Below the pieces are notes generated by a model. The model saw only the letters and a program-made list of their open reading frames with translations. It was not told the DNA's origin and ran no database searches. The translations under genes and the position numbers were made by a program. From positions 1-56,575 of the forward strand of contig JAQYVP010000144.1 of assembly GCA_030145485.1 (NCBI GenBank): a stretch of 56,575 bases of DNA, given 5' to 3'. Shown one piece after another: positions 1-56,575 of this stretch. Within the stretch, counting starts at the first letter, position 1. The number at the start of each line of letters is the position of its first letter. The DNA comes from Chromatiales bacterium (GTDB lineage Bacteria > Pseudomonadota > Gammaproteobacteria > Chromatiales > Chromatiaceae).

Positions 1-191
1 TGAAGTGTAATTACGCTCTCTTTACCTGCAGCCAGCATCATCACTCCCATGATGCTTTTTCCATTGACGCGTTGACCCGCTTTTTCAATGTGGATTTCAC
101 TTTGATAGCCGCTTGCTGTCGCCACGAGCTTGGCGGCGGCGCGGGCATGCAGACCAAGTTTATTGATGATGGTGATCTGTTTTTCAATCAT
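1..191 (-). CDS. ptsH: HPr phosphocarrier protein, 3' end cut by window edge
   Basis: The first 63 or so residues of an HPr-family phosphocarrier are visible; the C-terminus lies outside the window. The phosphorylation motif GLHARAA places the active histidine at residue 15, and GKSIMG places the regulatory serine at residue 46, both at the usual HPr positions. The ATG at 189-191 overlaps the stop of the upstream EIIA gene by 8 bases, so the two are probably translationally coupled. HPr receives phosphate from enzyme I and passes it to EIIA proteins. With rapZ and EIIA-Man next to it and no sugar permease in view, a regulatory rather than transport role is likely. Ser46 would be a target of HPr kinase if one is encoded beyond the window. 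Confidence 0.9.
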   Translation of the reverse strand, partial: MIEKQITIINKLGLHARAAAKLVATASGYQSEIHIEKAGQRVNGKSIMGVMMLAAGKESVITL

Positions 192-588
192 GGCGTCTCT
201 CTGACTCGATGATGCTTTTTCTTCCTCCGGCGACTGCAGCGGCTGCAACAGCGTGGTGAGATTGTTCGCAGTAGTTGACTGCCCGCAACAGCATCGGCAG
301 GTTGAGGCCATAGACGAGACTGCTGTTGAAAGCGATCAAGTGAAGCTGCTCGGCAATGTTTCCCGGTGTTGAGCCTTTGCAATCGCTGAGAATGACGATC
401 CCCTCGTGTTGATCCAGCTGCCTGAGCAGCAACAGGCCACCGTCAATCATGGTCTCCTGTTCGGCAGTAGGTGAAATGTCCAGGACTTTCAGAAAATCCG
501 GTGCAGCACCGAGAATGTGTGCCGCCACCTGCAGCAGTGCATTTCCCAGCGGGGCGTGTGTTACCAGCAGAAGAGCGCTGCTGCTCAT
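184..588 (-). CDS. PTS EIIA component, mannose/fructose-type (EIIA-Man fold)
   Basis: A 134-residue single-domain EIIA of the mannose family. The phosphorylated histidine is His11 in VTHAPLG, and the later ILSDCKGSTP stretch matches the conserved second half of the fold. No EIIB, EIIC or EIID follows, so this is a stand-alone phosphoacceptor. In many proteobacteria with an incomplete PTS such a gene sits between rapZ and HPr, as here, and serves in regulation rather than sugar uptake. It lies 3 bases downstream of rapZ and overlaps HPr, consistent with one operon. The regulatory role is inferred from context. Confidence 0.88.
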   Translation of the reverse strand: MSSSALLLVTHAPLGNALLQVAAHILGAAPDFLKVLDISPTAEQETMIDGGLLLLRQLDQHEGIVILSDCKGSTPGNIAEQLHLIAFNSSLVYGLNLPMLLRAVNYCEQSHHAVAAAAVAGGRKSIIESERRHD

Positions 589-591
589 CGA

Positions 592-1449
592 TCATTCACC
601 CAGTTCACGATGCTGGATCACCGGATTATAACCCAGCTGTTTCAGTCGATCGCCAATCACATCAACAAGATAGACCGAGCGGTGCTGGCCGCCGGTACAG
701 CCGATTGCAATCGTCAAATAGGCGCGCCCTTCTTCCTGATAGCTCGGTATCCATGACTGCAGTAGATCAGTGATTTTGTGTTGCAGCTCCCTGGCGTGGT
801 TATTCGAGGAGAGAAAGCGATGCACCGCAGCGTCCTTGCCTGTCAGCAGGCGCAGTTCGGTATTCCAGTAGGGGTTAGGCAGAAAGCGGGCGTCAAAAAC
901 AAGTGCGGCATCCTGTGGAAGGCCATACTTAAAGCCGAATGACTGCAGATGGATCTGCATCTCAGCTGAGTCACCGGCAATTTTCAGACTAATCATGCTT
1001 CTGAGTTCATGCAGGTTCAGGCGGGTTGTATCAAGCAGAATGTCTGCAGCTTCACGCACCGGTTGCAGTCTGGTGTGCTCCTCGATGATCGCCTCACTGA
1101 GTGAGTGGCTCTCTTTTGTCAGAGGGTGGCGACGGCGAGTTTCACTAAAGCGTTGCAGCAGCACACGCTGATCGGCTTCGAGAAATAGGATAGTGCATGA
1201 TATCCCGTCGGCCCGTAGTTCTTCAATTTTTTCCGGAAGCGTCCGCAGATTCTCTGAAGTGGTGCGGGCGTCTATGCCGATAGCAACATCCTGCTGATAG
1301 ATTTCGCAGTTATCCAGCAGTTCAGTGACGACTGTTTGCAGCATTGGTATCGGCAGATTGTCAATGCAGTAGAGGCCGGCATCTTCAAGTGCATGCAGTG
1401 CTACGGTTTTTCCCGACCCTGAAAGTCCGGATACTATGATGAGTTTCAT
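592..1449 (-). CDS. rapZ: RNase adapter protein / nucleotide-binding protein RapZ
   Basis: A 285-residue protein of normal family length. The N-terminal P-loop is GLSGSGKT at residues 8-15, and the C-terminal domain has the family signature IGCTGGQHRSV. In E. coli RapZ senses glucosamine-6-phosphate and presents the sRNA GlmZ to RNase E, tuning cell-wall precursor synthesis; outside Enterobacteria the target is less clear. The ATG at 1447-1449 is the only sensible start because the P-loop follows immediately. EIIA and HPr follow, the usual rapZ-PTS arrangement in proteobacteria. Upstream is a 260-base gap filled by a palindromic repeat element. Confidence 0.95.
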   Translation of the reverse strand: MKLIIVSGLSGSGKTVALHALEDAGLYCIDNLPIPMLQTVVTELLDNCEIYQQDVAIGIDARTTSENLRTLPEKIEELRADGISCTILFLEADQRVLLQRFSETRRRHPLTKESHSLSEAIIEEHTRLQPVREAADILLDTTRLNLHELRSMISLKIAGDSAEMQIHLQSFGFKYGLPQDAALVFDARFLPNPYWNTELRLLTGKDAAVHRFLSSNNHARELQHKITDLLQSWIPSYQEEGRAYLTIAIGCTGGQHRSVYLVDVIGDRLKQLGYNPVIQHRELGE

Positions 1450-1545
1450 CTCAAAGCCCGAGTCATTAAAGTGAGCCGATCTGGCCAGACTTTATTTGAA
1501 CTTGTGAAAGTATATGCCAAGCGTCAGTCAACGACAATTTGATTA

Positions 1546-1717
1546 ATCAATGCGTAGAAATTCTCAATGTACCAATAAAGTGCCGATATTTTAAAAGACT
1601 TTTACCACGAAGCACGCGAAGACCACGAAGAATCAACTGGTTACAAAAATACCTTCGAACTCTTCGTGTGCTTCGTGGTGAGTATCTCTCTACATTGAGA
1701 ATTGCTGATCAATGCGT
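1546..1717. repeat. Palindromic insertion-like element between rapZ and the heme A synthase gene
   Basis: A perfect 13-base inverted repeat, AATTCTCAATGTA at 1559-1571 and its complement at 1691-1703, encloses a second inverted repeat: ACCACGAAGCAC.. at 1604-1621 against 1662-1679, with one mismatch. A 10-base direct repeat ATCAATGCGT lies outside each end (1546-1555 and 1708-1717), as a target duplication would. No open frame of note is inside. The right-hand direct repeat overlaps the last codons of the heme A synthase gene. It looks like a small non-autonomous mobile element. Confidence 0.6.
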
Positions 1718-2674
1718 GTAAATACTGACCTTGCTGCGCCTGGTGAGATGATGCAGATAGACCAGGGAGAGTAGCAGCAGGGAAGCTCCGGCAGTGTGCC
1801 CCAGGGCGACGGGCAAAGGCAGCAGCAACAGGATATTGGCGACCCCCAACTGTATCTGCAGTATCAGGATAAAAGCCAGCCACAGGCCGGCGCCCCGATA
1901 GATGGCGGTACTTTTTCTTGTTGCCAGCAAAGAGAGAAACAGAATAAAAACAGCGGTGACCACTGCGCTATACCTGTGCGCAAGATGTACGCTGATACTC
2001 TGTTGGTTGTTCAACTGGCTGCTCTGATAGTCAATGGCTTCCCCGCTGAGAAGTTGATAGATACCCGTAAAATCAATTTCAGGCAGCCACTGCTGTTGAC
2101 AGGTGGGCAGATCAGGGCATGCCAGGGATGCATAGTTGCTGCTGGTGAATCCACCCAGCAGGATTTGCACACAAACCAGTAAAAAAGCCATGATGACCCA
2201 GGGGCGGAGATTGATCCTCGGAAGGCGTTCGCTATAGATGGCGCCTTTTGAAGCGGCATTCAGGTATACCGACCATAATAGCGACAGGATCAGCATCGCA
2301 GTCAACAGGTGGAGTGTGACGACAGCGGGATGCAGTAACATGCTGAGACTCAGATAGCCCAGCCATCCCTGCAATAGTGTCAGTAACAGCACCAGGCGTA
2401 GTTGCCAGGAGTATCTGGGGCCGGATTTCATGCGCTCTGCGAAGATGACAAGTGATACCACCAACAGACTGAACGCAACCGTCAGATAACGGTGAATCAT
2501 CGCACTCCACGCCTGGATATCGTCGTCAGTTGGAAAGAGCCGACCATCGCAGGTGGGGAAGTCAGGACAAGCAAGACCGGCATCGCTCAGGCGCAGATAG
2601 GATCCTGTGAGGATTAATAACAATGCCAGCAGGGAGGTAGTGAAGAGCAGGCGTGTAAACCAGATCTGGAGCAT
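1709..2674 (-). CDS. ctaA: COX15/CtaA-family heme A synthase
   Basis: A polytopic membrane protein of about 321 residues with eight hydrophobic segments. Heme A synthase oxidises heme O to heme A for aa3-type cytochrome oxidases. Family markers are visible: histidines in MIHRYL, TLHLLT, LAHRYS and LGHTAG that bind heme, and two paired-cysteine loops, CPDFPTC and CPDLPTC, in the two periplasmic loops. The ATG at 2672-2674 is chosen over an upstream TTG at 2690-2692 because AGGA sits 6 bases before it. No ctaB or oxidase subunit gene lies beside it. Function is assigned from family motifs; substrate specificity cannot be read from the sequence. Confidence 0.85.
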   Translation of the reverse strand: MLQIWFTRLLFTTSLLALLLILTGSYLRLSDAGLACPDFPTCDGRLFPTDDDIQAWSAMIHRYLTVAFSLLVVSLVIFAERMKSGPRYSWQLRLVLLLTLLQGWLGYLSLSMLLHPAVVTLHLLTAMLILSLLWSVYLNAASKGAIYSERLPRINLRPWVIMAFLLVCVQILLGGFTSSNYASLACPDLPTCQQQWLPEIDFTGIYQLLSGEAIDYQSSQLNNQQSISVHLAHRYSAVVTAVFILFLSLLATRKSTAIYRGAGLWLAFILILQIQLGVANILLLLPLPVALGHTAGASLLLLSLVYLHHLTRRSKVSIYTH

Positions 2675-2801
2675 AATGATCCTGATATTCAATCAGATAT
2701 GTTTCAGTATAGTAAGTGGTATGATAAACGAGGCGGTGGATCTTTGCACAAAAGAGGATGATAAATCATTGTAGACACTCTGGCAGCAAACAACTCAATC
2801 C

Positions 2802-5633
2802 TCAATCCTCAGTCCTCAGCCCTTTGTCATCCGTACCCATCACCGTTTGCCATGTGCGGATAACAAAATTTCGTTCCTGTTTTAATTCATGCGCAGGAAT
2901 CAGCCCGGGTTTCTCCTGAAGTGAGAGGCGGTGAAGCGCTGTACGCAGCCGCTTGTAAATGTCAGATATTTGTACTCTGCAATCGGGTTTGATCAATCCC
3001 TCATTTTCCAGTGACTGCAGTAAGCGAATATTGTCGCTGAATTCACACAGGGCAGGGTGACTGTTCGCTTCGCGCAAAATCAGATACTGCACCAGGAACT
3101 CGATGTCGGTGATGCCGCCTTTGCCCTGTTTGAGGTCAAAAATCTCACTGCTGCTCTTATCGAGCGCATCGCGCATCTTTGATCGCATTTTAACCACTTC
3201 AGTGCGCAGAGATTCCCTATCCCGTCGTTTGCTGATCGCCTGTCTGCGGATCACATGAAATGCGCAGATCACCGCATGATCGCCGCTCACTGCACGGCTG
3301 CGCACAAGCGCCTGTTGTTCCCAGATCCATGCGTGCTGGTATTGATAAGTTTCAAAAGCCCTGAGGCTGCTCACCAGTAGACCCGAGGCGCCATTGGGTC
3401 GCAACCGCATGTCGATTTCATAGGCTCTGCCGGAAGGGGTGATGGCTGTCAAAAGATGGATCAGACGTTGCGCCATGCGTGCATAAAAGTTTTCAGCTGC
3501 GATCGGTTTGTTACCATCGGTGACGCTGTTCATTGCCGCATTGTGCAAAAACAGCAGATCCAGATCCGATCCGTATCCAAGCTCGAAGCCGCCAAGCTTG
3601 CCATAGCCGATAATGGCAAACCCCATGGCGTCTTCGGTTGCTCCCTGTGGTGAGCCATGTCGTGCGGTGAGATCGCGCCATGCGATCTTCAGTGCTGCAT
3701 CGAGTGTTACGGTGGCTATCCCGGAGAGATAATCGCTGACCACCATCAGAGGCGTTATATTGGAGATGTCTGCTGCAGCAACGCGCAGGCGGTTGCTGGC
3801 AATGAAATGCCGCAGCATCTCCATCTCCTGCTCCAGGTCACCCTCGACGCGTTGCAGCATGCTGCTGAGTTCTTCGCATAACGCAGTACGGCTTAGTGGT
3901 TGATAGAGGAGCCGGTGATCGATGAGTTGATCAAGCAGCAGTGGCTGGCGTACGATCCACTGCATGAACCATGGGCTGGCGCTGAGCAGGCTGATGAGTT
4001 GCTTCAGCGCACTGTCGTTTTCATACAGCAGTTCGAGATAGGTGGTGCGACGTGCAATGGCCGCGATCACTGTAGCGAGACGTTCCAGAGTCTCCTCGGG
4101 ATTGTCAAGCATCGCTGTCATTTCCAGCAGGCGAGGCATCAGCATATCGAGTAACTGGCTACCCCGTTTTCCGGCGCTCTGCAAGGCATGATTCTGCTGC
4201 AGATCCTGTATCAGTTTTGTGGCTTTTCCACTATCCTTGAAGCCGGCGCCGACAAGTAGCTGCTGTTGATGCGCCGGGTTGTGCCATACCGCTTCCAGCG
4301 GCGAGAGTTGTTGTTCCGTGTTTTTGAAGAGCTGCTCGAAATGGTGTTGTACACTGGCGCGATGCCGCGTCAATTCTTTCATAAAGCTATCTGCAGATGA
4401 ATACCCCATGGTGAGCGCAATGCGTTCAAGCCCCTCTTCGTCCTCCGGCAACTGATGGCTCTGTTCATCACGCCATGCCTGTATGCGGTTTTCGACAAGA
4501 CGCAGAAAACGATAGGCATCGATGAGTTCGCTGGCTGACGTTTGTGCAAGAATACTTTTCCCGGCCAGGATCCCCAGCACCTCCTGTATCGGAGTAATCT
4601 GCAACTCGCTTTCCCGTCCGCCGCGGATCAACTGAAATGTCTGTCCAATAAATTCGATCTCACGAATACCGCCGGGTCCAAGTTTGATGTTATTGCTCAT
4701 CCCCTTGCGCAGCATCTCATCATTGATGAGTCGCTTGAGTTTGCGCAACGAATCAATAGCGCCATAGTCAAGATAGCGTCGATAAACAAAGGGACGCAGC
4801 ATCTTCAACAATGAAGCACCGGCATGCTTGTCACCGGCTACGATACGCGCCTTGATCATGGCGTAGCGCTCCCACTCCCGTGCTTGTGACTGGTAGTAGT
4901 TTTCCATGAAATCGAAATTGGGCGCCAGTGGTCCCGACAGACCAAAGGGGCGCAGGCGTGTATCTACCCGAAATACAAAGCCATCAATAGTGCGCGAATT
5001 GAGTGCTTTGCTTAGTTTTTGGCACAGGCGCGTGAAGAACTCCTCGTTGGAGAGGCTGCGCCTGCCGTCAGTCTCTCCCACGGAGGGGAAGCAGTAGATC
5101 AGGTCGATGTCAGATGAGAGATTGAGTTCGCGGGCGCCGAGCTTTCCCATGGCGATGACAACGAGCTGCTGGGCGTTGCCGTCAGCATCACGCGGAGTTC
5201 CCAGTTGCTGCAACTGCTGCTGATAGAGATACTGCAGTGCGAGTTGTATCGATGCATCGGCCAGGGAGCTCAGGGACTCAAAGGTCTCATCAAGACCGGC
5301 ATTCTGGGTTAGATCACGCCAGATGATACGCACCATCTGCTGCTGGCGAAACAGGCGCAGTTGTCGCAGTAGCTGCTCTTCGCTGTCGGCATCTGCAAGA
5401 CGTTCCTTGAGTAATGCAAGGAGCTCTCCGGTCTGCGGTGGCTGCAGCAATGCGCCACTCTCGTACAGCGGAGTCATACGCCCAGGATCCGCCTCGAAGT
5501 AGTGAAGCACATACTCGCTTGCGGTCAGTACAATCCGTGCCTGTCGGCTAATATCAGTGCCGTGATCGAATGATTCTCCAACTCTTTGTGACCACAGTTG
5601 CAGCAGCTTACTAATGCGTTGTGTCATTGACAT
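2802..5633 (-). CDS. glnE: Bifunctional glutamine synthetase adenylyltransferase/deadenylase
   Basis: A 943-residue protein of standard GlnE length with two nucleotidyltransferase domains. The N-terminal, deadenylylating domain has MGKLGARELN and SSDIDL near residue 165. The C-terminal, adenylylating domain has GYGKLGGFELG and GSDLDL near residue 670, and each is followed by a helical domain. GlnE attaches and removes AMP on a tyrosine of glutamine synthetase under control of PII protein GlnB, so it sets nitrogen assimilation. The start is ATG at 5631-5633; a second ATG two codons in is also possible. It is monocistronic here. The two-component pair ntrYX elsewhere in the window is functionally related. 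Confidence 0.96.
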   Translation of the reverse strand: MSMTQRISKLLQLWSQRVGESFDHGTDISRQARIVLTASEYVLHYFEADPGRMTPLYESGALLQPPQTGELLALLKERLADADSEEQLLRQLRLFRQQQMVRIIWRDLTQNAGLDETFESLSSLADASIQLALQYLYQQQLQQLGTPRDADGNAQQLVVIAMGKLGARELNLSSDIDLIYCFPSVGETDGRRSLSNEEFFTRLCQKLSKALNSRTIDGFVFRVDTRLRPFGLSGPLAPNFDFMENYYQSQAREWERYAMIKARIVAGDKHAGASLLKMLRPFVYRRYLDYGAIDSLRKLKRLINDEMLRKGMSNNIKLGPGGIREIEFIGQTFQLIRGGRESELQITPIQEVLGILAGKSILAQTSASELIDAYRFLRLVENRIQAWRDEQSHQLPEDEEGLERIALTMGYSSADSFMKELTRHRASVQHHFEQLFKNTEQQLSPLEAVWHNPAHQQQLLVGAGFKDSGKATKLIQDLQQNHALQSAGKRGSQLLDMLMPRLLEMTAMLDNPEETLERLATVIAAIARRTTYLELLYENDSALKQLISLLSASPWFMQWIVRQPLLLDQLIDHRLLYQPLSRTALCEELSSMLQRVEGDLEQEMEMLRHFIASNRLRVAAADISNITPLMVVSDYLSGIATVTLDAALKIAWRDLTARHGSPQGATEDAMGFAIIGYGKLGGFELGYGSDLDLLFLHNAAMNSVTDGNKPIAAENFYARMAQRLIHLLTAITPSGRAYEIDMRLRPNGASGLLVSSLRAFETYQYQHAWIWEQQALVRSRAVSGDHAVICAFHVIRRQAISKRRDRESLRTEVVKMRSKMRDALDKSSSEIFDLKQGKGGITDIEFLVQYLILREANSHPALCEFSDNIRLLQSLENEGLIKPDCRVQISDIYKRLRTALHRLSLQEKPGLIPAHELKQERNFVIRTWQTVMGTDDKGLRTED

Positions 5634-5696
5634 AAATAATGGCCGGATGAAGATCTCTGTAAACCATTTTATAGTTTATCCGGAAAAAGAGCGTAA

Positions 5697-5724
5697 GGGT
5701 GCAATAAGCGCAACGCATTGCACT
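5697..5724. repeat. Short palindromic repeat GGTGCAATAAGCG..CATTGCAC
   Basis: An imperfect hairpin with the arms GTGCAAT and ATTGCAC around an AAGCGCAACGC centre, between glnE and rpsT. A second copy with a changed centre is at 11949-11980. Similar REP-like palindromes are common between genes in gammaproteobacteria. Confidence 0.5.
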
Positions 5725-5758
5725 GAAAATGGCGGGATGCACGCTTCGCCAAATGCAA

Positions 5759-5793
5759 AAAGCCTGCTTCCATGGCGTATGGAAGCAGGCTTT
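5759..5793 (-). terminator. Rho-independent terminator of rpsT
   Basis: A perfect 13-base-pair stem, AGCCTGCTTCCAT at 5761-5773 with its complement at 5779-5791 and a 5-base loop, is flanked by A and T runs. Read on the minus strand the stem is followed by TTTTT, 42 bases after the rpsT stop codon. The A/T runs on both sides could let it act in both directions. Confidence 0.85.
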
Positions 5794-5834
5794 CTATGAA
5801 TTTGTAATCAATACCAGGCTTGAGCCTGATGTTG

Positions 5835-6095
5835 TTACATCGCTTGAATTTGTGTATTCAGTCGTGATTTATGACGCGCGGCCTTGTTGGCATGCATCAA
5901 TCCCTTGCCTGCCGAGCGGTCAATTACCGGTACAGCAGCTGTGTATGCAGCTTGTGCGGCCTCTTTGTCACCCGCATCGATGGCGTTCACAACCTTTTTC
6001 AGGTGGGTGCGCATCATACTGCGTTGTGATGCATTACGGCCGTGGGCCTTTTCCGCCTGACGAACACGTTTGCGGGCTTGTGCTGAGTTAGCCAC
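5835..6095 (-). CDS. rpsT: 30S ribosomal protein S20
   Basis: An 86-residue basic protein beginning [10 protein letters not shown], the typical S20 N-terminus, and containing the conserved [10 protein letters not shown] and [11 protein letters not shown]-like helices (here [11 protein letters not shown]). S20 binds 16S rRNA in the body of the small subunit. The start codon is GTG at 6093-6095, preceded by AGGAG with six bases of spacing. E. coli rpsT also uses a non-ATG start (UUG), which is part of its autoregulation, so the weak start may matter here too. It is followed by its own strong terminator and is monocistronic. Confidence 0.96.
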
Positions 6096-6249
6096 TATTG
6101 TCTCCTGAGATCTTCTGAATGCCTGTTAAGGCTAAATTAAGAGGCGGAATTTTCCGCTATTTACGGCTGCATGTCAATGCCATGATGACAGTTTTTGACT
6201 CTATGGTTGTAATTTTTTAATAATCCAGCCTGTTTTATTGATCTCTTGC

Positions 6250-6378
6250 AGAGTCGGAGCCAGCCTTTCAAGGATGCATAAATGCATCTCCGGACGCTGT
6301 AATAAATCATTCCTGTTTTATTACAACCCTGAAAAGCAAACCCCAATTCTGCTTCCCGCACGGAGTTATTGAGAAATC
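6250..6378 (+). repeat. Degenerate copy of the dispersed TTCTCAAT-ended element
   Basis: The stretch shares ordered blocks with the element at 14170-14382: CAGCCTTTCA, TGCAT..AATGCAT, CCTGTTTT, CCCTGAAAAGCA and the end GCACGGAGTTATTGAGAAAT. The left terminal repeat is not recognisable, so this looks like a decayed or truncated copy. It occupies most of the 380-base gap between rpsT and ybgC; the remainder of the gap shows only candidate promoter sequence. Confidence 0.55.
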
Positions 6379-6412
6379 ACCGAAATGTCGCTTATCCTCT
6401 TCATTTACAGTA

Positions 6413-6418
6413 TATAAT
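6413..6418 (+). promoter_or_regulatory. Candidate -10 element for the ybgC-tol-pal operon
   Basis: A perfect TATAAT lies 59 bases before the ybgC start, in an A/T-rich stretch. No good -35 hexamer is found 16-18 bases upstream, so the call is weak. Confidence 0.3.
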
Positions 6419-6476
6419 ATGGTCGTTTTTCTGTGCAGATGTCCGTCACAGGCTCTTGACCATTGCCATGAGGTGA

Positions 6477-6878
6477 ATGCTATTGTCGATATTTACTTGG
6501 CAAGTGCGTGTCTATTACGAAGATACGGATGCCGGAGGGGTGGTCTACTACGCCAATTATCTGGCCTATATGGAGCGGGCGCGCAGCGAATGGCTGCGTA
6601 CTCTGGGTTTTGATAATCAGACGCTTGCAGATCAGCAGGGCGTTGTTTTTGTCGTGCGGCGCGCATGTGTCGATTATCTTCAACCGGCGCGACTGGATGA
6701 GTTGCTGGATGTTTCGCTGATACTCAAAAAAAGAGGCAAAGCGTCACTGCTGTTTGAACAGCAGGTGCGTCGTGGCGATGAGTTGTTGTGCCGGGGTGAA
6801 ATATTGCTGGCCTGTGTTGACGCCGCCAGTTTTAAACCCGCGGCAATTCCAGCAACGATTTTGCAAAAAATGCAATGA
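6477..6878 (+). CDS. ybgC: Tol-Pal-associated acyl-CoA thioesterase YbgC
   Basis: A 133-residue hot-dog-fold thioesterase of the 4-hydroxybenzoyl-CoA type. The signature YYEDTDAGGVVYYANYL near the N-terminus includes the catalytic aspartate and is followed by MERARSEW. YbgC hydrolyses acyl-CoA thioesters and associates with phospholipid-synthesis enzymes at the inner membrane. It is the normal first gene of the tol-pal operon. Two starts are possible. ATG at 6477 lies only one base from the GAGGTG ribosome site, so TTG at 6483, seven bases from it, may be the one used. tolQ follows after 27 bases. Confidence 0.92.
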   Translation: MLLSIFTWQVRVYYEDTDAGGVVYYANYLAYMERARSEWLRTLGFDNQTLADQQGVVFVVRRACVDYLQPARLDELLDVSLILKKRGKASLLFEQQVRRGDELLCRGEILLACVDAASFKPAAIPATILQKMQ

Positions 6879-6905
6879 ATTTAACTAATGATGAGATTTT
6901 AAGTA

Positions 6906-7568
6906 ATGTCCGGTGATATCGATATTTTTGGATTGATCATGGGCGCCAGTCCCGTGGTAAAAGTCGTGATGGCAATCCTGGTACTTGCCTCCATCATCTC
7001 CTGGGGGATTATTATTGATCGCGCCAGAGCAACATCCCGCGCCAGAAAATTGTCGAAGATTTTTGAGAAAAAATTCTGGGGCGGCGCCGATATAGAGCGG
7101 CTCTATAAAAATAGTGATGAGGACAGGGATGGTCCTTTGGCTGCCGTTTTTGTGGCCGGATTCAGCGAATTTATCAAGCTGCAGGATCAGTCGGAGATCG
7201 GGCGTGACGCCGTTCTGGGAGGTTCGATTCGCGCCATGAAGGTCGCCATGAATCGTGAAACAGAGAGTCTGGAGCGATTCCTGCCGATGCTGGCGACGAT
7301 TGGCTCGACCAGCCCCTATGTCGGACTTCTTGGCACTGTATGGGGAATCATGACATCATTTCACGCAATAGGGAGTGTCAAGCAGGCAAGTCTCGCCATG
7401 GTGGCGCCGGGAATTTCCGAGGCGCTGATCGCCACGGCCATGGGGCTGTTTGCAGCAATCCCCGCCGTCGTTGCCTACAACCGTTACAGCAACGAAGTGT
7501 ATCGCCTGGAGGGGCGTTTTGACGACTTCAGCGAAGAGTTTGCCAATATTCTGCACCGGCAGATGTAG
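6906..7568 (+). CDS. tolQ: Tol-Pal proton channel subunit TolQ
   Basis: A 220-residue inner-membrane protein of the TolQ/ExbB/MotA family. There are three hydrophobic segments, near residues 15-35, 130-155 and 165-190, with a large cytoplasmic loop after the first. The third region carries the conserved [16 protein letters not shown] stretch that lines the proton path with TolR. TolQ forms a pentamer around a TolR dimer and powers TolA. It abuts tolR with only two bases between the stop and the next ATG. Confidence 0.95.
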
Positions 7569-7570
7569 TC

Positions 7571-8014
7571 ATGAGAAGACGCCCGCGCAGTAACAAACCC
7601 ATCGCTGAAATCAACGTGGTTCCCTATATCGACGTGATGCTGGTGCTGTTGATTATTTTCATGGTGGCGGCGCCCATGATGGTGCGTAATGTCGATGTCG
7701 AATTACCGCTAAGCCAGGGAGACCCTGGCAGCGTTGCCGAAGAGCAGCCGCCGATAGTCCTCGGTGTGACCAGTGACGGCCTCTATTTTCTCTACAATGA
7801 GGATGGAGAACCCGAGTTCCTGCCTTCCGAGGAGGAGGCGCTGGCTGCAACCCTGGCGCTGACGATCAAGGATCCATCCAGGGATCTGATGGTCTATGGT
7901 GATAAAAAAGTGGAATACGGCGATGTTCTGCGCCTCTTGCAGGCGCTTCAGCAGAGTGTGGAAAAGGGCAAACAGGTTCGATTGATGACGATTATCTCGG
8001 ATGGGAGCGGTTAG
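7571..8014 (+). CDS. tolR: Tol-Pal proton channel subunit TolR
   Basis: A 147-residue ExbD/TolR protein. There is a short cytoplasmic start, one transmembrane helix near residues 18-40 with the proton-carrying aspartate in [15 protein letters not shown], then a periplasmic domain that binds peptidoglycan. It lies directly behind tolQ and its end overlaps the first candidate start of tolA. Together with TolQ it converts proton flow into movement of TolA. Length and motif positions are normal. Confidence 0.95.
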
Positions 8015-8051
8015 GAGCCCCCCATCTTATGGATTTATAGAGGTTCCCTCG

Positions 8052-9221
8052 TTGATTGAGCTGCTGAAACGCAATCCCTATGCCTTGATCCTGGCATTAC
8101 TCTTTCATCTGGCGCTGATACTGCTTTTCAAAGTATCACCGCAAATGAAGTTTATGGACTCTGCAGCGCCAATAGAATCTCAGCTTGAGGATGAGATGCG
8201 CCGGGATGATCCTGATACCGAGGTGAATGAAGCTTTGCCTGAGGGTGTTGCTGTCGTTGTAGTGGAAGAGTCTTTGTTCACGGAGAAACTGCAGCAGCTT
8301 AAGAAAAGCAAAGCCAGGCAAAATGTTCTGGGGCTCAAAATGCCCGAGGATCCACGCATTGTAGCAATGCGGGAAAAGCGAAAAGAAGAGCAGCGGCGCA
8401 CGGAACTGGAAAAGAAAAAAGCAGAAGAGAAGAAAAAAAGAGATTTGGAAAAAAAGAGGGCCGAGGAGAAAAAGCAGCAGGAGTTGGAGAAAAAGAAGGC
8501 CGAGGAGGAGAAAAAGAAAAAGCAGGAGAAGAAGGCTGAAGAGAAGAAAAAGAAGGAATTAAAGAAGAAAAAAGCAGCAGACAAGAAGGCGGCAGATAAG
8601 AAAGCTGCGGACAAGAAGGTAGCTGACAAAAAGGCAGCAGACAAGAAAGCGGCAGACAAAAAGGCGGCAGATAAGAAAGCAGCAGAGAAAAAGGCGGCAG
8701 ATAAAAAGAAAGCAGCTGACAAGAAGGCGGCAGATAAGAAAGCTGCGGACAAGAAGGCAGCTAAGAAGAAGGCAGCAGAGAAAAAATCAAAAGCGGCCGC
8801 CGGCAGCGCAAAGAGTAAATCTGGTAACAGCGATAAATCCGGAACTGCGCGCAAGCAGGGGGCAGCCAGCAGCAAAGGCAAGAGTGGTGGTAGCGGTGGC
8901 GGTGGATCAGGACGTCACAGCGGAGGTGGCGGTGGAAAAAATTATGATAAGTATATTTCCCAGATTCGGTCTAAAATAACACGCAACTGGCGCAAGCCAT
9001 CCGGGATCAAAGATGGACTCACTACTTCGTTACGCGTAAAACTTTTCCCGGGCGGCGCTGTCGCAAGTGTTACAGTCGCGCGTCCGAGTGGTAATCCGGA
9101 GTATGATCGCTCGGCACAGGATGCGGTTAAAAAAGCTTCACCACTGCCAGTGCCAAAAGGGAGTGCATTCGACAAGTTTCGAAGCCTGAATTTAAAATTT
9201 TCTCCAACTGGAATCAGATAA
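8052..9221 (+). CDS. tolA: Tol-Pal energy-transducing protein TolA
   Basis: Domain I is a single transmembrane helix (ALILALLFHLALILLF) right after the start. Domain II is a very long, highly charged helix of lysine, alanine and glutamate, ending in about twenty AADK/AAEK-type units encoded by near-repeated DNA (8570-8790). A glycine-rich hinge follows, and then the C-terminal TonB-like domain III with YISQIRSKI and NPEYDRSAQ. An in-frame ATG at 8001 overlaps tolR, but TTG at 8052, preceded by AGAGG, gives the expected short cytoplasmic leader; this choice is tentative. TolA links TolQR to TolB-Pal across the periplasm during constriction. The lysine-alanine run is longer than usual and may vary between strains. 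Confidence 0.9.
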   Translation: MIELLKRNPYALILALLFHLALILLFKVSPQMKFMDSAAPIESQLEDEMRRDDPDTEVNEALPEGVAVVVVEESLFTEKLQQLKKSKARQNVLGLKMPEDPRIVAMREKRKEEQRRTELEKKKAEEKKKRDLEKKRAEEKKQQELEKKKAEEEKKKKQEKKAEEKKKKELKKKKAADKKAADKKAADKKVADKKAADKKAADKKAADKKAAEKKAADKKKAADKKAADKKAADKKAAKKKAAEKKSKAAAGSAKSKSGNSDKSGTARKQGAASSKGKSGGSGGGGSGRHSGGGGGKNYDKYISQIRSKITRNWRKPSGIKDGLTTSLRVKLFPGGAVASVTVARPSGNPEYDRSAQDAVKKASPLPVPKGSAFDKFRSLNLKFSPTGIR

Positions 9222-10498
9222 TGCAAAAAGCTTTTATTCTATTTTCTGCACTGTTACTGCTGCCTTTGACAGCGCATGCTGAGCTGACGATTGAAATCAC
9301 CGGTGGCAACTCGGACGCGACATCCATTGCTATCGCCCCGTTCAGTCGGGATGGCGGCAGCACTCCGCTTACGGCTGATTTTGCCGAGATTATTGCTGCA
9401 GACCTGAAACGCTCCGGTCAATTCAATCCGGTTGCGCGCTCCAGTCAGCCAGCGGCGCCTGCCTGGGGTACACCGGTCAATACTGAAGCATGGCGCTCCA
9501 GAAATATTGATAATCTGGTGACAGGGAGGATCGTGCAAACAGGTTCCGGTTACAAGGCGCATTTTTCTCTCTACGATACTGCATCATCACAGAAACTGCT
9601 GAGCGAAACTGTGACGACAAAAATCAAGGACCAGCGCTTTGCTGCACACCATATTGCAGACCTGATCTACGAGAAGCTGACCGGGACACGCGGTGCTTTT
9701 GCGACCCGGATTGCCTATGTTGTTGCCAATAAACGTCATCGCACCCTGAAAATTTCTGATTCCGACGGACATAATGCTAAAACCGTACTCTCATCCAATG
9801 AACCGATCTTGTCTCCGGCATGGTCTCCTGACGGAAACCGTCTCGCCTATGTCGCTTTTGATAAAGGCAGACCCGGAATCTATGTGCAGACACTGACAAG
9901 CGGCAAGCGCATACGCATCAGCAGCACTTCCGGCCTCAACGGCGCCCCCACATGGTCTCCTGACGGACGCCGGCTTGCCGTGACTCTTTCCAAAGACGGC
10001 AATCCGGAAATCTATATCATTGGAGCCAATGGCGGCGCTGCACATCGCCTCACCCATAGTGAGTCCATCGATACGGAACCGAGCTGGTCTCCTGATGGCC
10101 GCTGGATTGCCTTCACATCCAATCGTGGTGGAAAACCACAAATCTACAAAATTACAGCCAGCGGCGGCAGCGCTACACGACTCACTTTTGAAGGCAGCTA
10201 TAACGCAGATTCCAGTTATTCACCGGATGGAAAAAGACTCGCATTGATTACACGAACACGAGGCGATCAGGTTGCTATACTCGACCTGGAAACACGTGGA
10301 ATGCAGACAATCAGTTCAGGGAGTCTGAACGAATCCCCAAGTTTCGCTCCGAATGGCACTATGGTGGTCTATGCGGCTGGCGGCGGCGTACTTTCTGTAG
10401 TTGCTGTTGATTATGATGTGAGGCAGCGCCTTGCACGCCAGGGGGGTGAAGTACGCGATCCTGCATGGTCACCCTATTTGATCGGGAGAAGAAAATGA
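9221..10498 (+). CDS. tolB: Tol-Pal periplasmic beta-propeller protein TolB
   Basis: A 425-residue exported protein. The signal peptide ends in TAHA at about residue 20. An N-terminal TolB domain runs to about residue 160, and a six-bladed propeller follows with repeated WSPDG-type motifs (PAWSPDG, PTWSPDG, PSWSPDG). TolB binds Pal and is released from it by TolA. Its ATG overlaps the tolA stop codon (TAATG), and its own stop overlaps the pal start, so the genes are translationally coupled. Confidence 0.96.
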   Translation: MQKAFILFSALLLLPLTAHAELTIEITGGNSDATSIAIAPFSRDGGSTPLTADFAEIIAADLKRSGQFNPVARSSQPAAPAWGTPVNTEAWRSRNIDNLVTGRIVQTGSGYKAHFSLYDTASSQKLLSETVTTKIKDQRFAAHHIADLIYEKLTGTRGAFATRIAYVVANKRHRTLKISDSDGHNAKTVLSSNEPILSPAWSPDGNRLAYVAFDKGRPGIYVQTLTSGKRIRISSTSGLNGAPTWSPDGRRLAVTLSKDGNPEIYIIGANGGAAHRLTHSESIDTEPSWSPDGRWIAFTSNRGGKPQIYKITASGGSATRLTFEGSYNADSSYSPDGKRLALITRTRGDQVAILDLETRGMQTISSGSLNESPSFAPNGTMVVYAAGGGVLSVVAVDYDVRQRLARQGGEVRDPAWSPYLIGRRK

Positions 10499-10998
10499 TG
10501 GTAAAAAACAGTTTTTTGACGGTGCTCTTTGTATCTGCGGTGTTCTTTATCGGCGGTTGCAGCAGCTCCGGTGGCTCCAAGGATGGTGAAGATGGAAGTG
10601 GGGACGGGAGTGGGGATGGTTACGGTTCATCCGGCTACGGTTCCGGAGGTTCGGGATATGGCTCCGGAGCTGGAGGAAATCCCCGCGTCATCTACTTTGG
10701 TTATGACGACAGCAGCATTCGTTCCGAGTACGACAGCGTACTGGCTACACATGCTCAGAACCTCATCAAGTCAGGTGGTCAGCTAACGATCCAGGGACAC
10801 ACCGATGAGCGTGGCTCGCGGGAATACAATATGGCCCTGGGTGAAGAGCGTGCACATGTGGTCAGCCGCTATTTGGTCAACCAGGGTGTCTCCCCCGGTC
10901 AGATTTCATCTGTCAGTTATGGTGAAGAGCAGCCTGAGTCGTATGAGCACAATGAGAGTGCCTGGGCGCGCAATCGTCGTGCGGTTCTGGATTATTGA
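10495..10998 (+). CDS. pal: Peptidoglycan-associated lipoprotein Pal
   Basis: A lipoprotein signal with lipobox FIGGC places the acylated cysteine at residue 22. A glycine/serine-rich spacer follows, then an OmpA-like peptidoglycan-binding domain with IQGHTDERGSREYN and ARNRRAVLDY. Pal anchors the outer membrane to the cell wall. The ATG at 10495 (with a second at 10498) overlaps the tolB stop and gives a normal signal peptide. The unusually glycine-rich linker (GDGSGDGYGSSGYGSGG) is the only notable feature. Confidence 0.95.
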   Translation: MMVKNSFLTVLFVSAVFFIGGCSSSGGSKDGEDGSGDGSGDGYGSSGYGSGGSGYGSGAGGNPRVIYFGYDDSSIRSEYDSVLATHAQNLIKSGGQLTIQGHTDERGSREYNMALGEERAHVVSRYLVNQGVSPGQISSVSYGEEQPESYEHNESAWARNRRAVLDY

Positions 10999-10999
10999 T

Positions 11000-11755
11000 A
11001 TGCTGCGTTGCGTACTGATTGTGCTGTTGATGCTGCTGTTCGCACCTGCTTCGGCAAGTGTCTGGAGCAGGCTGGATGTGCTTGAAAAACGTGTCAATGC
11101 GATCTCTAAAATGAGCCAGCGCATGGATAAGCTGCAAACACAGAATAATCGTCTGAATGGTGAGATCGAAGAGTTGAAGCATCAGCTCGAGCAACTGAAA
11201 GAGCAGCAGCGGGAGATGTATCTCGACATTGAGAGACGTCTGAGCGACAGCTCCGGTGCTGCTGCAGATTCTCAAATCTCAGCTGAAATGGATGCGGCGC
11301 CTGAAAACAGTGCAGCAGAGGCTCAGCCGCCAGCGAAATCCGAATCTGTTTCGCTGTCAGCGGCTGAGTCGGGGTCGAAACTCAGTGAGCAGGATCAATA
11401 CCAGCATGGCTATGATCTGTTGATGAAAAAACGTGATTTTCAACAGGCGATCGATGCGTTTCAGCTGCTTTTGAAGCGCTATCCTGATGGCAAATATGCA
11501 GATAATGCCCAGTTCTGGCTGGGTGAGGCCTATTACGCTAAAAATGAACTGGACGATGCCCTGAAGGAGTTTCAAAATCTGGTGGATAACTATGCGCTGA
11601 GTCCCAAGGTCCCTGATGCTGTCTACAAGGTTGGCTACATTTACAAGAGTAAGGGCGATATCGAGCGGGCGCGCAAGGTTTTCGAGGGCTTGATCGAACA
11701 CTATCCGGATGCACCTGCCGCACGATTGGCGGCGATGAGGCTGGAGAGCCTGTAA
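11000..11755 (+). CDS. cpoB: Cell division coordinator CpoB (YbgF)
   Basis: A 251-residue periplasmic protein. The signal peptide ends near FAPASAS. A coiled-coil segment (residues ~20-75, rich in K, Q, E and L) drives trimerisation. An acidic linker and C-terminal TPRs follow, with YQHGYDLLMKK, AQFWLGEAYYAKNEL and KVGYIYKSKGDIERA. CpoB coordinates PBP1B with the Tol system during septation. The ATG at 11000 is one base after the pal stop and gives a proper signal peptide, so the longer frame inside pal is not used. It closes the tol-pal operon. Confidence 0.93.
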   Translation: MLRCVLIVLLMLLFAPASASVWSRLDVLEKRVNAISKMSQRMDKLQTQNNRLNGEIEELKHQLEQLKEQQREMYLDIERRLSDSSGAAADSQISAEMDAAPENSAAEAQPPAKSESVSLSAAESGSKLSEQDQYQHGYDLLMKKRDFQQAIDAFQLLLKRYPDGKYADNAQFWLGEAYYAKNELDDALKEFQNLVDNYALSPKVPDAVYKVGYIYKSKGDIERARKVFEGLIEHYPDAPAARLAAMRLESL

Positions 11756-11824
11756 CCAATGCATTTGTACTTAAATATTTAACGATGCCAAGTTTCTGAC
11801 TGAGGTTGCTTGGAAGAGACTGAT

Positions 11825-11932
11825 TTTCTCTCGCCAAGGCGCAGAGACCGCCAAGGTTTTTCTTGGCGGGCTTAGCGTCTTTGCGAGAGTCATTGTAAAA
11901 ATTTGACTCATTTGTAAAGATGTTGGCCACTC
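11825..11932 (+). repeat. ~105-bp palindromic dispersed repeat, copy 1
   Basis: The sequence runs from TCTCTCGCCAAGGCG to TGTTGGCCACTCA. It is nearly identical, in the opposite orientation, to 18471-18575. Internal arms pair: CTCGCCAAGG with CTTGGCGGG, and GCGCAGAGAC with GCGTCTTTGCG. It lies downstream of cpoB and may form a structured RNA or end transcription, but no T tract follows. Confidence 0.7.
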
Positions 11933-11948
11933 AAGGAATACTCTACCG

Positions 11949-11980
11949 TAGGGTGCAATAAGCGACAGTGCATTGCACCA
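11949..11980. repeat. Short palindromic repeat GGTGCAATAAGCG..CATTGCACC, second copy
   Basis: Arms GGTGCAAT and ATTGCACC flank AAGCGACAGTGC. It is a relative of 5697-5724 and lies just upstream of queE. Confidence 0.5.
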
Positions 11981-12026
11981 TCTCTTTTAGTCCTCTGATC
12001 TTCTCCAGTTGCATTAAACTCCCACC

Positions 12027-12701
12027 ATGAATGCTACCAATCCTGAACAGAGCACCGTCGAGAGTCGCCTGCGAATTACCGAGATTTTCTGTTCCCTGCA
12101 GGGAGAGAGCAGGAGCAGCGGATGGCCGACGACTTTTATTCGACTGACCGGCTGTCCGCTACGCTGTGGCTACTGCGATACTGCTTATGCCTTCAAGGGC
12201 GGAGAGTGGTTATCGATCAATAAGATATTGCAGCAGGTCGAAGATTTCGGCGTCTCTCATGTCACCGTGACTGGTGGTGAACCTCTGGCGCAAAAAGCCT
12301 CTCTTGAATTACTTGTTGCATTATGTGACTGTGGCTACGAGGTCTCCCTGGAAACCAGTGGTGTAGTGGATATCAGTAGTGTTGATGCGCGTGTTGCAAG
12401 GGTCGTTGATATCAAGACCCCCGGCTCACAGGAGCAGGATAAAAACCGGTGGGAAAATCTGCACGCTTTGAACCCGTCAGATCAACTCAAGTTTGTCATC
12501 TGTGACCGTGATGACTACGAGTGGAGTAAACAGCTGATGGACGAGCATCAATTGCAGCAACGCTGTGAAGTACTGTTCTCACCGGCCTACGGTCAACAGC
12601 CGGCGACGCAACTGGCGGACTGGATCGTCGCGGATCGTCTGCCGGTGCGTTTTCAGATACAGCTTCACAAGATATTATGGGGAGAGAAGCAGGGTGTCTG
12701 A
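12027..12701 (+). CDS. queE: 7-carboxy-7-deazaguanine synthase QueE
   Basis: A 224-residue radical SAM enzyme that converts 6-carboxytetrahydropterin to 7-carboxy-7-deazaguanine in queuosine/preQ0 synthesis. The iron-sulfur motif CPLRCGYC gives cysteines 43, 47 and 50, the CX3CX2C spacing expected of this enzyme. VTGGEPL and ETSGV are the SAM-binding strands. queC overlaps its end by eight bases, so the two are coupled. The order tol-pal, cpoB, queE, queC is common in gammaproteobacteria. Confidence 0.95.
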
Positions 12702-13374
12702 CTGTGCGGTGGTGCTTCTGTCCGGCGGCCTCGATTCCGCCACAGTTCTGGCGATCGCGCAGCAGCAAGGTTATCAGTGTCATGCTATTAGTTTCGATTA
12801 TGGACAGCGGCATCAATCAGAACTGGTTGCGGCAACAAAGATAGCTGAAACCGCCACGGTCACACAACACTTGATCCTGCCTATGGCGCTGGATCTGATC
12901 GGCGGATCCGCTTTGACTGACATGCAGATTGAGGTGCCTGTGCATGCGCAGTCGGGAATTCCTGTTACCTATGTGCCGGCCAGGAATACAATTTTTCTCT
13001 CACTGGCGCTTGGCTGGGCAGAGGTTCTGCACGCCAGGCATATTTTCATTGGTGTGAATGCACTCGATTATTCGGGCTACCCTGATTGCCGGCCGGAGTT
13101 TATCGAGGCATTTGAAAAGCTGGCGAATGTCGCAACCAGGGCGGGTGTCGAGGGTGACAGCTTCACGATTGAGGCGCCTCTGCTGCACTTGAGTAAAGCT
13201 GAAATCATCCAACTGGGAGTGAAACTGGGGGTGGACTACAGCGACACTGTCTCCTGTTACCAGGCGGATGAGCAGGGCAGGGCATGTGGTCGGTGTGACT
13301 CCTGCCGCCTTCGGCGTCAGGGGTTTGTCGATGCCGGTATCGAAGATCAGACTCTCTACCAAGCGACTTCTTGA
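12694..13374 (+). CDS. queC: 7-cyano-7-deazaguanine synthase QueC
   Basis: A 226-residue ATP-dependent ligase that makes preQ0 from 7-carboxy-7-deazaguanine and ammonia. The PP-loop [10 protein letters not shown] is near residue 10, and the zinc site is the C-terminal CGRCDSC with an upstream cysteine in VSCYQADE. The GTG at 12694 is chosen because the PP-loop then lies at the normal distance from the start and the gene overlaps queE by 8 bases; a longer frame into queE is not credible. The product directly follows QueE in the pathway. Confidence 0.94.
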
Positions 13375-13508
13375 TTTCTCAATAACCCCGTGCTGGAATC
13401 AGCAGGGCTTTAAGTGTCACTACTTTCCTGATGTCATCAGGCCGATTTCCATTCGGTGCAAATACGAAAAGGTGCTTTTATCTCCCTATCCACTCTTTCC
13501 ATTGAGAA
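13375..13508 (-). repeat. Possible copy of the TTCTCAAT-ended element
   Basis: The left end TTCTCAATAACCCCGTGC, followed by AGCAGGGCTT, matches the right end of the element at 14170-14382 in reverse. The right end offers only ATTGAGAA at 13501-13508, so the far boundary is uncertain. It lies in the ~297-base gap between queC and dtd, where no gene is seen. Confidence 0.4.
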
Positions 13509-13671
13509 TCCCTGACGAATCATCCGTGATCCGGTTTTTTCGTATTTGCTCCTCCTTTTTAGTGACGGCTTTACGATAATAAAAACTGCTGGAGTTGTCC
13601 AGTCAGAAAATTCTGATTACTTTGTAGGGATTTTCTGATATCGACGTGAATATTGATCATAGGAGATTGAT

Positions 13672-14109
13672 GTGATTGCATTATTGCAGCGGGTTAGCAA
13701 GGCGAGTGTCAGTGTCGAGGGAGATACCATCGCCCGAATTGATACCGGCCTGCTGGTCTTCGTCGGTGTACAGAAAGATGATGGAGAGAAACAGGCGTTG
13801 CGATTGTGTGAGAGGATATTGGGCTACCGCGTTTTCGAAGATAATCGTGGCCGCATGAATTTGAGCCTCAGCGATACCGGCGGTGAATTACTGCTGGTGC
13901 CGCAGTTTACGCTGGCTGCTGATACAGGCAGAGGAATGCGAGCCAGCTTTACATCTGCGGCTGCTTCCGATGTTGCTAATGAACTGTTTGAGCTGGTCGC
14001 AAACAGTGCCACTGAAATACATGGCAAGGTCGTGTGCGGGCAGTTTGGTGCTGATATGCAGGTTGCGCTTATCAATGAGGGGCCGGTCACATTCTGGCTG
14101 GAGGCATGA
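13672..14109 (+). CDS. dtd: D-aminoacyl-tRNA deacylase
   Basis: A 145-residue protein of normal DTD length. It removes D-amino acids, and also mischarged glycine, from tRNAs. The Gly-cisPro active-site motif is intact in NEGPVTFWLE near the C-terminus. The other signature, usually SQFTLA, reads VPQFTLAAD here, with proline in place of serine; I believe this variant occurs in other proteobacterial members. The GTG start at 13672 is preceded by AGGAG with eight bases of spacing. Both sides are repeat-containing gaps, so it is probably monocistronic. Confidence 0.93.
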   Translation: MIALLQRVSKASVSVEGDTIARIDTGLLVFVGVQKDDGEKQALRLCERILGYRVFEDNRGRMNLSLSDTGGELLLVPQFTLAADTGRGMRASFTSAAASDVANELFELVANSATEIHGKVVCGQFGADMQVALINEGPVTFWLEA

Positions 14110-14169
14110 CAAATTACAAAAGGAATTTTTCTCTCACCAAGATACAGATATTCAGAGAAGTTTTGTTAG

Positions 14170-14382
14170 TTCTCAATGAGTCCGTGCATAGTTTGAGTCT
14201 GTGTTGGGTCGGGATCAGCCTTTCAGTGCTGCTGTGAATACATTCATGTACGCTCTGATAAAACGTCCCTGTTTTCGACCGCCATGGATGGCGGAAGTGC
14301 TGAAAATGTAGAGAGCAGTTGTTCGGCGGAAGCCCTGAAAAGCAGACTCCCAACCCAGCTTCCTGCACGGGGCTATTGAGAA
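14170..14382 (+). mobile_element. MITE-like element with ~19-bp terminal inverted repeats
   Basis: The left end TTCTCAATGAGTCCGTGCA (14170-14188) and the right end TGCACGGGGCTATTGAGAA (14364-14382) are inverted repeats matching at 15 of 19 positions. The 213-base element has no convincing reading frame. Related ends or bodies occur at 6250-6378, 13375 and 52984. Size, terminal repeats, lack of coding content and intergenic position fit a miniature inverted-repeat element mobilised in trans. A target duplication is not evident. It fills much of the 398-base gap between dtd and dsbA; nothing else is visible there. Confidence 0.6.
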
Positions 14383-14508
14383 ATAAAGAAAACTTCTGTG
14401 CGATTAATCCGCTAATACCGGGCAGCCGTGTCAAGAAATGTGTAAAATAGCCCCATTGAATTTGAAGTCAGGCAGATGCCTGATGATTGAAAAATCCGAG
14501 GAAGAGTT

Positions 14509-15183
14509 ATGAAGAGATTTGCTGTTTTGGTCGTAATGCTGTTGTCGAGCTTGTCCGCCTGGGCGGAAGGTGCGGTGAATCCTGTCGAGGGTGTCAATTA
14601 CCATGTATTGGCCACACCGAAGCCAACTGTGGGGCCGATAGAGGTTGCTGAATTTTTTGGCTACTTCTGCCCGCATTGCGAGGCTCTGGAGCCCCATCTG
14701 GAAAGCTGGTTGAAAAACAAGCCGGAAGATGTCGATTTCATTCGTGTGCCCGCTACATTTAATCGCCCTGTGGTGTTGATGTATGCAAAAACCTACTATG
14801 CGCTGCAGCAAATTGGTGCTGTCGATAAAGTGCATGCTGCTATTTTTGCGGCAATTCATAAAAATGGTCAAAAGCTCAATAGCCAGGAAAAAATGGAAGC
14901 CTTTCTGGCAACCCGGGGTGTGGATGTAGCTGCCTACAAAGAGGCGATGGATTCTTTTGAAGTCAATCTGAAGCTGCAACAGGCGATGAAACTGGCGAAA
15001 AAATACGCGATCTCCGGTGTCCCTTCGATGATTGTCGACAAACACTACAAAGACGGGAATGCCGCAAACTGGAATGAGAAGTTGCAAATTGTTGACTACC
15101 TGGTCGAAAAATCACGCCAAAGAAGACCGGCAGTTGCTCCAGCTGCTGCTCAGCCTCAAGCTGCTGGCGCCACAGCACAATAA
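14509..15183 (+). CDS. dsbA: Thiol:disulfide interchange protein DsbA
   Basis: A 224-residue periplasmic oxidase with a signal peptide ending in SAWA. The thioredoxin-fold active site CPHC, in YFCPHCEAL, gives cysteines 54 and 57, the DsbA dipeptide. The cis-proline loop is GVPSM, and the inserted helical domain lies between. A C-terminal alanine/proline/glutamine-rich tail of about 20 residues (APAAAQPQAAG) is an addition to the core fold. It introduces disulfides into exported proteins, which may matter for the cysteine-rich secreted proteins of the accessory region. The start ATG follows GGAAGAG. Confidence 0.93.
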   Translation: MKRFAVLVVMLLSSLSAWAEGAVNPVEGVNYHVLATPKPTVGPIEVAEFFGYFCPHCEALEPHLESWLKNKPEDVDFIRVPATFNRPVVLMYAKTYYALQQIGAVDKVHAAIFAAIHKNGQKLNSQEKMEAFLATRGVDVAAYKEAMDSFEVNLKLQQAMKLAKKYAISGVPSMIVDKHYKDGNAANWNEKLQIVDYLVEKSRQRRPAVAPAAAQPQAAGATAQ

Positions 15184-15188
15184 ATCTG

Positions 15189-16022
15189 GTGGCTTCAATT
15201 GCGAGCCAGCCACAAAGTGATGCAGCCGGAACCCGGCTGCGTCTGCTCAGTTACAATATCCAGTCAGGTCAGGAGACCCAGCAGCGGCGCGATTATGTCA
15301 CCAAAAGCTGGCAGACCTTTCTTCCCCATCCGATCAAGCAGCGAAACCTGAATCGTATTGCCAGTCTGATCGACGACTATGACCTGGTAGGACTGCAAGA
15401 GGTCGATGCAGGAAGTTTGCGTTCCGCTTTTATTGACCAGACAGAATACCTGGCGCATCGCGCCGGTTTTTCCAACTGGAATATCCAGGTCAATCGTAAC
15501 ATTGGTCACTTCGGGCAGTTTGGCAATGGGTTCCTGTGCCGCTATGAACCCGCTTCAGTGCATTATCATCGCCTGCCGGGACTGCGCGGTCGTGGCGCCA
15601 TGGTGATTAAATTTGGAGAGGGTGATGAAAGCCTGTCCGTGGTGCTGGTTCATCTGGCGCTGGGAAAACGCGGACGCATTCGGCAAATGCATTTTATGCG
15701 CGAGCTGATCTCTGATACCCCCTATAACATTGTCATGGGTGATCTCAACTGCGGTAGCGGCTCTCACTACCTGGAGGAGTTCCTGTCAAAGTCCGGCATG
15801 GTCGAGACAGTCATAGGAGAACCGACATTCCCTTCATGGCGGCCTGTGCGCAAGATCGATCATATCCTGGTTTCAGATTCACTCAGGACTGAGAATCCGG
15901 CAGTAGAGGACTTTCCACTGTCAGACCACCTGCCGGTGCGTGTCGATGTCATACTCCCCTTCAAGCTGCCACAAGTCGATCAGGAGTCAGATGTTTCTAC
16001 TCCTATGGAACAGGATTTGTAA
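15189..16022 (+). CDS. Endonuclease/exonuclease/phosphatase family protein
   Basis: A 277-residue metal-dependent hydrolase of the DNase I-like fold. Motifs appear in order: LLSYNIQSG near residue 20 (Asn), GLQEVDAG near residue 70 (catalytic Glu), VMGDLNCG near residue 180 (Asp, Asn), and IDHILVS plus DFPLSDHLPV at the C-terminus (Asp-His). There is no signal peptide. The family includes nucleases, phospholipid phosphatases and phosphodiesterases, and the substrate cannot be told from sequence. It follows dsbA by five bases with a GTG start at 15189, suggesting cotranscription. Confidence 0.85.
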   Translation: MASIASQPQSDAAGTRLRLLSYNIQSGQETQQRRDYVTKSWQTFLPHPIKQRNLNRIASLIDDYDLVGLQEVDAGSLRSAFIDQTEYLAHRAGFSNWNIQVNRNIGHFGQFGNGFLCRYEPASVHYHRLPGLRGRGAMVIKFGEGDESLSVVLVHLALGKRGRIRQMHFMRELISDTPYNIVMGDLNCGSGSHYLEEFLSKSGMVETVIGEPTFPSWRPVRKIDHILVSDSLRTENPAVEDFPLSDHLPVRVDVILPFKLPQVDQESDVSTPMEQDL

Positions 16023-16140
16023 CTCATTAAACTGTTTCTCACTCGTTAAAGCCGCTCGTACAACTCTCTTTAGGGATGAGGCATTTATTAAAACACCAAT
16101 CTCACTTGCCTTTTTGGCCGTGCTTTTCTGACCATGATTG

Positions 16141-16160
16141 AAATGCGATAGCATTTTTTT
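16141..16160 (+). terminator. Candidate terminator downstream of the dsbA operon
   Basis: A short hairpin with arms AAATGC and GCATTT around GATA is followed by a T run. It lies about 120 bases after the upstream stop. The stem is only six base pairs, so the call is moderate. Confidence 0.4.
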
Positions 16161-16236
16161 CACATGCAGGGAGTCATTGAAAATTCCTGTGCAAGAGCAG
16201 GTGGGATATGGTTAATATGCTCTTTGCCAACTTTTC

Positions 16237-16674
16237 TTATGCCAGCGGAATGCGGATTTTTTGTCCCGGGTAGATCAGGTCGGGATCCTTGATCACTTCA
16301 CGGTTGGCGGCAAAGATGTCATTGTATTTGTTGCCATCACCGAGATGCTGTTTGGCGATGGCCCACAGGGTATCTCCCTTCTCGATGGTGTAAAACTCTA
16401 CTTTATCGATAGTTCCAATCTCGTCCGTCTTGAGTTCGTCCGCTCTGACCTCTTTGATGCCGAAGATGTTACCGGCCATCAAAACGGCCTTTTCAAATGC
16501 GGATTGGTCTTTCGCTTCTCCTGAAATAACAGCGACGCCATCATCAACATCAACAAGCAGATCTTCCACACCGGGGTTGTCCTCCTCGATATGTTTCTTG
16601 ATCACCTCCGCAGGATCATCGTCATCACCAAAAAGTTTTTTTCCAAGGTCGGATGCGAAATCAAATAGTCCCAT
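16237..16674 (-). CDS. kbp: BON-LysM protein, Kbp/YgaU-like
   Basis: A 145-residue cytoplasmic-type protein starting MGLFDFASDLGKKLFGD, closely like E. coli Kbp (YgaU). A BON domain spans residues ~25-85 and a LysM domain residues ~92-145, with YTIEKGDTLWAIAKQ and IYPGQKIRIP. E. coli Kbp binds potassium and has been linked to envelope and osmotic stress. No signal peptide is present. It stands alone, separated by a repeat-bearing gap from smg upstream. Confidence 0.85.
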   Translation of the reverse strand: MGLFDFASDLGKKLFGDDDDPAEVIKKHIEEDNPGVEDLLVDVDDGVAVISGEAKDQSAFEKAVLMAGNIFGIKEVRADELKTDEIGTIDKVEFYTIEKGDTLWAIAKQHLGDGNKYNDIFAANREVIKDPDLIYPGQKIRIPLA

Positions 16675-16689
16675 GTGAATCTCCTAAAA

Positions 16690-16800
16690 AGAAAGTTTGC
16701 AGTAATCAGTTGGCAGTAAAGCTAAAAAAATATGAAAGTCAGTAGTTTCTATTTTATGATTGTACTGCAAACTGAGTTTAGCCAACTGCCAACATATGAG
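16690..16800. repeat. Inverted TTTGCAGT/ACTGCAAA repeat region
   Basis: AGTTTGCAGT with CAGTTGGCAGT near 16694-16720 is mirrored by ACTGCAAACT and AACTGCC at about 16766-16792. Related direct TTTGCAGT units occur at 26752-26805. It probably belongs to a class of short gap-filling repeats. Confidence 0.4.
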
Positions 16801-17280
16801 TTAATGCAGCAGATCAGGAATTCCGTCATAGACAAGATTCTCCATCAGGGAGAAAGCTGTTTCCTGTCCCGGCTGATTCAACAGCACCAGCAAAGCGATC
16901 CACTGAATGTCATCACTGTCGAGCTCCGGGTTTTCCAGCGCCATGGCGCGTTCGATGACCAGTTCGCGGCTGAGAGGATCCAGTATGCCGTTTTGCTCGA
17001 GGAACAGCAGCAGGCCTCTGCTCTCCATATCGATGCGTTGCACTTCGTCGTCAGAGTAGAGGCGCATGGATGCCTGGCTGAAATCACCGTTTTCATGTAG
17101 AACTCCCTGACGCCAGGCAAGTTCGTCGAGCCAGTCGAATGCCTTGTTGATCTCTCCTTCATGGAAACCGACTTTCAGCAGGTGCTCCTCTATAAGTATT
17201 TGATCTGAAGGGAGTTGTTTCTCGCCATCCATGTATGTTTCGTAGATATAGATCAATACATCAATGATGTTCTCATTCAC
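16801..17280 (-). CDS. smg: Smg family protein (DUF494)
   Basis: A 159-residue acidic protein of the Smg/DUF494 family, found beside dprA in many beta- and gammaproteobacteria. It begins MNENIIDVLIYIYETYMDGE, typical of the family. The molecular function is not established. The GTG start at 17280 overlaps the dprA stop as GTGA, so the gene is translationally coupled to dprA. Confidence 0.88.
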   Translation of the reverse strand: MNENIIDVLIYIYETYMDGEKQLPSDQILIEEHLLKVGFHEGEINKAFDWLDELAWRQGVLHENGDFSQASMRLYSDDEVQRIDMESRGLLLFLEQNGILDPLSRELVIERAMALENPELDSDDIQWIALLVLLNQPGQETAFSLMENLVYDGIPDLLH

Positions 17281-18449
17281 GGGACTTTACCTGATAAAGA
17301 AAGGGAGGCTGTTTCTCCTGGTGGAGAGAGTGAAGTGCGACAGATGCGATCGCCGGATAATGATTCAACATAGCCTTGCAGTTCGAGTATTAATAGCATG
17401 GAGGAAACTGCTGCCGGCGTCAATCTGCTTTTGTGGATAAGTTCATCGGTCGTGAGTGGGTCGTAGCCGATGAAATTCAGCATCGAGAGGTAGCTGTCAT
17501 CCAATGGCGTTTGCTGATCCGTGCGTTGTTCTTCATCTACGGCAGCACCAATTTCAGCACTCAGCTGGTATTCGCCAAGCAACGCAGAGAGTTCCTCGAG
17601 AATGTGATCGGCGGTCTCCACCAGTTTCACTCCCTGCCGGATCAGGCCGTGGCAGCCCCTTGCGAGCGGGTTGTGTATCGACCCCGGGATTGCAAATACC
17701 TCTCGTCCCTGTTCGGCAGCAAGGCGGGCGGTAATGAGTGAGCCGCTCCTGAGTGCAGCTTCAACCACCAGTGTGCCAACCGAGAGGCCTGAAATTATCC
17801 GGTTGCGACTCGGGAAATGCCCTGCATTGGGTCCTGTGCCCGGAGGGAATTCTGAAATCAGCAGTCCTTCACTGGCTATTTTGTGAGCCAGTTCCCGATT
17901 GATGGCCGGATAGACGCGATCCAGTCCGGTGGCGACTACGGCGATGGTGAAACCGCCGGCCTGCAGGGCGCCGACGTGACTGGCAGTGTCGATGCCTGTC
18001 GCCATGCCGCTGCATATCCCGAGTCCACAGGAGGCAAGATGTTTTGCAAATTGTTTGGCATTCTCGCTACCGCCGGAAGTCGGGTTGCGGCTGCCGACGA
18101 TCGCCAGCTGCGGGAGTTTGAGTAATTCAGGATTGCCCTTGAGAAAGAGAGCAGCTGGAGGATCGGGGATTTCACTGAGCAAGGCGGGGTAGTCCGGATC
18201 GCCCCAGGTGAGCAGATGATGATCAGATGCTTCCAGCCAGGCGGTGTCTGAAGTGAGCATGCGCTCATCCGGCTGCAGTATTGCTGCACAGATGCCGGAT
18301 TTGATCCCGGAGGCTTGCAGATGGCTGGCAGATGCAGAAAAAATATCTGCAATCGAGCCGAAATGTTGCAGGAGTTTATGTATGCTCCTGGAGCCGACGC
18401 CGGGTGCGCGGATCAGTGCAAGCCATTGTAATTGAGTCGTTTTCAACAT
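17277..18449 (-). CDS. dprA: DNA-processing protein DprA
   Basis: A 390-residue protein. An N-terminal SAM-like domain (residues ~1-75) precedes a Rossmann-type DprA core with IVGSRNPTSGG, GICSGMATGID, SEFPPGTGP, FPSRNRIISG and GREVFAIPG, then a C-terminal winged-helix domain. DprA protects incoming single-stranded DNA and loads RecA during natural transformation. The start at 18447-18449 (MLKTTQLQ) is chosen because upstream codons of the same frame fall in the 105-bp dispersed repeat. smg overlaps its end and a LysM protein gene lies upstream, the conserved order. Confidence 0.93.
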   Translation of the reverse strand: MLKTTQLQWLALIRAPGVGSRSIHKLLQHFGSIADIFSASASHLQASGIKSGICAAILQPDERMLTSDTAWLEASDHHLLTWGDPDYPALLSEIPDPPAALFLKGNPELLKLPQLAIVGSRNPTSGGSENAKQFAKHLASCGLGICSGMATGIDTASHVGALQAGGFTIAVVATGLDRVYPAINRELAHKIASEGLLISEFPPGTGPNAGHFPSRNRIISGLSVGTLVVEAALRSGSLITARLAAEQGREVFAIPGSIHNPLARGCHGLIRQGVKLVETADHILEELSALLGEYQLSAEIGAAVDEEQRTDQQTPLDDSYLSMLNFIGYDPLTTDELIHKSRLTPAAVSSMLLILELQGYVESLSGDRICRTSLSPPGETASLSLSGKVP

Positions 18450-18470
18450 TCCTTTGCCCAGTAATCCTTG

Positions 18471-18575
18471 AGTGACCAACTTCTTTACAAATGAGTCAAA
18501 TTTCAATAAGGACTCTCGCAAAGACGCTAAGCTCGCCAAGGAAAATCTTTGCGGTCTTTGCGCCTTGGCGAGAAA
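18471..18575 (-). repeat. ~105-bp palindromic dispersed repeat, copy 2
   Basis: Reverse-complement copy of 11825-11932, from GAGTGACCAAC to TTGGCGAGAAAA. It shares the TTTACAAATGAGTCAAATTT end and the paired CTCGCCAAGG arms. It lies between dprA and the LysM protein gene. Confidence 0.7.
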
Positions 18576-18597
18576 AAATAGTCACTTTCATGCCTCG

Positions 18598-19773
18598 TCA
18601 GGGACTATGCACAGGGTAACCACTCTTGATGGAGCGGGTTGCACTCGATATGAGTCCAAAACTGACACGATGAAAAACGCGGAAGATGATGATTTTTCCA
18701 GCGCTCTCTTCGGGAAGAGTTGCTATCGCCTGACCCCAGAAATTACGCTTCTCAGGGTACTCCGACACGTCACTCTGTCTTGGAGCAAAGCGATCGATAA
18801 TGCGACGTCGACTGGTATTCACAAGCAAAACATCGCCCTGACCAAGACCATCGGCTGCCCCCCTGTCAATGGCGACCACGCTATATTGTCCTGCAATGTT
18901 AACACCGCCGGGAACGTCAATAATATGGCCATCGACACGTTGAGCCGGTACTCCGGGTTGAAAATAGAGATTTTTGATTCTTTTTGCAGTCGAAGGAATC
19001 AAACGATCACCCAGCATGACCTCCATGGTCGTCGAGGTGATCTTGATGGTGGCTGGATCACCATCACGAAGCAGTTTCGCCGTGCCAATAAAAAGTGCGA
19101 TTCTGCCGAGTACTTCGCCGGTGTCATAATCCTTGTAGAGATCTCCGGGGCGCACAATGTCGAAGTGTGTTGCTGTCGGTCCGTGTGCTTTTTTTCTCGG
19201 CGTGCCCTCTACGAACCTGAAGCCTTCCGGGAGTTCACCTGTGCCTGGAGGAAGAGTGACGCCTGGCGGAAGTTTCCAGGTGCTTGTAGACGTGGGTTCG
19301 AAGTCATCTTCCAGTGAACCGAGTTGGCGGGCATAGGCGCGCTCGCCAGCACCGGCAATCAGCGTGCCTTCGCGAAAAGCGATGATGTAACCTGAGTTTT
19401 CGATTGCCCTGTCATCAAGAAGATAGGGTCGCGAGAGAAAGACGCGCAGCTCACGTAACGAGATGATGCCAATGGGCGAACCTCTCCTGCTTCTTCCCTG
19501 GCGCTCCAGTCTTGGCTGACCGTTGACCCATGTCAGGCGTAAGCGGTCACCCGGGTAGATCAGGTGCGGATTCTTGATCGAAGGATTGTTTTTCCAAAGC
19601 CTGGGCCACTCCCAGGGGTGCTGAAGAAATCGTCCGGATAGATCCCACAAGGTATCGCCTTTAGTGACAATCACCTCGTCGGGGTGCCCGTCACGCAACT
19701 GCACAGCCATCAGTGGCGCAGACACAAGCAGTATCAGGATTGCTGTCAGTAGTTGTAATCTTGGTTTGGACAT
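18598..19773 (-). CDS. Exported LysM peptidoglycan-binding protein
   Basis: A 391-residue protein with a signal peptide ending in PLMA at about residue 23. A single LysM domain lies near residues 35-85: VTKGDTLWDLSGRFL, then IYPGDRLRL. The long C-terminal region has no motif I recognise. The family is conserved upstream of dprA and divergent from def in gammaproteobacteria, as here. The start at 19771-19773 is preferred over an upstream ATG because it gives a clean signal peptide. It probably binds the cell wall; further function is unknown. Confidence 0.85.
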   Translation of the reverse strand: MSKPRLQLLTAILILLVSAPLMAVQLRDGHPDEVIVTKGDTLWDLSGRFLQHPWEWPRLWKNNPSIKNPHLIYPGDRLRLTWVNGQPRLERQGRSRRGSPIGIISLRELRVFLSRPYLLDDRAIENSGYIIAFREGTLIAGAGERAYARQLGSLEDDFEPTSTSTWKLPPGVTLPPGTGELPEGFRFVEGTPRKKAHGPTATHFDIVRPGDLYKDYDTGEVLGRIALFIGTAKLLRDGDPATIKITSTTMEVMLGDRLIPSTAKRIKNLYFQPGVPAQRVDGHIIDVPGGVNIAGQYSVVAIDRGAADGLGQGDVLLVNTSRRRIIDRFAPRQSDVSEYPEKRNFWGQAIATLPEESAGKIIIFRVFHRVSFGLISSATRSIKSGYPVHSP

Positions 19774-19914
19774 ATCTTGTGGCTCCCGGATTCCACTTCC
19801 ACGATGCAGATGCAGGAAATGAAAGTGATTTTTATATATCATAGACGCTATGAGGAATATACCTGAAGTCGGCGTGTCAGGAAATAGATTGAATCAAATG
19901 ACGATAAGAAGATT

Positions 19915-20424
19915 ATGGCGAAACTAGAAATTCTGCACTTTCCTGATGCGCGTCTGCGCAATAGCGCACTTCCTGTCGAAGTTGTGGACGAGTCAATTCA
20001 GACGCTGCTCGATGACATGCTGGAAACCATGTACGAGGCTCCGGGAATCGGTCTTGCCGCAATACAGGTAAATGTCGCCAAAAGGATTATTGTGATCGAT
20101 ATCAGTGAAGATCATGACCAGCCGCTGTGTTTGATCAACCCCGAGATCATCGAGAGGGATGGTGAAGAGAGTTGCGAAGAGGGATGCCTCTCGGTTCCCG
20201 GAGTATTCGAAACTGTGACGCGAGCTGAGCACATCAGGGTGCGTGCGCTGGATCGCGATGGCAACGCGATTGAGATCGAAGATGACGGCCTGCTGGCAGT
20301 CTGTATCCAGCATGAGATCGACCATCTCGACGGCAAGCTCTTTGTCGACTATTTATCAAACTTGAAGCGGCAGCGCATCCGTAAGAAAATGGAGAAGAAG
20401 AGTCGCCAGGCGGTTGTGATTTAA
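19915..20424 (+). CDS. def: Peptide deformylase
   Basis: A 169-residue metalloenzyme that removes the formyl group from nascent proteins. All three motifs are present: [17 protein letters not shown] (metal-binding Cys) and QHEIDHLDG (metal-binding His pair and catalytic Glu). The stop overlaps the fmt start (TAATG). It is the first gene of a run that continues through ntrX without gaps. The opposite-strand LysM gene starts 141 bases upstream, so the promoters are divergent. Confidence 0.97.
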
Positions 20425-21350
20425 TGCGCATTCTGTTTGCCGGAACACCGGATTTCTCTGTTCCCGCGTTGCAGGCGCTGATTGCATCTTCCCATGAAGT
20501 CGTGGCGGTCTATACGCAGCCCGACCGTCCCGTTGGGCGTGGCAGAAAGCTTGTGCCTGGCGCTGTCAAGCAGGTTGCACTCGATCATCGGATTCCTGTT
20601 TATCAACCACTCGATTTCAGGAGCACAGAATCTGTTGAGGAGTTGCAGCGGCTACAGGCTGATTTGATGGTTGTGGTGGCCTATGGGCTGATTCTCCCCC
20701 GGACGGTTCTTGATGTGCCACCACTGGGATGCGTCAATATTCATGCCTCTCTGCTGCCGCGCTGGCGCGGTGCTGCGCCGATTCAGCGCGCCATTATTGC
20801 GGCGGACCATCAAACGGGAATCTCTATCATGCAGATGGATGCGGGCCTGGATACCGGGCCTGTGTGGCTGCGTCGGGTTGTTGATATCAGCGCTAATGAG
20901 ACGGGTGCTGATCTGCATGACCGGCTCGCACAACTGGGGGCAGATGCATTGATGGATGCACTGCTGCTGTTGGGCAGCGAAGAGCATCAACCGACTGCTC
21001 AAGCGGGTGAAGATGCGACTTATGCGCATAAACTCAGCAAGAGCGAGGCGGCAATAGCGTGGAGCGAGCCTGCGGCATTGATTCATCGCAAAGTGTGTGC
21101 ATACAACAGCTGGCCGGTTGCCTATGCACAGCTGGACGGCAAACAGCTGCGGGTGTGGGAGTCACGGCTTGTTGATGGTGACAGCAGGGCTGCGCCTGGT
21201 TGCGTTGTCAACAGCTCTCCTGAGGGTATTGATATTGCCACCGGTGACGGGGTATTGCGCATCAAAAAGTTGCAGCTGCCGGGAAAAAGAGCGATGTCTG
21301 CCTCAGATTTTCTCAATGCCCACTCCCTCGATAATGTGAGGCTCGGGTAG
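20424..21350 (+). CDS. fmt: Methionyl-tRNA formyltransferase
   Basis: A 308-residue protein. The formyltransferase core has FAGTPDFS at the N-terminus and the catalytic segment NIHASLLPRWRGAAPIQ near residue 110. A C-terminal OB-like tRNA-binding domain follows. It formylates initiator methionyl-tRNA using 10-formyl-tetrahydrofolate. It overlaps def at its start, and its stop shares bases with the rsmB GTG. Confidence 0.97.
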   Translation: MRILFAGTPDFSVPALQALIASSHEVVAVYTQPDRPVGRGRKLVPGAVKQVALDHRIPVYQPLDFRSTESVEELQRLQADLMVVVAYGLILPRTVLDVPPLGCVNIHASLLPRWRGAAPIQRAIIAADHQTGISIMQMDAGLDTGPVWLRRVVDISANETGADLHDRLAQLGADALMDALLLLGSEEHQPTAQAGEDATYAHKLSKSEAAIAWSEPAALIHRKVCAYNSWPVAYAQLDGKQLRVWESRLVDGDSRAAPGCVVNSSPEGIDIATGDGVLRIKKLQLPGKRAMSASDFLNAHSLDNVRLG

Positions 21351-22648
21351 TGGCTGCACTTGACTCACGTGCAGCCAGCGCCATGGTGATACAGCAGGTG
21401 TTGCAGGGGCGCAACCTGGAGAGTGCGATGCAGAGCGTTGCCGACAGACTTCAGGAGAAAGAGAGGGCGCTCACTGCAGAGATCTCCTATGGAGTGTGCC
21501 GCTGGTATTTCCAACTCGACGCGCTCTTGAAGCTGTTGCTGGACAAACCGCTCAAGTCTTCTCAGAGAGTCATTCACACCTTGATGCTGGTTGGGCTCTA
21601 TCAACTGCTGCATACCCGGATTCCGGCGCATGCTGCGGTATCGGAAACTGTTGCAGCAACCAGGATGCTCGGGAAAGGCTGGGCGAAAAGCCTGACGAAT
21701 GCGGTATTACGGCGTTTTCTGCGGGAACAGCAGAGCCTGCTGCAACAATCAGATTCAAGTGATGCTGCGCAGCTTGCCATGCCGCAGTGGCTGCTGCAGC
21801 GCCTGCAGCAGGCGTGGCCCGGAGAGTGGCGACGGATCGCGGAGAGCTATCTGCAGCGTCCACCGATGACGCTGAGAGTGAATTGCAGCAAAACCAGTGT
21901 TGAAGCTGCAATTACAGAGTTGGCTGCAGCAGGAGTTACAGCACATGCGTTTGCACAGATCGACTCAGCATTGATGCTGGAGAAGGCGGCAGCTGTTGAA
22001 TTGCTGCCCGGGTTCTCCGCCGGCTATCTCTCGGTGCAGGATGCGGGTGCACAGTTTGCCGCAATGCTGCTCGATGCTCAACCCGGTGACGAAGTGCTTG
22101 ATGCCTGCGCAGCCCCCGGCGGAAAAACAACACACATTCTTGAACTTCAGCCCGATGCCAATGTCACTGCAATGGATGTCGATGCCGGGCGCTTACAGCG
22201 AGTCGAGGAGAATTTGCAGCGACTGGGACAGCAGGCGCGCCTGACAACAGGCGATGTCTCGCTGCAACAGGGCGAGTGGCGCGACCGCAGTTATGAGCGG
22301 ATACTGCTGGATGTCCCCTGTTCCGCCACCGGCGTGATTCGCCGCCATCCTGATATCAAGCTATTGAGAAAAGCCGGGGATGTTGACTCGCTGGCTGAGC
22401 GCCAGCAGCAAATTCTTGAATCCGTATGGCCGCTGCTGAAGCCTGGCGGGGTGCTGCTCTATGTGACCTGTTCCCTGCTGCCTGAAGAGAATCAGCAGCA
22501 GATGGAGGCGTTTCTGGCCAGGCATGAAGACGCCAAAGAGCAGGCTATTGCCCTGGCTGTGGGACGCAAGCAGTCCGTCGGCTGGCAGATATTGCCGGGC
22601 GAGTCGCACATGGATGGTTTCTACTATGCACTGATAGAAAAGGGATGA
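21350..22648 (+). CDS. rsmB: 16S rRNA (cytosine-967-C5)-methyltransferase RsmB
   Basis: A 432-residue protein. An N-terminal NusB-like RNA-binding domain is followed by a Rossmann methyltransferase with DACAAPGGKTTHILE (SAM site). The two RsmB cysteines appear in DVPCSATGV and YVTCSLLPEEN, acting in catalysis and product release. The GTG start at 21350 overlaps the fmt stop. The last four bases overlap the next gene. Confidence 0.96.
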   Translation: MAALDSRAASAMVIQQVLQGRNLESAMQSVADRLQEKERALTAEISYGVCRWYFQLDALLKLLLDKPLKSSQRVIHTLMLVGLYQLLHTRIPAHAAVSETVAATRMLGKGWAKSLTNAVLRRFLREQQSLLQQSDSSDAAQLAMPQWLLQRLQQAWPGEWRRIAESYLQRPPMTLRVNCSKTSVEAAITELAAAGVTAHAFAQIDSALMLEKAAAVELLPGFSAGYLSVQDAGAQFAAMLLDAQPGDEVLDACAAPGGKTTHILELQPDANVTAMDVDAGRLQRVEENLQRLGQQARLTTGDVSLQQGEWRDRSYERILLDVPCSATGVIRRHPDIKLLRKAGDVDSLAERQQQILESVWPLLKPGGVLLYVTCSLLPEENQQQMEAFLARHEDAKEQAIALAVGRKQSVGWQILPGESHMDGFYYALIEKG

Positions 22649-23205
22649 TGATTTTTTCCAGGGGCTTTCTACTCATCATGCTGATGCTGCTGACAGTCGA
22701 TGTCGCTGCAGGCGGGGTCAATATCAGAGATGTCACGCTATGGGAAAATGAAAACAGCTATCTTCTGGATGCCGATATCGACTATTTCCCGACCGACACG
22801 GTGATCGAAGCATTAAAAAATGGCATCCCTCTGACCTTCGAAGTGACAGTGAAGGTCAGGGAGTCAGACAGTTGGCTAGGCTGGTTCGAGCGCGCGCTTA
22901 CAAAACGCAAAATCCGTTTTCAACTGCGTTACCGTCCGCTTTCGTCGCTGTATGAAATCTCCACTGACCACAATGAATATCAGCGCAATTTTGTTTCGTG
23001 GAAGTCACTTTTTGCCAATCTGGGGGAGTTGCGGCAGATCGCAATTGTCGACACCGGAGAGCTTGACGTGAATAAGAAATATCACGTCGAGATCAAGGCA
23101 GAGCTTGATATCAACAGTTTGCCGCTGCCGATGCGTCCGATGGCCTATATTGATTCAGACTGGGAGATGTCGAGCGGGTGGAGTAAATGGCCACTGCATC
23201 AGTGA
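22645..23205 (+). CDS. DUF4390 protein, exported
   Basis: A 186-residue protein with a hydrophobic signal segment (LIMLMLLTVDVAAGG) and a beta-rich body. Family members lie between rsmB and ntrY in many gammaproteobacteria, as here. The function is not established; the periplasmic location and coupling to the NtrY sensor suggest a role near it. It overlaps rsmB by 4 bases and ntrY by 19. Confidence 0.8.
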   Translation: MMIFSRGFLLIMLMLLTVDVAAGGVNIRDVTLWENENSYLLDADIDYFPTDTVIEALKNGIPLTFEVTVKVRESDSWLGWFERALTKRKIRFQLRYRPLSSLYEISTDHNEYQRNFVSWKSLFANLGELRQIAIVDTGELDVNKKYHVEIKAELDINSLPLPMRPMAYIDSDWEMSSGWSKWPLHQ

Positions 23206-25391
23206 TCAGGGCTGCCATCAAGGTACTGCTGTCAGTGGCGCTGCTTGTCGGGCTGCTGGTGTCGCTGCATCTTATGAGCGGCGCTGTACAGAATGAGGAG
23301 AATCTTAACCAGCTCTATATTCCGCTGTTGATTTTCAATATCCTGGGGCTTCTGATTCTGCTGGTGGTGATCAGCGTCAGCCTGGCCAGACTGATCAGGG
23401 CATACCGCGCAAATCGTCCCGGAGCGCGCCTGACCATGCGCATGGTGTCGCTGTTCGTGCTGTTGTCACTGCTGCCGGTAGCGGTCGTCTACTTCTACTC
23501 CATGCAATATTTGCTGCGCGGCATCGACGGCTGGTTTGATGTGCAAATCGATCAGGCGATGCAGGATTCCCTATCACTCGGCAAGGCATCCATGGATTTG
23601 CAGAAGCGCTACCTGCTGCATCAGACCCGGGAGTTGAAGAGTGAAGTTGCTGAAAGGGGGGAGGATGGCTTGATTGTCTATCTGGGGGAGTTGCGTGGCC
23701 GTAGCGGCGCCACGGAACTCACAGTTCTGGACGCCAACGGACATATTATTGCATCCAGAAATATTAATCCCGGCATCCTCATGGCTGACACGCCGAATAG
23801 TGCAATTCTGGGTCAGGTGGCTTCGGCAGGAGCCTACGTAGGCCTCACTCCCTATGGTGATGAGGGGTTGCTGCATCTGCGTGTGGTGGTGATGGATCGC
23901 ATTGAATCATTTTTTCTGCAGGGAATCTTTCCGACCCCCGAGCGTATCAGTGGTCTCAGTGACAAGGTGCAGGGCGCTTTTGAAAAATATCAGCGGCTCA
24001 GTTATCTGCAAAAATCTTTGAAGATAACCTTCTCGCTGGCGTTGTTGCTGGTGCTGCTGTTCAGTTTTTTTACCGCGGTTTGGGCAGCCATCTACTCCGC
24101 CCGCCGGCTTCTGGCGCCGCTGATCGACCTCGGAGAGGCGACAAAATCCGTGGCGGAAGGGGATTACACGACGCGCCTGCCTGCGCGCAAAGGCCGAGAT
24201 GAAGTCGAATTTCTGGTCTCCTCTTTCAATGCCATGACCCTGCGGATTGGCCATGCCAGAGATGTCGCCGCCAACAGTCAAAAGCAGGTCGAGGATCAAC
24301 GCGCCTATCTGCAGACAGTGCTGGAACACCTCTCCACGGGTGTCATTGCATTCAGCAGCGAGGGTGATTTGAGAACAGTCAACAGCGCCGCCGGCAAGAT
24401 TCTCGCTATTCCGCTGGAGAACAGAATTGGCTGTGACATTAGCTCACTTGCTAACGAAGAGCCATTGCTGAAATCATGGCTGGATAGAGTGCAGGAGATC
24501 AGGATCTCGATGCAACATGAACAGCAGGGGCAGGAATCCCTGGATACCTACGAGGGTAGAAAGATACTGCGCTGGCGCACCACGCCGCTGATAGGCGCCG
24601 GCGGGCCGACAGGAGCGCTGGTGTTGATGTTTGACGACATTACAGACTTGCTCAGGGCGCAGCGTGAATCGGCATGGGGCGAGGTCGCGCGCAGACTGGC
24701 GCATGAAATCAAAAACCCGTTGACGCCAATCCAGCTCTCGGCCGAGCGTTTGCGCAGAAAATATCTGCAGCAGCTGGATGATTCCGACGTTCTGGACAGG
24801 GCCACCAATACCATCATTCAGCAGGTGGAAGCGATGAAGCGTATGGTCAATGCCTTCTCTGATTATGCCAGGCCATCGAAGCTGGAGAAAGAGTCACTGG
24901 TTTTCGATCAGTTGTTACGCGCCGTTGTTGGTCTCTATGGAGCGGAGGAGGGTGAGATTTCACTCTCACTGCAGGCTGGGGATGCGCGCATGTATGCAGA
25001 TCCTGTCAAGCTACGACAGGTGGTGCACAATCTCATAAAAAATGCCCAGGAGGCGGTGCATGATCAGCAGCAGAGGAAGATCAGCATCAGCAGCAGAAGC
25101 GGCGAGCACAAGCAGTGTCATTTTATCGAACTGGAAGTCGTGGATAGTGGTTCCGGCTTTGATACAGACCTGCTGGAACGGGTGTTCGATCCTTACGTCA
25201 CCACCAAGCAGAAAGGCACTGGTCTTGGACTTGCGATCGTCCGCAAGATCATCGATGAGCACGGCGGCGGTATCTGGGTTATGAATCTCCCCCGGGGGGG
25301 CGCACGTGTTATCGTGCGTCTGCCTGAAGAGCGGTCCAGCCAGGAGATCTGTCGTCATATGCCTCCACCATCCAAACGAGAAAGTGAATGA
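23187..25391 (+). CDS. ntrY: NtrY-type sensor histidine kinase
   Basis: A 734-residue membrane kinase. Two transmembrane helices near residues 10-60 and another near 85 precede a periplasmic region of about 190 residues. A further helix lies at ~285-310, then a HAMP domain (LATLIDLGEA-like, with VAEGDYTTRLPA), a PAS domain (~380-490), the phosphoacceptor His506 in RLAHEIKNPLTP, an N box (NLIKNAQEAV), and G boxes (DSGSGFD, GTGLGLAI). NtrY homologues respond to nitrogen, redox or envelope cues; the stimulus here is unknown. It overlaps ntrX by four bases. Confidence 0.92.
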   Translation: MATASVIRAAIKVLLSVALLVGLLVSLHLMSGAVQNEENLNQLYIPLLIFNILGLLILLVVISVSLARLIRAYRANRPGARLTMRMVSLFVLLSLLPVAVVYFYSMQYLLRGIDGWFDVQIDQAMQDSLSLGKASMDLQKRYLLHQTRELKSEVAERGEDGLIVYLGELRGRSGATELTVLDANGHIIASRNINPGILMADTPNSAILGQVASAGAYVGLTPYGDEGLLHLRVVVMDRIESFFLQGIFPTPERISGLSDKVQGAFEKYQRLSYLQKSLKITFSLALLLVLLFSFFTAVWAAIYSARRLLAPLIDLGEATKSVAEGDYTTRLPARKGRDEVEFLVSSFNAMTLRIGHARDVAANSQKQVEDQRAYLQTVLEHLSTGVIAFSSEGDLRTVNSAAGKILAIPLENRIGCDISSLANEEPLLKSWLDRVQEIRISMQHEQQGQESLDTYEGRKILRWRTTPLIGAGGPTGALVLMFDDITDLLRAQRESAWGEVARRLAHEIKNPLTPIQLSAERLRRKYLQQLDDSDVLDRATNTIIQQVEAMKRMVNAFSDYARPSKLEKESLVFDQLLRAVVGLYGAEEGEISLSLQAGDARMYADPVKLRQVVHNLIKNAQEAVHDQQQRKISISSRSGEHKQCHFIELEVVDSGSGFDTDLLERVFDPYVTTKQKGTGLGLAIVRKIIDEHGGGIWVMNLPRGGARVIVRLPEERSSQEICRHMPPPSKRESE

Positions 25392-26749
25392 AGCGTTCCT
25401 ATATTCTGGTCATCGATGATGAACCTGATATCCGTGAAACCGTTAAAGATATCCTTGAGGACGAGGGTTACGAAGTTGCCCTGGCAGAGAATGCCGCAGA
25501 GGCGCGCAAGCAGCTGCGGGATCGTCTTCCCGACATGGTGCTGCTGGATATATGGATGCCGGATACCGATGGGATTACACTGCTGAAGGAGTGGAAGGAG
25601 TCCAGTGGCGGTGAGTTGCCCAGCCCGGTGGTGATGATGTCCGGACATGGCAATGTGGAGACCGCCGTAGAGGCAACCCGGCTTGGAGCCTATGACTTCC
25701 TGGAGAAACCGCTGAGCATCGCCAAGATGATGCTCACCATCGAGAGGGCGATTGAAAGCAGCACCCTCAAACGTGACAGCAGTGTCCTGCATGATGCCCA
25801 GGACCTGGAACCTGCAGGGAGAAGCGCTTCCACGCTGCGTTTGAAAGAGCAGGTGAAACGAATTGCCAGACACGACTCCTGGGTGCTGTTTACAGGAGAG
25901 CCCGGCAGCGGCCGTGAAACCTTTGCACGCTATCTGCATGCCAACAGCAACCGCGCTGAACGCCCATTTGTCGATGTCGTCGTCTCGTCTATCGCTCGGG
26001 GCAATGCTGCACTGGAACTCTTTGGTCAGGAGGAGGGCGGGAATATTCAGTATGGCCGCCTGGAGCAGGCACGTGGCGGAACCCTGTTTCTGGATGAGGT
26101 TGCCGATATGGATCTCGATGTGCAGGCGCAGCTGGTCGGTGTACTCGACAGCGGCACATTTCTGCGCGTAGGTGGATCCGAACCCGTACATATGGATGTG
26201 CGCATCATTGCCGCGACACAGCACAACCTGGAAGAGCAGGTCAATCAGCAGCGCTTTCGGGAAGACCTCTTCTACCAGCTGAATGTTGTTCCGGTTCATA
26301 TTCCGTCGTTAAGGGAGCATGCGGATGATATCCCTGATCTGCTCAATTACTACACCGACTACTATGCCAGGCATGAGCGCCTGCCTTACCGGGAGTTCTC
26401 CATTGGTGCGCAAAATTACCTGCGCCAGTACGAGTGGCAGGGTAATATCCGCGAACTGAAAAATGTGGTTCAGCGCCTGCTGATCCTCGGTGGTGATGAT
26501 GAAATCGATGCTCAAGAGGTGGAAGCGGCGATCGGTGCGGCATCTTCGGTCAATACGGCAGCCGGAGGCGTGGTCTCATTCGACCAGCCGTTGCGTGACG
26601 CCCGCGAAGAGTTTGAAAAAGCCTACCTGACCTATCAGCTGGAGAAGCATGAGCGCAATGTCACGCAGATGGCGGCTGAAGCCGGCATGGAGCGCACCCA
26701 TCTCTACCGCAAGTTAAAGAGCCTCGGCATCGATGTGAAAGGGAAATAA
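25388..26749 (+). CDS. ntrX: NtrX-type response regulator with degenerate AAA+ domain
   Basis: A 453-residue regulator. The receiver domain (1-120) has phospho-acceptor Asp54 in LLDIWMPDTDG. The central AAA+ domain has an altered Walker A, GEPGSGRET, with Arg where Lys is usual. It lacks the GAFTGA loop: ELFGQEEGG runs straight into YGRLEQARGGT. Walker B (GGTLFLDEV) and the arginine-finger region (FREDLFYQLNV) remain. A Fis-type helix-turn-helix closes the protein (MERTHLYRKLKSLG). Loss of GAFTGA is known in NtrX proteins and implies that it does not activate sigma-54 polymerase. It is probably a DNA-binding regulator controlled by NtrY. Confidence 0.9.
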   Translation: MKRSYILVIDDEPDIRETVKDILEDEGYEVALAENAAEARKQLRDRLPDMVLLDIWMPDTDGITLLKEWKESSGGELPSPVVMMSGHGNVETAVEATRLGAYDFLEKPLSIAKMMLTIERAIESSTLKRDSSVLHDAQDLEPAGRSASTLRLKEQVKRIARHDSWVLFTGEPGSGRETFARYLHANSNRAERPFVDVVVSSIARGNAALELFGQEEGGNIQYGRLEQARGGTLFLDEVADMDLDVQAQLVGVLDSGTFLRVGGSEPVHMDVRIIAATQHNLEEQVNQQRFREDLFYQLNVVPVHIPSLREHADDIPDLLNYYTDYYARHERLPYREFSIGAQNYLRQYEWQGNIRELKNVVQRLLILGGDDEIDAQEVEAAIGAASSVNTAAGGVVSFDQPLRDAREEFEKAYLTYQLEKHERNVTQMAAEAGMERTHLYRKLKSLGIDVKGK

Positions 26750-26815
26750 TGTTTGCAGTCTTCAGTTTGCAGTAGGCAGCAAAATAACAAAAGAAAGTTT
26801 GCAGAGGTACTCGCA
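26750..26815. repeat. Short TTTGCAGT direct-repeat region
   Basis: Three GTTTGCAG units (near 26752, 26765 and 26796) follow ntrX. They resemble the units at 16690-16800. There is no hairpin terminator. Confidence 0.35.
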
Positions 26816-26886
26816 AAACTCCGTCATTCACATGGGCTTTTTGAGAATTTACAATGTGCGTCAAAAACTTGTTGATTTTGAAGAGA

Positions 26887-28479
26887 ATGAAGATCTCAAC
26901 CATTGGTCATGTGATCGTGATGCTGCTCTTGGCTGCAGTTCTACTCTTGTCCGGGGGGTGCTCATCTGTTTTCGTACCTTATGAGGTTAACAACAGGGTA
27001 CAGGAGCAGGCTTACAGTGGTGGAGATACGACTCTTGGCCGTCTGTTTCATGCTGAAACTGCCTCACATCCAGAGTTGTCAGGGGCATACTTGTTGGACA
27101 AGGGAGAAGAATCACTGTTGTGGCGTGGGGTTCTGACGGAACAGGCAGAGAAAAGCATAGATATTCAAACCTTTATCTGGTCGGATGACAACGTGGGAAC
27201 AATTGGCGCCGCCCGACTGCTACAGGCTGCAAAGCGGGGTGTGCATGTCCGAATATTGCTGGACTATGTGACCCTTGATGTTGACAGCAATTACCTGGTT
27301 TGGCTCAATGACCATACCAACATCAGCATTCGTCTCTATAATCCATTTTCGCAGCTGGATGCTTCCATAGGGTCAAAGGTATCCACCCTGCTATCCTCGT
27401 TTAGCAGGCTTAATCGCCGTATGCATAACAAACTCTTTTTGGTCGATGGGAGAGTCGTATTGGTGGGAGGTCGTAACAATGCCGATGAATATTACGACAT
27501 GCACGCTGATATGAATTTTCGTGATCGTGATCTGCTGGTGGTTGGCGACGTACTCCAGAAGGCGCGCCGTGGATTCGATGAATACTGGAACAGCGAATGG
27601 TCTATTGGTATAGATCAGGTTCTTCCCCGTAAGGTTGATCCTCAGCAACGCACTGCCTATTATCAGAAACTGGAATCCTACGCGCGTGAGCCGAAAAACT
27701 ACCCTCCTCGTTTTGACGATGCTCTGAAACGAACCAGAAAGTCCCTGCAAAGGTTGCCCGGGCATCTTTCCTGGGGAAAAGCGGAGATGATTTATGACAT
27801 ACCAGGGAAAAATGAACAGTTAAGCAGTCTGCGAGGATATGGTAAGAGCGGTGAATTTCTGACACGGAGTTTTCTTGAGGCTAAAGAGGAGATCCTGGTT
27901 GAAACACCCTATATGATTACCATGCCAGGCACGCTCGATCTGTTTGCCAGGCTGCAGAAACGTGGCGTACTGGTTCGCGTGCTGACGGACTCGATGGCCT
28001 CTGCCGAAGATGATCTTGTTTTTTCCGCCTATAAGCGGCAGCGGCGTAATATCCTCAGACGCGGTGTGAAGATGTGTGAACTGCGGAGAGACGCTGCAAT
28101 ACGCGAAACGGTTTTTGAACGTTTCCAAAGTATGGAAGAGATGCCGGACATCAGTCTGCATGCCAAAACCGCAGTGATTGACCGGAGGACGCTGCTTATC
28201 GGCTCGTTCAACCTTGACCCGCGCTCGACCCACATCAATACCGAGCATGTGTTTCGCATCGAGAGTCCTGATCTGGCTGAACAGGTCGCCAAAATCATCA
28301 ACACTGACATGGATCTGGAAAATTGCTGGCAGGTCAACATGGATGCAGAGGGTAAATTGACATGGAAAACCTTGCGTGATGGCCGCGAGGAAAGATCCTA
28401 TATTGAACCGGGAGTCACCTTTTTTGAACGGATGCGCCTTCTGTTTTTCATGATGTTGCCTGTGGAGGCCATCTTGTAA
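26887..28479 (+). CDS. Phospholipase D / cardiolipin synthase-like lipoprotein (ClsC/YmdC type)
   Basis: A 530-residue protein with a lipoprotein signal (LLLSGGC, Cys25). It has two complete HKD motifs: HNKLFLVDG with His180, and HAKTAVIDR with His425, the latter followed by IGSFNLDPRS. The PLD superfamily cleaves or transfers phosphatidyl groups; closest by layout are the ClsC-type cardiolipin synthases. As a predicted lipoprotein it would act on the periplasmic face of a membrane. ATG at 26887 is preferred; an in-frame ATG at 26854 would add 11 residues. It opens the accessory region of exported hydrolases and lies 129 bases before the first TPR-CHAT gene. Confidence 0.85.
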   Translation: MKISTIGHVIVMLLLAAVLLLSGGCSSVFVPYEVNNRVQEQAYSGGDTTLGRLFHAETASHPELSGAYLLDKGEESLLWRGVLTEQAEKSIDIQTFIWSDDNVGTIGAARLLQAAKRGVHVRILLDYVTLDVDSNYLVWLNDHTNISIRLYNPFSQLDASIGSKVSTLLSSFSRLNRRMHNKLFLVDGRVVLVGGRNNADEYYDMHADMNFRDRDLLVVGDVLQKARRGFDEYWNSEWSIGIDQVLPRKVDPQQRTAYYQKLESYAREPKNYPPRFDDALKRTRKSLQRLPGHLSWGKAEMIYDIPGKNEQLSSLRGYGKSGEFLTRSFLEAKEEILVETPYMITMPGTLDLFARLQKRGVLVRVLTDSMASAEDDLVFSAYKRQRRNILRRGVKMCELRRDAAIRETVFERFQSMEEMPDISLHAKTAVIDRRTLLIGSFNLDPRSTHINTEHVFRIESPDLAEQVAKIINTDMDLENCWQVNMDAEGKLTWKTLRDGREERSYIEPGVTFFERMRLLFFMMLPVEAIL

Positions 28480-28608
28480 ACACTCTCGTGCGGGGAATCC
28501 CAATGAGTCGAATGGCGCCATGCTAACTGAATGGCTGATATGTTGATTACCCTGGTGGATTACCTCTCGCAATAAACCATGATTGTGTCGAGAAACGGGA
28601 TAATAGAT

Positions 28609-31600
28609 ATGCAGCGAATCACTTATCTACCATCGTTATTTGTCCTATCTGTTTTTTGTCTCACAGTATTCAATCCAGTTGTTTCGCTTGCTCAGAGTCA
28701 TCAACTATCTGATCAATACCGGCAACAGGCACATGCTCTGAGCAAGCAGGGGCGCACTCTCGAAGCAGCCAAAATGCATGAGAAATCAGCGCTGGCCGAG
28801 CAGGAAAGCCCTGAACCAAGGCAGGAAAAGCTGGCCATTGCATTGAGTCATGCAGGTTTTTACTACTACCAGGCTGGCAAGTATGGCAAGTCAATCAAGC
28901 TCCATCAGCAGTCGCTGGAGATTAGCAGGAAGCTTGGCCAAGAGCAGGGCATTGCCAGTGGACTCGCCAACATTGGCATCGTGTATAAATCCTGGGGAGA
29001 GTTTGACAAAGCGAATGAATTCTATCAACAGGCACTGCAGATGTTGAGGGGAATTGGTGAAGAGAACGGGACTGCAACTCTCCTCAACAACATCGGTGCT
29101 ATATACGAGGTGCGAAGCCAATATGACAAGGCCGCTGATATGTACCAACAAGCATTGGAGATCAACAAGCGACTTGGCAACGAGGCGAAGGTTGCTATTC
29201 GACTGAATAGTATTGGCGGATTGTACTTCTTGTTGGGCAGGTTTGATAAAGCTCTGGATGTCTACCAACAGGCTTTGGAGGTCAACAAAAAACTTGGCAG
29301 GGAGGCGCACACTGCAACAGATCTCAATGGCATGGGCGGGGTGTACTACTCCCTCGGTCAATTCGACAAGGCCATCGATTTCTACCAGCAAGCACTGGAG
29401 ATTGATAAGCGGCTTGGCAAGCAGGCGGGGGTGGCAACGCTGCTCAACAATATTGGCGCAGTTTACAAATCCAGGGGAGAGTATGACAAGGCAATCGATC
29501 TCTACCAGCAGTCGCTTGAGATCGACAAGAGGCTTGGCCGTGAGGCGAGTATTGCAGTAGTCCTCCACAACATTGGCAGGGTGTATGACTCATGGGGGCA
29601 ATACGACAAAGCAATTGGATTCTACCAACGGGCACTGGAGATTGACAAGCGACTCGGTACGAAGGCGCACATGGCGGAGGACCTCAATAGTATCGGTGGT
29701 GTGTATCTAATACGGGGTCAGTACGAAATGGCTGTCGATTACTATGAGCAGGCGCTGGAGATCAACAGGCGGCTCGGGCGGGATGAGGTGATTGCAATAA
29801 ACCTCAGCAACATCGGTGCGGCCTACGGTGCCTGGGGAAAATATGACAAATCGATCGAGCCTCTGGAACAGGCGTCGAAGATCAATAAGAGGCTCGGCAA
29901 GAAGGCTGTCATTGCAGCAAATTTTTATAATATCGGAAAAGTGTACGCATCCCGGGGGCAGTTTGACAAGGCGATTGATCTCTACCGACAGTCAATGGAG
30001 ATCAACAAGGAACTCGGTATGGAGGCTGAGTTCGCAATTGGACTCAGCACCATCGGCTCGGTCTATAAATCCCGAGGTCAGTTCGATAAAGCGATTCAAT
30101 ATTACCGGCAAGCTATTCAGCTCAAGGAGAAAATCCGTAAAACTGCCACTGGAGATATCCGCCGCGACTACCTTGCCAGTCAGATCTACACCTACCAGTC
30201 TCTGGCCTCTGCCTATCTGAACAAAGGCGATTCCCAGGGACTGTTGGACGCCGTCGAGCAGAGTCGCGCCAGGTTGCTGGCAGAACGCATTGCCGGCATT
30301 GATTCGGAAATGGAGATCCCTAAGCTTTTGGAGGTGCAAAAGGGCCTGGCCGGAGATGAGGCAGTGCTGCTCTTCAGCAATATTGACCATGACAACTTCA
30401 TCCTCATGGTGATCACAGCTAAGGAGATCGCTATGGAAGAAATATCGAAAGAGAGTTTTCTGGCAAAAAGCCAAAAGCAGTACAAAAAGCCGATTCTCAT
30501 GCTGTTGGACAAACAGCGTGGTCTTATTCCTGTAGAGAGTAAAGGTGGCAAGCAGGCCATTGAGTTGAAAAAACAGCAGGCCGATTTCGAGACCGCCATC
30601 CACTACTACCGAACCCTGCTCACCAATCCGGTAAAACGGGAGGAGACCAGGGATTTTGGCCGTCTGCTGCATGCACTGCTCATCGAGCCTGCCGGGGAGA
30701 AACTGGCAGGGAAAACCAAAATCACCATCATGCCGGACGGCATCCTCGGTTTTCTCCCCTTTGAGACCCTGGTGGATGAGAATAACAACTACCTCGTTCA
30801 GAAGTATGACCTCCGTTACACCCAAAGCTTGACCATCGACAAACTGCTACAGGGCAGAGACTACACGAGGAGGGATGAGAGAAAACCGTTGCTGGCCATG
30901 GGCGGCGCGGTCTATGACGAACTGCATTATGAAACTGAGATGGTGGACAATAGCAAACAGCTTGCCTGGCTACAAAAGGAGACCGACCTTGCCATCGAGG
31001 AGAAACGTTCGGCACGCAATGCCTATGTCCGGCTCGGCAAGGCCAACTGGTCCAACCTGCCAGGCACCCTGAAAGAGGTGAACAAACTTTCCGCTATTTT
31101 CAAAGAGGGTGATATCCTGATCGGAGAGAAGGTCACCGAGAATATGATCAAGGAGTATTCAAAGAGCGGCAAACTGGCAAAATACAAAGTGCTCCATTTT
31201 GCCACCCACGGCCTGGTGGTGCCGGAGCTTCCAGAACTCTCTGCCATTGTTCTCTCTCAGTTCAAAAACGAAAAAGAGGGTGAAGATGGTTACCTGCGCA
31301 TGAGTGAGATCGCCAAGCTCAATCTTGCCGCTGACTTCGTCAACCTCTCGGCCTGTGAAACAGGCCTTGGCAAAATTGTTGGCGGCGAGGGCATCGTTGG
31401 CCTTACCCAATCGTTCCTCATTGCCGGCGCCAACGGCCTCTCCGTCTCATTGTGGCAGGTGGCGGATGAGTCCACCGCAAAGTTCATGACCGAACTCTAC
31501 AAAAAGGTTCAGGCCATAGGTATTGGATACAGAAAGGCGCTAACTGATGTGAAACGGGGATTTATCAACGGCGACAACGGTGAACAGTGGCGCAGTCCTT

Positions 31601-31635
31601 ACTATTGGTCGCCTTTTGTCTATTATGGCAACTGA
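28609..31635 (+). CDS. Exported TPR-CHAT cysteine protease, 11 TPRs
   Basis: A protein of about 1008 residues. A signal peptide ends near VSLAQ. Eleven back-to-back 40-residue TPRs follow (residues 76-515), each of the form NNIGxVYxSxGQYDKAIDxYQQALEI. A linker with SRARLLAERIAG precedes a C-terminal CHAT domain (~600-1008). The CHAT catalytic pair is intact: His in HFATHG (residue 867) and Cys in NLSACETGLG (residue 916). CHAT proteases are caspase/separase relatives; TPRs usually bind the partner or substrate. Most studied TPR-CHAT proteins are cytoplasmic, so the signal peptide is notable. ATG at 28609 is chosen for its upstream GGGA; ATG at 28579 would add 10 residues. A close paralogue lies at 36088-40707. 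Confidence 0.88.
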   Translation: MQRITYLPSLFVLSVFCLTVFNPVVSLAQSHQLSDQYRQQAHALSKQGRTLEAAKMHEKSALAEQESPEPRQEKLAIALSHAGFYYYQAGKYGKSIKLHQQSLEISRKLGQEQGIASGLANIGIVYKSWGEFDKANEFYQQALQMLRGIGEENGTATLLNNIGAIYEVRSQYDKAADMYQQALEINKRLGNEAKVAIRLNSIGGLYFLLGRFDKALDVYQQALEVNKKLGREAHTATDLNGMGGVYYSLGQFDKAIDFYQQALEIDKRLGKQAGVATLLNNIGAVYKSRGEYDKAIDLYQQSLEIDKRLGREASIAVVLHNIGRVYDSWGQYDKAIGFYQRALEIDKRLGTKAHMAEDLNSIGGVYLIRGQYEMAVDYYEQALEINRRLGRDEVIAINLSNIGAAYGAWGKYDKSIEPLEQASKINKRLGKKAVIAANFYNIGKVYASRGQFDKAIDLYRQSMEINKELGMEAEFAIGLSTIGSVYKSRGQFDKAIQYYRQAIQLKEKIRKTATGDIRRDYLASQIYTYQSLASAYLNKGDSQGLLDAVEQSRARLLAERIAGIDSEMEIPKLLEVQKGLAGDEAVLLFSNIDHDNFILMVITAKEIAMEEISKESFLAKSQKQYKKPILMLLDKQRGLIPVESKGGKQAIELKKQQADFETAIHYYRTLLTNPVKREETRDFGRLLHALLIEPAGEKLAGKTKITIMPDGILGFLPFETLVDENNNYLVQKYDLRYTQSLTIDKLLQGRDYTRRDERKPLLAMGGAVYDELHYETEMVDNSKQLAWLQKETDLAIEEKRSARNAYVRLGKANWSNLPGTLKEVNKLSAIFKEGDILIGEKVTENMIKEYSKSGKLAKYKVLHFATHGLVVPELPELSAIVLSQFKNEKEGEDGYLRMSEIAKLNLAADFVNLSACETGLGKIVGGEGIVGLTQSFLIAGANGLSVSLWQVADESTAKFMTELYKKVQAIGIGYRKALTDVKRGFINGDNGEQWRSPYYWSPFVYYGN
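28834..30153 (+). repeat. Tandem 120-bp coding repeats (11 TPR units)
   Basis: Eleven uninterrupted units of exactly 120 bases encode the TPR array. The unit ends are conserved as CAACAGGCACTGGAGATC.. and CTTGGC... They are divergent at DNA level, which separates them from a CRISPR or satellite. Confidence 0.85.
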
Positions 31636-31886
31636 AAAATATATGTGACTATTCACCATTTTCTCAAACGAGCAAATAAGTTACTGCTATTGGATGTTTT
31701 TGAAGGAGACATCAGTGGCATGGACGTTTCTCTGTATCCACGCAATCACTGCACTGGTACATCCATGTGCTGCAGATGCTATATTTCTGCCTACGCCATA
31801 CATAGGTTTATCAGCGTCGCTGGCCCTTTAAACAGTGATATGTATTTTCCTGGCCACACAATAAACTAATTTTTGAGCTGAAAAAG

Positions 31887-33080
31887 ATGTTCACAAATAC
31901 CAAACAACTATTTTTTTTATCCATCTTTATTTCTATTGTGTTTTCACTGACGAGCTGTGCCATCGCACCGAAGCACAACCCCATACCTGAAGAGAGGTTA
32001 GGGAAGATGGCTTTAATTCCCGGTATCCCTCAAGCTAGAATCTGGGGTGATGAAGGTCCTCTTTATCTCCAGGAGTGGCTTACTCAATCACACGAGGAGT
32101 TGATGCAGCACTATTCCGGAATCATGGGGCAGAGACACAACTACCTGGCCATCTCAGCGGGGGGTAAGGATGGCGCATTCAGCGCCGGCTTGCTTGTAGG
32201 GTGGACAGCTGAAGGAACCAGGCCCGAGTTCACCATGGTTACAGGTATCAGTACCGGCGCACTTGCTGCGCCTTTTGCTTATCTCGGTTCGGCCTATGAT
32301 AGTCAACTCAAGGAGATGTATACAAGCTATTCGACCATAGATTTCCTGAGCAAGCGCAATATACTGAGTGTCCTGACAGGACCCTCGCTCTTTGATACAA
32401 AACCACTCGAGAAACTGATTGCCAAATACATTGACCAGAAGGTCATGGAGGAGATTGCTGCAGAGCATCGCAAGGGGCGAAGACTGTGGATCGCAACCAC
32501 AAATCTCGATGCCGGGAGGCCGATGATCTGGAACATCGGTGCAATTGCGAGTAGTGACGTACCCGGTACGCTGGAGTTGATCCACAAGGTGGTTCTGGCT
32601 GCCGCTTCGATACCGGGGGCTTTTCCCCCGGTATTCATCGAGGTTGAAACCGGCGGTAAACGTTACAAAGAAATGCATGTGGATGGAGGTGTTTTTTCCC
32701 AGGTATTTGTAACTCCGGTGCATATTAAATGGCGTGATGTCGCAAGGAAACTCAAGGTGAAAGGAATCCCGCGAGCCTACCTGATTCGCAACTCTTCTTT
32801 TGATTCCGAATGGAAGATTGTGAGTCCCGATATAGAGAGCATATCCGGAAAAACCATCAATCTGCTTCTCAAAACCCAGGGAATCTGCGATATCTACAGA
32901 ATCTATGCTGCCAGCAAGCGGGACGGTATCGATTTTAACCTGGCGTATATTCCTGATGATTTTGATATCGAACCCAGCGAAACTTTCGATCCGGTCTACA
33001 TGGGTAAACTCTTTGATTTGGGCTATCAACTGGCGAAAAACGGCTATCCCTGGGTCAAGAAGCCTCCTGTATTAGAGTGA
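31887..33080 (+). CDS. Patatin-like phospholipase lipoprotein
   Basis: A 397-residue protein. A lipoprotein signal (SLTSC, Cys24) precedes a patatin domain. Its markers are a glycine-rich oxyanion loop in SAGGKDGAFSAG, the nucleophile Ser122 in GISTGAL, and the second dyad member Asp266 in HVDGGVF. Patatins hydrolyse acyl esters of phospholipids. It lies between the two TPR-CHAT genes and 251 bases after the first; that gap holds no convincing gene. As a lipoprotein it would act at the envelope. Whether a CHAT or caspase neighbour activates it is an open inference from context. Confidence 0.88.
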   Translation: MFTNTKQLFFLSIFISIVFSLTSCAIAPKHNPIPEERLGKMALIPGIPQARIWGDEGPLYLQEWLTQSHEELMQHYSGIMGQRHNYLAISAGGKDGAFSAGLLVGWTAEGTRPEFTMVTGISTGALAAPFAYLGSAYDSQLKEMYTSYSTIDFLSKRNILSVLTGPSLFDTKPLEKLIAKYIDQKVMEEIAAEHRKGRRLWIATTNLDAGRPMIWNIGAIASSDVPGTLELIHKVVLAAASIPGAFPPVFIEVETGGKRYKEMHVDGGVFSQVFVTPVHIKWRDVARKLKVKGIPRAYLIRNSSFDSEWKIVSPDIESISGKTINLLLKTQGICDIYRIYAASKRDGIDFNLAYIPDDFDIEPSETFDPVYMGKLFDLGYQLAKNGYPWVKKPPVLE

Positions 33081-33208
33081 TCTCAAGAAAGGCCAGAAAA
33101 TCTTGACCTGATCCGTCACCCTGAAACAGCGAAGAAGTCAGGCAGTATCCAGATACTGAATGCAGGGAAAAATTGGCGGCAATACCCCGATTTGATAGAA
33201 CTGCCTTT

Positions 33209-33217
33209 TGGTATAAT
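33209..33217 (+). promoter_or_regulatory. Extended -10 promoter of the WD40-caspase gene
   Basis: TGGTATAAT is a perfect extended -10 (TG-N-TATAAT), with a start expected near 33224. This is 24 bases before the ATG at 33248 and rules against an upstream start at 33173. A -35 is weak, as extended -10 promoters allow. Confidence 0.5.
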
Positions 33218-33247
33218 AGTACAGTGCTCTACAATGGTGATTTTCTC

Positions 33248-34660
33248 ATGGTTTCTATGATGCGCAGGCAGTCTGCTCTGTTGTTGCTTTGCCTCACTCT
33301 TGCAGTCTCGGCACTGTGGGCCGGCGAACCGCCGGATGAACCCATGCTGCGGCTGGAGACCGGGCGCCATACGGCCGCTATTTGGCAAATCGCTAGTGAT
33401 GTCCGGGGACGCTGGCTTGCTACCGCATCTGATGACAAGACCCTGCGTCTCTGGGATAGCACTAATGGCAAGCTGCTGTATACCTGGCGTCTTCCCATTG
33501 GCAGCGGTCATGAGGGCAAACTCTATGCGGTAGCGATGGACCCCGGAGGTGCCTGGTTGGCTGTGGGTGGGTGGTATTCAGATAACTCTGTATATATCCT
33601 CGATCGCACTTCCGGTCGTTTGCGACGGCGACTTGATGGCATAGGGGGCCTGACTCATCACCTCTGCACCTCCGCCGATGAGCGCTGGCTGGCGGCCACA
33701 CTGTGGGGTAACAACGGCATACGAATCTTTGATGCCAAAGACAACTTCCGCCAGATCTTTTCTGACAATAATTACGGGGACAGTAGCTATGGCTGCGCCT
33801 TCAGCCCCGACAGCCAGCGCATAGTCACCAGCAGCCTGGATGGCCTGCTACGCCTCTATCGTTTCACCGGCGAGGGCTTTAAACCTATCACCCAGACCAG
33901 TCTTGCTGGCGGCAAGCAACCCTCCTCAGTTGCTTTTCACCCTGATGGAAGGCATATCGCTGTTGGCTTTAAAGACACCACTGCTGTGCAGGTGGTGGAT
34001 GGTGAAAACCTGGGCCTGCGCTACACTGTCGACACCGTCGGCATCAATAATGGTAACCTGGAAAGTGTCGCCTGGTCCGACGATGGAGTCCGTCTCTTTG
34101 CAGGGGGGAGGCACGGGGGCAGTGATGGCATCGTCAGACCAGTGCTGAGCTGGAGCAACAGCGGTCGCGGCTCGCGCAGAGTCTGGCCCGCAGCAAATAA
34201 CAGTGTGATGAGTCTGAAATCTCTGCCCAACGGAAAGCTGGCTGTGGGGGCCGCCGATCCCGCCCTGCTGCTCTTTGACCGCCAAGGGAATAAGTTGTTC
34301 GACCTGCGTCCCCGCATTGCTGATTTGCGTAACCAGTATAAACATTTTCGTATCTCCAGCGATGGACAACAGCTAGCGTTTGGCTTGAAGGCATTAGGTA
34401 AGGAACCGGTCTGGTTCGATCTAAAAAACCGCCGTCTGCGACAGGGAAAAGTCAGCGCCACCGCCCAGATCCAGACACGTCTTACCGACCTTGGCTACAG
34501 CCTCGGTGCCATCGATGGGAAATCAGGACCGAAGACACGTGCTGCCGCAGCAGCCTATCGCCTGGATAATGGTATCAGCGGCAAGGGATCGGATCGCCGT
34601 CTGCAACAGTCCCTCGGCATCACTCAGTTATCCAGCCCCCGTATTCACGCCCCGGCTTAA
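33248..34660 (+). pseudogene. WD40/caspase protein, 5' part (frameshifted gene)
   Basis: The 470-residue N-terminal portion of a larger gene. The signal peptide ends at ALWA and WD40-type blades follow (LATASDDKTLRLWD, PDGRHIAVGF). A peptidoglycan-binding-like segment with IQTRLTDLGYSLGAIDGK lies near residue 420. The frame ends in TAA at 34658-34660, just after a CCCCC run at 34636-34640. One extra C there would read LSSPPYSRPGLNVINW and continue directly into the downstream frame encoding the caspase domain. So this and 34641-36060 are one gene of about 935 residues split by a one-base deletion, a sequencing error, or -1 slippage. Confidence 0.8.
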
Positions 34661-36060
34661 ACGTCATCAATTGGAAAAGCAAATTCAATCCCAGCCTCAA
34701 CGGGAAGCCACTAATATTGAACCAATATGAAGGATCCCGCAGCCTTGCCATTGCCCCCAATGGAGAGCATTTTCTACTGGGCGCTTGGGGGTCTTTACGC
34801 CTCATAGACGATCAGGGAGAGGAGTTGTGGCAACAATCAGTACCGGATGAAGCCTGGGGCGTCAACATCAGCGGCGATGGTCGTCTTGCGGTAGCCGCCT
34901 TCGGAGATGGCAGCATCCGCTGGTATCGCCTGAGCGATGGCGAGCCTCTGCTCTCGCTCTATATCACCAACGATGCGAAGGAGTGGGTGCTGTGGAGTCT
35001 CAGCAGCTATTATGACGCCAGCCCCGGTGATGACAGGCTGATCGGCTGGCACGTCAATAACGGCAAAGATAAAGTAGCAGATTTCTACACTGCCGCGCAG
35101 ATGCGCGAGCGTTTCTACCGCCCGCAGGTGATCTCCCATATTTTGAGCGAGCTGGATGAAGAGACGGCGCTGGCAAAGGCCGGAGAGCGTGCAGCCACAA
35201 GTATTGCCGAAGGATTGCCGCCGACAGTGGAACTGCTCAGTCCGGTAAATGGCAGCAGTGTTCCGGTCACAGCAAGGCTCACCTGGGAGGGGAGCAAAGC
35301 GGCCCTCGAGGCATTCGTCATCAAGCTGAGGCTCTATGTGCTGGCCATCGGGGTGAGCGACTACGAGGATGACGTCCTCGACCTGCAGTTTGCCGCCAAG
35401 GATGCAAGTGACTTCGCTGATGCTCTCAAAGGTCAGGGAGAGCTTCTTTACCGCGAGGTGCTGGTCAAACTCCTCACCGATGCAAGCAGCGATGACCTGC
35501 TCGATGGCCTCGACTGGCTGCGAAATGAGGTGACCAGCAAGGATGTGGCAATGCTGTTTCTTGCCGGGCACGGGGTCAACGATAGTGACGGGGACTACTA
35601 TTTTCTTCCTCGCAATGCCAACACGGGTCGGCTGCGCCGTACCGCCGTAGCCTACTTCGACATCAAAAAGATTCTCTCCAACCTTGCAGGCAAGACCATT
35701 GCTTTCATCGACACCTGCCACGCTGGCAACATCATGGGGAAAAGACGCGGGGTGGCAGACATCAATGCCGTGATCAATGACCTCAGCGCTGCGGAAAACG
35801 GTGTGGTGGTGTTCGCCAGCTCCAGCGGAAAACAGTACTCACTGGAGGACTCCAAATGGGGCAACGGTGCCTTTACCAAGGCGCTTGTGGAGGGAATTAA
35901 CGGCAAGGCTGACTACACCAAAGATGGCACAATAACAATCAACCAGCTCGATCTCTATCTGAGTGAGCGGGTGAAAAAACTCATCGGCAACCAGCAGATT
36001 CCCACCACCACCAAACCACAGACTATCTCCGACTTTCCGGTGGTGGTGGTTGAACCTTGA
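34641..36060 (+). pseudogene. WD40/caspase protein, 3' part carrying the caspase domain
   Basis: This is the continuation of the gene above in the next frame. As an independent gene the first start would be TTG at 34717, but meaningful coding (NVINWKSKFNPSLNGKPL) begins upstream of it. Remaining blades are followed by a caspase p20-like domain: LYVLAIGVSDY, His in FLAGHGVND (codon at 35569) and Cys in FIDTCHAGN (codon at 35716), so the dyad is intact. The linker before the caspase domain, LSPVNGSSVPVTARLTWEG, looks shorter than I remember in related proteins, suggesting an internal in-frame loss. CHAT gene two starts 27 bases downstream. Confidence 0.8.
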
Positions 36061-36087
36061 ATGAGTTGAAATGGAGAACATGAACTC

Positions 36088-39000
36088 ATGAGATGCAACA
36101 ATGAATTTCCCCTTGTTCCGGTAGTTTTACTTCTGGTTTTAGCCGGCTTGTGTATACCGTCCTTTTGCCAGGCCCAGAGCCATGAACTGGCAGATCAATA
36201 TTGGCAGGAGGCTCAAGTCCTGAGTAAACAGGGAGAATACCTTGAGGCTGCCCGGATGTATGAAAAATTTGCAGCGGTAGAGCAGGCAAGCCCTGAGCCA
36301 AGGCAGGAAAATCTGGCGAGCCGACTTAATGACACAGGATTACATTATTTTCATAGTGGTCAGTACGACCAAGCCATCACATTCTTCAACCAGGCATTAG
36401 ATATTTTCAGGAGACTTGGCAAGCAGACAGAGGTAGCGACTTTACTCAATAACATCGGTGTTGTGTATAGCTCCAAGTCTCAGTATGGCATGGCTGTTGA
36501 ACTCTACCAAGAGGCTTTAATGGTTTTCAGAATGATTGGCGAAGAGGCGTCGATCGGTAATTTGCTTAACAAACTCGGAGGGGCACATCAATACCTGAAT
36601 CAATTTGACAAAGCCATTGATTTTTACCAACAAGCATTGGAAATTGACAAGCGACTTGGTAATGAGGCAGATATTGTTGTTCGACTCAATGTCATTGCTA
36701 ATCTGTACAATTCCCGTGGTCAGTATGACGAGGCCATTGAACATTACCAACAGGCTCTGGATATTGACAAACGGTTAGGTAATGAGGGGGGAGTTGCTGT
36801 TCGACTCAACAACATCGGCTTGGTGTACAATTTTCGTGGTCAGTATGATAAAGCTCTTGAACTATACCAACAAGCACTGGAGATTGACAAGCGGCTTGGT
36901 AATGAGACGGAGGTTGCCATTCGACTTAACAATATTGGCGGAGTGTATGACTTTCAGGGTCAGTACGACAAGGCCATTGGTTACTACGAACAGGCGCTTG
37001 GGATTGACAAACGGCTTGGTAATGATGCGAATATTGTTATTAGACTCAACAACGTCGGTAATGTGCATAACTCCTTGAGCCAGTACGATAAGGCTATCGA
37101 TTACTACGAACAGGCACTTGAGATTGACAAACGACTGGGAAATGAGGCGAATGTTGTTGTCAGGCTCAACAACATCGGTAATGTGTATAGATCTCAGGGC
37201 CAGTTTGACAAGGCTATCAATTTTTATCAACAGGTACTGGAGATCAATAGGAGGCTAGGTAAGGAAGCATATGTTGCAACAGACATTAGCAACATTGGCG
37301 ACATGTACGACTTATGGGGGAGATTTGACGAGTCCGTCAATTACTATCAACAAGCATTGAAGATCAATAAACGTCTAAGAAATGAGGCGAGCATAGCAAG
37401 AAATCTCACTAGACTTGGTTGGGTGTATAGCGCCCGGGAAGAAGTTGAAAAGGCGATAGGCTATTTTCAACAGGCATTGAAAATCAATGAGCGTCTTGGT
37501 GATGATATAGAGATAGCAAGAAGTCACATCAATATTGGTATGACATATGGCTCTATGGGGCATTCTGACAAGGCTGTTAATTATTATCAACAGGCACTGG
37601 AGATTAACAAGCGGCTTGGGGATGAGGAGGAGATAGCTAGAGGTCTCACCAACATTGGCATGGCTCACAAGGATCAGGGGCACTCTGACAAGGCTATCAA
37701 TTTCTATCTGCAGGCATTGGAGATCAACAAGCGGCTTGGGGATGAGGTGAACATTGCAAGGGGACTCAGTGATATCGGCATGGTATACAAGGATCAAGGG
37801 CAGTATAACAAGTCTATCGAGTTTTATCAGCAGGCATTGGAGATTAACAAGCGGCTAGGGGATGAAATGGAGATCAACAAGCGGCAAGAAAATGAGGTGG
37901 GCATGGCAAGAAACCTTACTAGACTTGGTTGGATATATATCACCCGGGAAAAACATGAAGAGGCTATCGAATATTTTCATCAAGCATTGGAGATTTACAA
38001 GCAGCTTGGGGATGAGGTTGAGATAGCTAGAGGTCTCACCAATATTGGCATGGCGTACAACGCTCAGGAGAATTCTGACAAGGCTGTTAATTATTATCAA
38101 CAGGCATTGGAGATTAACAAGCGGCTTGGGGATGAGGAGGAGATAGCTAGAGGTCTCACCAACATTGGCATGGCTCACAAGAATCAGGGACACCCTGACA
38201 AGGCTATTAGTTTTTATAAACAGGCACTGGAGGTTAACAAGCGGCTTGGGAATGAGGCAAATATTGCAAGTACACTCAGCGATATTGGCATGGTGCACTT
38301 TGATCAGGGAAGGTATGATAAAGCTATCGATTTCTATCTGCAGGCTCTGGTGATTGATAAGCGGCTGGGTAAGGATGCGGGCATTGCAAATCAGCTCACC
38401 AGTATAGCCATGGTGCACTACACTTGGGGACAGTACGATAAGGCCATCAATTTTTATCAGCAGGCGTTGGAGATCAGCAAGCGGCTTGGTGATGAGGTTG
38501 ATATTGCATTAAACCTCACTGCAACTGGAACAGTGTACGATTCCTGGGGACAGTATGACAAGGCCATCGAAGTCTATCAACAGGCGCTGGAAATCAACAA
38601 GCGGTCCGGAGAGGAGTTAGGCATAGCGCTGGGATTCAGCGCTATTGGAAAGGTGTATTATTCATGGGGCCAGTACGACAAGGCGATTGAATACTTTCGG
38701 CAAGCTCTCGATCTTTCCAGGAAAATCGGGAAGGAGGAGGCGATTGCAGTTCCGCTCAACAATATCGGATTGGTGTACAACTCTCTGGGGCAGTATGACG
38801 AGGCGATCGATTTCTTTCAACAGGCATTGGATATCAACAAGCGGCTAGGTAAAGAGGCGTTTATTGCGACTGGACTCAGTAACATCGGCGGTGTTTACTA
38901 CTCCTGGATGCAGTACGATAAGGCGATCGATCTCTATCAGCAGGCCCTGGACATCAACAAGAGGCTTGGTAGAAAGGCAGAGGTTGGAGTGGGGCTCAAC

Positions 39001-40707
39001 AATATCGGCTTGGTGTACGATGCACTGCACCAGCCTGAGAATGCAATCAACATTCTTAAAGAGTCGCTTGAGATCAGTAAACTGCTTGGGAGGGAGATGG
39101 AGATTGGAAATGCTCTCAGCAATATTGGTTTTGTGTATGATTCCCTGGGCCAATATGAAAAAGCCATTCAATACTTTCGGCAATCCATTCAACTCAAGGA
39201 GAAAATCCGCAAAACCGCCACTGGAGACATCCGCCGTGACTACCTCGCCAGCCAGATTGGCACCTACCAGTCTCTGGCCTCTGCCTATCTGAAAAAAGGT
39301 GATCCCCAGGGAGTGCTGGATGCCGTCGAACAGAGTCGCGCCCGGTTGCTGGCCGAGCGCATTGCCGGCATCGATTCAACAATGGAGATCCCTAAGCTTA
39401 CAGAGGTGCAAAAGGGCCTGACCGTAGATGAGGCAGTGCTGCTCTTCAGCAACATCGATCATGACAACTTTATCCTCATGGTGATCACCGCTAAGGAGAT
39501 CGCCATGAGAGAAATCTCTAAAGAGAGCTTTCTGGCTAAAAGCCAAATGGAGTATAAAAAACCCATCCTCATGTTGCTGGAGAAACAGCGGGGACTCATT
39601 CCAGTAGAGAGCAAAGAGGGTGAGCCGGCCTTTGAGGAGAAAAAACAGCAGGCCGACTTTGAGACTGCCATCCACTACTACCGCACCCTGCTCACCAATC
39701 CGTTAAAACAGCAGGAGGCCAGAAACTTTGGCCGTCTGCTGCATGCACTGCTCATCGAGCCTGCCGTGGAGAAACTGGCGGGGAAAACAAAAATCACCAT
39801 CATGCCGGATGGCATCCTCGGTTTTCTTCCCTTTGAGACACTGATGGATGAGAACAACAACTATCTCGTTCAGAAGTACGACCTTCGCTATACCCAGAGT
39901 CTGATCATCGACAAGCTGCTGCAGGGCAGGGACTATACAAACAAAAACAAGAGAAAACCGCTGCTGGCTATGGGTGGGGCTGTCTACGAGCCAATCAAGG
40001 TTGCAGGTGCGCCTATCGAAAATACTCGGCAGCTTGCCCTACTGCAGCAGGAAGCCGATAAAATCACCGAGGAAAAACGCTCGGCTCGCAACGCCTACGG
40101 CCAACTTGGTTTTGGAAACTGGTCCAACCTGCCTGGCACCCTGGAGGAGGTGAACGCACTTTCATCCATCATCAATGATGGCGACACGCTCATCGGCGAC
40201 AAGGTCACCGAAAACAGGATCAAAGAGTATTCAGACAGCGGTAGACTGGCACAATACAAAGTACTTCACTTTGCCACCCACGGCCTGGTAGTGCCGGAAC
40301 TCCCGGAACTCTCGGCCATCGTCCTTTCGCAGTTCAAAAACGAAAAAGAGGGCGAAGATGGTTACCTGCGCATGGGTGAGATCGCCAAACTCGAACTGGC
40401 TGCCGACTTCGTCAACCTCTCGGCCTGCGAGACCGGCCTTGGGAAAATTGTCGGCGGCGAGGGCATCGTTGGTCTTACCCAATCGTTCCTCATTGCCGGC
40501 GCCAACGGCCTCTCCGTCTCCCTGTGGCAGGTTGCCGATGCGTCCACCGCCAAGTTCATGACCGAACTCTTCAAAAAAGTGCAAAGCACCGGTATTGGAT
40601 ACAGAGACGCGCTAACCGAAGTGAAGCGGCAATTCATCAACGGCGACTACGGCGAACAGTGGCGCAGCCCCTACTACTGGTCGCCTTTTGTCTATTATGG
40701 CAACTAA
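36088..40707 (+). CDS. Exported TPR-CHAT cysteine protease, 24 TPRs
   Basis: A 1539-residue paralogue of the protein at 28609-31635. A signal peptide ends near FCQAQ. Twenty-four 40-residue TPRs span residues 77-1046, with one 10-residue insertion in unit 13. A linker and C-terminal CHAT domain follow, with His1398 in HFATHG and Cys1447 in NLSACETGLG. From the last TPR to the C-terminus the two paralogues are nearly identical, while the arrays differ greatly in length. Units 10-13 and 14-17 are a duplicated block. It sits 27 bases behind the WD40-caspase gene and probably shares its transcript. The substrate is unknown; a likely partner is one of the neighbouring exported hydrolases. Confidence 0.9.
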   Translation: MRCNNEFPLVPVVLLLVLAGLCIPSFCQAQSHELADQYWQEAQVLSKQGEYLEAARMYEKFAAVEQASPEPRQENLASRLNDTGLHYFHSGQYDQAITFFNQALDIFRRLGKQTEVATLLNNIGVVYSSKSQYGMAVELYQEALMVFRMIGEEASIGNLLNKLGGAHQYLNQFDKAIDFYQQALEIDKRLGNEADIVVRLNVIANLYNSRGQYDEAIEHYQQALDIDKRLGNEGGVAVRLNNIGLVYNFRGQYDKALELYQQALEIDKRLGNETEVAIRLNNIGGVYDFQGQYDKAIGYYEQALGIDKRLGNDANIVIRLNNVGNVHNSLSQYDKAIDYYEQALEIDKRLGNEANVVVRLNNIGNVYRSQGQFDKAINFYQQVLEINRRLGKEAYVATDISNIGDMYDLWGRFDESVNYYQQALKINKRLRNEASIARNLTRLGWVYSAREEVEKAIGYFQQALKINERLGDDIEIARSHINIGMTYGSMGHSDKAVNYYQQALEINKRLGDEEEIARGLTNIGMAHKDQGHSDKAINFYLQALEINKRLGDEVNIARGLSDIGMVYKDQGQYNKSIEFYQQALEINKRLGDEMEINKRQENEVGMARNLTRLGWIYITREKHEEAIEYFHQALEIYKQLGDEVEIARGLTNIGMAYNAQENSDKAVNYYQQALEINKRLGDEEEIARGLTNIGMAHKNQGHPDKAISFYKQALEVNKRLGNEANIASTLSDIGMVHFDQGRYDKAIDFYLQALVIDKRLGKDAGIANQLTSIAMVHYTWGQYDKAINFYQQALEISKRLGDEVDIALNLTATGTVYDSWGQYDKAIEVYQQALEINKRSGEELGIALGFSAIGKVYYSWGQYDKAIEYFRQALDLSRKIGKEEAIAVPLNNIGLVYNSLGQYDEAIDFFQQALDINKRLGKEAFIATGLSNIGGVYYSWMQYDKAIDLYQQALDINKRLGRKAEVGVGLNNIGLVYDALHQPENAINILKESLEISKLLGREMEIGNALSNIGFVYDSLGQYEKAIQYFRQSIQLKEKIRKTATGDIRRDYLASQIGTYQSLASAYLKKGDPQGVLDAVEQSRARLLAERIAGIDSTMEIPKLTEVQKGLTVDEAVLLFSNIDHDNFILMVITAKEIAMREISKESFLAKSQMEYKKPILMLLEKQRGLIPVESKEGEPAFEEKKQQADFETAIHYYRTLLTNPLKQQEARNFGRLLHALLIEPAVEKLAGKTKITIMPDGILGFLPFETLMDENNNYLVQKYDLRYTQSLIIDKLLQGRDYTNKNKRKPLLAMGGAVYEPIKVAGAPIENTRQLALLQQEADKITEEKRSARNAYGQLGFGNWSNLPGTLEEVNALSSIINDGDTLIGDKVTENRIKEYSDSGRLAQYKVLHFATHGLVVPELPELSAIVLSQFKNEKEGEDGYLRMGEIAKLELAADFVNLSACETGLGKIVGGEGIVGLTQSFLIAGANGLSVSLWQVADASTAKFMTELFKKVQSTGIGYRDALTEVKRQFINGDYGEQWRSPYYWSPFVYYGN
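36316..39225 (+). repeat. Tandem 120-bp coding repeats (24 TPR units), with segmental duplication
   Basis: Twenty-four 120-base units plus 30 extra bases. Units 10-13 (37396-37905, including the extra 30) and 14-17 (37906-38385) correspond at an offset of 510 bases. Within them 37562-37671 and 38072-38181 differ at one of 110 positions, showing a recent duplication or conversion. Confidence 0.85.
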
Positions 40708-40726
40708 TGTAAAAAAATCCCCTGCT

Positions 40727-41029
40727 CTATCTGGATGGACAGATGATGTGCCATCTGTCATTGGCATACATCGGAACCCACTGGGCGGGGGATGACTGCG
40801 GGCACCGTTTTTTTAACAGGGAGTACCCTTGATCTGCTGAATTGAGGAAAAGTGTGCATGTTCCGGATTTGTCATTATAGTCCGCCTCTTTGCAGAAGCT
40901 CACATCTTCACAAATGATCATGCATGCGCCCCAGCTGTAGTCGTTGGTGCGTATGCTCTCGGCATGTACGGGGGATAAGGTGATAGCCGTGAGCCAAATC
41001 AGCAATGAGAAAATCCTTGTGTGAATCAT
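40727..41029 (-). CDS. Small secreted cysteine-rich protein
   Basis: A 100-residue protein. The signal peptide ends at SPVHA (about residue 23). The mature part holds seven cysteines, including CMIICEDVSFC and GTCTLFL, a spacing that recalls PAN/apple-type domains. No catalytic motif is seen. It is convergent with the TPR-CHAT gene, their stops 19 bases apart. It may be a secreted binding module stabilised by disulfides; this is inferred from composition only. Confidence 0.65.
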   Translation of the reverse strand: MIHTRIFSLLIWLTAITLSPVHAESIRTNDYSWGACMIICEDVSFCKEADYNDKSGTCTLFLNSADQGYSLLKKRCPQSSPAQWVPMYANDRWHIICPSR

Positions 41030-41209
41030 ATCTATTCTCTGTGGTTGCCAGTTAATCTCTGTTCAAGCCTAAGCTTGTGTTTTAGTATATCAGGGATTAT
41101 GGTTATTCTTGATCCTGCCATCAAAATTTGACCTCGAATAGCCAACAACTTCGCTGTTATTGAAAATTTGTAAGAGTCCCTTGCATAACAAATTGAATGA
41201 GACAAAGTC

Positions 41210-41569
41210 ATGAAAATGCTATTAAACCTGATTATGCCACTAATGTTTACTGTATCAGGAGTTGTCCTGGCGGAGGCAGACGGTCCCGATTACTACCGTG
41301 TCCATGGTGTTGCCGGAAATGACGTATTGAATATGCGCAGCGACGGGCATTGGCGTGCAACAAAAGTGGGGGAGATTCCGCCAGGCGCCGGCTGTGTCAG
41401 AAATCTTGGTTGCGAGGGTGGGCTGACCATGGATGAATACATGAATCTCTCCAAGAGGGAGCAGGCTGCAATACTGAAAAAACGTCCCAGATGGTGTCTT
41501 GTCGAATACCTGGGAACCAGAGGCTGGGTTTCCGGTCGTTACCTTGCCGAAGGGAGTTGCAACAGATAA
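41210..41569 (+). CDS. Exported SH3-like domain protein
   Basis: A 119-residue protein with a signal peptide ending in VVLA. An SH3b-type domain follows, with VLNMRSDGHWRATKVGEIP and the closing WCLVEYLGTRGWVSGRYL. Two inserted cysteines (GCVRNLGC) lie between the halves. Bacterial SH3 domains commonly bind the cell wall or act as modules of secreted enzymes. It belongs to a row of small exported proteins in the centre of the accessory region. Confidence 0.75.
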   Translation: MKMLLNLIMPLMFTVSGVVLAEADGPDYYRVHGVAGNDVLNMRSDGHWRATKVGEIPPGAGCVRNLGCEGGLTMDEYMNLSKREQAAILKKRPRWCLVEYLGTRGWVSGRYLAEGSCNR

Positions 41570-41637
41570 CAAGCCACAGTTGTTGCGACGGCATCATTGA
41601 TGCCATCAGGTTGTGAGGATCGAGTTTAGTCATCGTG

Positions 41638-42354
41638 ATGAAGAGAGAAAATAGCACCAATGTACTTCCTGATACGCTTGGAAAGATGTTTCGCATCAGA
41701 AATATTATCAGCCTGATTATTTTTGTAGGGGCTTTATGGGCCTCGGTAACGGAGATAAAATACCTGCTTGATCATCCCATGGTCTCCGGGCGTATCGCTG
41801 GCTATATGTTGCTTTTTGCAGCCTTGCCAGTGACTATTTTCTTTGGCCTGGGTTTATTGAGACACTGGACAAATTTTGTCAAAAGATCATGGAAATTTTA
41901 TCTTTTTCAGGTGATTGCAACCCTTGTACTTCCTATGGTCATACTGGGTAATGTAGAGGATCAATTTAATGAATCAAGGTTTGCTCTTGTTCAAAAGGAG
42001 ATAGCGCCGCTCATCATTTTTATAGATAGTTATAAAGAAAAAAATGGCAAGCTACCTGAAACTTTGGATAATGCGCCTGTTTGGCCGGAGACTCTGAGCA
42101 ACATCACTTACCATAGCGGCACTGATGTCTATTTGCTGGAAATTGAAGTCTCATCCGTCGACATAGATGGATCGAAAATTTTTTATGACTCTACGGACAA
42201 ACACTGGTATCAGTTTCATAATGATGGATATCAGCACTATTTTGATAAAGAAGAAAAGCCGGAAAGTATCAAGCGTTATGTATTGCTCAATGAGCAGATG
42301 AAACATGAGAAATCATACCTGAGAAAAGCTAATGGGAAATGGGCAAGTCGTTGA
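41638..42354 (+). CDS. Membrane protein of unknown function with pilin-like soluble domain
   Basis: A 238-residue protein with three hydrophobic segments (residues ~20-40, 52-75 and 90-108), then a soluble C-terminal half. The segment FIDSYKEKNGKLPETLDN resembles the start of the soluble domain in type II secretion pseudopilins, followed by a strand-rich region. I do not recognise a family. ATG at 41638 is preferred over GTG at 41635. Confidence 0.6.
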   Translation: MKRENSTNVLPDTLGKMFRIRNIISLIIFVGALWASVTEIKYLLDHPMVSGRIAGYMLLFAALPVTIFFGLGLLRHWTNFVKRSWKFYLFQVIATLVLPMVILGNVEDQFNESRFALVQKEIAPLIIFIDSYKEKNGKLPETLDNAPVWPETLSNITYHSGTDVYLLEIEVSSVDIDGSKIFYDSTDKHWYQFHNDGYQHYFDKEEKPESIKRYVLLNEQMKHEKSYLRKANGKWASR

Positions 42355-42566
42355 TCCAAGAAAAACAAAACAATATAACTCTATCGGATCTTTTTACACA
42401 ATTCGAAACAGTGAGTTTTGTCATCTCGAACAAATGTGAGAGATCTTGTTTGTAGATACGTTAAGATTTCTACTTTTAGTCGAAATGATAGCTTTTGAGA
42501 AATTAACAAAGACTCTGTCGTATAAATAATTACACACGAAAAAAACATCTAATGAGGTAAGTCAAA

Positions 42567-43067
42567 ATGATCTTGAAAAAAATTATATTTGTAATCATGG
42601 TATTGGCGTGCTCTATCCAGGTAAATAGTTATGCGAAGCAGCAGGGTTCCTATGAGCGGATAACGAAACAGATGCTTGCCGGTAGGACTCTTTACAACAA
42701 GGAGGAGTATGGATATGTGGAGATTAAATTTCTCAAACCAACGTTCAAATCATTTGATGGTGATATTGTTTTCACTATTCTGGGAAGTCAGAATAGTGGT
42801 AGGGGAGATATGGAGCAATTAAGCTACCGTCTCGATCATGGAAAAATCATCTACTACTCCAATGATGGAGCGAAATACCGTATGACGCTGCACTCATCGA
42901 CTTCAAGATCATGGATTTTTCTGGAAGAGGAGGATGTGGATGGTGACGGCAAGCGCACGGGTTATTCGCGGCTTGTGAAAAAGATCTATTATCTCCACAG
43001 GCCAAATGGATACCCGCGCTTCCAGGATTGCAAGCCGGATAACGATGGAGGTTGTTCACGTTTTTGA
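42567..43067 (+). CDS. Exported protein of unknown function
   Basis: A 166-residue protein. The signal peptide ends near NSYA. The body is strand-rich, with EEDVDGDGKRTGY, a possible calcium-binding loop of DxDGDG type, and two cysteines at the C-terminus (QDCKPDNDGGC). No family is recognised. AGGTAAG lies just before the ATG. The preceding 212 bases are A/T-rich with no gene visible. Confidence 0.6.
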   Translation: MILKKIIFVIMVLACSIQVNSYAKQQGSYERITKQMLAGRTLYNKEEYGYVEIKFLKPTFKSFDGDIVFTILGSQNSGRGDMEQLSYRLDHGKIIYYSNDGAKYRMTLHSSTSRSWIFLEEEDVDGDGKRTGYSRLVKKIYYLHRPNGYPRFQDCKPDNDGGCSRF

Positions 43068-43070
43068 AAA

Positions 43071-43103
43071 TGGATTCCGGCTTAAAACATGCCGGAATGA
43101 CGG
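43071..43103. repeat. Short palindrome GATTCCGGCTTAAAACATGCCGGAATGACG
   Basis: ATTCCGGC and GCCGGAAT arms flank TTAAAACAT. Gap-filling repeats of this kind are widespread in bacterial chromosomes. It follows the exported protein gene by three bases and could act as a weak hairpin. Confidence 0.45.
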
Positions 43104-43200
43104 GGTTTTGCAAGTACCTCGTCGGCAGTTACATCACTACAGCCTGTCTGCTAGAGCGGAAGAACCAATTGCCATGCCTGTATTCACCCGACATCCACCA

Positions 43201-44205
43201 TTAATCTGACAGTGGAGCCATGAGCAAATTCTGTGTGCTTCCCTGTTGCAACTCCCTGAGGTATTTTCCTTGCTTGTCATAGAGTCTGATGCGGTTATTG
43301 CTCCCGCCGACAGCCATACGATTGTTCCGGGTTCCGAGGGCAAACGCGGTAGGAGGAAAATATTCCAGATCGATGCTGCCAAGCAGTTCACTATTGTTGA
43401 CCCCCCATGCGCTCAATGTCGATGAATTCACAGCAAGAACGTTTGTCCCGGTCGCATTCAGATCCACCAGGTTGGTATCTTTGGGAGCATCGGTGAAGGT
43501 GAGTGTCATCAGCATCTCCATGTTGATGCGCTCATACACGGACAACACTTGTCCATCTTGCTTACTTTCGAGGGTGACTATGCGTTCACTATCACTGCTG
43601 AATCCAGCCACATCGATGAAGAAGTCTTCACTCCCAGGAAGTCCGCCAAGGCGTTTCTGATGTTGGTAGTCCCAGACACTGACAGTAAAGTCATGGGTCA
43701 GGCTATAGAGATCGAAGCTATTGGGGTCGAAACACATTGCCATGACGTGCTCCGAACCGGTAGGCATACTGGCTATGATTCGAAGTCCTGGGATCTGGTA
43801 GAAGTTGATCTTCTTGTCGCTGGCTACCGCCACAAGCGTCCCGTCCTGCGACCACGCGACTGCGTTTACCCCGATAAACCCCGATTTCACCCTGGCTACT
43901 GTTTTTCCCGTTGCTATATCCCAAATTTGAAGGGCGCCGTCTGAGCTAGCAGAGAGCAACTGTTTCTCGTCCGGTGACCAGGCCAATGCTTTCACAATAT
44001 CTTGTGATGCCTTTTCGGTCAGAGAGATCGCAGCAGCCCAAACAGGCATCATAAAAGCTGCAATAAGCAGGGTCATGGCGATCCAGTAAGCCCGGTGTTT
44101 GCGTGTTATGTGGCTAACCGGGTAATCTGTTGGCACCTGCAGTGGTGACTGGGAATGTGGAAAAGATTGGCGAAGAACGACCTTGAAAACTGAACATGTA
44201 AACAT
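43201..44205 (-). CDS. Exported WD40 beta-propeller protein
   Basis: A 334-residue protein with several WD40 blades: LAWSPDEKQLLSASSDG, LQIWDIATG, VAWSQDGTLVAVASD, VSVWDYQHQ. The hydrophobic segment at residues ~42-60 (AMTLLIAAFMMPVWAAA) looks like a signal peptide, with the basic RKHR just before it. The true start may therefore be downstream of the ATG at 44203-44205, for example ATG at 44074-44076. It has no protease domain, unlike the two WD40-caspase proteins of this region, and may be a scaffold or a remnant of such a protein. Confidence 0.75.
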   Translation of the reverse strand: MFTCSVFKVVLRQSFPHSQSPLQVPTDYPVSHITRKHRAYWIAMTLLIAAFMMPVWAAAISLTEKASQDIVKALAWSPDEKQLLSASSDGALQIWDIATGKTVARVKSGFIGVNAVAWSQDGTLVAVASDKKINFYQIPGLRIIASMPTGSEHVMAMCFDPNSFDLYSLTHDFTVSVWDYQHQKRLGGLPGSEDFFIDVAGFSSDSERIVTLESKQDGQVLSVYERINMEMLMTLTFTDAPKDTNLVDLNATGTNVLAVNSSTLSAWGVNNSELLGSIDLEYFPPTAFALGTRNNRMAVGGSNNRIRLYDKQGKYLRELQQGSTQNLLMAPLSD

Positions 44206-44322
44206 TTTGAATGCCCGCCGTATAAATGTTGAGAATCTATTTTACATCGTTCCCGAGTGTCGTTAGCTGTAATGGCAATAAATTGTCTCCAATGATGAAG
44301 AGATCGCTATGAGTTTACAATG

Positions 44323-45390
44323 TCATTTTGGTAAAAATGCATAGGCCTCATTGAATGCATGTACAGGGTATGCCCGATAGGCTGGTCCGCCCTTTTGGCT
44401 GGTGTTGTCAAAATTTCCAAATGTCTCTCGATAAACAAAATAGTACTGCTTTCCCTGGCGGATGTAACCAAGGATAACCACACCGTGTCCGGACATCTTT
44501 GGCAGAGATATTCTCGCTACCGAATCATTGGTGATCACACCGCCGCTGGTTGCAAAGCGCACGCGGATTCCTGCAAATACCGGGCCGCTGTTTTTCAGGG
44601 CATCAATGATCAGCTTGTTATGAGCTGAGGGATTGCGGCTGACCGAGAGAGAGTTTTTGTAACCGAATAGCTTGCGTATTGTCACGGGGGGCATCTCTCC
44701 CGGTTTGATTCTATGTGTGACGTCTTGAAGCACCTGGTCGGGAATGGTCAATGGATTGTTGATGCTGCCTCCCATCTCTATGATCCTTGTGAATGCCTCC
44801 ATGTCGTAGGAGATTGGCGTTCTCTCTACAGGATCCATGTGCAGTGTCAGCAGCGGGTAGTCATCGGCTGTATCCTGTTCTTCCGCCAGATGGTAATACC
44901 AGGCATCCAGCTTACGGTGATCCATGCCGTGCTCATTCATTCCACTTAGCCATGAGCGGTAACCCTTGAGCTGCCTGCCACGTCGAAGGTTATGCCAGTC
45001 GACAATCGTGGATGATGAAATGCTCATGCATTTGTAATGTCCCATCCGACGCTCAGGGTCATGAGTCCATTTCTCGCTCGGAGAATAGTTTAAGTTGACA
45101 TTGTTTACCCAGGCTGAATTCTCTTCGCTATTTTTATAGGGCAGTGTGGTCAATGTATAGGGAAGAATAAACATCTCGCCATCCGGCAAAGGGGTGCTTC
45201 CCTCTTTTAGCCATTTTACACGCAACGGCAATCCCTGCTCTGAGATCCAGATTGATGAACTGCTCTGCGGTAAGCGTGGCAAGGTTTCCGATTGCATCGC
45301 AGTGTCGATCAGCTTGTGATCCGGGAGTGACAGGCAACCGGAAAGCAGCCCTGTGAGCAGCAGCAGATAAATCCATCGAAAAGTTGTCAT
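44323..45390 (-). CDS. Lipoprotein resembling papain-like (C1) cysteine peptidases
   Basis: A 355-residue protein with lipobox LLSGC (Cys19). Features suggest the papain fold. Cys121 in GHYKCMSISSSTIVDW occupies a helix-start position. His302 in SGHGVVILGYIRQGKQYYF matches the C1 histidine strand. FVYRETFGNFDN stands where C1 enzymes have a NSWG-type motif, with Glu in place of the Asn. It may be an active variant or a degenerate binding protein. It is divergent from the caspase gene at 45626; the 235 bases between hold both promoters. The assignment is by pattern only. Confidence 0.55.
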   Translation of the reverse strand: MTTFRWIYLLLLTGLLSGCLSLPDHKLIDTAMQSETLPRLPQSSSSIWISEQGLPLRVKWLKEGSTPLPDGEMFILPYTLTTLPYKNSEENSAWVNNVNLNYSPSEKWTHDPERRMGHYKCMSISSSTIVDWHNLRRGRQLKGYRSWLSGMNEHGMDHRKLDAWYYHLAEEQDTADDYPLLTLHMDPVERTPISYDMEAFTRIIEMGGSINNPLTIPDQVLQDVTHRIKPGEMPPVTIRKLFGYKNSLSVSRNPSAHNKLIIDALKNSGPVFAGIRVRFATSGGVITNDSVARISLPKMSGHGVVILGYIRQGKQYYFVYRETFGNFDNTSQKGGPAYRAYPVHAFNEAYAFLPK

Positions 45391-45625
45391 GACGCTGTTT
45401 CCGGATGATTGTGCCGGGTTTTACATCGCTAACCCGGACGACGGTAGTTACAATTTAAAGCACGCTCTTGCTGGGATCCTGCTGCGCTATAAAATGAAAG
45501 CGTTGAATCTGAGTGAATTATAGCTTGAATAGTTGTACGCTGTAGAGATCAGCTGCAAAGATGCTGCTTGTCGTTTGAAATATGCGCCTTATGATAGGTT
45601 TGAGTTCCATGATACGGGAGTGAAT

Positions 45626-47767
45626 ATGATGAAAATAGCGGGTATCCTCCGTGGTTCGCTTGTTGCATGCCTCTGCTTCGTTTTTTATGTGGTGATTTCA
45701 ACACCCCTATTAGCATCCAGTCAGTATGCCTTGCTTGTGGGGGTGACTGAATATCCGAGTCTGCCCGATGAAGAGCAGTTATTTGGTCCCGGCAATGATG
45801 TTGAATTGCTTGCACGCCTGCTTCGTGAAAGGGGATTTGATCAAAAGAACATCAATGTGCTGACGAATAAACGCGGAGAAGCTGTGCAGCCGACACGCAA
45901 GGCAATTCTCGGTGCATTGAATATATTGACTGAAAAATTGCAGCGGGATGATTTTGTCTACCTGCATTTTTCCGGACATGGCTCGCAGCAGCCGCAAGCT
46001 AAGAGCCAGTCGAATCATGAAACTGACGGCCTTGACGAGATATTTCTCCCCACCGATATCGGACAATGGAATGATGATGGTGCGCAGGTCGAAAACGCTA
46101 TTACTGATAATGAAATGAACCATGCAATCACAGCAATGCGTCAAAAAGGCGCTTTTGTATGGGCGGTATTCGATAGCTGTCATTCAGGGACAATGACACG
46201 CGGTAATCCTCAACCGGATGTGCGTTATCGCAAGGTCTCCCCTGGACTGCTGGGCATCCCTGCGGGGAGATTGAAGGCGGCTACTGTGCGCCACCGGGGA
46301 AAAGTCGATGATTTGCAGTCCGAGCAGCAACCTGGTGATGAGAAGGGAACGGGCGGTTATATCGGTTTTTTTGCATCCCAGACCACCGAGACGACACCGG
46401 AGATCGATCTGCCGCGTGGACACGAGAGACGCAAGCCTTATGGCCTCTTCAGTTATACATTGGCGGAAATTCTTCAATCAGGCGCATCCATGACCTACAG
46501 GCAGGCCGGCCAACTGATACTGCAGCGTTATATGAGTCAAAATATGCGCATGGCAACCCCGATGTTTGAAGGTGGTGATTATCTCGATGCTCCTCTGTTC
46601 GGCATGGATGGCGGCAGAGAGCGTATCCTGCAGTGGCAGCTTGACCTTGTCGATTTTCACTGGACGAATCCTTCCGGAGCATTGCACCAGGTGGAGAGAG
46701 GATCCCTGTTCGCCATTTTGCCTGATGCGGCCGCCGCAAATGATCAGCTTCTAGGTTATGCGCTTGTCAAAGAGTCGACAGAGTTTACGAGCACCCTTGA
46801 GCCACGGGCAGATGAAGACCGGCAAGCACTGGCGGGAGTGAAGCCTGACAGCAAAAGTTATGCTCGTCTGCTGGAACCAGCGATCAGCATGGTGCTGCGT
46901 ATGGCATTGCCGCCGGAACCAGCCTCATCAGTAGGCAGCGAGGCACAGGCGTATGCACTTCTGCAGCAGATGTCACAGAATGAAAACTCGCAAGGCATCA
47001 GCATAGAATGGATGGATAGTGACCAGGAAGCTGACCTGCGTCTTGCTATCATGGACAACCAGCTTTGGTTGTTATCTGCAACCGGTGAATTGATTCCGGA
47101 TGGTGCGGACAAATCCCTCTCGGTTCGGCTTGACAGGCCTGCGAATGAACTCGAGGAGGTTTTGTCAGCCAGTTTCCAGAGCATTGCAAAAGTTTTGAAT
47201 TTATTGAAAATCGCGAATTCTGTTGAAAATGGAGAGTATTCGGCAAAGATTGAGATGGAGCTGTTGCAGACTCCGGCGGCAGGCGGCGGAGAGAGAGCTA
47301 TTGAGAGCGGCAGGATTACAGAATTCAGAGAAGGGGAAAAGATCCGCTTCAGACTGAAAAATCATAGCTCAACAGCTGTTGATGTAACCCTGTTATTCAT
47401 CGATAGCCAGTACGGGGTGACAGCCATGTATCCTCTATCCGGGCAAAGTAATCGAATCAGTACGGGTGGCCTACTCTCTGGTGTTGAATTCAGTGTGACG
47501 GCTGATACACTTGGTGTTGAGCACATGCTGGTGATAGCAGTGAAAGCACAGCCGGGAACAGCGCATTCGGATTTCAGTTATCTTGAGCAGGAACGCTTGC
47601 AGAAGACAAAAGAGACAGCAAAAACCAGAGGGATAGGGGCGAGTAACGTGTATGCTCTGATCAAAAGAGCCGGTTTCGGGGGCGTTGCAACACGTGGCCT
47701 GCGACCAAGAAAATCAGCGTCGGATGAGACGGCGATGAAACTTTTCAGCTGGCGAGTACTGCAATAG
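45626..47767 (+). CDS. Exported caspase-family (C14) peptidase with C-terminal DUF4384-like domain
   Basis: A 713-residue protein. The signal peptide ends near PLLAS. A metacaspase-type p20 domain follows: YALLVGVTEYPSL, His118 in HFSGHGSQ, Cys185 in VFDSCHSG, and FFASQTTETTPE. The second half has a long region of unknown fold and a DUF4384-like segment, EKIRFRLKNHSSTAVDVTLL. The ATG at 45626 is chosen because GGGAG stands five bases upstream and the signal peptide follows; an upstream frame from 45533 lacks support. It is first in a probable three-gene operon with the esterase and the WD40-caspase. Confidence 0.85.
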   Translation: MMKIAGILRGSLVACLCFVFYVVISTPLLASSQYALLVGVTEYPSLPDEEQLFGPGNDVELLARLLRERGFDQKNINVLTNKRGEAVQPTRKAILGALNILTEKLQRDDFVYLHFSGHGSQQPQAKSQSNHETDGLDEIFLPTDIGQWNDDGAQVENAITDNEMNHAITAMRQKGAFVWAVFDSCHSGTMTRGNPQPDVRYRKVSPGLLGIPAGRLKAATVRHRGKVDDLQSEQQPGDEKGTGGYIGFFASQTTETTPEIDLPRGHERRKPYGLFSYTLAEILQSGASMTYRQAGQLILQRYMSQNMRMATPMFEGGDYLDAPLFGMDGGRERILQWQLDLVDFHWTNPSGALHQVERGSLFAILPDAAAANDQLLGYALVKESTEFTSTLEPRADEDRQALAGVKPDSKSYARLLEPAISMVLRMALPPEPASSVGSEAQAYALLQQMSQNENSQGISIEWMDSDQEADLRLAIMDNQLWLLSATGELIPDGADKSLSVRLDRPANELEEVLSASFQSIAKVLNLLKIANSVENGEYSAKIEMELLQTPAAGGGERAIESGRITEFREGEKIRFRLKNHSSTAVDVTLLFIDSQYGVTAMYPLSGQSNRISTGGLLSGVEFSVTADTLGVEHMLVIAVKAQPGTAHSDFSYLEQERLQKTKETAKTRGIGASNVYALIKRAGFGGVATRGLRPRKSASDETAMKLFSWRVLQ

Positions 47768-47821
47768 TGTGATAACTACTCCGGCTGTATTTCTCTGTTC
47801 TCCAGATACAGGATGTTACCC

Positions 47822-49609
47822 ATGATTGGAAGAATTTATATATCGCTCATTCTGCTGTTTTTTTTGGTAATTCAGAATGTCAATGCAGCTGCTGTACGCC
47901 AGTTTGTTTTGCTGGATCCGCTATCTGTTGATTCATCACAGTGCGAAAGCTTTAGCAATGCGTTCAGGCAACAGCTGGAGGGTGATGCTCACGGGGCGGT
48001 GCTTCTGTTTCTTCCCCCTGTGGCACAAAGCAGTTCCTATACCCGGGCTTCCGCAAAAGGACTGATCGGGATTGGCCAGAATAAGTCTGTTGTAATAGAG
48101 CAGTTGCAAACACTGCTGAAAGCAGGTGACAAGATAACATACCTGGCATTTCAGCAGACATCGACAGCCGCTGTCGTTGAGCGATTGAGCATTGTTGCTG
48201 CACTAAAACAGGCTGCTTTGAGAGTCATCCTGTTCAGAGATAGGGGAGATGCTCCATCTCTTTCCGCTACAGCCCTTCATCAGTCGCAGGCCAGAGTAGA
48301 TGAAGTTTTCTGTTATGACCCTGGCGAGGCCCCCTTCGGTTACCCTGCAGTACTGCGAAAAACCCGACAATTGCTCGCATCCTGGCTCAATATTCCCCCT
48401 CATTTTATCTCGCCCGAGAGTGATTTAATTCACAGCCTCGGTGCAGATCATATCCAGGTGTATGAGATGCTGCAGAAACTGAGCAGGGCATTTCGAGTGA
48501 AAGCCCCGCAGGATGAGCTGACTGTTGTTGCAGATATTGTCGCTTATATCCAAGGGGCGGAGAGTATCTCCATGCACAAAGGCAAGGTGGAGAAGCAGCA
48601 ATCCTATATTCAAACAGTCTACTATGGCACAAATCGCCAAAGAACAGGGATCAAAAATCCCGAAGAGTTCTATAGTGGCAAACGCGAGCCTGATGCAAAA
48701 CTACACTATGGCAGTGTGGCGGTCTCTATTCCCGGCTCACATAAGAGCGGAGCCCTGGAAACACCATTTATGGGTTTTGAGTTTCTCCGTAACCCGAAAC
48801 AGCATCTCTATATTAAAACCGTGAACGAGATTTCCCGTGACCTGTTTTTTCAGATGCTGAATGAGAAACTTGCCAACCCCGGCAGTGATGAGTTGTCGCA
48901 GGACGCCATCGTATTCATTCATGGTTTCAACGTCGCTTTTGAAGAGGCGGCGCGCAGGACTGCTCAGATCGTCTTCGATATCAATTTCCCCGGTCTGCCT
49001 CTTTTTTTCTCATGGCCATCCGACGCAAAATTGTTGGGGTATATGGCCGACCGGGAAGATGCAGTCTGGAGCGTGGGGTATCTGGAGCAGTTTCTGAACG
49101 AGTTGCAGAATCAAACAGGTGTTAAACGTTTTCATCTGATTGCGCATAGCATGGGCAACCAGGTTCTCATCGGCGCACTGCATCAAATTGCGATGAGAAG
49201 TCCACCCGCAGCACCGCTTTTCGAAAATATCATACTTGCAGCGCCGGATTTTGATGCTGAACTCTTCGAGCAGCAGATTGCACCAGAGGTTCTCGGGCTG
49301 GCCAACAACTGGACGATCTACGCATCAGACAAGGACATGGCGTTGAATTTCTCGACAAGCGTAAACAGTGCCGTGCGCCTTGGCATCCCGTTGACGGCGT
49401 TGGCAGGGATGCAGGTGATCGATGCAACAGGTATCGAGGTCTCGCCATGGAATGTTCCCGAGTTCCACTCCTACTATGCAACCAAGAGACAGGTCATCAA
49501 GGATGTTGAAGCGACTATTCAGCGTAAAAGTGTCGCTCAGCGTGGTCTGGTGTTAAGAACCAGGAATGACATCTCTTACTGGGAGTTGAAGAAGCCAGAG
49601 GAAGAATGA
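47822..49609 (+). CDS. Exported alpha/beta hydrolase (DUF900) with degenerate ACP-like domain
   Basis: A 595-residue protein. After a signal peptide (ending NVNAA) comes a domain of unknown type. An acyl-carrier-protein-like domain follows at residues ~180-245, ending DIVAYIQG. Its helix-II motif reads SLGADHIQVYEML, so His210 stands where ACP has the phosphopantetheine serine. The C-terminal half is a DUF900-type alpha/beta hydrolase with VFIHGFNV and nucleophile Ser443 in IAHSMGNQ, and EFHSYY near the end may supply the histidine. ATG at 47822 has AGGA eight bases before it. It overlaps the next gene by four bases (ATGA). Confidence 0.8.
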   Translation: MIGRIYISLILLFFLVIQNVNAAAVRQFVLLDPLSVDSSQCESFSNAFRQQLEGDAHGAVLLFLPPVAQSSSYTRASAKGLIGIGQNKSVVIEQLQTLLKAGDKITYLAFQQTSTAAVVERLSIVAALKQAALRVILFRDRGDAPSLSATALHQSQARVDEVFCYDPGEAPFGYPAVLRKTRQLLASWLNIPPHFISPESDLIHSLGADHIQVYEMLQKLSRAFRVKAPQDELTVVADIVAYIQGAESISMHKGKVEKQQSYIQTVYYGTNRQRTGIKNPEEFYSGKREPDAKLHYGSVAVSIPGSHKSGALETPFMGFEFLRNPKQHLYIKTVNEISRDLFFQMLNEKLANPGSDELSQDAIVFIHGFNVAFEEAARRTAQIVFDINFPGLPLFFSWPSDAKLLGYMADREDAVWSVGYLEQFLNELQNQTGVKRFHLIAHSMGNQVLIGALHQIAMRSPPAAPLFENIILAAPDFDAELFEQQIAPEVLGLANNWTIYASDKDMALNFSTSVNSAVRLGIPLTALAGMQVIDATGIEVSPWNVPEFHSYYATKRQVIKDVEATIQRKSVAQRGLVLRTRNDISYWELKKPEEE

Positions 49610-52600
49610 CACTCCTAATGCAGGCAAACCACATGTTCCCCTCCTGTATTGGAGCAGGAGTACTGAGCCGCCTCACTGTTTTATTCTCTGTCTTGCTTTT
49701 TTGCCACACGATCCATGCCGAAGTGATTGGCAAGCCATTTGTGCAACTCGGGCATATCCGTCATTCCATCAACTCGGTCGCATTCAGTCCTGACGGTCAC
49801 TATTTTCTCTCCGGCAGTGGCGATAAGAGCATCAAACTGTGGGACGTTGCCTCTGGTAAAGAGATACGTACATATTCAGGGCATGATAATTCCGTAAACG
49901 CTGTTGTATTTAGCCCTGATGGCCGTTTATTTCTCTCTGGCAGCAATACAAGTATGAGGCTTTGGGATGTCTCTAGCGGAGAGATGATCTATCAGTTTTC
50001 AGTTGATTGGATTAAGTCAATCTTGTTCAGCGCTGATAGTCAATCTCTCCTCTCAGGCTTAGGTGGTGAAACGATCTCTGTCACTCAGTGGGATGCAAAC
50101 ACTGGAAAAGAGAGAGTTACAGTATCTGGAAATTCAAAATTTTCTACTCCGCTGGTCTTTAGCCCTGATGGCGAATATGTTATTTCGGCGCCTGATCCCG
50201 AACTCTTCTCCGTCATCGAGCAGGGGCAGAGGGTTCTAACCAGTGGCGGGGCGACTATGACCCTGGTTGAGGTTGCCACTGGCCGGGAGGTTCGTCGTTT
50301 TACAGGCCACACAGACTACATTCTCTCTGCAGCATTTACTCCAGATGGCCATTTTCTCGCTTCCAGCGGGAATGATATGACTCTGAGGCTGTGGAGTGTC
50401 TCTACTGGTGAAGAGATACGCAAATTTTCAGACCAGACGAACCTTACTGATGCAATGGGGTATGCTTTTGACCTGCTCTCTATGGAGTTAGAGAGTGAAA
50501 TGGGGCATTCCGTAGAGATGATGGAGGAAGAGATTAGATATAAACATTCTGTATATACTCTCGACTTTAGTCCGGATGGTCAATATCTCGTCTCCGCCAG
50601 TAATAAAGGCGTGCGCTTGTGGGAGGTCTTCAGCGGAAAAATGATACGGGAATTTTCTGGCCATTCAGATCGAGTCAACAGTGTTAAATTCAGCCCGGAC
50701 GGCCGTTTTATTCTCGCAGGCAGTGAAGACTCCAGCTTGAAGCTGTGGAAAGTCTACAACGGTAAGGAGGTGAGGGAGTACTCAGGTGATTCGGATTTGC
50801 TTTCCTCTCTCTCTTTCAGTCCGGACGGTCAGCAGCTGATTTCGGGAAGTTGGGACAAGAGCCTGAGATTATGGGATATCACGACGAGTAGGATGACACG
50901 CAAATTTACAGGTCACTCCGGCGCTGTTTCATCCGTATCCTTTAGCCCGGATGGGAATTATGTTCTCTCTGCAAGTTCAGACATGAGCATGCGATTGTGG
51001 AATGCTGAAAATGCTAAACAGACCCGGCAATTTTCAGTTTCCGGGCCTGATGTCTCATCAGTTGCTTTCAGCCCTGATGGGCGTTATGCGCTCTCATCCG
51101 GGAGTGCCGGCACTAGTATTTGGGATATTTCCAGTGGTGCGGAATCGCAGCATTTTTCGAATCATACACCGTATATGGTTTCTTCCTCCTCCTTCAGTTC
51201 GGATGGAAAGTATCTCGTCTCCAGACACTATGACAAGAGTTTAAGATTGTGGAGTCTCACTTCAGGAAAAGAGGTGCGGAAATATTCAGGTTATGCAGAA
51301 GGGGTGAGATATACGTTCAGCCCTGATGGTCGCTATCTCATACAGACAGATCTGAAATTCACTGGTGAAAAAATAGAAAAACCATTCTCTCTGCTTGCTC
51401 TTTCTACAGGTGAAGAAATTCGACAATTTTCAGCCTCTGAACTGGATATCCCGGTTGTCTTTAGCAGTGATAGCGGTCAACTTCTCTCAGCGCACGCTGA
51501 TGGCAAATTCATGAAATTATGGGATGTCTCCAGCGGTGAGGAGATAGCAAGGTTTCCTGATCACTTAAGAGTGGGCTATCAGGTTGTATTTAGTCCAGAC
51601 GGCCATTTGATTGCTTCTGCTTACTCTGACGGGAGTTTCAAACTCTTCGATGCAATACGGTTTGAGGAGCTGGCCAGCTACTACGGTTTCTCCGATGGCG
51701 AATGGATTGTGATAACGCCTGATGGCTATTTCAATGCATCACCTTATGGGGCGGAACACATCAATGTCCTGACTTCACCAATGCGTGTCGCCGGAATTGA
51801 CCAGTACTATGAAACTTTTTACCGTCCCGGTATCGTGAATGCTGCGATACAGGGAAACAGGATCGATACCGGATTGCGTTTGGCTGACGTCAAACCGGCG
51901 CCACTCATCGAGATTATTAACACTCCGAATGAGACATCAGACCCCTCAGTCGGAGTAACATTGAAACTCATCGACCAGGGAGGCGGTATTGGGGATATCA
52001 GGATTTTTCTTAATGGCACAGCGATTCTTGCTGATAATGGGCGAGGGTTAAAGGTTGATAAGAGTAGTGATAAAGCGATCTATAAAAATTTCTCCCTGAG
52101 GTTGCTAAACGGTAAAAATGAGATCAAGGCTATTGCGTACAATGCGGAAAACAGCATGAACTCACGTGATGCAAGGAAGACGATCATGGCTGAAATTCTA
52201 TCTGCGAAGCCAGATCTGCACGCCCTGGTTATCGGGATCGATGAATTTAAAAACTCCGGACTTAACCTCAATTACGCTGCTTCTGATGCCAGGCTTTTCT
52301 CTGAGACACTGAAAAAACATTCAAGCTCACTATTTGAAAATATTCATGTGACCCTGTTAACCACGAGTGAGCAGACAGGCAAGGTGCAAATTATTGGGGA
52401 GTTCGAACGGGCGCAGAAGCTTGATCCGGATGATCTTTTTGTTTTATTCGTCGCTTCTCACGGTATGCTGGATGCTGGAAATTACTACTTGATCACATCA
52501 AATGTAGGCTCACTGTCAACGAAACGTCTCAAGCAAGACGCCATGAGCCAGGATGATCTGAAAAGATTGATTGCCAATATCCCGACACAAAAAAAATTGA

Positions 52601-52971
52601 TTATCCTCGATACCTGCGGTTCACAGGCGCTCGGAGACTCTCTTCAAGTTGCGATGATGACCAGGGGTCTGAGTGAGTATACGGCGATGAAGGTGCTCAG
52701 CCGTGCGATCGGTTCTACGATTCTCTCGGCATCAACAGCAACTCAGGATGCACTGGAGGGGTATCAGGATCACGGCCTTTTTAGTTATGTTGTTTCTGAA
52801 GGGTTGGCTGGCAAGGCAGATGCTAATGGCGATGGATTTATCAAGACTACGGAACTTGCTGACTATGTTGATGACGTTGTTCCCGAAATTGCAGAAAAAG
52901 AGTTTAATCGTGCTCAATATCCTGCCGTCAGTCCAGGTGGGCAGGCGTTTCCGATTACGGAGGTAAGATGA
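49606..52971 (+). CDS. Exported WD40-caspase protein
   Basis: A 1121-residue protein. The signal peptide ends near HTIHA. About a dozen WD40 repeats (residues ~45-700) carry the motif VAFSPDGxYxLSGSxDxSIKLWD. A linker ends with the caspase-like domain at residues ~870-1110: ALVIGIDEFKNSGLN, His952 in FVASHGMLD, Cys1004 in IILDTCGSQ, and a C-terminal EF-hand-like KADANGDGFIKTTEL. The same architecture, in decayed form, is at 33248-36060. It is translationally coupled to the hydrolase gene upstream. The beta-propeller probably recognises a partner and the caspase domain cleaves; the target is unknown. Confidence 0.88.
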   Translation: MTLLMQANHMFPSCIGAGVLSRLTVLFSVLLFCHTIHAEVIGKPFVQLGHIRHSINSVAFSPDGHYFLSGSGDKSIKLWDVASGKEIRTYSGHDNSVNAVVFSPDGRLFLSGSNTSMRLWDVSSGEMIYQFSVDWIKSILFSADSQSLLSGLGGETISVTQWDANTGKERVTVSGNSKFSTPLVFSPDGEYVISAPDPELFSVIEQGQRVLTSGGATMTLVEVATGREVRRFTGHTDYILSAAFTPDGHFLASSGNDMTLRLWSVSTGEEIRKFSDQTNLTDAMGYAFDLLSMELESEMGHSVEMMEEEIRYKHSVYTLDFSPDGQYLVSASNKGVRLWEVFSGKMIREFSGHSDRVNSVKFSPDGRFILAGSEDSSLKLWKVYNGKEVREYSGDSDLLSSLSFSPDGQQLISGSWDKSLRLWDITTSRMTRKFTGHSGAVSSVSFSPDGNYVLSASSDMSMRLWNAENAKQTRQFSVSGPDVSSVAFSPDGRYALSSGSAGTSIWDISSGAESQHFSNHTPYMVSSSSFSSDGKYLVSRHYDKSLRLWSLTSGKEVRKYSGYAEGVRYTFSPDGRYLIQTDLKFTGEKIEKPFSLLALSTGEEIRQFSASELDIPVVFSSDSGQLLSAHADGKFMKLWDVSSGEEIARFPDHLRVGYQVVFSPDGHLIASAYSDGSFKLFDAIRFEELASYYGFSDGEWIVITPDGYFNASPYGAEHINVLTSPMRVAGIDQYYETFYRPGIVNAAIQGNRIDTGLRLADVKPAPLIEIINTPNETSDPSVGVTLKLIDQGGGIGDIRIFLNGTAILADNGRGLKVDKSSDKAIYKNFSLRLLNGKNEIKAIAYNAENSMNSRDARKTIMAEILSAKPDLHALVIGIDEFKNSGLNLNYAASDARLFSETLKKHSSSLFENIHVTLLTTSEQTGKVQIIGEFERAQKLDPDDLFVLFVASHGMLDAGNYYLITSNVGSLSTKRLKQDAMSQDDLKRLIANIPTQKKLIILDTCGSQALGDSLQVAMMTRGLSEYTAMKVLSRAIGSTILSASTATQDALEGYQDHGLFSYVVSEGLAGKADANGDGFIKTTELADYVDDVVPEIAEKEFNRAQYPAVSPGGQAFPITEVR

Positions 52972-52983
52972 TGCCAACTCCTG

Positions 52984-53040
52984 ATTTCTCAATAAACCCG
53001 TGCAAAAACAGATGTCATTTCGAGCGAAGGGAAAAATCTT
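52984..53040. repeat. Repeat fragments downstream of the accessory region
   Basis: ATTTCTCAATAAACCCGTGC at 52985-53004 matches the terminal repeat of the element at 14170-14382. It is followed by TGTCATTTCGAGCGAAGGG at 53012-53030, part of another common gap repeat. Only one end of each is seen. The rest of the gap holds the tRNA promoter. Confidence 0.45.
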
Positions 53041-53098
53041 GAATTTGCTGGATAATCACAGAAAACCCCCTTTATATAAGAATAATTCACACTGCTTG

Positions 53099-53127
53099 TT
53101 GACACTACTCTTGACTTGTAGCAAAAT
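53099..53127 (+). promoter_or_regulatory. Sigma-70 promoter of the tRNA-tuf cluster
   Basis: A perfect -35 TTGACA at 53099-53104 and CAAAAT at 53122-53127 are separated by 17 bases. The tRNA-Tyr 5' end lies 16 bases further on, as expected for a tRNA operon. Confidence 0.7.
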
Positions 53128-53142
53128 ACGCGCTTCGTTTTT

Positions 53143-53227
53143 GGAGGGGTTCCCGAGTGGTCAAAGGGATCAGACTGTAAATCTGACGGCTCAGCCTTCG
53201 GAGGTTCAAATCCTCCCCCCTCCACCA
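53143..53227 (+). tRNA. tRNA-Tyr (anticodon GTA)
   Basis: An 85-base class II tRNA with a long variable arm. The acceptor stem GGAGGGG pairs with CCCCTCC, the anticodon loop is CTGTAAATC, the T loop is GTTCAAAT, and CCA is encoded at the end. It is the first of three tRNAs before tuf, the tufB-type arrangement. Confidence 0.96.
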
Positions 53228-53355
53228 GATTTTATGCCTTTGGTCATCGGATTTTACCATGAGTGATTCTGGTCAAGGGTCTTTTGTCGTTATTTTTTAC
53301 CCACTTTTTCAATGGGTTGTGTGATAAAATGGCTGTTGTGAGGGCCGCGAAATCT

Positions 53356-53429
53356 GCGGGTGTAGTTTAATGGTAGAACTTCAGCCTTCCAAGCTGAATA
53401 CGTGGGTTCGATTCCCATCACCCGCTCCA
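53356..53429 (+). tRNA. tRNA-Gly (anticodon TCC)
   Basis: A 74-base tRNA. The acceptor GCGGGTG pairs with CACCCGC, the anticodon loop is CTTCCAA, the T arm is GTTCGATTC, and CCA is encoded. Confidence 0.96.
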
Positions 53430-53491
53430 GTTTGATGGGAAAGAGGTTTGAGTTGAGATCTCCTCGCTCTTTCTTGATCCTGAAAAATTGC

Positions 53492-53567
53492 GCCCAGATA
53501 GCTCAGTTGGTAGAGCACACCCTTGGTAAGGGTGAGGTCGGCAGTTCGAATCTGCTTCTGGGCTCCA
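53492..53567 (+). tRNA. tRNA-Thr (anticodon GGT)
   Basis: A 76-base tRNA. The acceptor GCCCAGA pairs with TCTGGGC, the D arm is AGCTCAGTTGG, the anticodon loop is TTGGTAA, the T loop is GTTCGAAT, and CCA is encoded. Confidence 0.96.
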
Positions 53568-53616
53568 TATGCAATAACAGTCTTGTAAATCAGGTTGTTG
53601 GTCAGGCTGAGAATAT

Positions 53617-53642
53617 TTTCACACCGTAATTTTTGTGTGAAA
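53617..53642 (+). other. Hairpin between tRNA-Thr and tuf
   Basis: TTTCACAC pairs with GTGTGAAA around a ten-base loop. With no T run after it, it is more likely a processing or attenuation structure than a terminator. A TTGACG at 53650-53655 may be a -35 for tuf, without a clear -10. Confidence 0.35.
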
Positions 53643-53716
53643 TAAGAGGTTGACGCGTGCAGGCTGCACGGGTTGTTTTTGATATTGTTTTTAGTTAAGT
53701 TAACCGGAGACGCGTG

Positions 53717-54907
53717 ATGTCTAAAGAAAAATTTGAACGTACAAAACCGCACGTAAACGTCGGTACGATTGGCCACGTTGACCACGGTAAAACGACGCTG
53801 ACAGCGGCCCTGACCATGGTTTGCGCAAAGCAGTTCGGCGGTGAAACCAAGGCATTCGACCAGATCGACAATGCCCCGGAAGAGCGCGAGCGCGGCATCA
53901 CCATCGCCACCTCGCACGTCGAATATGAGTCGACCAATCGTCACTATGCACACGTTGACTGCCCAGGCCGCGCTGATTATGTGAAGAACATGATCACCGG
54001 TGCGGCGCAGATGGACGGCGCCATTCTGGTAGTCTCTGCAGCCGACGGCCCAATGCCGCAAACGCGTGAGCATATCCTGCTGTCACGCCAGGTTGGCGTT
54101 CCCTACATCGTGGTCTACATGAACAAGGCGGACATGGTCGATGATGACGAGCTGCTGGAGCTGGTGGAGATGGAGATCCGCGAACTGCTGGACGACTATG
54201 AATTCCCCGGTGACGACACCCCGGTCATCATCGGATCGGCGCTGAAAGCGCTGGAAGGAGATACCTCGGATATCGGCGAGCCCTCCATCGTCAAGCTGGT
54301 GGAAGCACTGGATGACTATATTCCAGTGCCAGAGCGCGCCATCGACCAGCCATTCCTGATGCCGATCGAGGATGTCTTCTCGATCTCCGGACGCGGCACT
54401 GTTGTTACGGGCCGTATCGAGCGCGGCGTCGTCAAGGTGGGTGAAGAGATCGAGATCGTCGGTGTTAAGGATACCACCACCACCACCTGTACCGGTGTTG
54501 AGATGTTCCGCAAGCTGCTGGACGAAGGTCGCGCAGGCGACAACGTCGGCGTACTGCTGCGCGGCACCAAGCGTGACGAAGTGGAGCGCGGCCAGGTGCT
54601 GGCGAAGCCGGGAAGCATCACCCCGCACACCATGTTCGAGTGTGAAGTCTATGTACTGAGCAAAGATGAAGGCGGACGTCATACGCCGTTCTTCAACAAC
54701 TATCGTCCGCAGTTCTATTTTCGCACCACGGATATCACAGGAGCCTGTGAATTGCCGGAAGGGGTAGAGATGGTAATGCCGGGCGATAATGTCAAAATGA
54801 CAGTAACCATGATCAACCCGATTGCGATGGAAGAGGGGCTGCGTTTCGCGATTCGCGAAGGCGGCCGTACCGTCGGCGCCGGTGTTGTTTCCAAAATCAT
54901 CGAGTAA
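53717..54907 (+). CDS. tuf: Elongation factor Tu, with Arg at the catalytic His position
   Basis: A 396-residue EF-Tu with [13 protein letters not shown] and SALKAL for GTP binding. It delivers aminoacyl-tRNA to the ribosome. The switch II motif, normally DCPGHADY, reads DCPGRADY: codon CGC at 53969-53971, residue 85 counting Met, corresponding to E. coli His84, which positions the hydrolytic water. The [10 protein letters not shown] segment also differs from the usual PHTKF. The ATG at 53717 follows GGAGA; a GTG one codon earlier is less likely. The gene is preceded by tRNAs, as tufB genes are, but followed by rpsJ, as tufA genes are. Confidence 0.95.
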
Positions 54908-54913
54908 AGAGTC

Positions 54914-55228
54914 ATGCCAACAGGTCAAAAAATCCGCATTCGCTTGAAGTCGTTTGATCATCGTTTGATTGATCAATCAGCTCGCGAAATCGTGGAAACA
55001 GCAAAACGCACCGGCTCGGTCGTCAGGGGACCAATTCCACTGCCGACCAAAAAAGAGCGTTATACGATACTGGTTTCACCGCATGTCAATAAGGATGCGC
55101 GTGATCAGTATGAAATTCGCACCCACAAACGCCTGCTTGAGATCCTTGATCCAAGTGACAAGACCGTGGATTCTTTGATGAAGCTGGATCTGGCCGCCGG
55201 CGTCGATGTCCAGATCAAGCTGAACTAG
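54914..55228 (+). CDS. rpsJ: 30S ribosomal protein S10
   Basis: A 104-residue protein of usual length, beginning [20 protein letters not shown], with the loop [21 protein letters not shown]10 is in the small-subunit head and also serves as NusE in antitermination. It starts six bases after tuf and begins the S10 operon with rplC, rplD and rplW. Confidence 0.97.
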
Positions 55229-55239
55229 GGAGAGTGATC

Positions 55240-55890
55240 ATGACAATGGGTATCGTAGGACGTAAAGCTGGCATGAGCCGTATCTTCACAGAAGATGGCG
55301 TCTCCATACCGGTCACTGTGATCGAGGCAACTCCCAATCGCGTTGCGCTGGTGCGTACCGCAGAGGCTGACGGATATGCTGCGGTTCAGGTTGCTGTAGG
55401 CAGCCGCAAGGCATCACATGTCAACAAGCCGACTGCAGGTCATCATGCGAAAGCAGGTGTCGAAGCTGGAACCAGCCTGTGCGAATTCCGTCTCGATGAG
55501 CACGAAGGTGAAATTCCTGAAGTGGGCAGCGAGATTACAGTCGCTCTGTTTGAAGAGGGGCAGATCGTTGACGTGCAGGGAACCAGCAAGGGCGCCGGTT
55601 TTGCCGGTGTCGTCAAGCGCCACAATTTTGCAATGCAGCGTGCAACACATGGTAACTCATTGTCTCATCGCGCCCCGGGTTCAATTGGCCAGTGCCAGAC
55701 TCCCGGCCGTGTCTTCAAGGGAAAGAAGATGGCTGGTCACATGGGTAATGTGAAGCGTACCGTGCAGAATCTTGAGATCGTGCGTGTCGATGCAGAGAGA
55801 AACCTGCTTCTGGTGAAGGGCGCTGTTCCAGGTTCCAAAGGCGGTGATGTGGTTATCACGCCTGCGGTTAAAATAAAACGCAAAGGTTGA
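55240..55890 (+). CDS. rplC: 50S ribosomal protein L3
   Basis: A 216-residue protein starting [16 protein letters not shown], with the conserved [20 protein letters not shown] region; the glutamine here is the methylated one in E. coli. ATG at 55240 is preferred over GTG at 55234 by the usual L3 N-terminus. It is the second gene of the S10 operon. Confidence 0.97.
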
Positions 55891-55895
55891 TGATG

Positions 55896-56498
55896 ATGAA
55901 CCTGACAGTACAAAACGGTAGTTCAATTGATGTCTCGGAACAGGTGTTCGACGTTAAATATAACGAGGCGCTGGTTCACCAGGTTGTCAAAGCCTACTAT
56001 AATGGCGCGCGTTCCGGCACCAAGGCGCAAAAGACGCGCGCCCAGGTAAGAGGCGGCGGCATCAAGCCGTGGCGTCAAAAGGGCACGGGCCGTGCACGCG
56101 CCGGAACTTCCAGCAGTCCGATCTGGCGCTCAGGCGGCGTCACTTTTGCTGCAACGCCACGTGACTTTTCACAAAAAGTGAACCGTAAAATGTATAGCGG
56201 AGCTATCCGCTCAATTCTCTCTGAACTGGTGCGTCAGGAACGCCTGCTGGTTGTTGAGGAGTTTGCAGTCGAAGCGCCAAAGACCAAAGAGATTACCGGC
56301 AAACTGAAGCAGCTGGAAGTCAAGGATGCCCTGATTATTGTGGAAGACCTCGATGAAAACCTGATTCTGGCATCACGCAATCTCTATAATATCGATGTTC
56401 GTGACAGCAGTGATATCGATCCGGCAAGCCTTATCGCATTTGACAAGATTGTCATCACTTCTGCTGCACTGAAAAAGATCGAGGAGCGTCTCTCATGA
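55896..56498 (+). CDS. rplD: 50S ribosomal protein L4
   Basis: A protein of about 200 residues. The extended loop motif [20 protein letters not shown] is typical of L4, which binds 23S rRNA and in E. coli autoregulates the S10 operon. Three successive ATG codons stand at 55890, 55893 and 55896; the last gives the usual MNLTV-like start. It overlaps rplW by four bases. Confidence 0.96.
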
Positions 56499-56575
56499 AT
56501 AATGAGCGTTTGATGAAAGTTTTGTTGAGCGGCGTTCTCTCTGAAAAGAGCGCGAACGCCGCCGAATCCAATCAG
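56495..56575 (+). CDS. rplW: 50S ribosomal protein L23, start only
   Basis: The first 27 residues ([19 protein letters not shown]) match the L23 N-terminus. The gene continues past the window. Its ATG overlaps the rplD stop (ATGA). Confidence 0.9.

Follow-up and report, generated by a model that had tools for sequence, protein, structure and literature searches.

An acyl carrier protein fold without its attachment serine in a clade of exported-looking DUF900 hydrolases

Acyl carrier proteins (ACPs) have a very old and constrained fold that is tied to the phosphopantetheine arm, and they hold acyl chains in a pocket within a helical bundle. They also take part in assemblies outside fatty acid synthesis, including MukBEF, Nfs1-ISD11-ACP, complex I and MmpL5-AcpM, in which the ACPs are separate and normally loadable proteins. 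Ser-less ACP-like domains occur in multidomain synthases, which are cytoplasmic. DUF900 hydrolases (PF05990), for their part, have been described as carrying an N-terminal export-type signal and having an unknown function, in an account whose section 2.5.12 mentions neither an ACP nor a vWA domain (PMC11878206).

We analyzed a window of 56,575 nucleotides (the whole stretch of DNA under study, contig JAQYVP010000144.1 of a Chromatiales bacterium) that encodes a protein combining these elements. It shares the hydrolase domain of DUF900 hydrolases and belongs to a separate, ACP-bearing clade. Compared with ACPs (PF00550; 6lvu, 2ehs and E. coli AcpP), its family is similar in profile, predicted fold and DLxAD loop but is Ser-less in 10 of 11 members, leader-bearing, hydrolase-fused and less acidic. 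Like the ACPs of the complexes above, the domain has the ACP fold outside fatty acid synthesis, but it is built into an enzyme and has no attachment residue; it resembles the Ser-less synthase domains in having an ACP fold apparently without carrier function, differing in that the synthases are cytoplasmic. Among the titles and abstract openings of the literature searched, neither an exported Ser-less ACP domain nor an ACP-DUF900 protein was found. The gene and its parts are as follows.

47822..49609, + strand: ACP-DUF900 gene, 595 aa, from its open reading frame and translation (alternative in-frame ATG at 47813)
47822..47887, + strand: signal-peptide-like leader, residues 1-22 (hydropathy of 3.03 over 12 residues; cleavage site placed by eye)
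47894..48316, + strand: probably decayed vWA-like region, residues 25-165 (VWA_2 in the same region of the relative P0002)
48347..48559, + strand: predicted ACP-fold domain without the carrier Ser, residues 176-246 (PF00550, solved ACPs, AlphaFold2 model and fold search)
48449..48451, + strand: His210, codon CAT, at the phosphopantetheine Ser position (sequence, alignment to the DSL of ACPs and the column in 11 members)
48461..48463, + strand: Tyr214, carrier position +4 (aromatic in all but one of the 11 members; compared with Ser-bearing carriers)
48560..48607, + strand: loose Lys-containing linker, residues 247-262 (composition; pLDDT <50 at residues 250-259)
48608..49591, + strand: DUF900 alpha/beta hydrolase, residues 263-590 (PF05990)

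A sequence-only reading of this DNA had claimed an ACP pattern in residues ~180-245 (48359-48556), with the attachment Ser replaced by His, in an exported hydrolase. The pattern was borne out by profile, solved structures and predicted fold alike. PF00550 matched the whole protein above its curated cutoff of 20.8 (29.0 bits, E = 1.3e-6) and the isolated domain more strongly (33.5 bits, E = 5.3e-8), and NCBIfam ACP models also matched the domain with scores under their curated cutoffs. With each family domain scanned singly at E up to 1, PF00550 was found in 10 of 11. Searching solved structures with a profile of the 11 members (E up to 1) returned 122 distinct sequences, headed by Aquifex ACP 2ehs (E = 1.9e-16), and the best 60 of the 122 were all named as ACP or mitochondrial ACP except PigH and CalE8. 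AlphaFold2, run on residues 170-256 with 11 sequences, predicted the four-helix ACP fold rather than a different one (mean pLDDT 87.2, pTM 0.76), with helices spanning residues 5-20, 41-54 and 67-83 of the model. Foldseek searches with this model gave 29 matches with E no higher than 0.001, including 6lvu (E = 5.6e-5, TM 0.78/0.87), and VIA-align superposed the same apo-ACP at 1.1 A over 75 residues (Z 13.2). ACPs were at or near the top of both rankings, with two chains of the chloroplast FtsHi motor complex just above 6lvu in VIA-align (Z 13.4); because helical bundles can attain such Z values, the sequence profile carries more weight. Judged by profile and predicted fold, residues 176-246 are a genuine ACP homologue. 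A chance pattern as the source of the likeness was ruled out by the solved-ACP profile match and Foldseek.

The carrier column aligned gap-free with the Ser of the DSL motif in Aquifex ACP 2ehs, and the claimed replacement by His210 held: its CAT codon falls in this column, and as model residue 41, the first of helix 41-54, it opens helix II, where a functional carrier would have its attachment Ser. The comparison of homologues that the sequence-only reading had proposed gave H, Q, R, S, H, E, P, H, Q, Q and F across the 11 members, leaving 10 without Ser. By entropy, the column ranked 58 of 71 in conservation. In contrast, the preceding Asp ranked 4 (retained in 9 of 11) and that of the DL pair ranked 2 (Ser205 in the window protein), indicating that the DLxAD loop has been kept but the nucleophile has not. 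The sole Ser-bearing member, L090, has Gly instead of Asp before its Ser and sits nested next to members with H and Q in the tree, and L034 has a Ser one residue past the carrier position. A catalytic or metal-binding His210 was considered and rejected, with His occurring in just three of the 11 members; since the position varies freely, a special role for this residue is not supported. These alignments give good support to a non-carrier reading, as the normal route of loading appears closed to 10 of the 11 members. The suggestion in the sequence-only reading that the fold was reused stands as well, and both the ACP fold and the missing Ser recur in relatives.

The residue four positions further on, Tyr214 in the window protein, is Tyr or Phe in 10 of 11 family members and His in L036. 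By comparison, it is Val (7), Met (2) or Leu (2), and never aromatic, in 11 Ser-bearing carrier domains from six member genomes, the last three of which were read by eye (Fisher p = 3.4e-5, which is descriptive because the sequences inside each set are related). We take this position to be that of Val40 in E. coli ACP, at the mouth of the pocket. An ordinary DSL carrier was present in each of the six genomes, where PF00550 matches numbered 15 (4 exported-looking family members and the 11 Ser-bearing domains), with L090 and L131 falling short of E 0.001 in their own genomes. Net charge was -1 for the window domain and -8 to +1 across the family, less acidic than E. coli AcpP, presumably at -15.

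The remainder of the protein is dominated by the hydrolase, which matched PF05990 far above its cutoff (165.3 bits versus 20.5, E = 2e-48). Ser443 (within AHSMG), Asp505 and His549 were invariant in all 11 members and would form a Ser-Asp-His catalytic triad, with Asp505 as the putative acting acid. Hydropathy revealed a hydrophobic leader in 11 of 11 members, and that of the window protein resembles a Sec signal peptide, which together with the PF05990 match bears out the claim of an exported-looking hydrolase; the leader suggests export itself. An extra region lies between the leader and the ACP domain in the window protein, L033, L034 and L090. In the window protein, residues 25-165 had no Pfam match and low confidence in the full-length AlphaFold2 model, and the same N-terminal region of P0002 (the L034 protein) matched VWA_2 (E = 2.3e-10), so this is probably a decayed vWA-like region. 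The linker holds Lys or Arg in 11 of 11 members, and in 8 of 11 its share of them exceeds that in the hydrolase, with no excess in L033, L034 and L089; basic linkers, being weak and non-uniform as a feature, were left out of our main claim. As read from sequence, family members consist of a hydrophobic leader, an ACP domain and a DUF900 hydrolase; in some, a vWA-like region precedes the ACP domain.

A single match spanning the ACP and hydrolase parts occurred in 2 of 146 genomes from the window's own taxonomic family (G000 and G009) and in 4 of 369 from a sample of its class (G000, G282, G328 and G429), while in a phylum sample 9 of 398 genomes matched at E up to 1e-70, with the ACP part spanned only by the window's own. 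The families of G282, G328 and G429 contributed 1 of 54, 2 of 4 and 1 of 3 genomes, respectively, and the four genomes searched around G328 added L131. Contigs of named genomes gave no match to the single protein, but a two-sequence alignment revealed 56 loci there, six of which are full ACP-bearing members: L033 (Deltaproteobacteria MAG), L034 (Chromatiales MAG; G009 has this protein too), L035 (Nitrospinaceae MAG), L036 and L037 (Hyphomicrobiales and Hyphomicrobiaceae MAGs, respectively) and L038 (Proteobacteria MAG). A seventh, L088 from a Methylumidiphilus bin, is a broken copy, in which the ACP-DUF900 gene (7673-8483) has in-frame stops and an extra stretch inside the ACP part. In a plasmid collection, 442 records matched; no record covered 80% of the protein in a single stretch, and all 10 matches listed began at residue 263 or later. 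The alignment set (n = 11) comprised the window protein, L033-L038, L089, L090, L091 and L131, most relatives coming from metagenome bins. Rows repeating L034 (L004 and L103) or other members (L121, L130, L132 and L133) were left out, as was the stop-broken L088, which enters only the 12-locus protease comparison below.

In a tree of 95 hydrolase domains, all 11 ACP-bearing proteins formed one clade (support 0.996) containing no ACP-less member. A recent local insertion was ruled out by this single clade with distant members. The ACP part had its full length in 11 of 11 members, which represent several groups of proteobacteria as well as a Nitrospinaceae bin. Its divergence was the faster of the two: pair identity averaged 0.29, versus 0.49 in the hydrolase. 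Estimates of dN/dS for the ACP part were 0.20 (L037/L038) and about 0.14 (L091/L131, with dS saturated), compared with 0.09 and 0.11 for the hydrolase, indicating that the ACP part is constrained, but less so than the enzyme. Such ratios point to purifying selection on the domain.

Genes around the window's ACP-DUF900 gene include the following.

26854..28479, + strand: phospholipase-D-like lipoprotein in the same cluster (PF13091, E = 4.4e-39)
44323..45390, - strand: lipoprotein-like protein without a Pfam match (49-51% identical proteins in L035 and L134, beside ACP-DUF900 genes)
45626..47767, + strand: exported-looking caspase (C14; PF00656, E = 2.2e-17), start taken at 45626, ending 54 bases upstream of the ACP-DUF900 gene
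49606..52971, + strand: WD40-caspase-like protein (WD40 matches), overlapping the ACP-DUF900 gene by 4 bases

Over its length, the caspase shares 36% identity with a protein encoded beside L090. The caspase domain of the downstream protein matched NF047832 under the curated cutoff (E = 2.7e-18) and our own caspase profile at E = 1.2e-87, a profile built partly from this same protein. Upstream of the ACP-DUF900 gene there are also genes for TPR-CHAT, patatin and phospholipase-D proteins, and four other loci (L035, L135, L136 and L137) have phospholipase-D-like genes 41-48% identical to the window's. Two TPR-CHAT proteins of the cluster (28579-31635 and 36088-40707) have long TPR arrays and signal-peptide-like leaders. 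At 33173-36060, WD40 and caspase-like parts are encoded by two overlapping-frame ORFs, either a frameshift or a natural split; in L036 (2418-5336) they form one 973-aa ORF, 38% and 41% identical to those of the window. Overall, a caspase or CHAT gene was found at 9 of 12 ACP loci versus 12 of the 49 loci of DUF900 relatives that lack the ACP domain (Fisher p = 0.0018), a contrast that may be flattered because the protease profiles were built from ACP loci, locus lengths are unequal and loci are related. Searches with the caspase/CHAT profiles revealed none within the analyzed DNA of the L037, L038 (only 5.1 kb) and L088 loci. In G585, a caspase, a DUF4384 domain (below cutoff) and DUF900 are fused in one 1072-aa protein without an ACP domain, tying the hydrolase to a caspase.

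The explanation we favor, and consider probable, is that one exported-looking DUF900 clade gained an ACP homologue once and that this homologue is now a non-carrier docking or regulatory module. After a single acquisition by this hydrolase clade, the domain would have retained the ACP fold and DLxAD loop and lost the phosphopantetheine Ser in 10 of 11 members, and the Tyr or Phe at +4 may occupy the former acyl pocket. The domain would most likely place or gate the hydrolase in the cell envelope through protein-protein docking or regulation, in the vicinity of presumably exported caspase/CHAT proteases and phospholipases from the same clusters, which are its candidate partners. As nearly all relatives are without the attachment point, the old fold appears to have taken on a different function close to caspase-like proteases. 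Counted against this reading are the Ser of L090, the loci L037, L038 and L088 at which no caspase or CHAT gene was seen, the ACP-less fusion in G585, the faster divergence of the ACP part and the metagenome-bin origin of most relatives.

The main rival, which we consider unlikely, is that the ACP-like domain serves as a prodomain or as an inhibitory cap and that a neighbouring clan CD protease cuts the linker, releasing or activating the hydrolase. The low pLDDT of the linker and its basic residues, in excess over the hydrolase in most members, fit this explanation, as do the caspase/CHAT genes linked to ACP loci and the statement, in PMC6426788, that orthocaspases cleave after basic residues. 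However, L033, L034 and L089 lack the excess, and at L037 and L038 the linkers are basic yet caspase/CHAT genes were not seen nearby. The ACP fold could instead bind a lipid or ester substrate non-covalently and present it to the hydrolase, in keeping with the acyl pocket of ACPs and the phospholipase-like genes in the clusters, but on the geometry we assume, the aromatic +4 residue of most members is expected to narrow the pocket mouth, and we regard such binding as very unlikely.

Continued carrier function, whether by loading before the protein leaves the cytoplasm or by use of a different residue, would account for the preserved fold and loop and for the Ser of L090 and the shifted Ser of L034, but it is highly improbable given that 10 of the 11 members have no Ser at the position, that the replacements share nothing and that the L090 Ser follows Gly within a group of H and Q members. 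It is scarcely credible, too, that the domain is a functionless, decaying remnant: its faster divergence would be expected, but full length across distant groups, the dN/dS values and a clade holding no ACP-less member all argue otherwise.

Returning to a docking or regulatory module, a specific version would have exported caspase/CHAT proteases control lipid hydrolases, with the Ser-less ACP as a built-in adaptor linking the hydrolase to a protease or sensor. We rate this version as decidedly unlikely; if true, it would represent an undescribed extracytoplasmic system, an envelope-located analogue of adaptor-domain signalling. More generally, a fold kept across distant bacteria, apparently moved from the cytoplasm and with the arm dropped, suggests that the scaffold alone is valuable, and the clade is a clean place to ask what role a cargo-free ACP surface has. 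DUF900 is also now tied to gene clusters for exported-looking caspase and CHAT proteins. The ACP-less DUF900 loci L052, L057, L059, L067, L069 and L072, several of them Rhodobacterales relatives, likewise lie near both caspase-like and CHAT genes, indicating that the link between DUF900 and clan CD proteases is wider than the ACP family.
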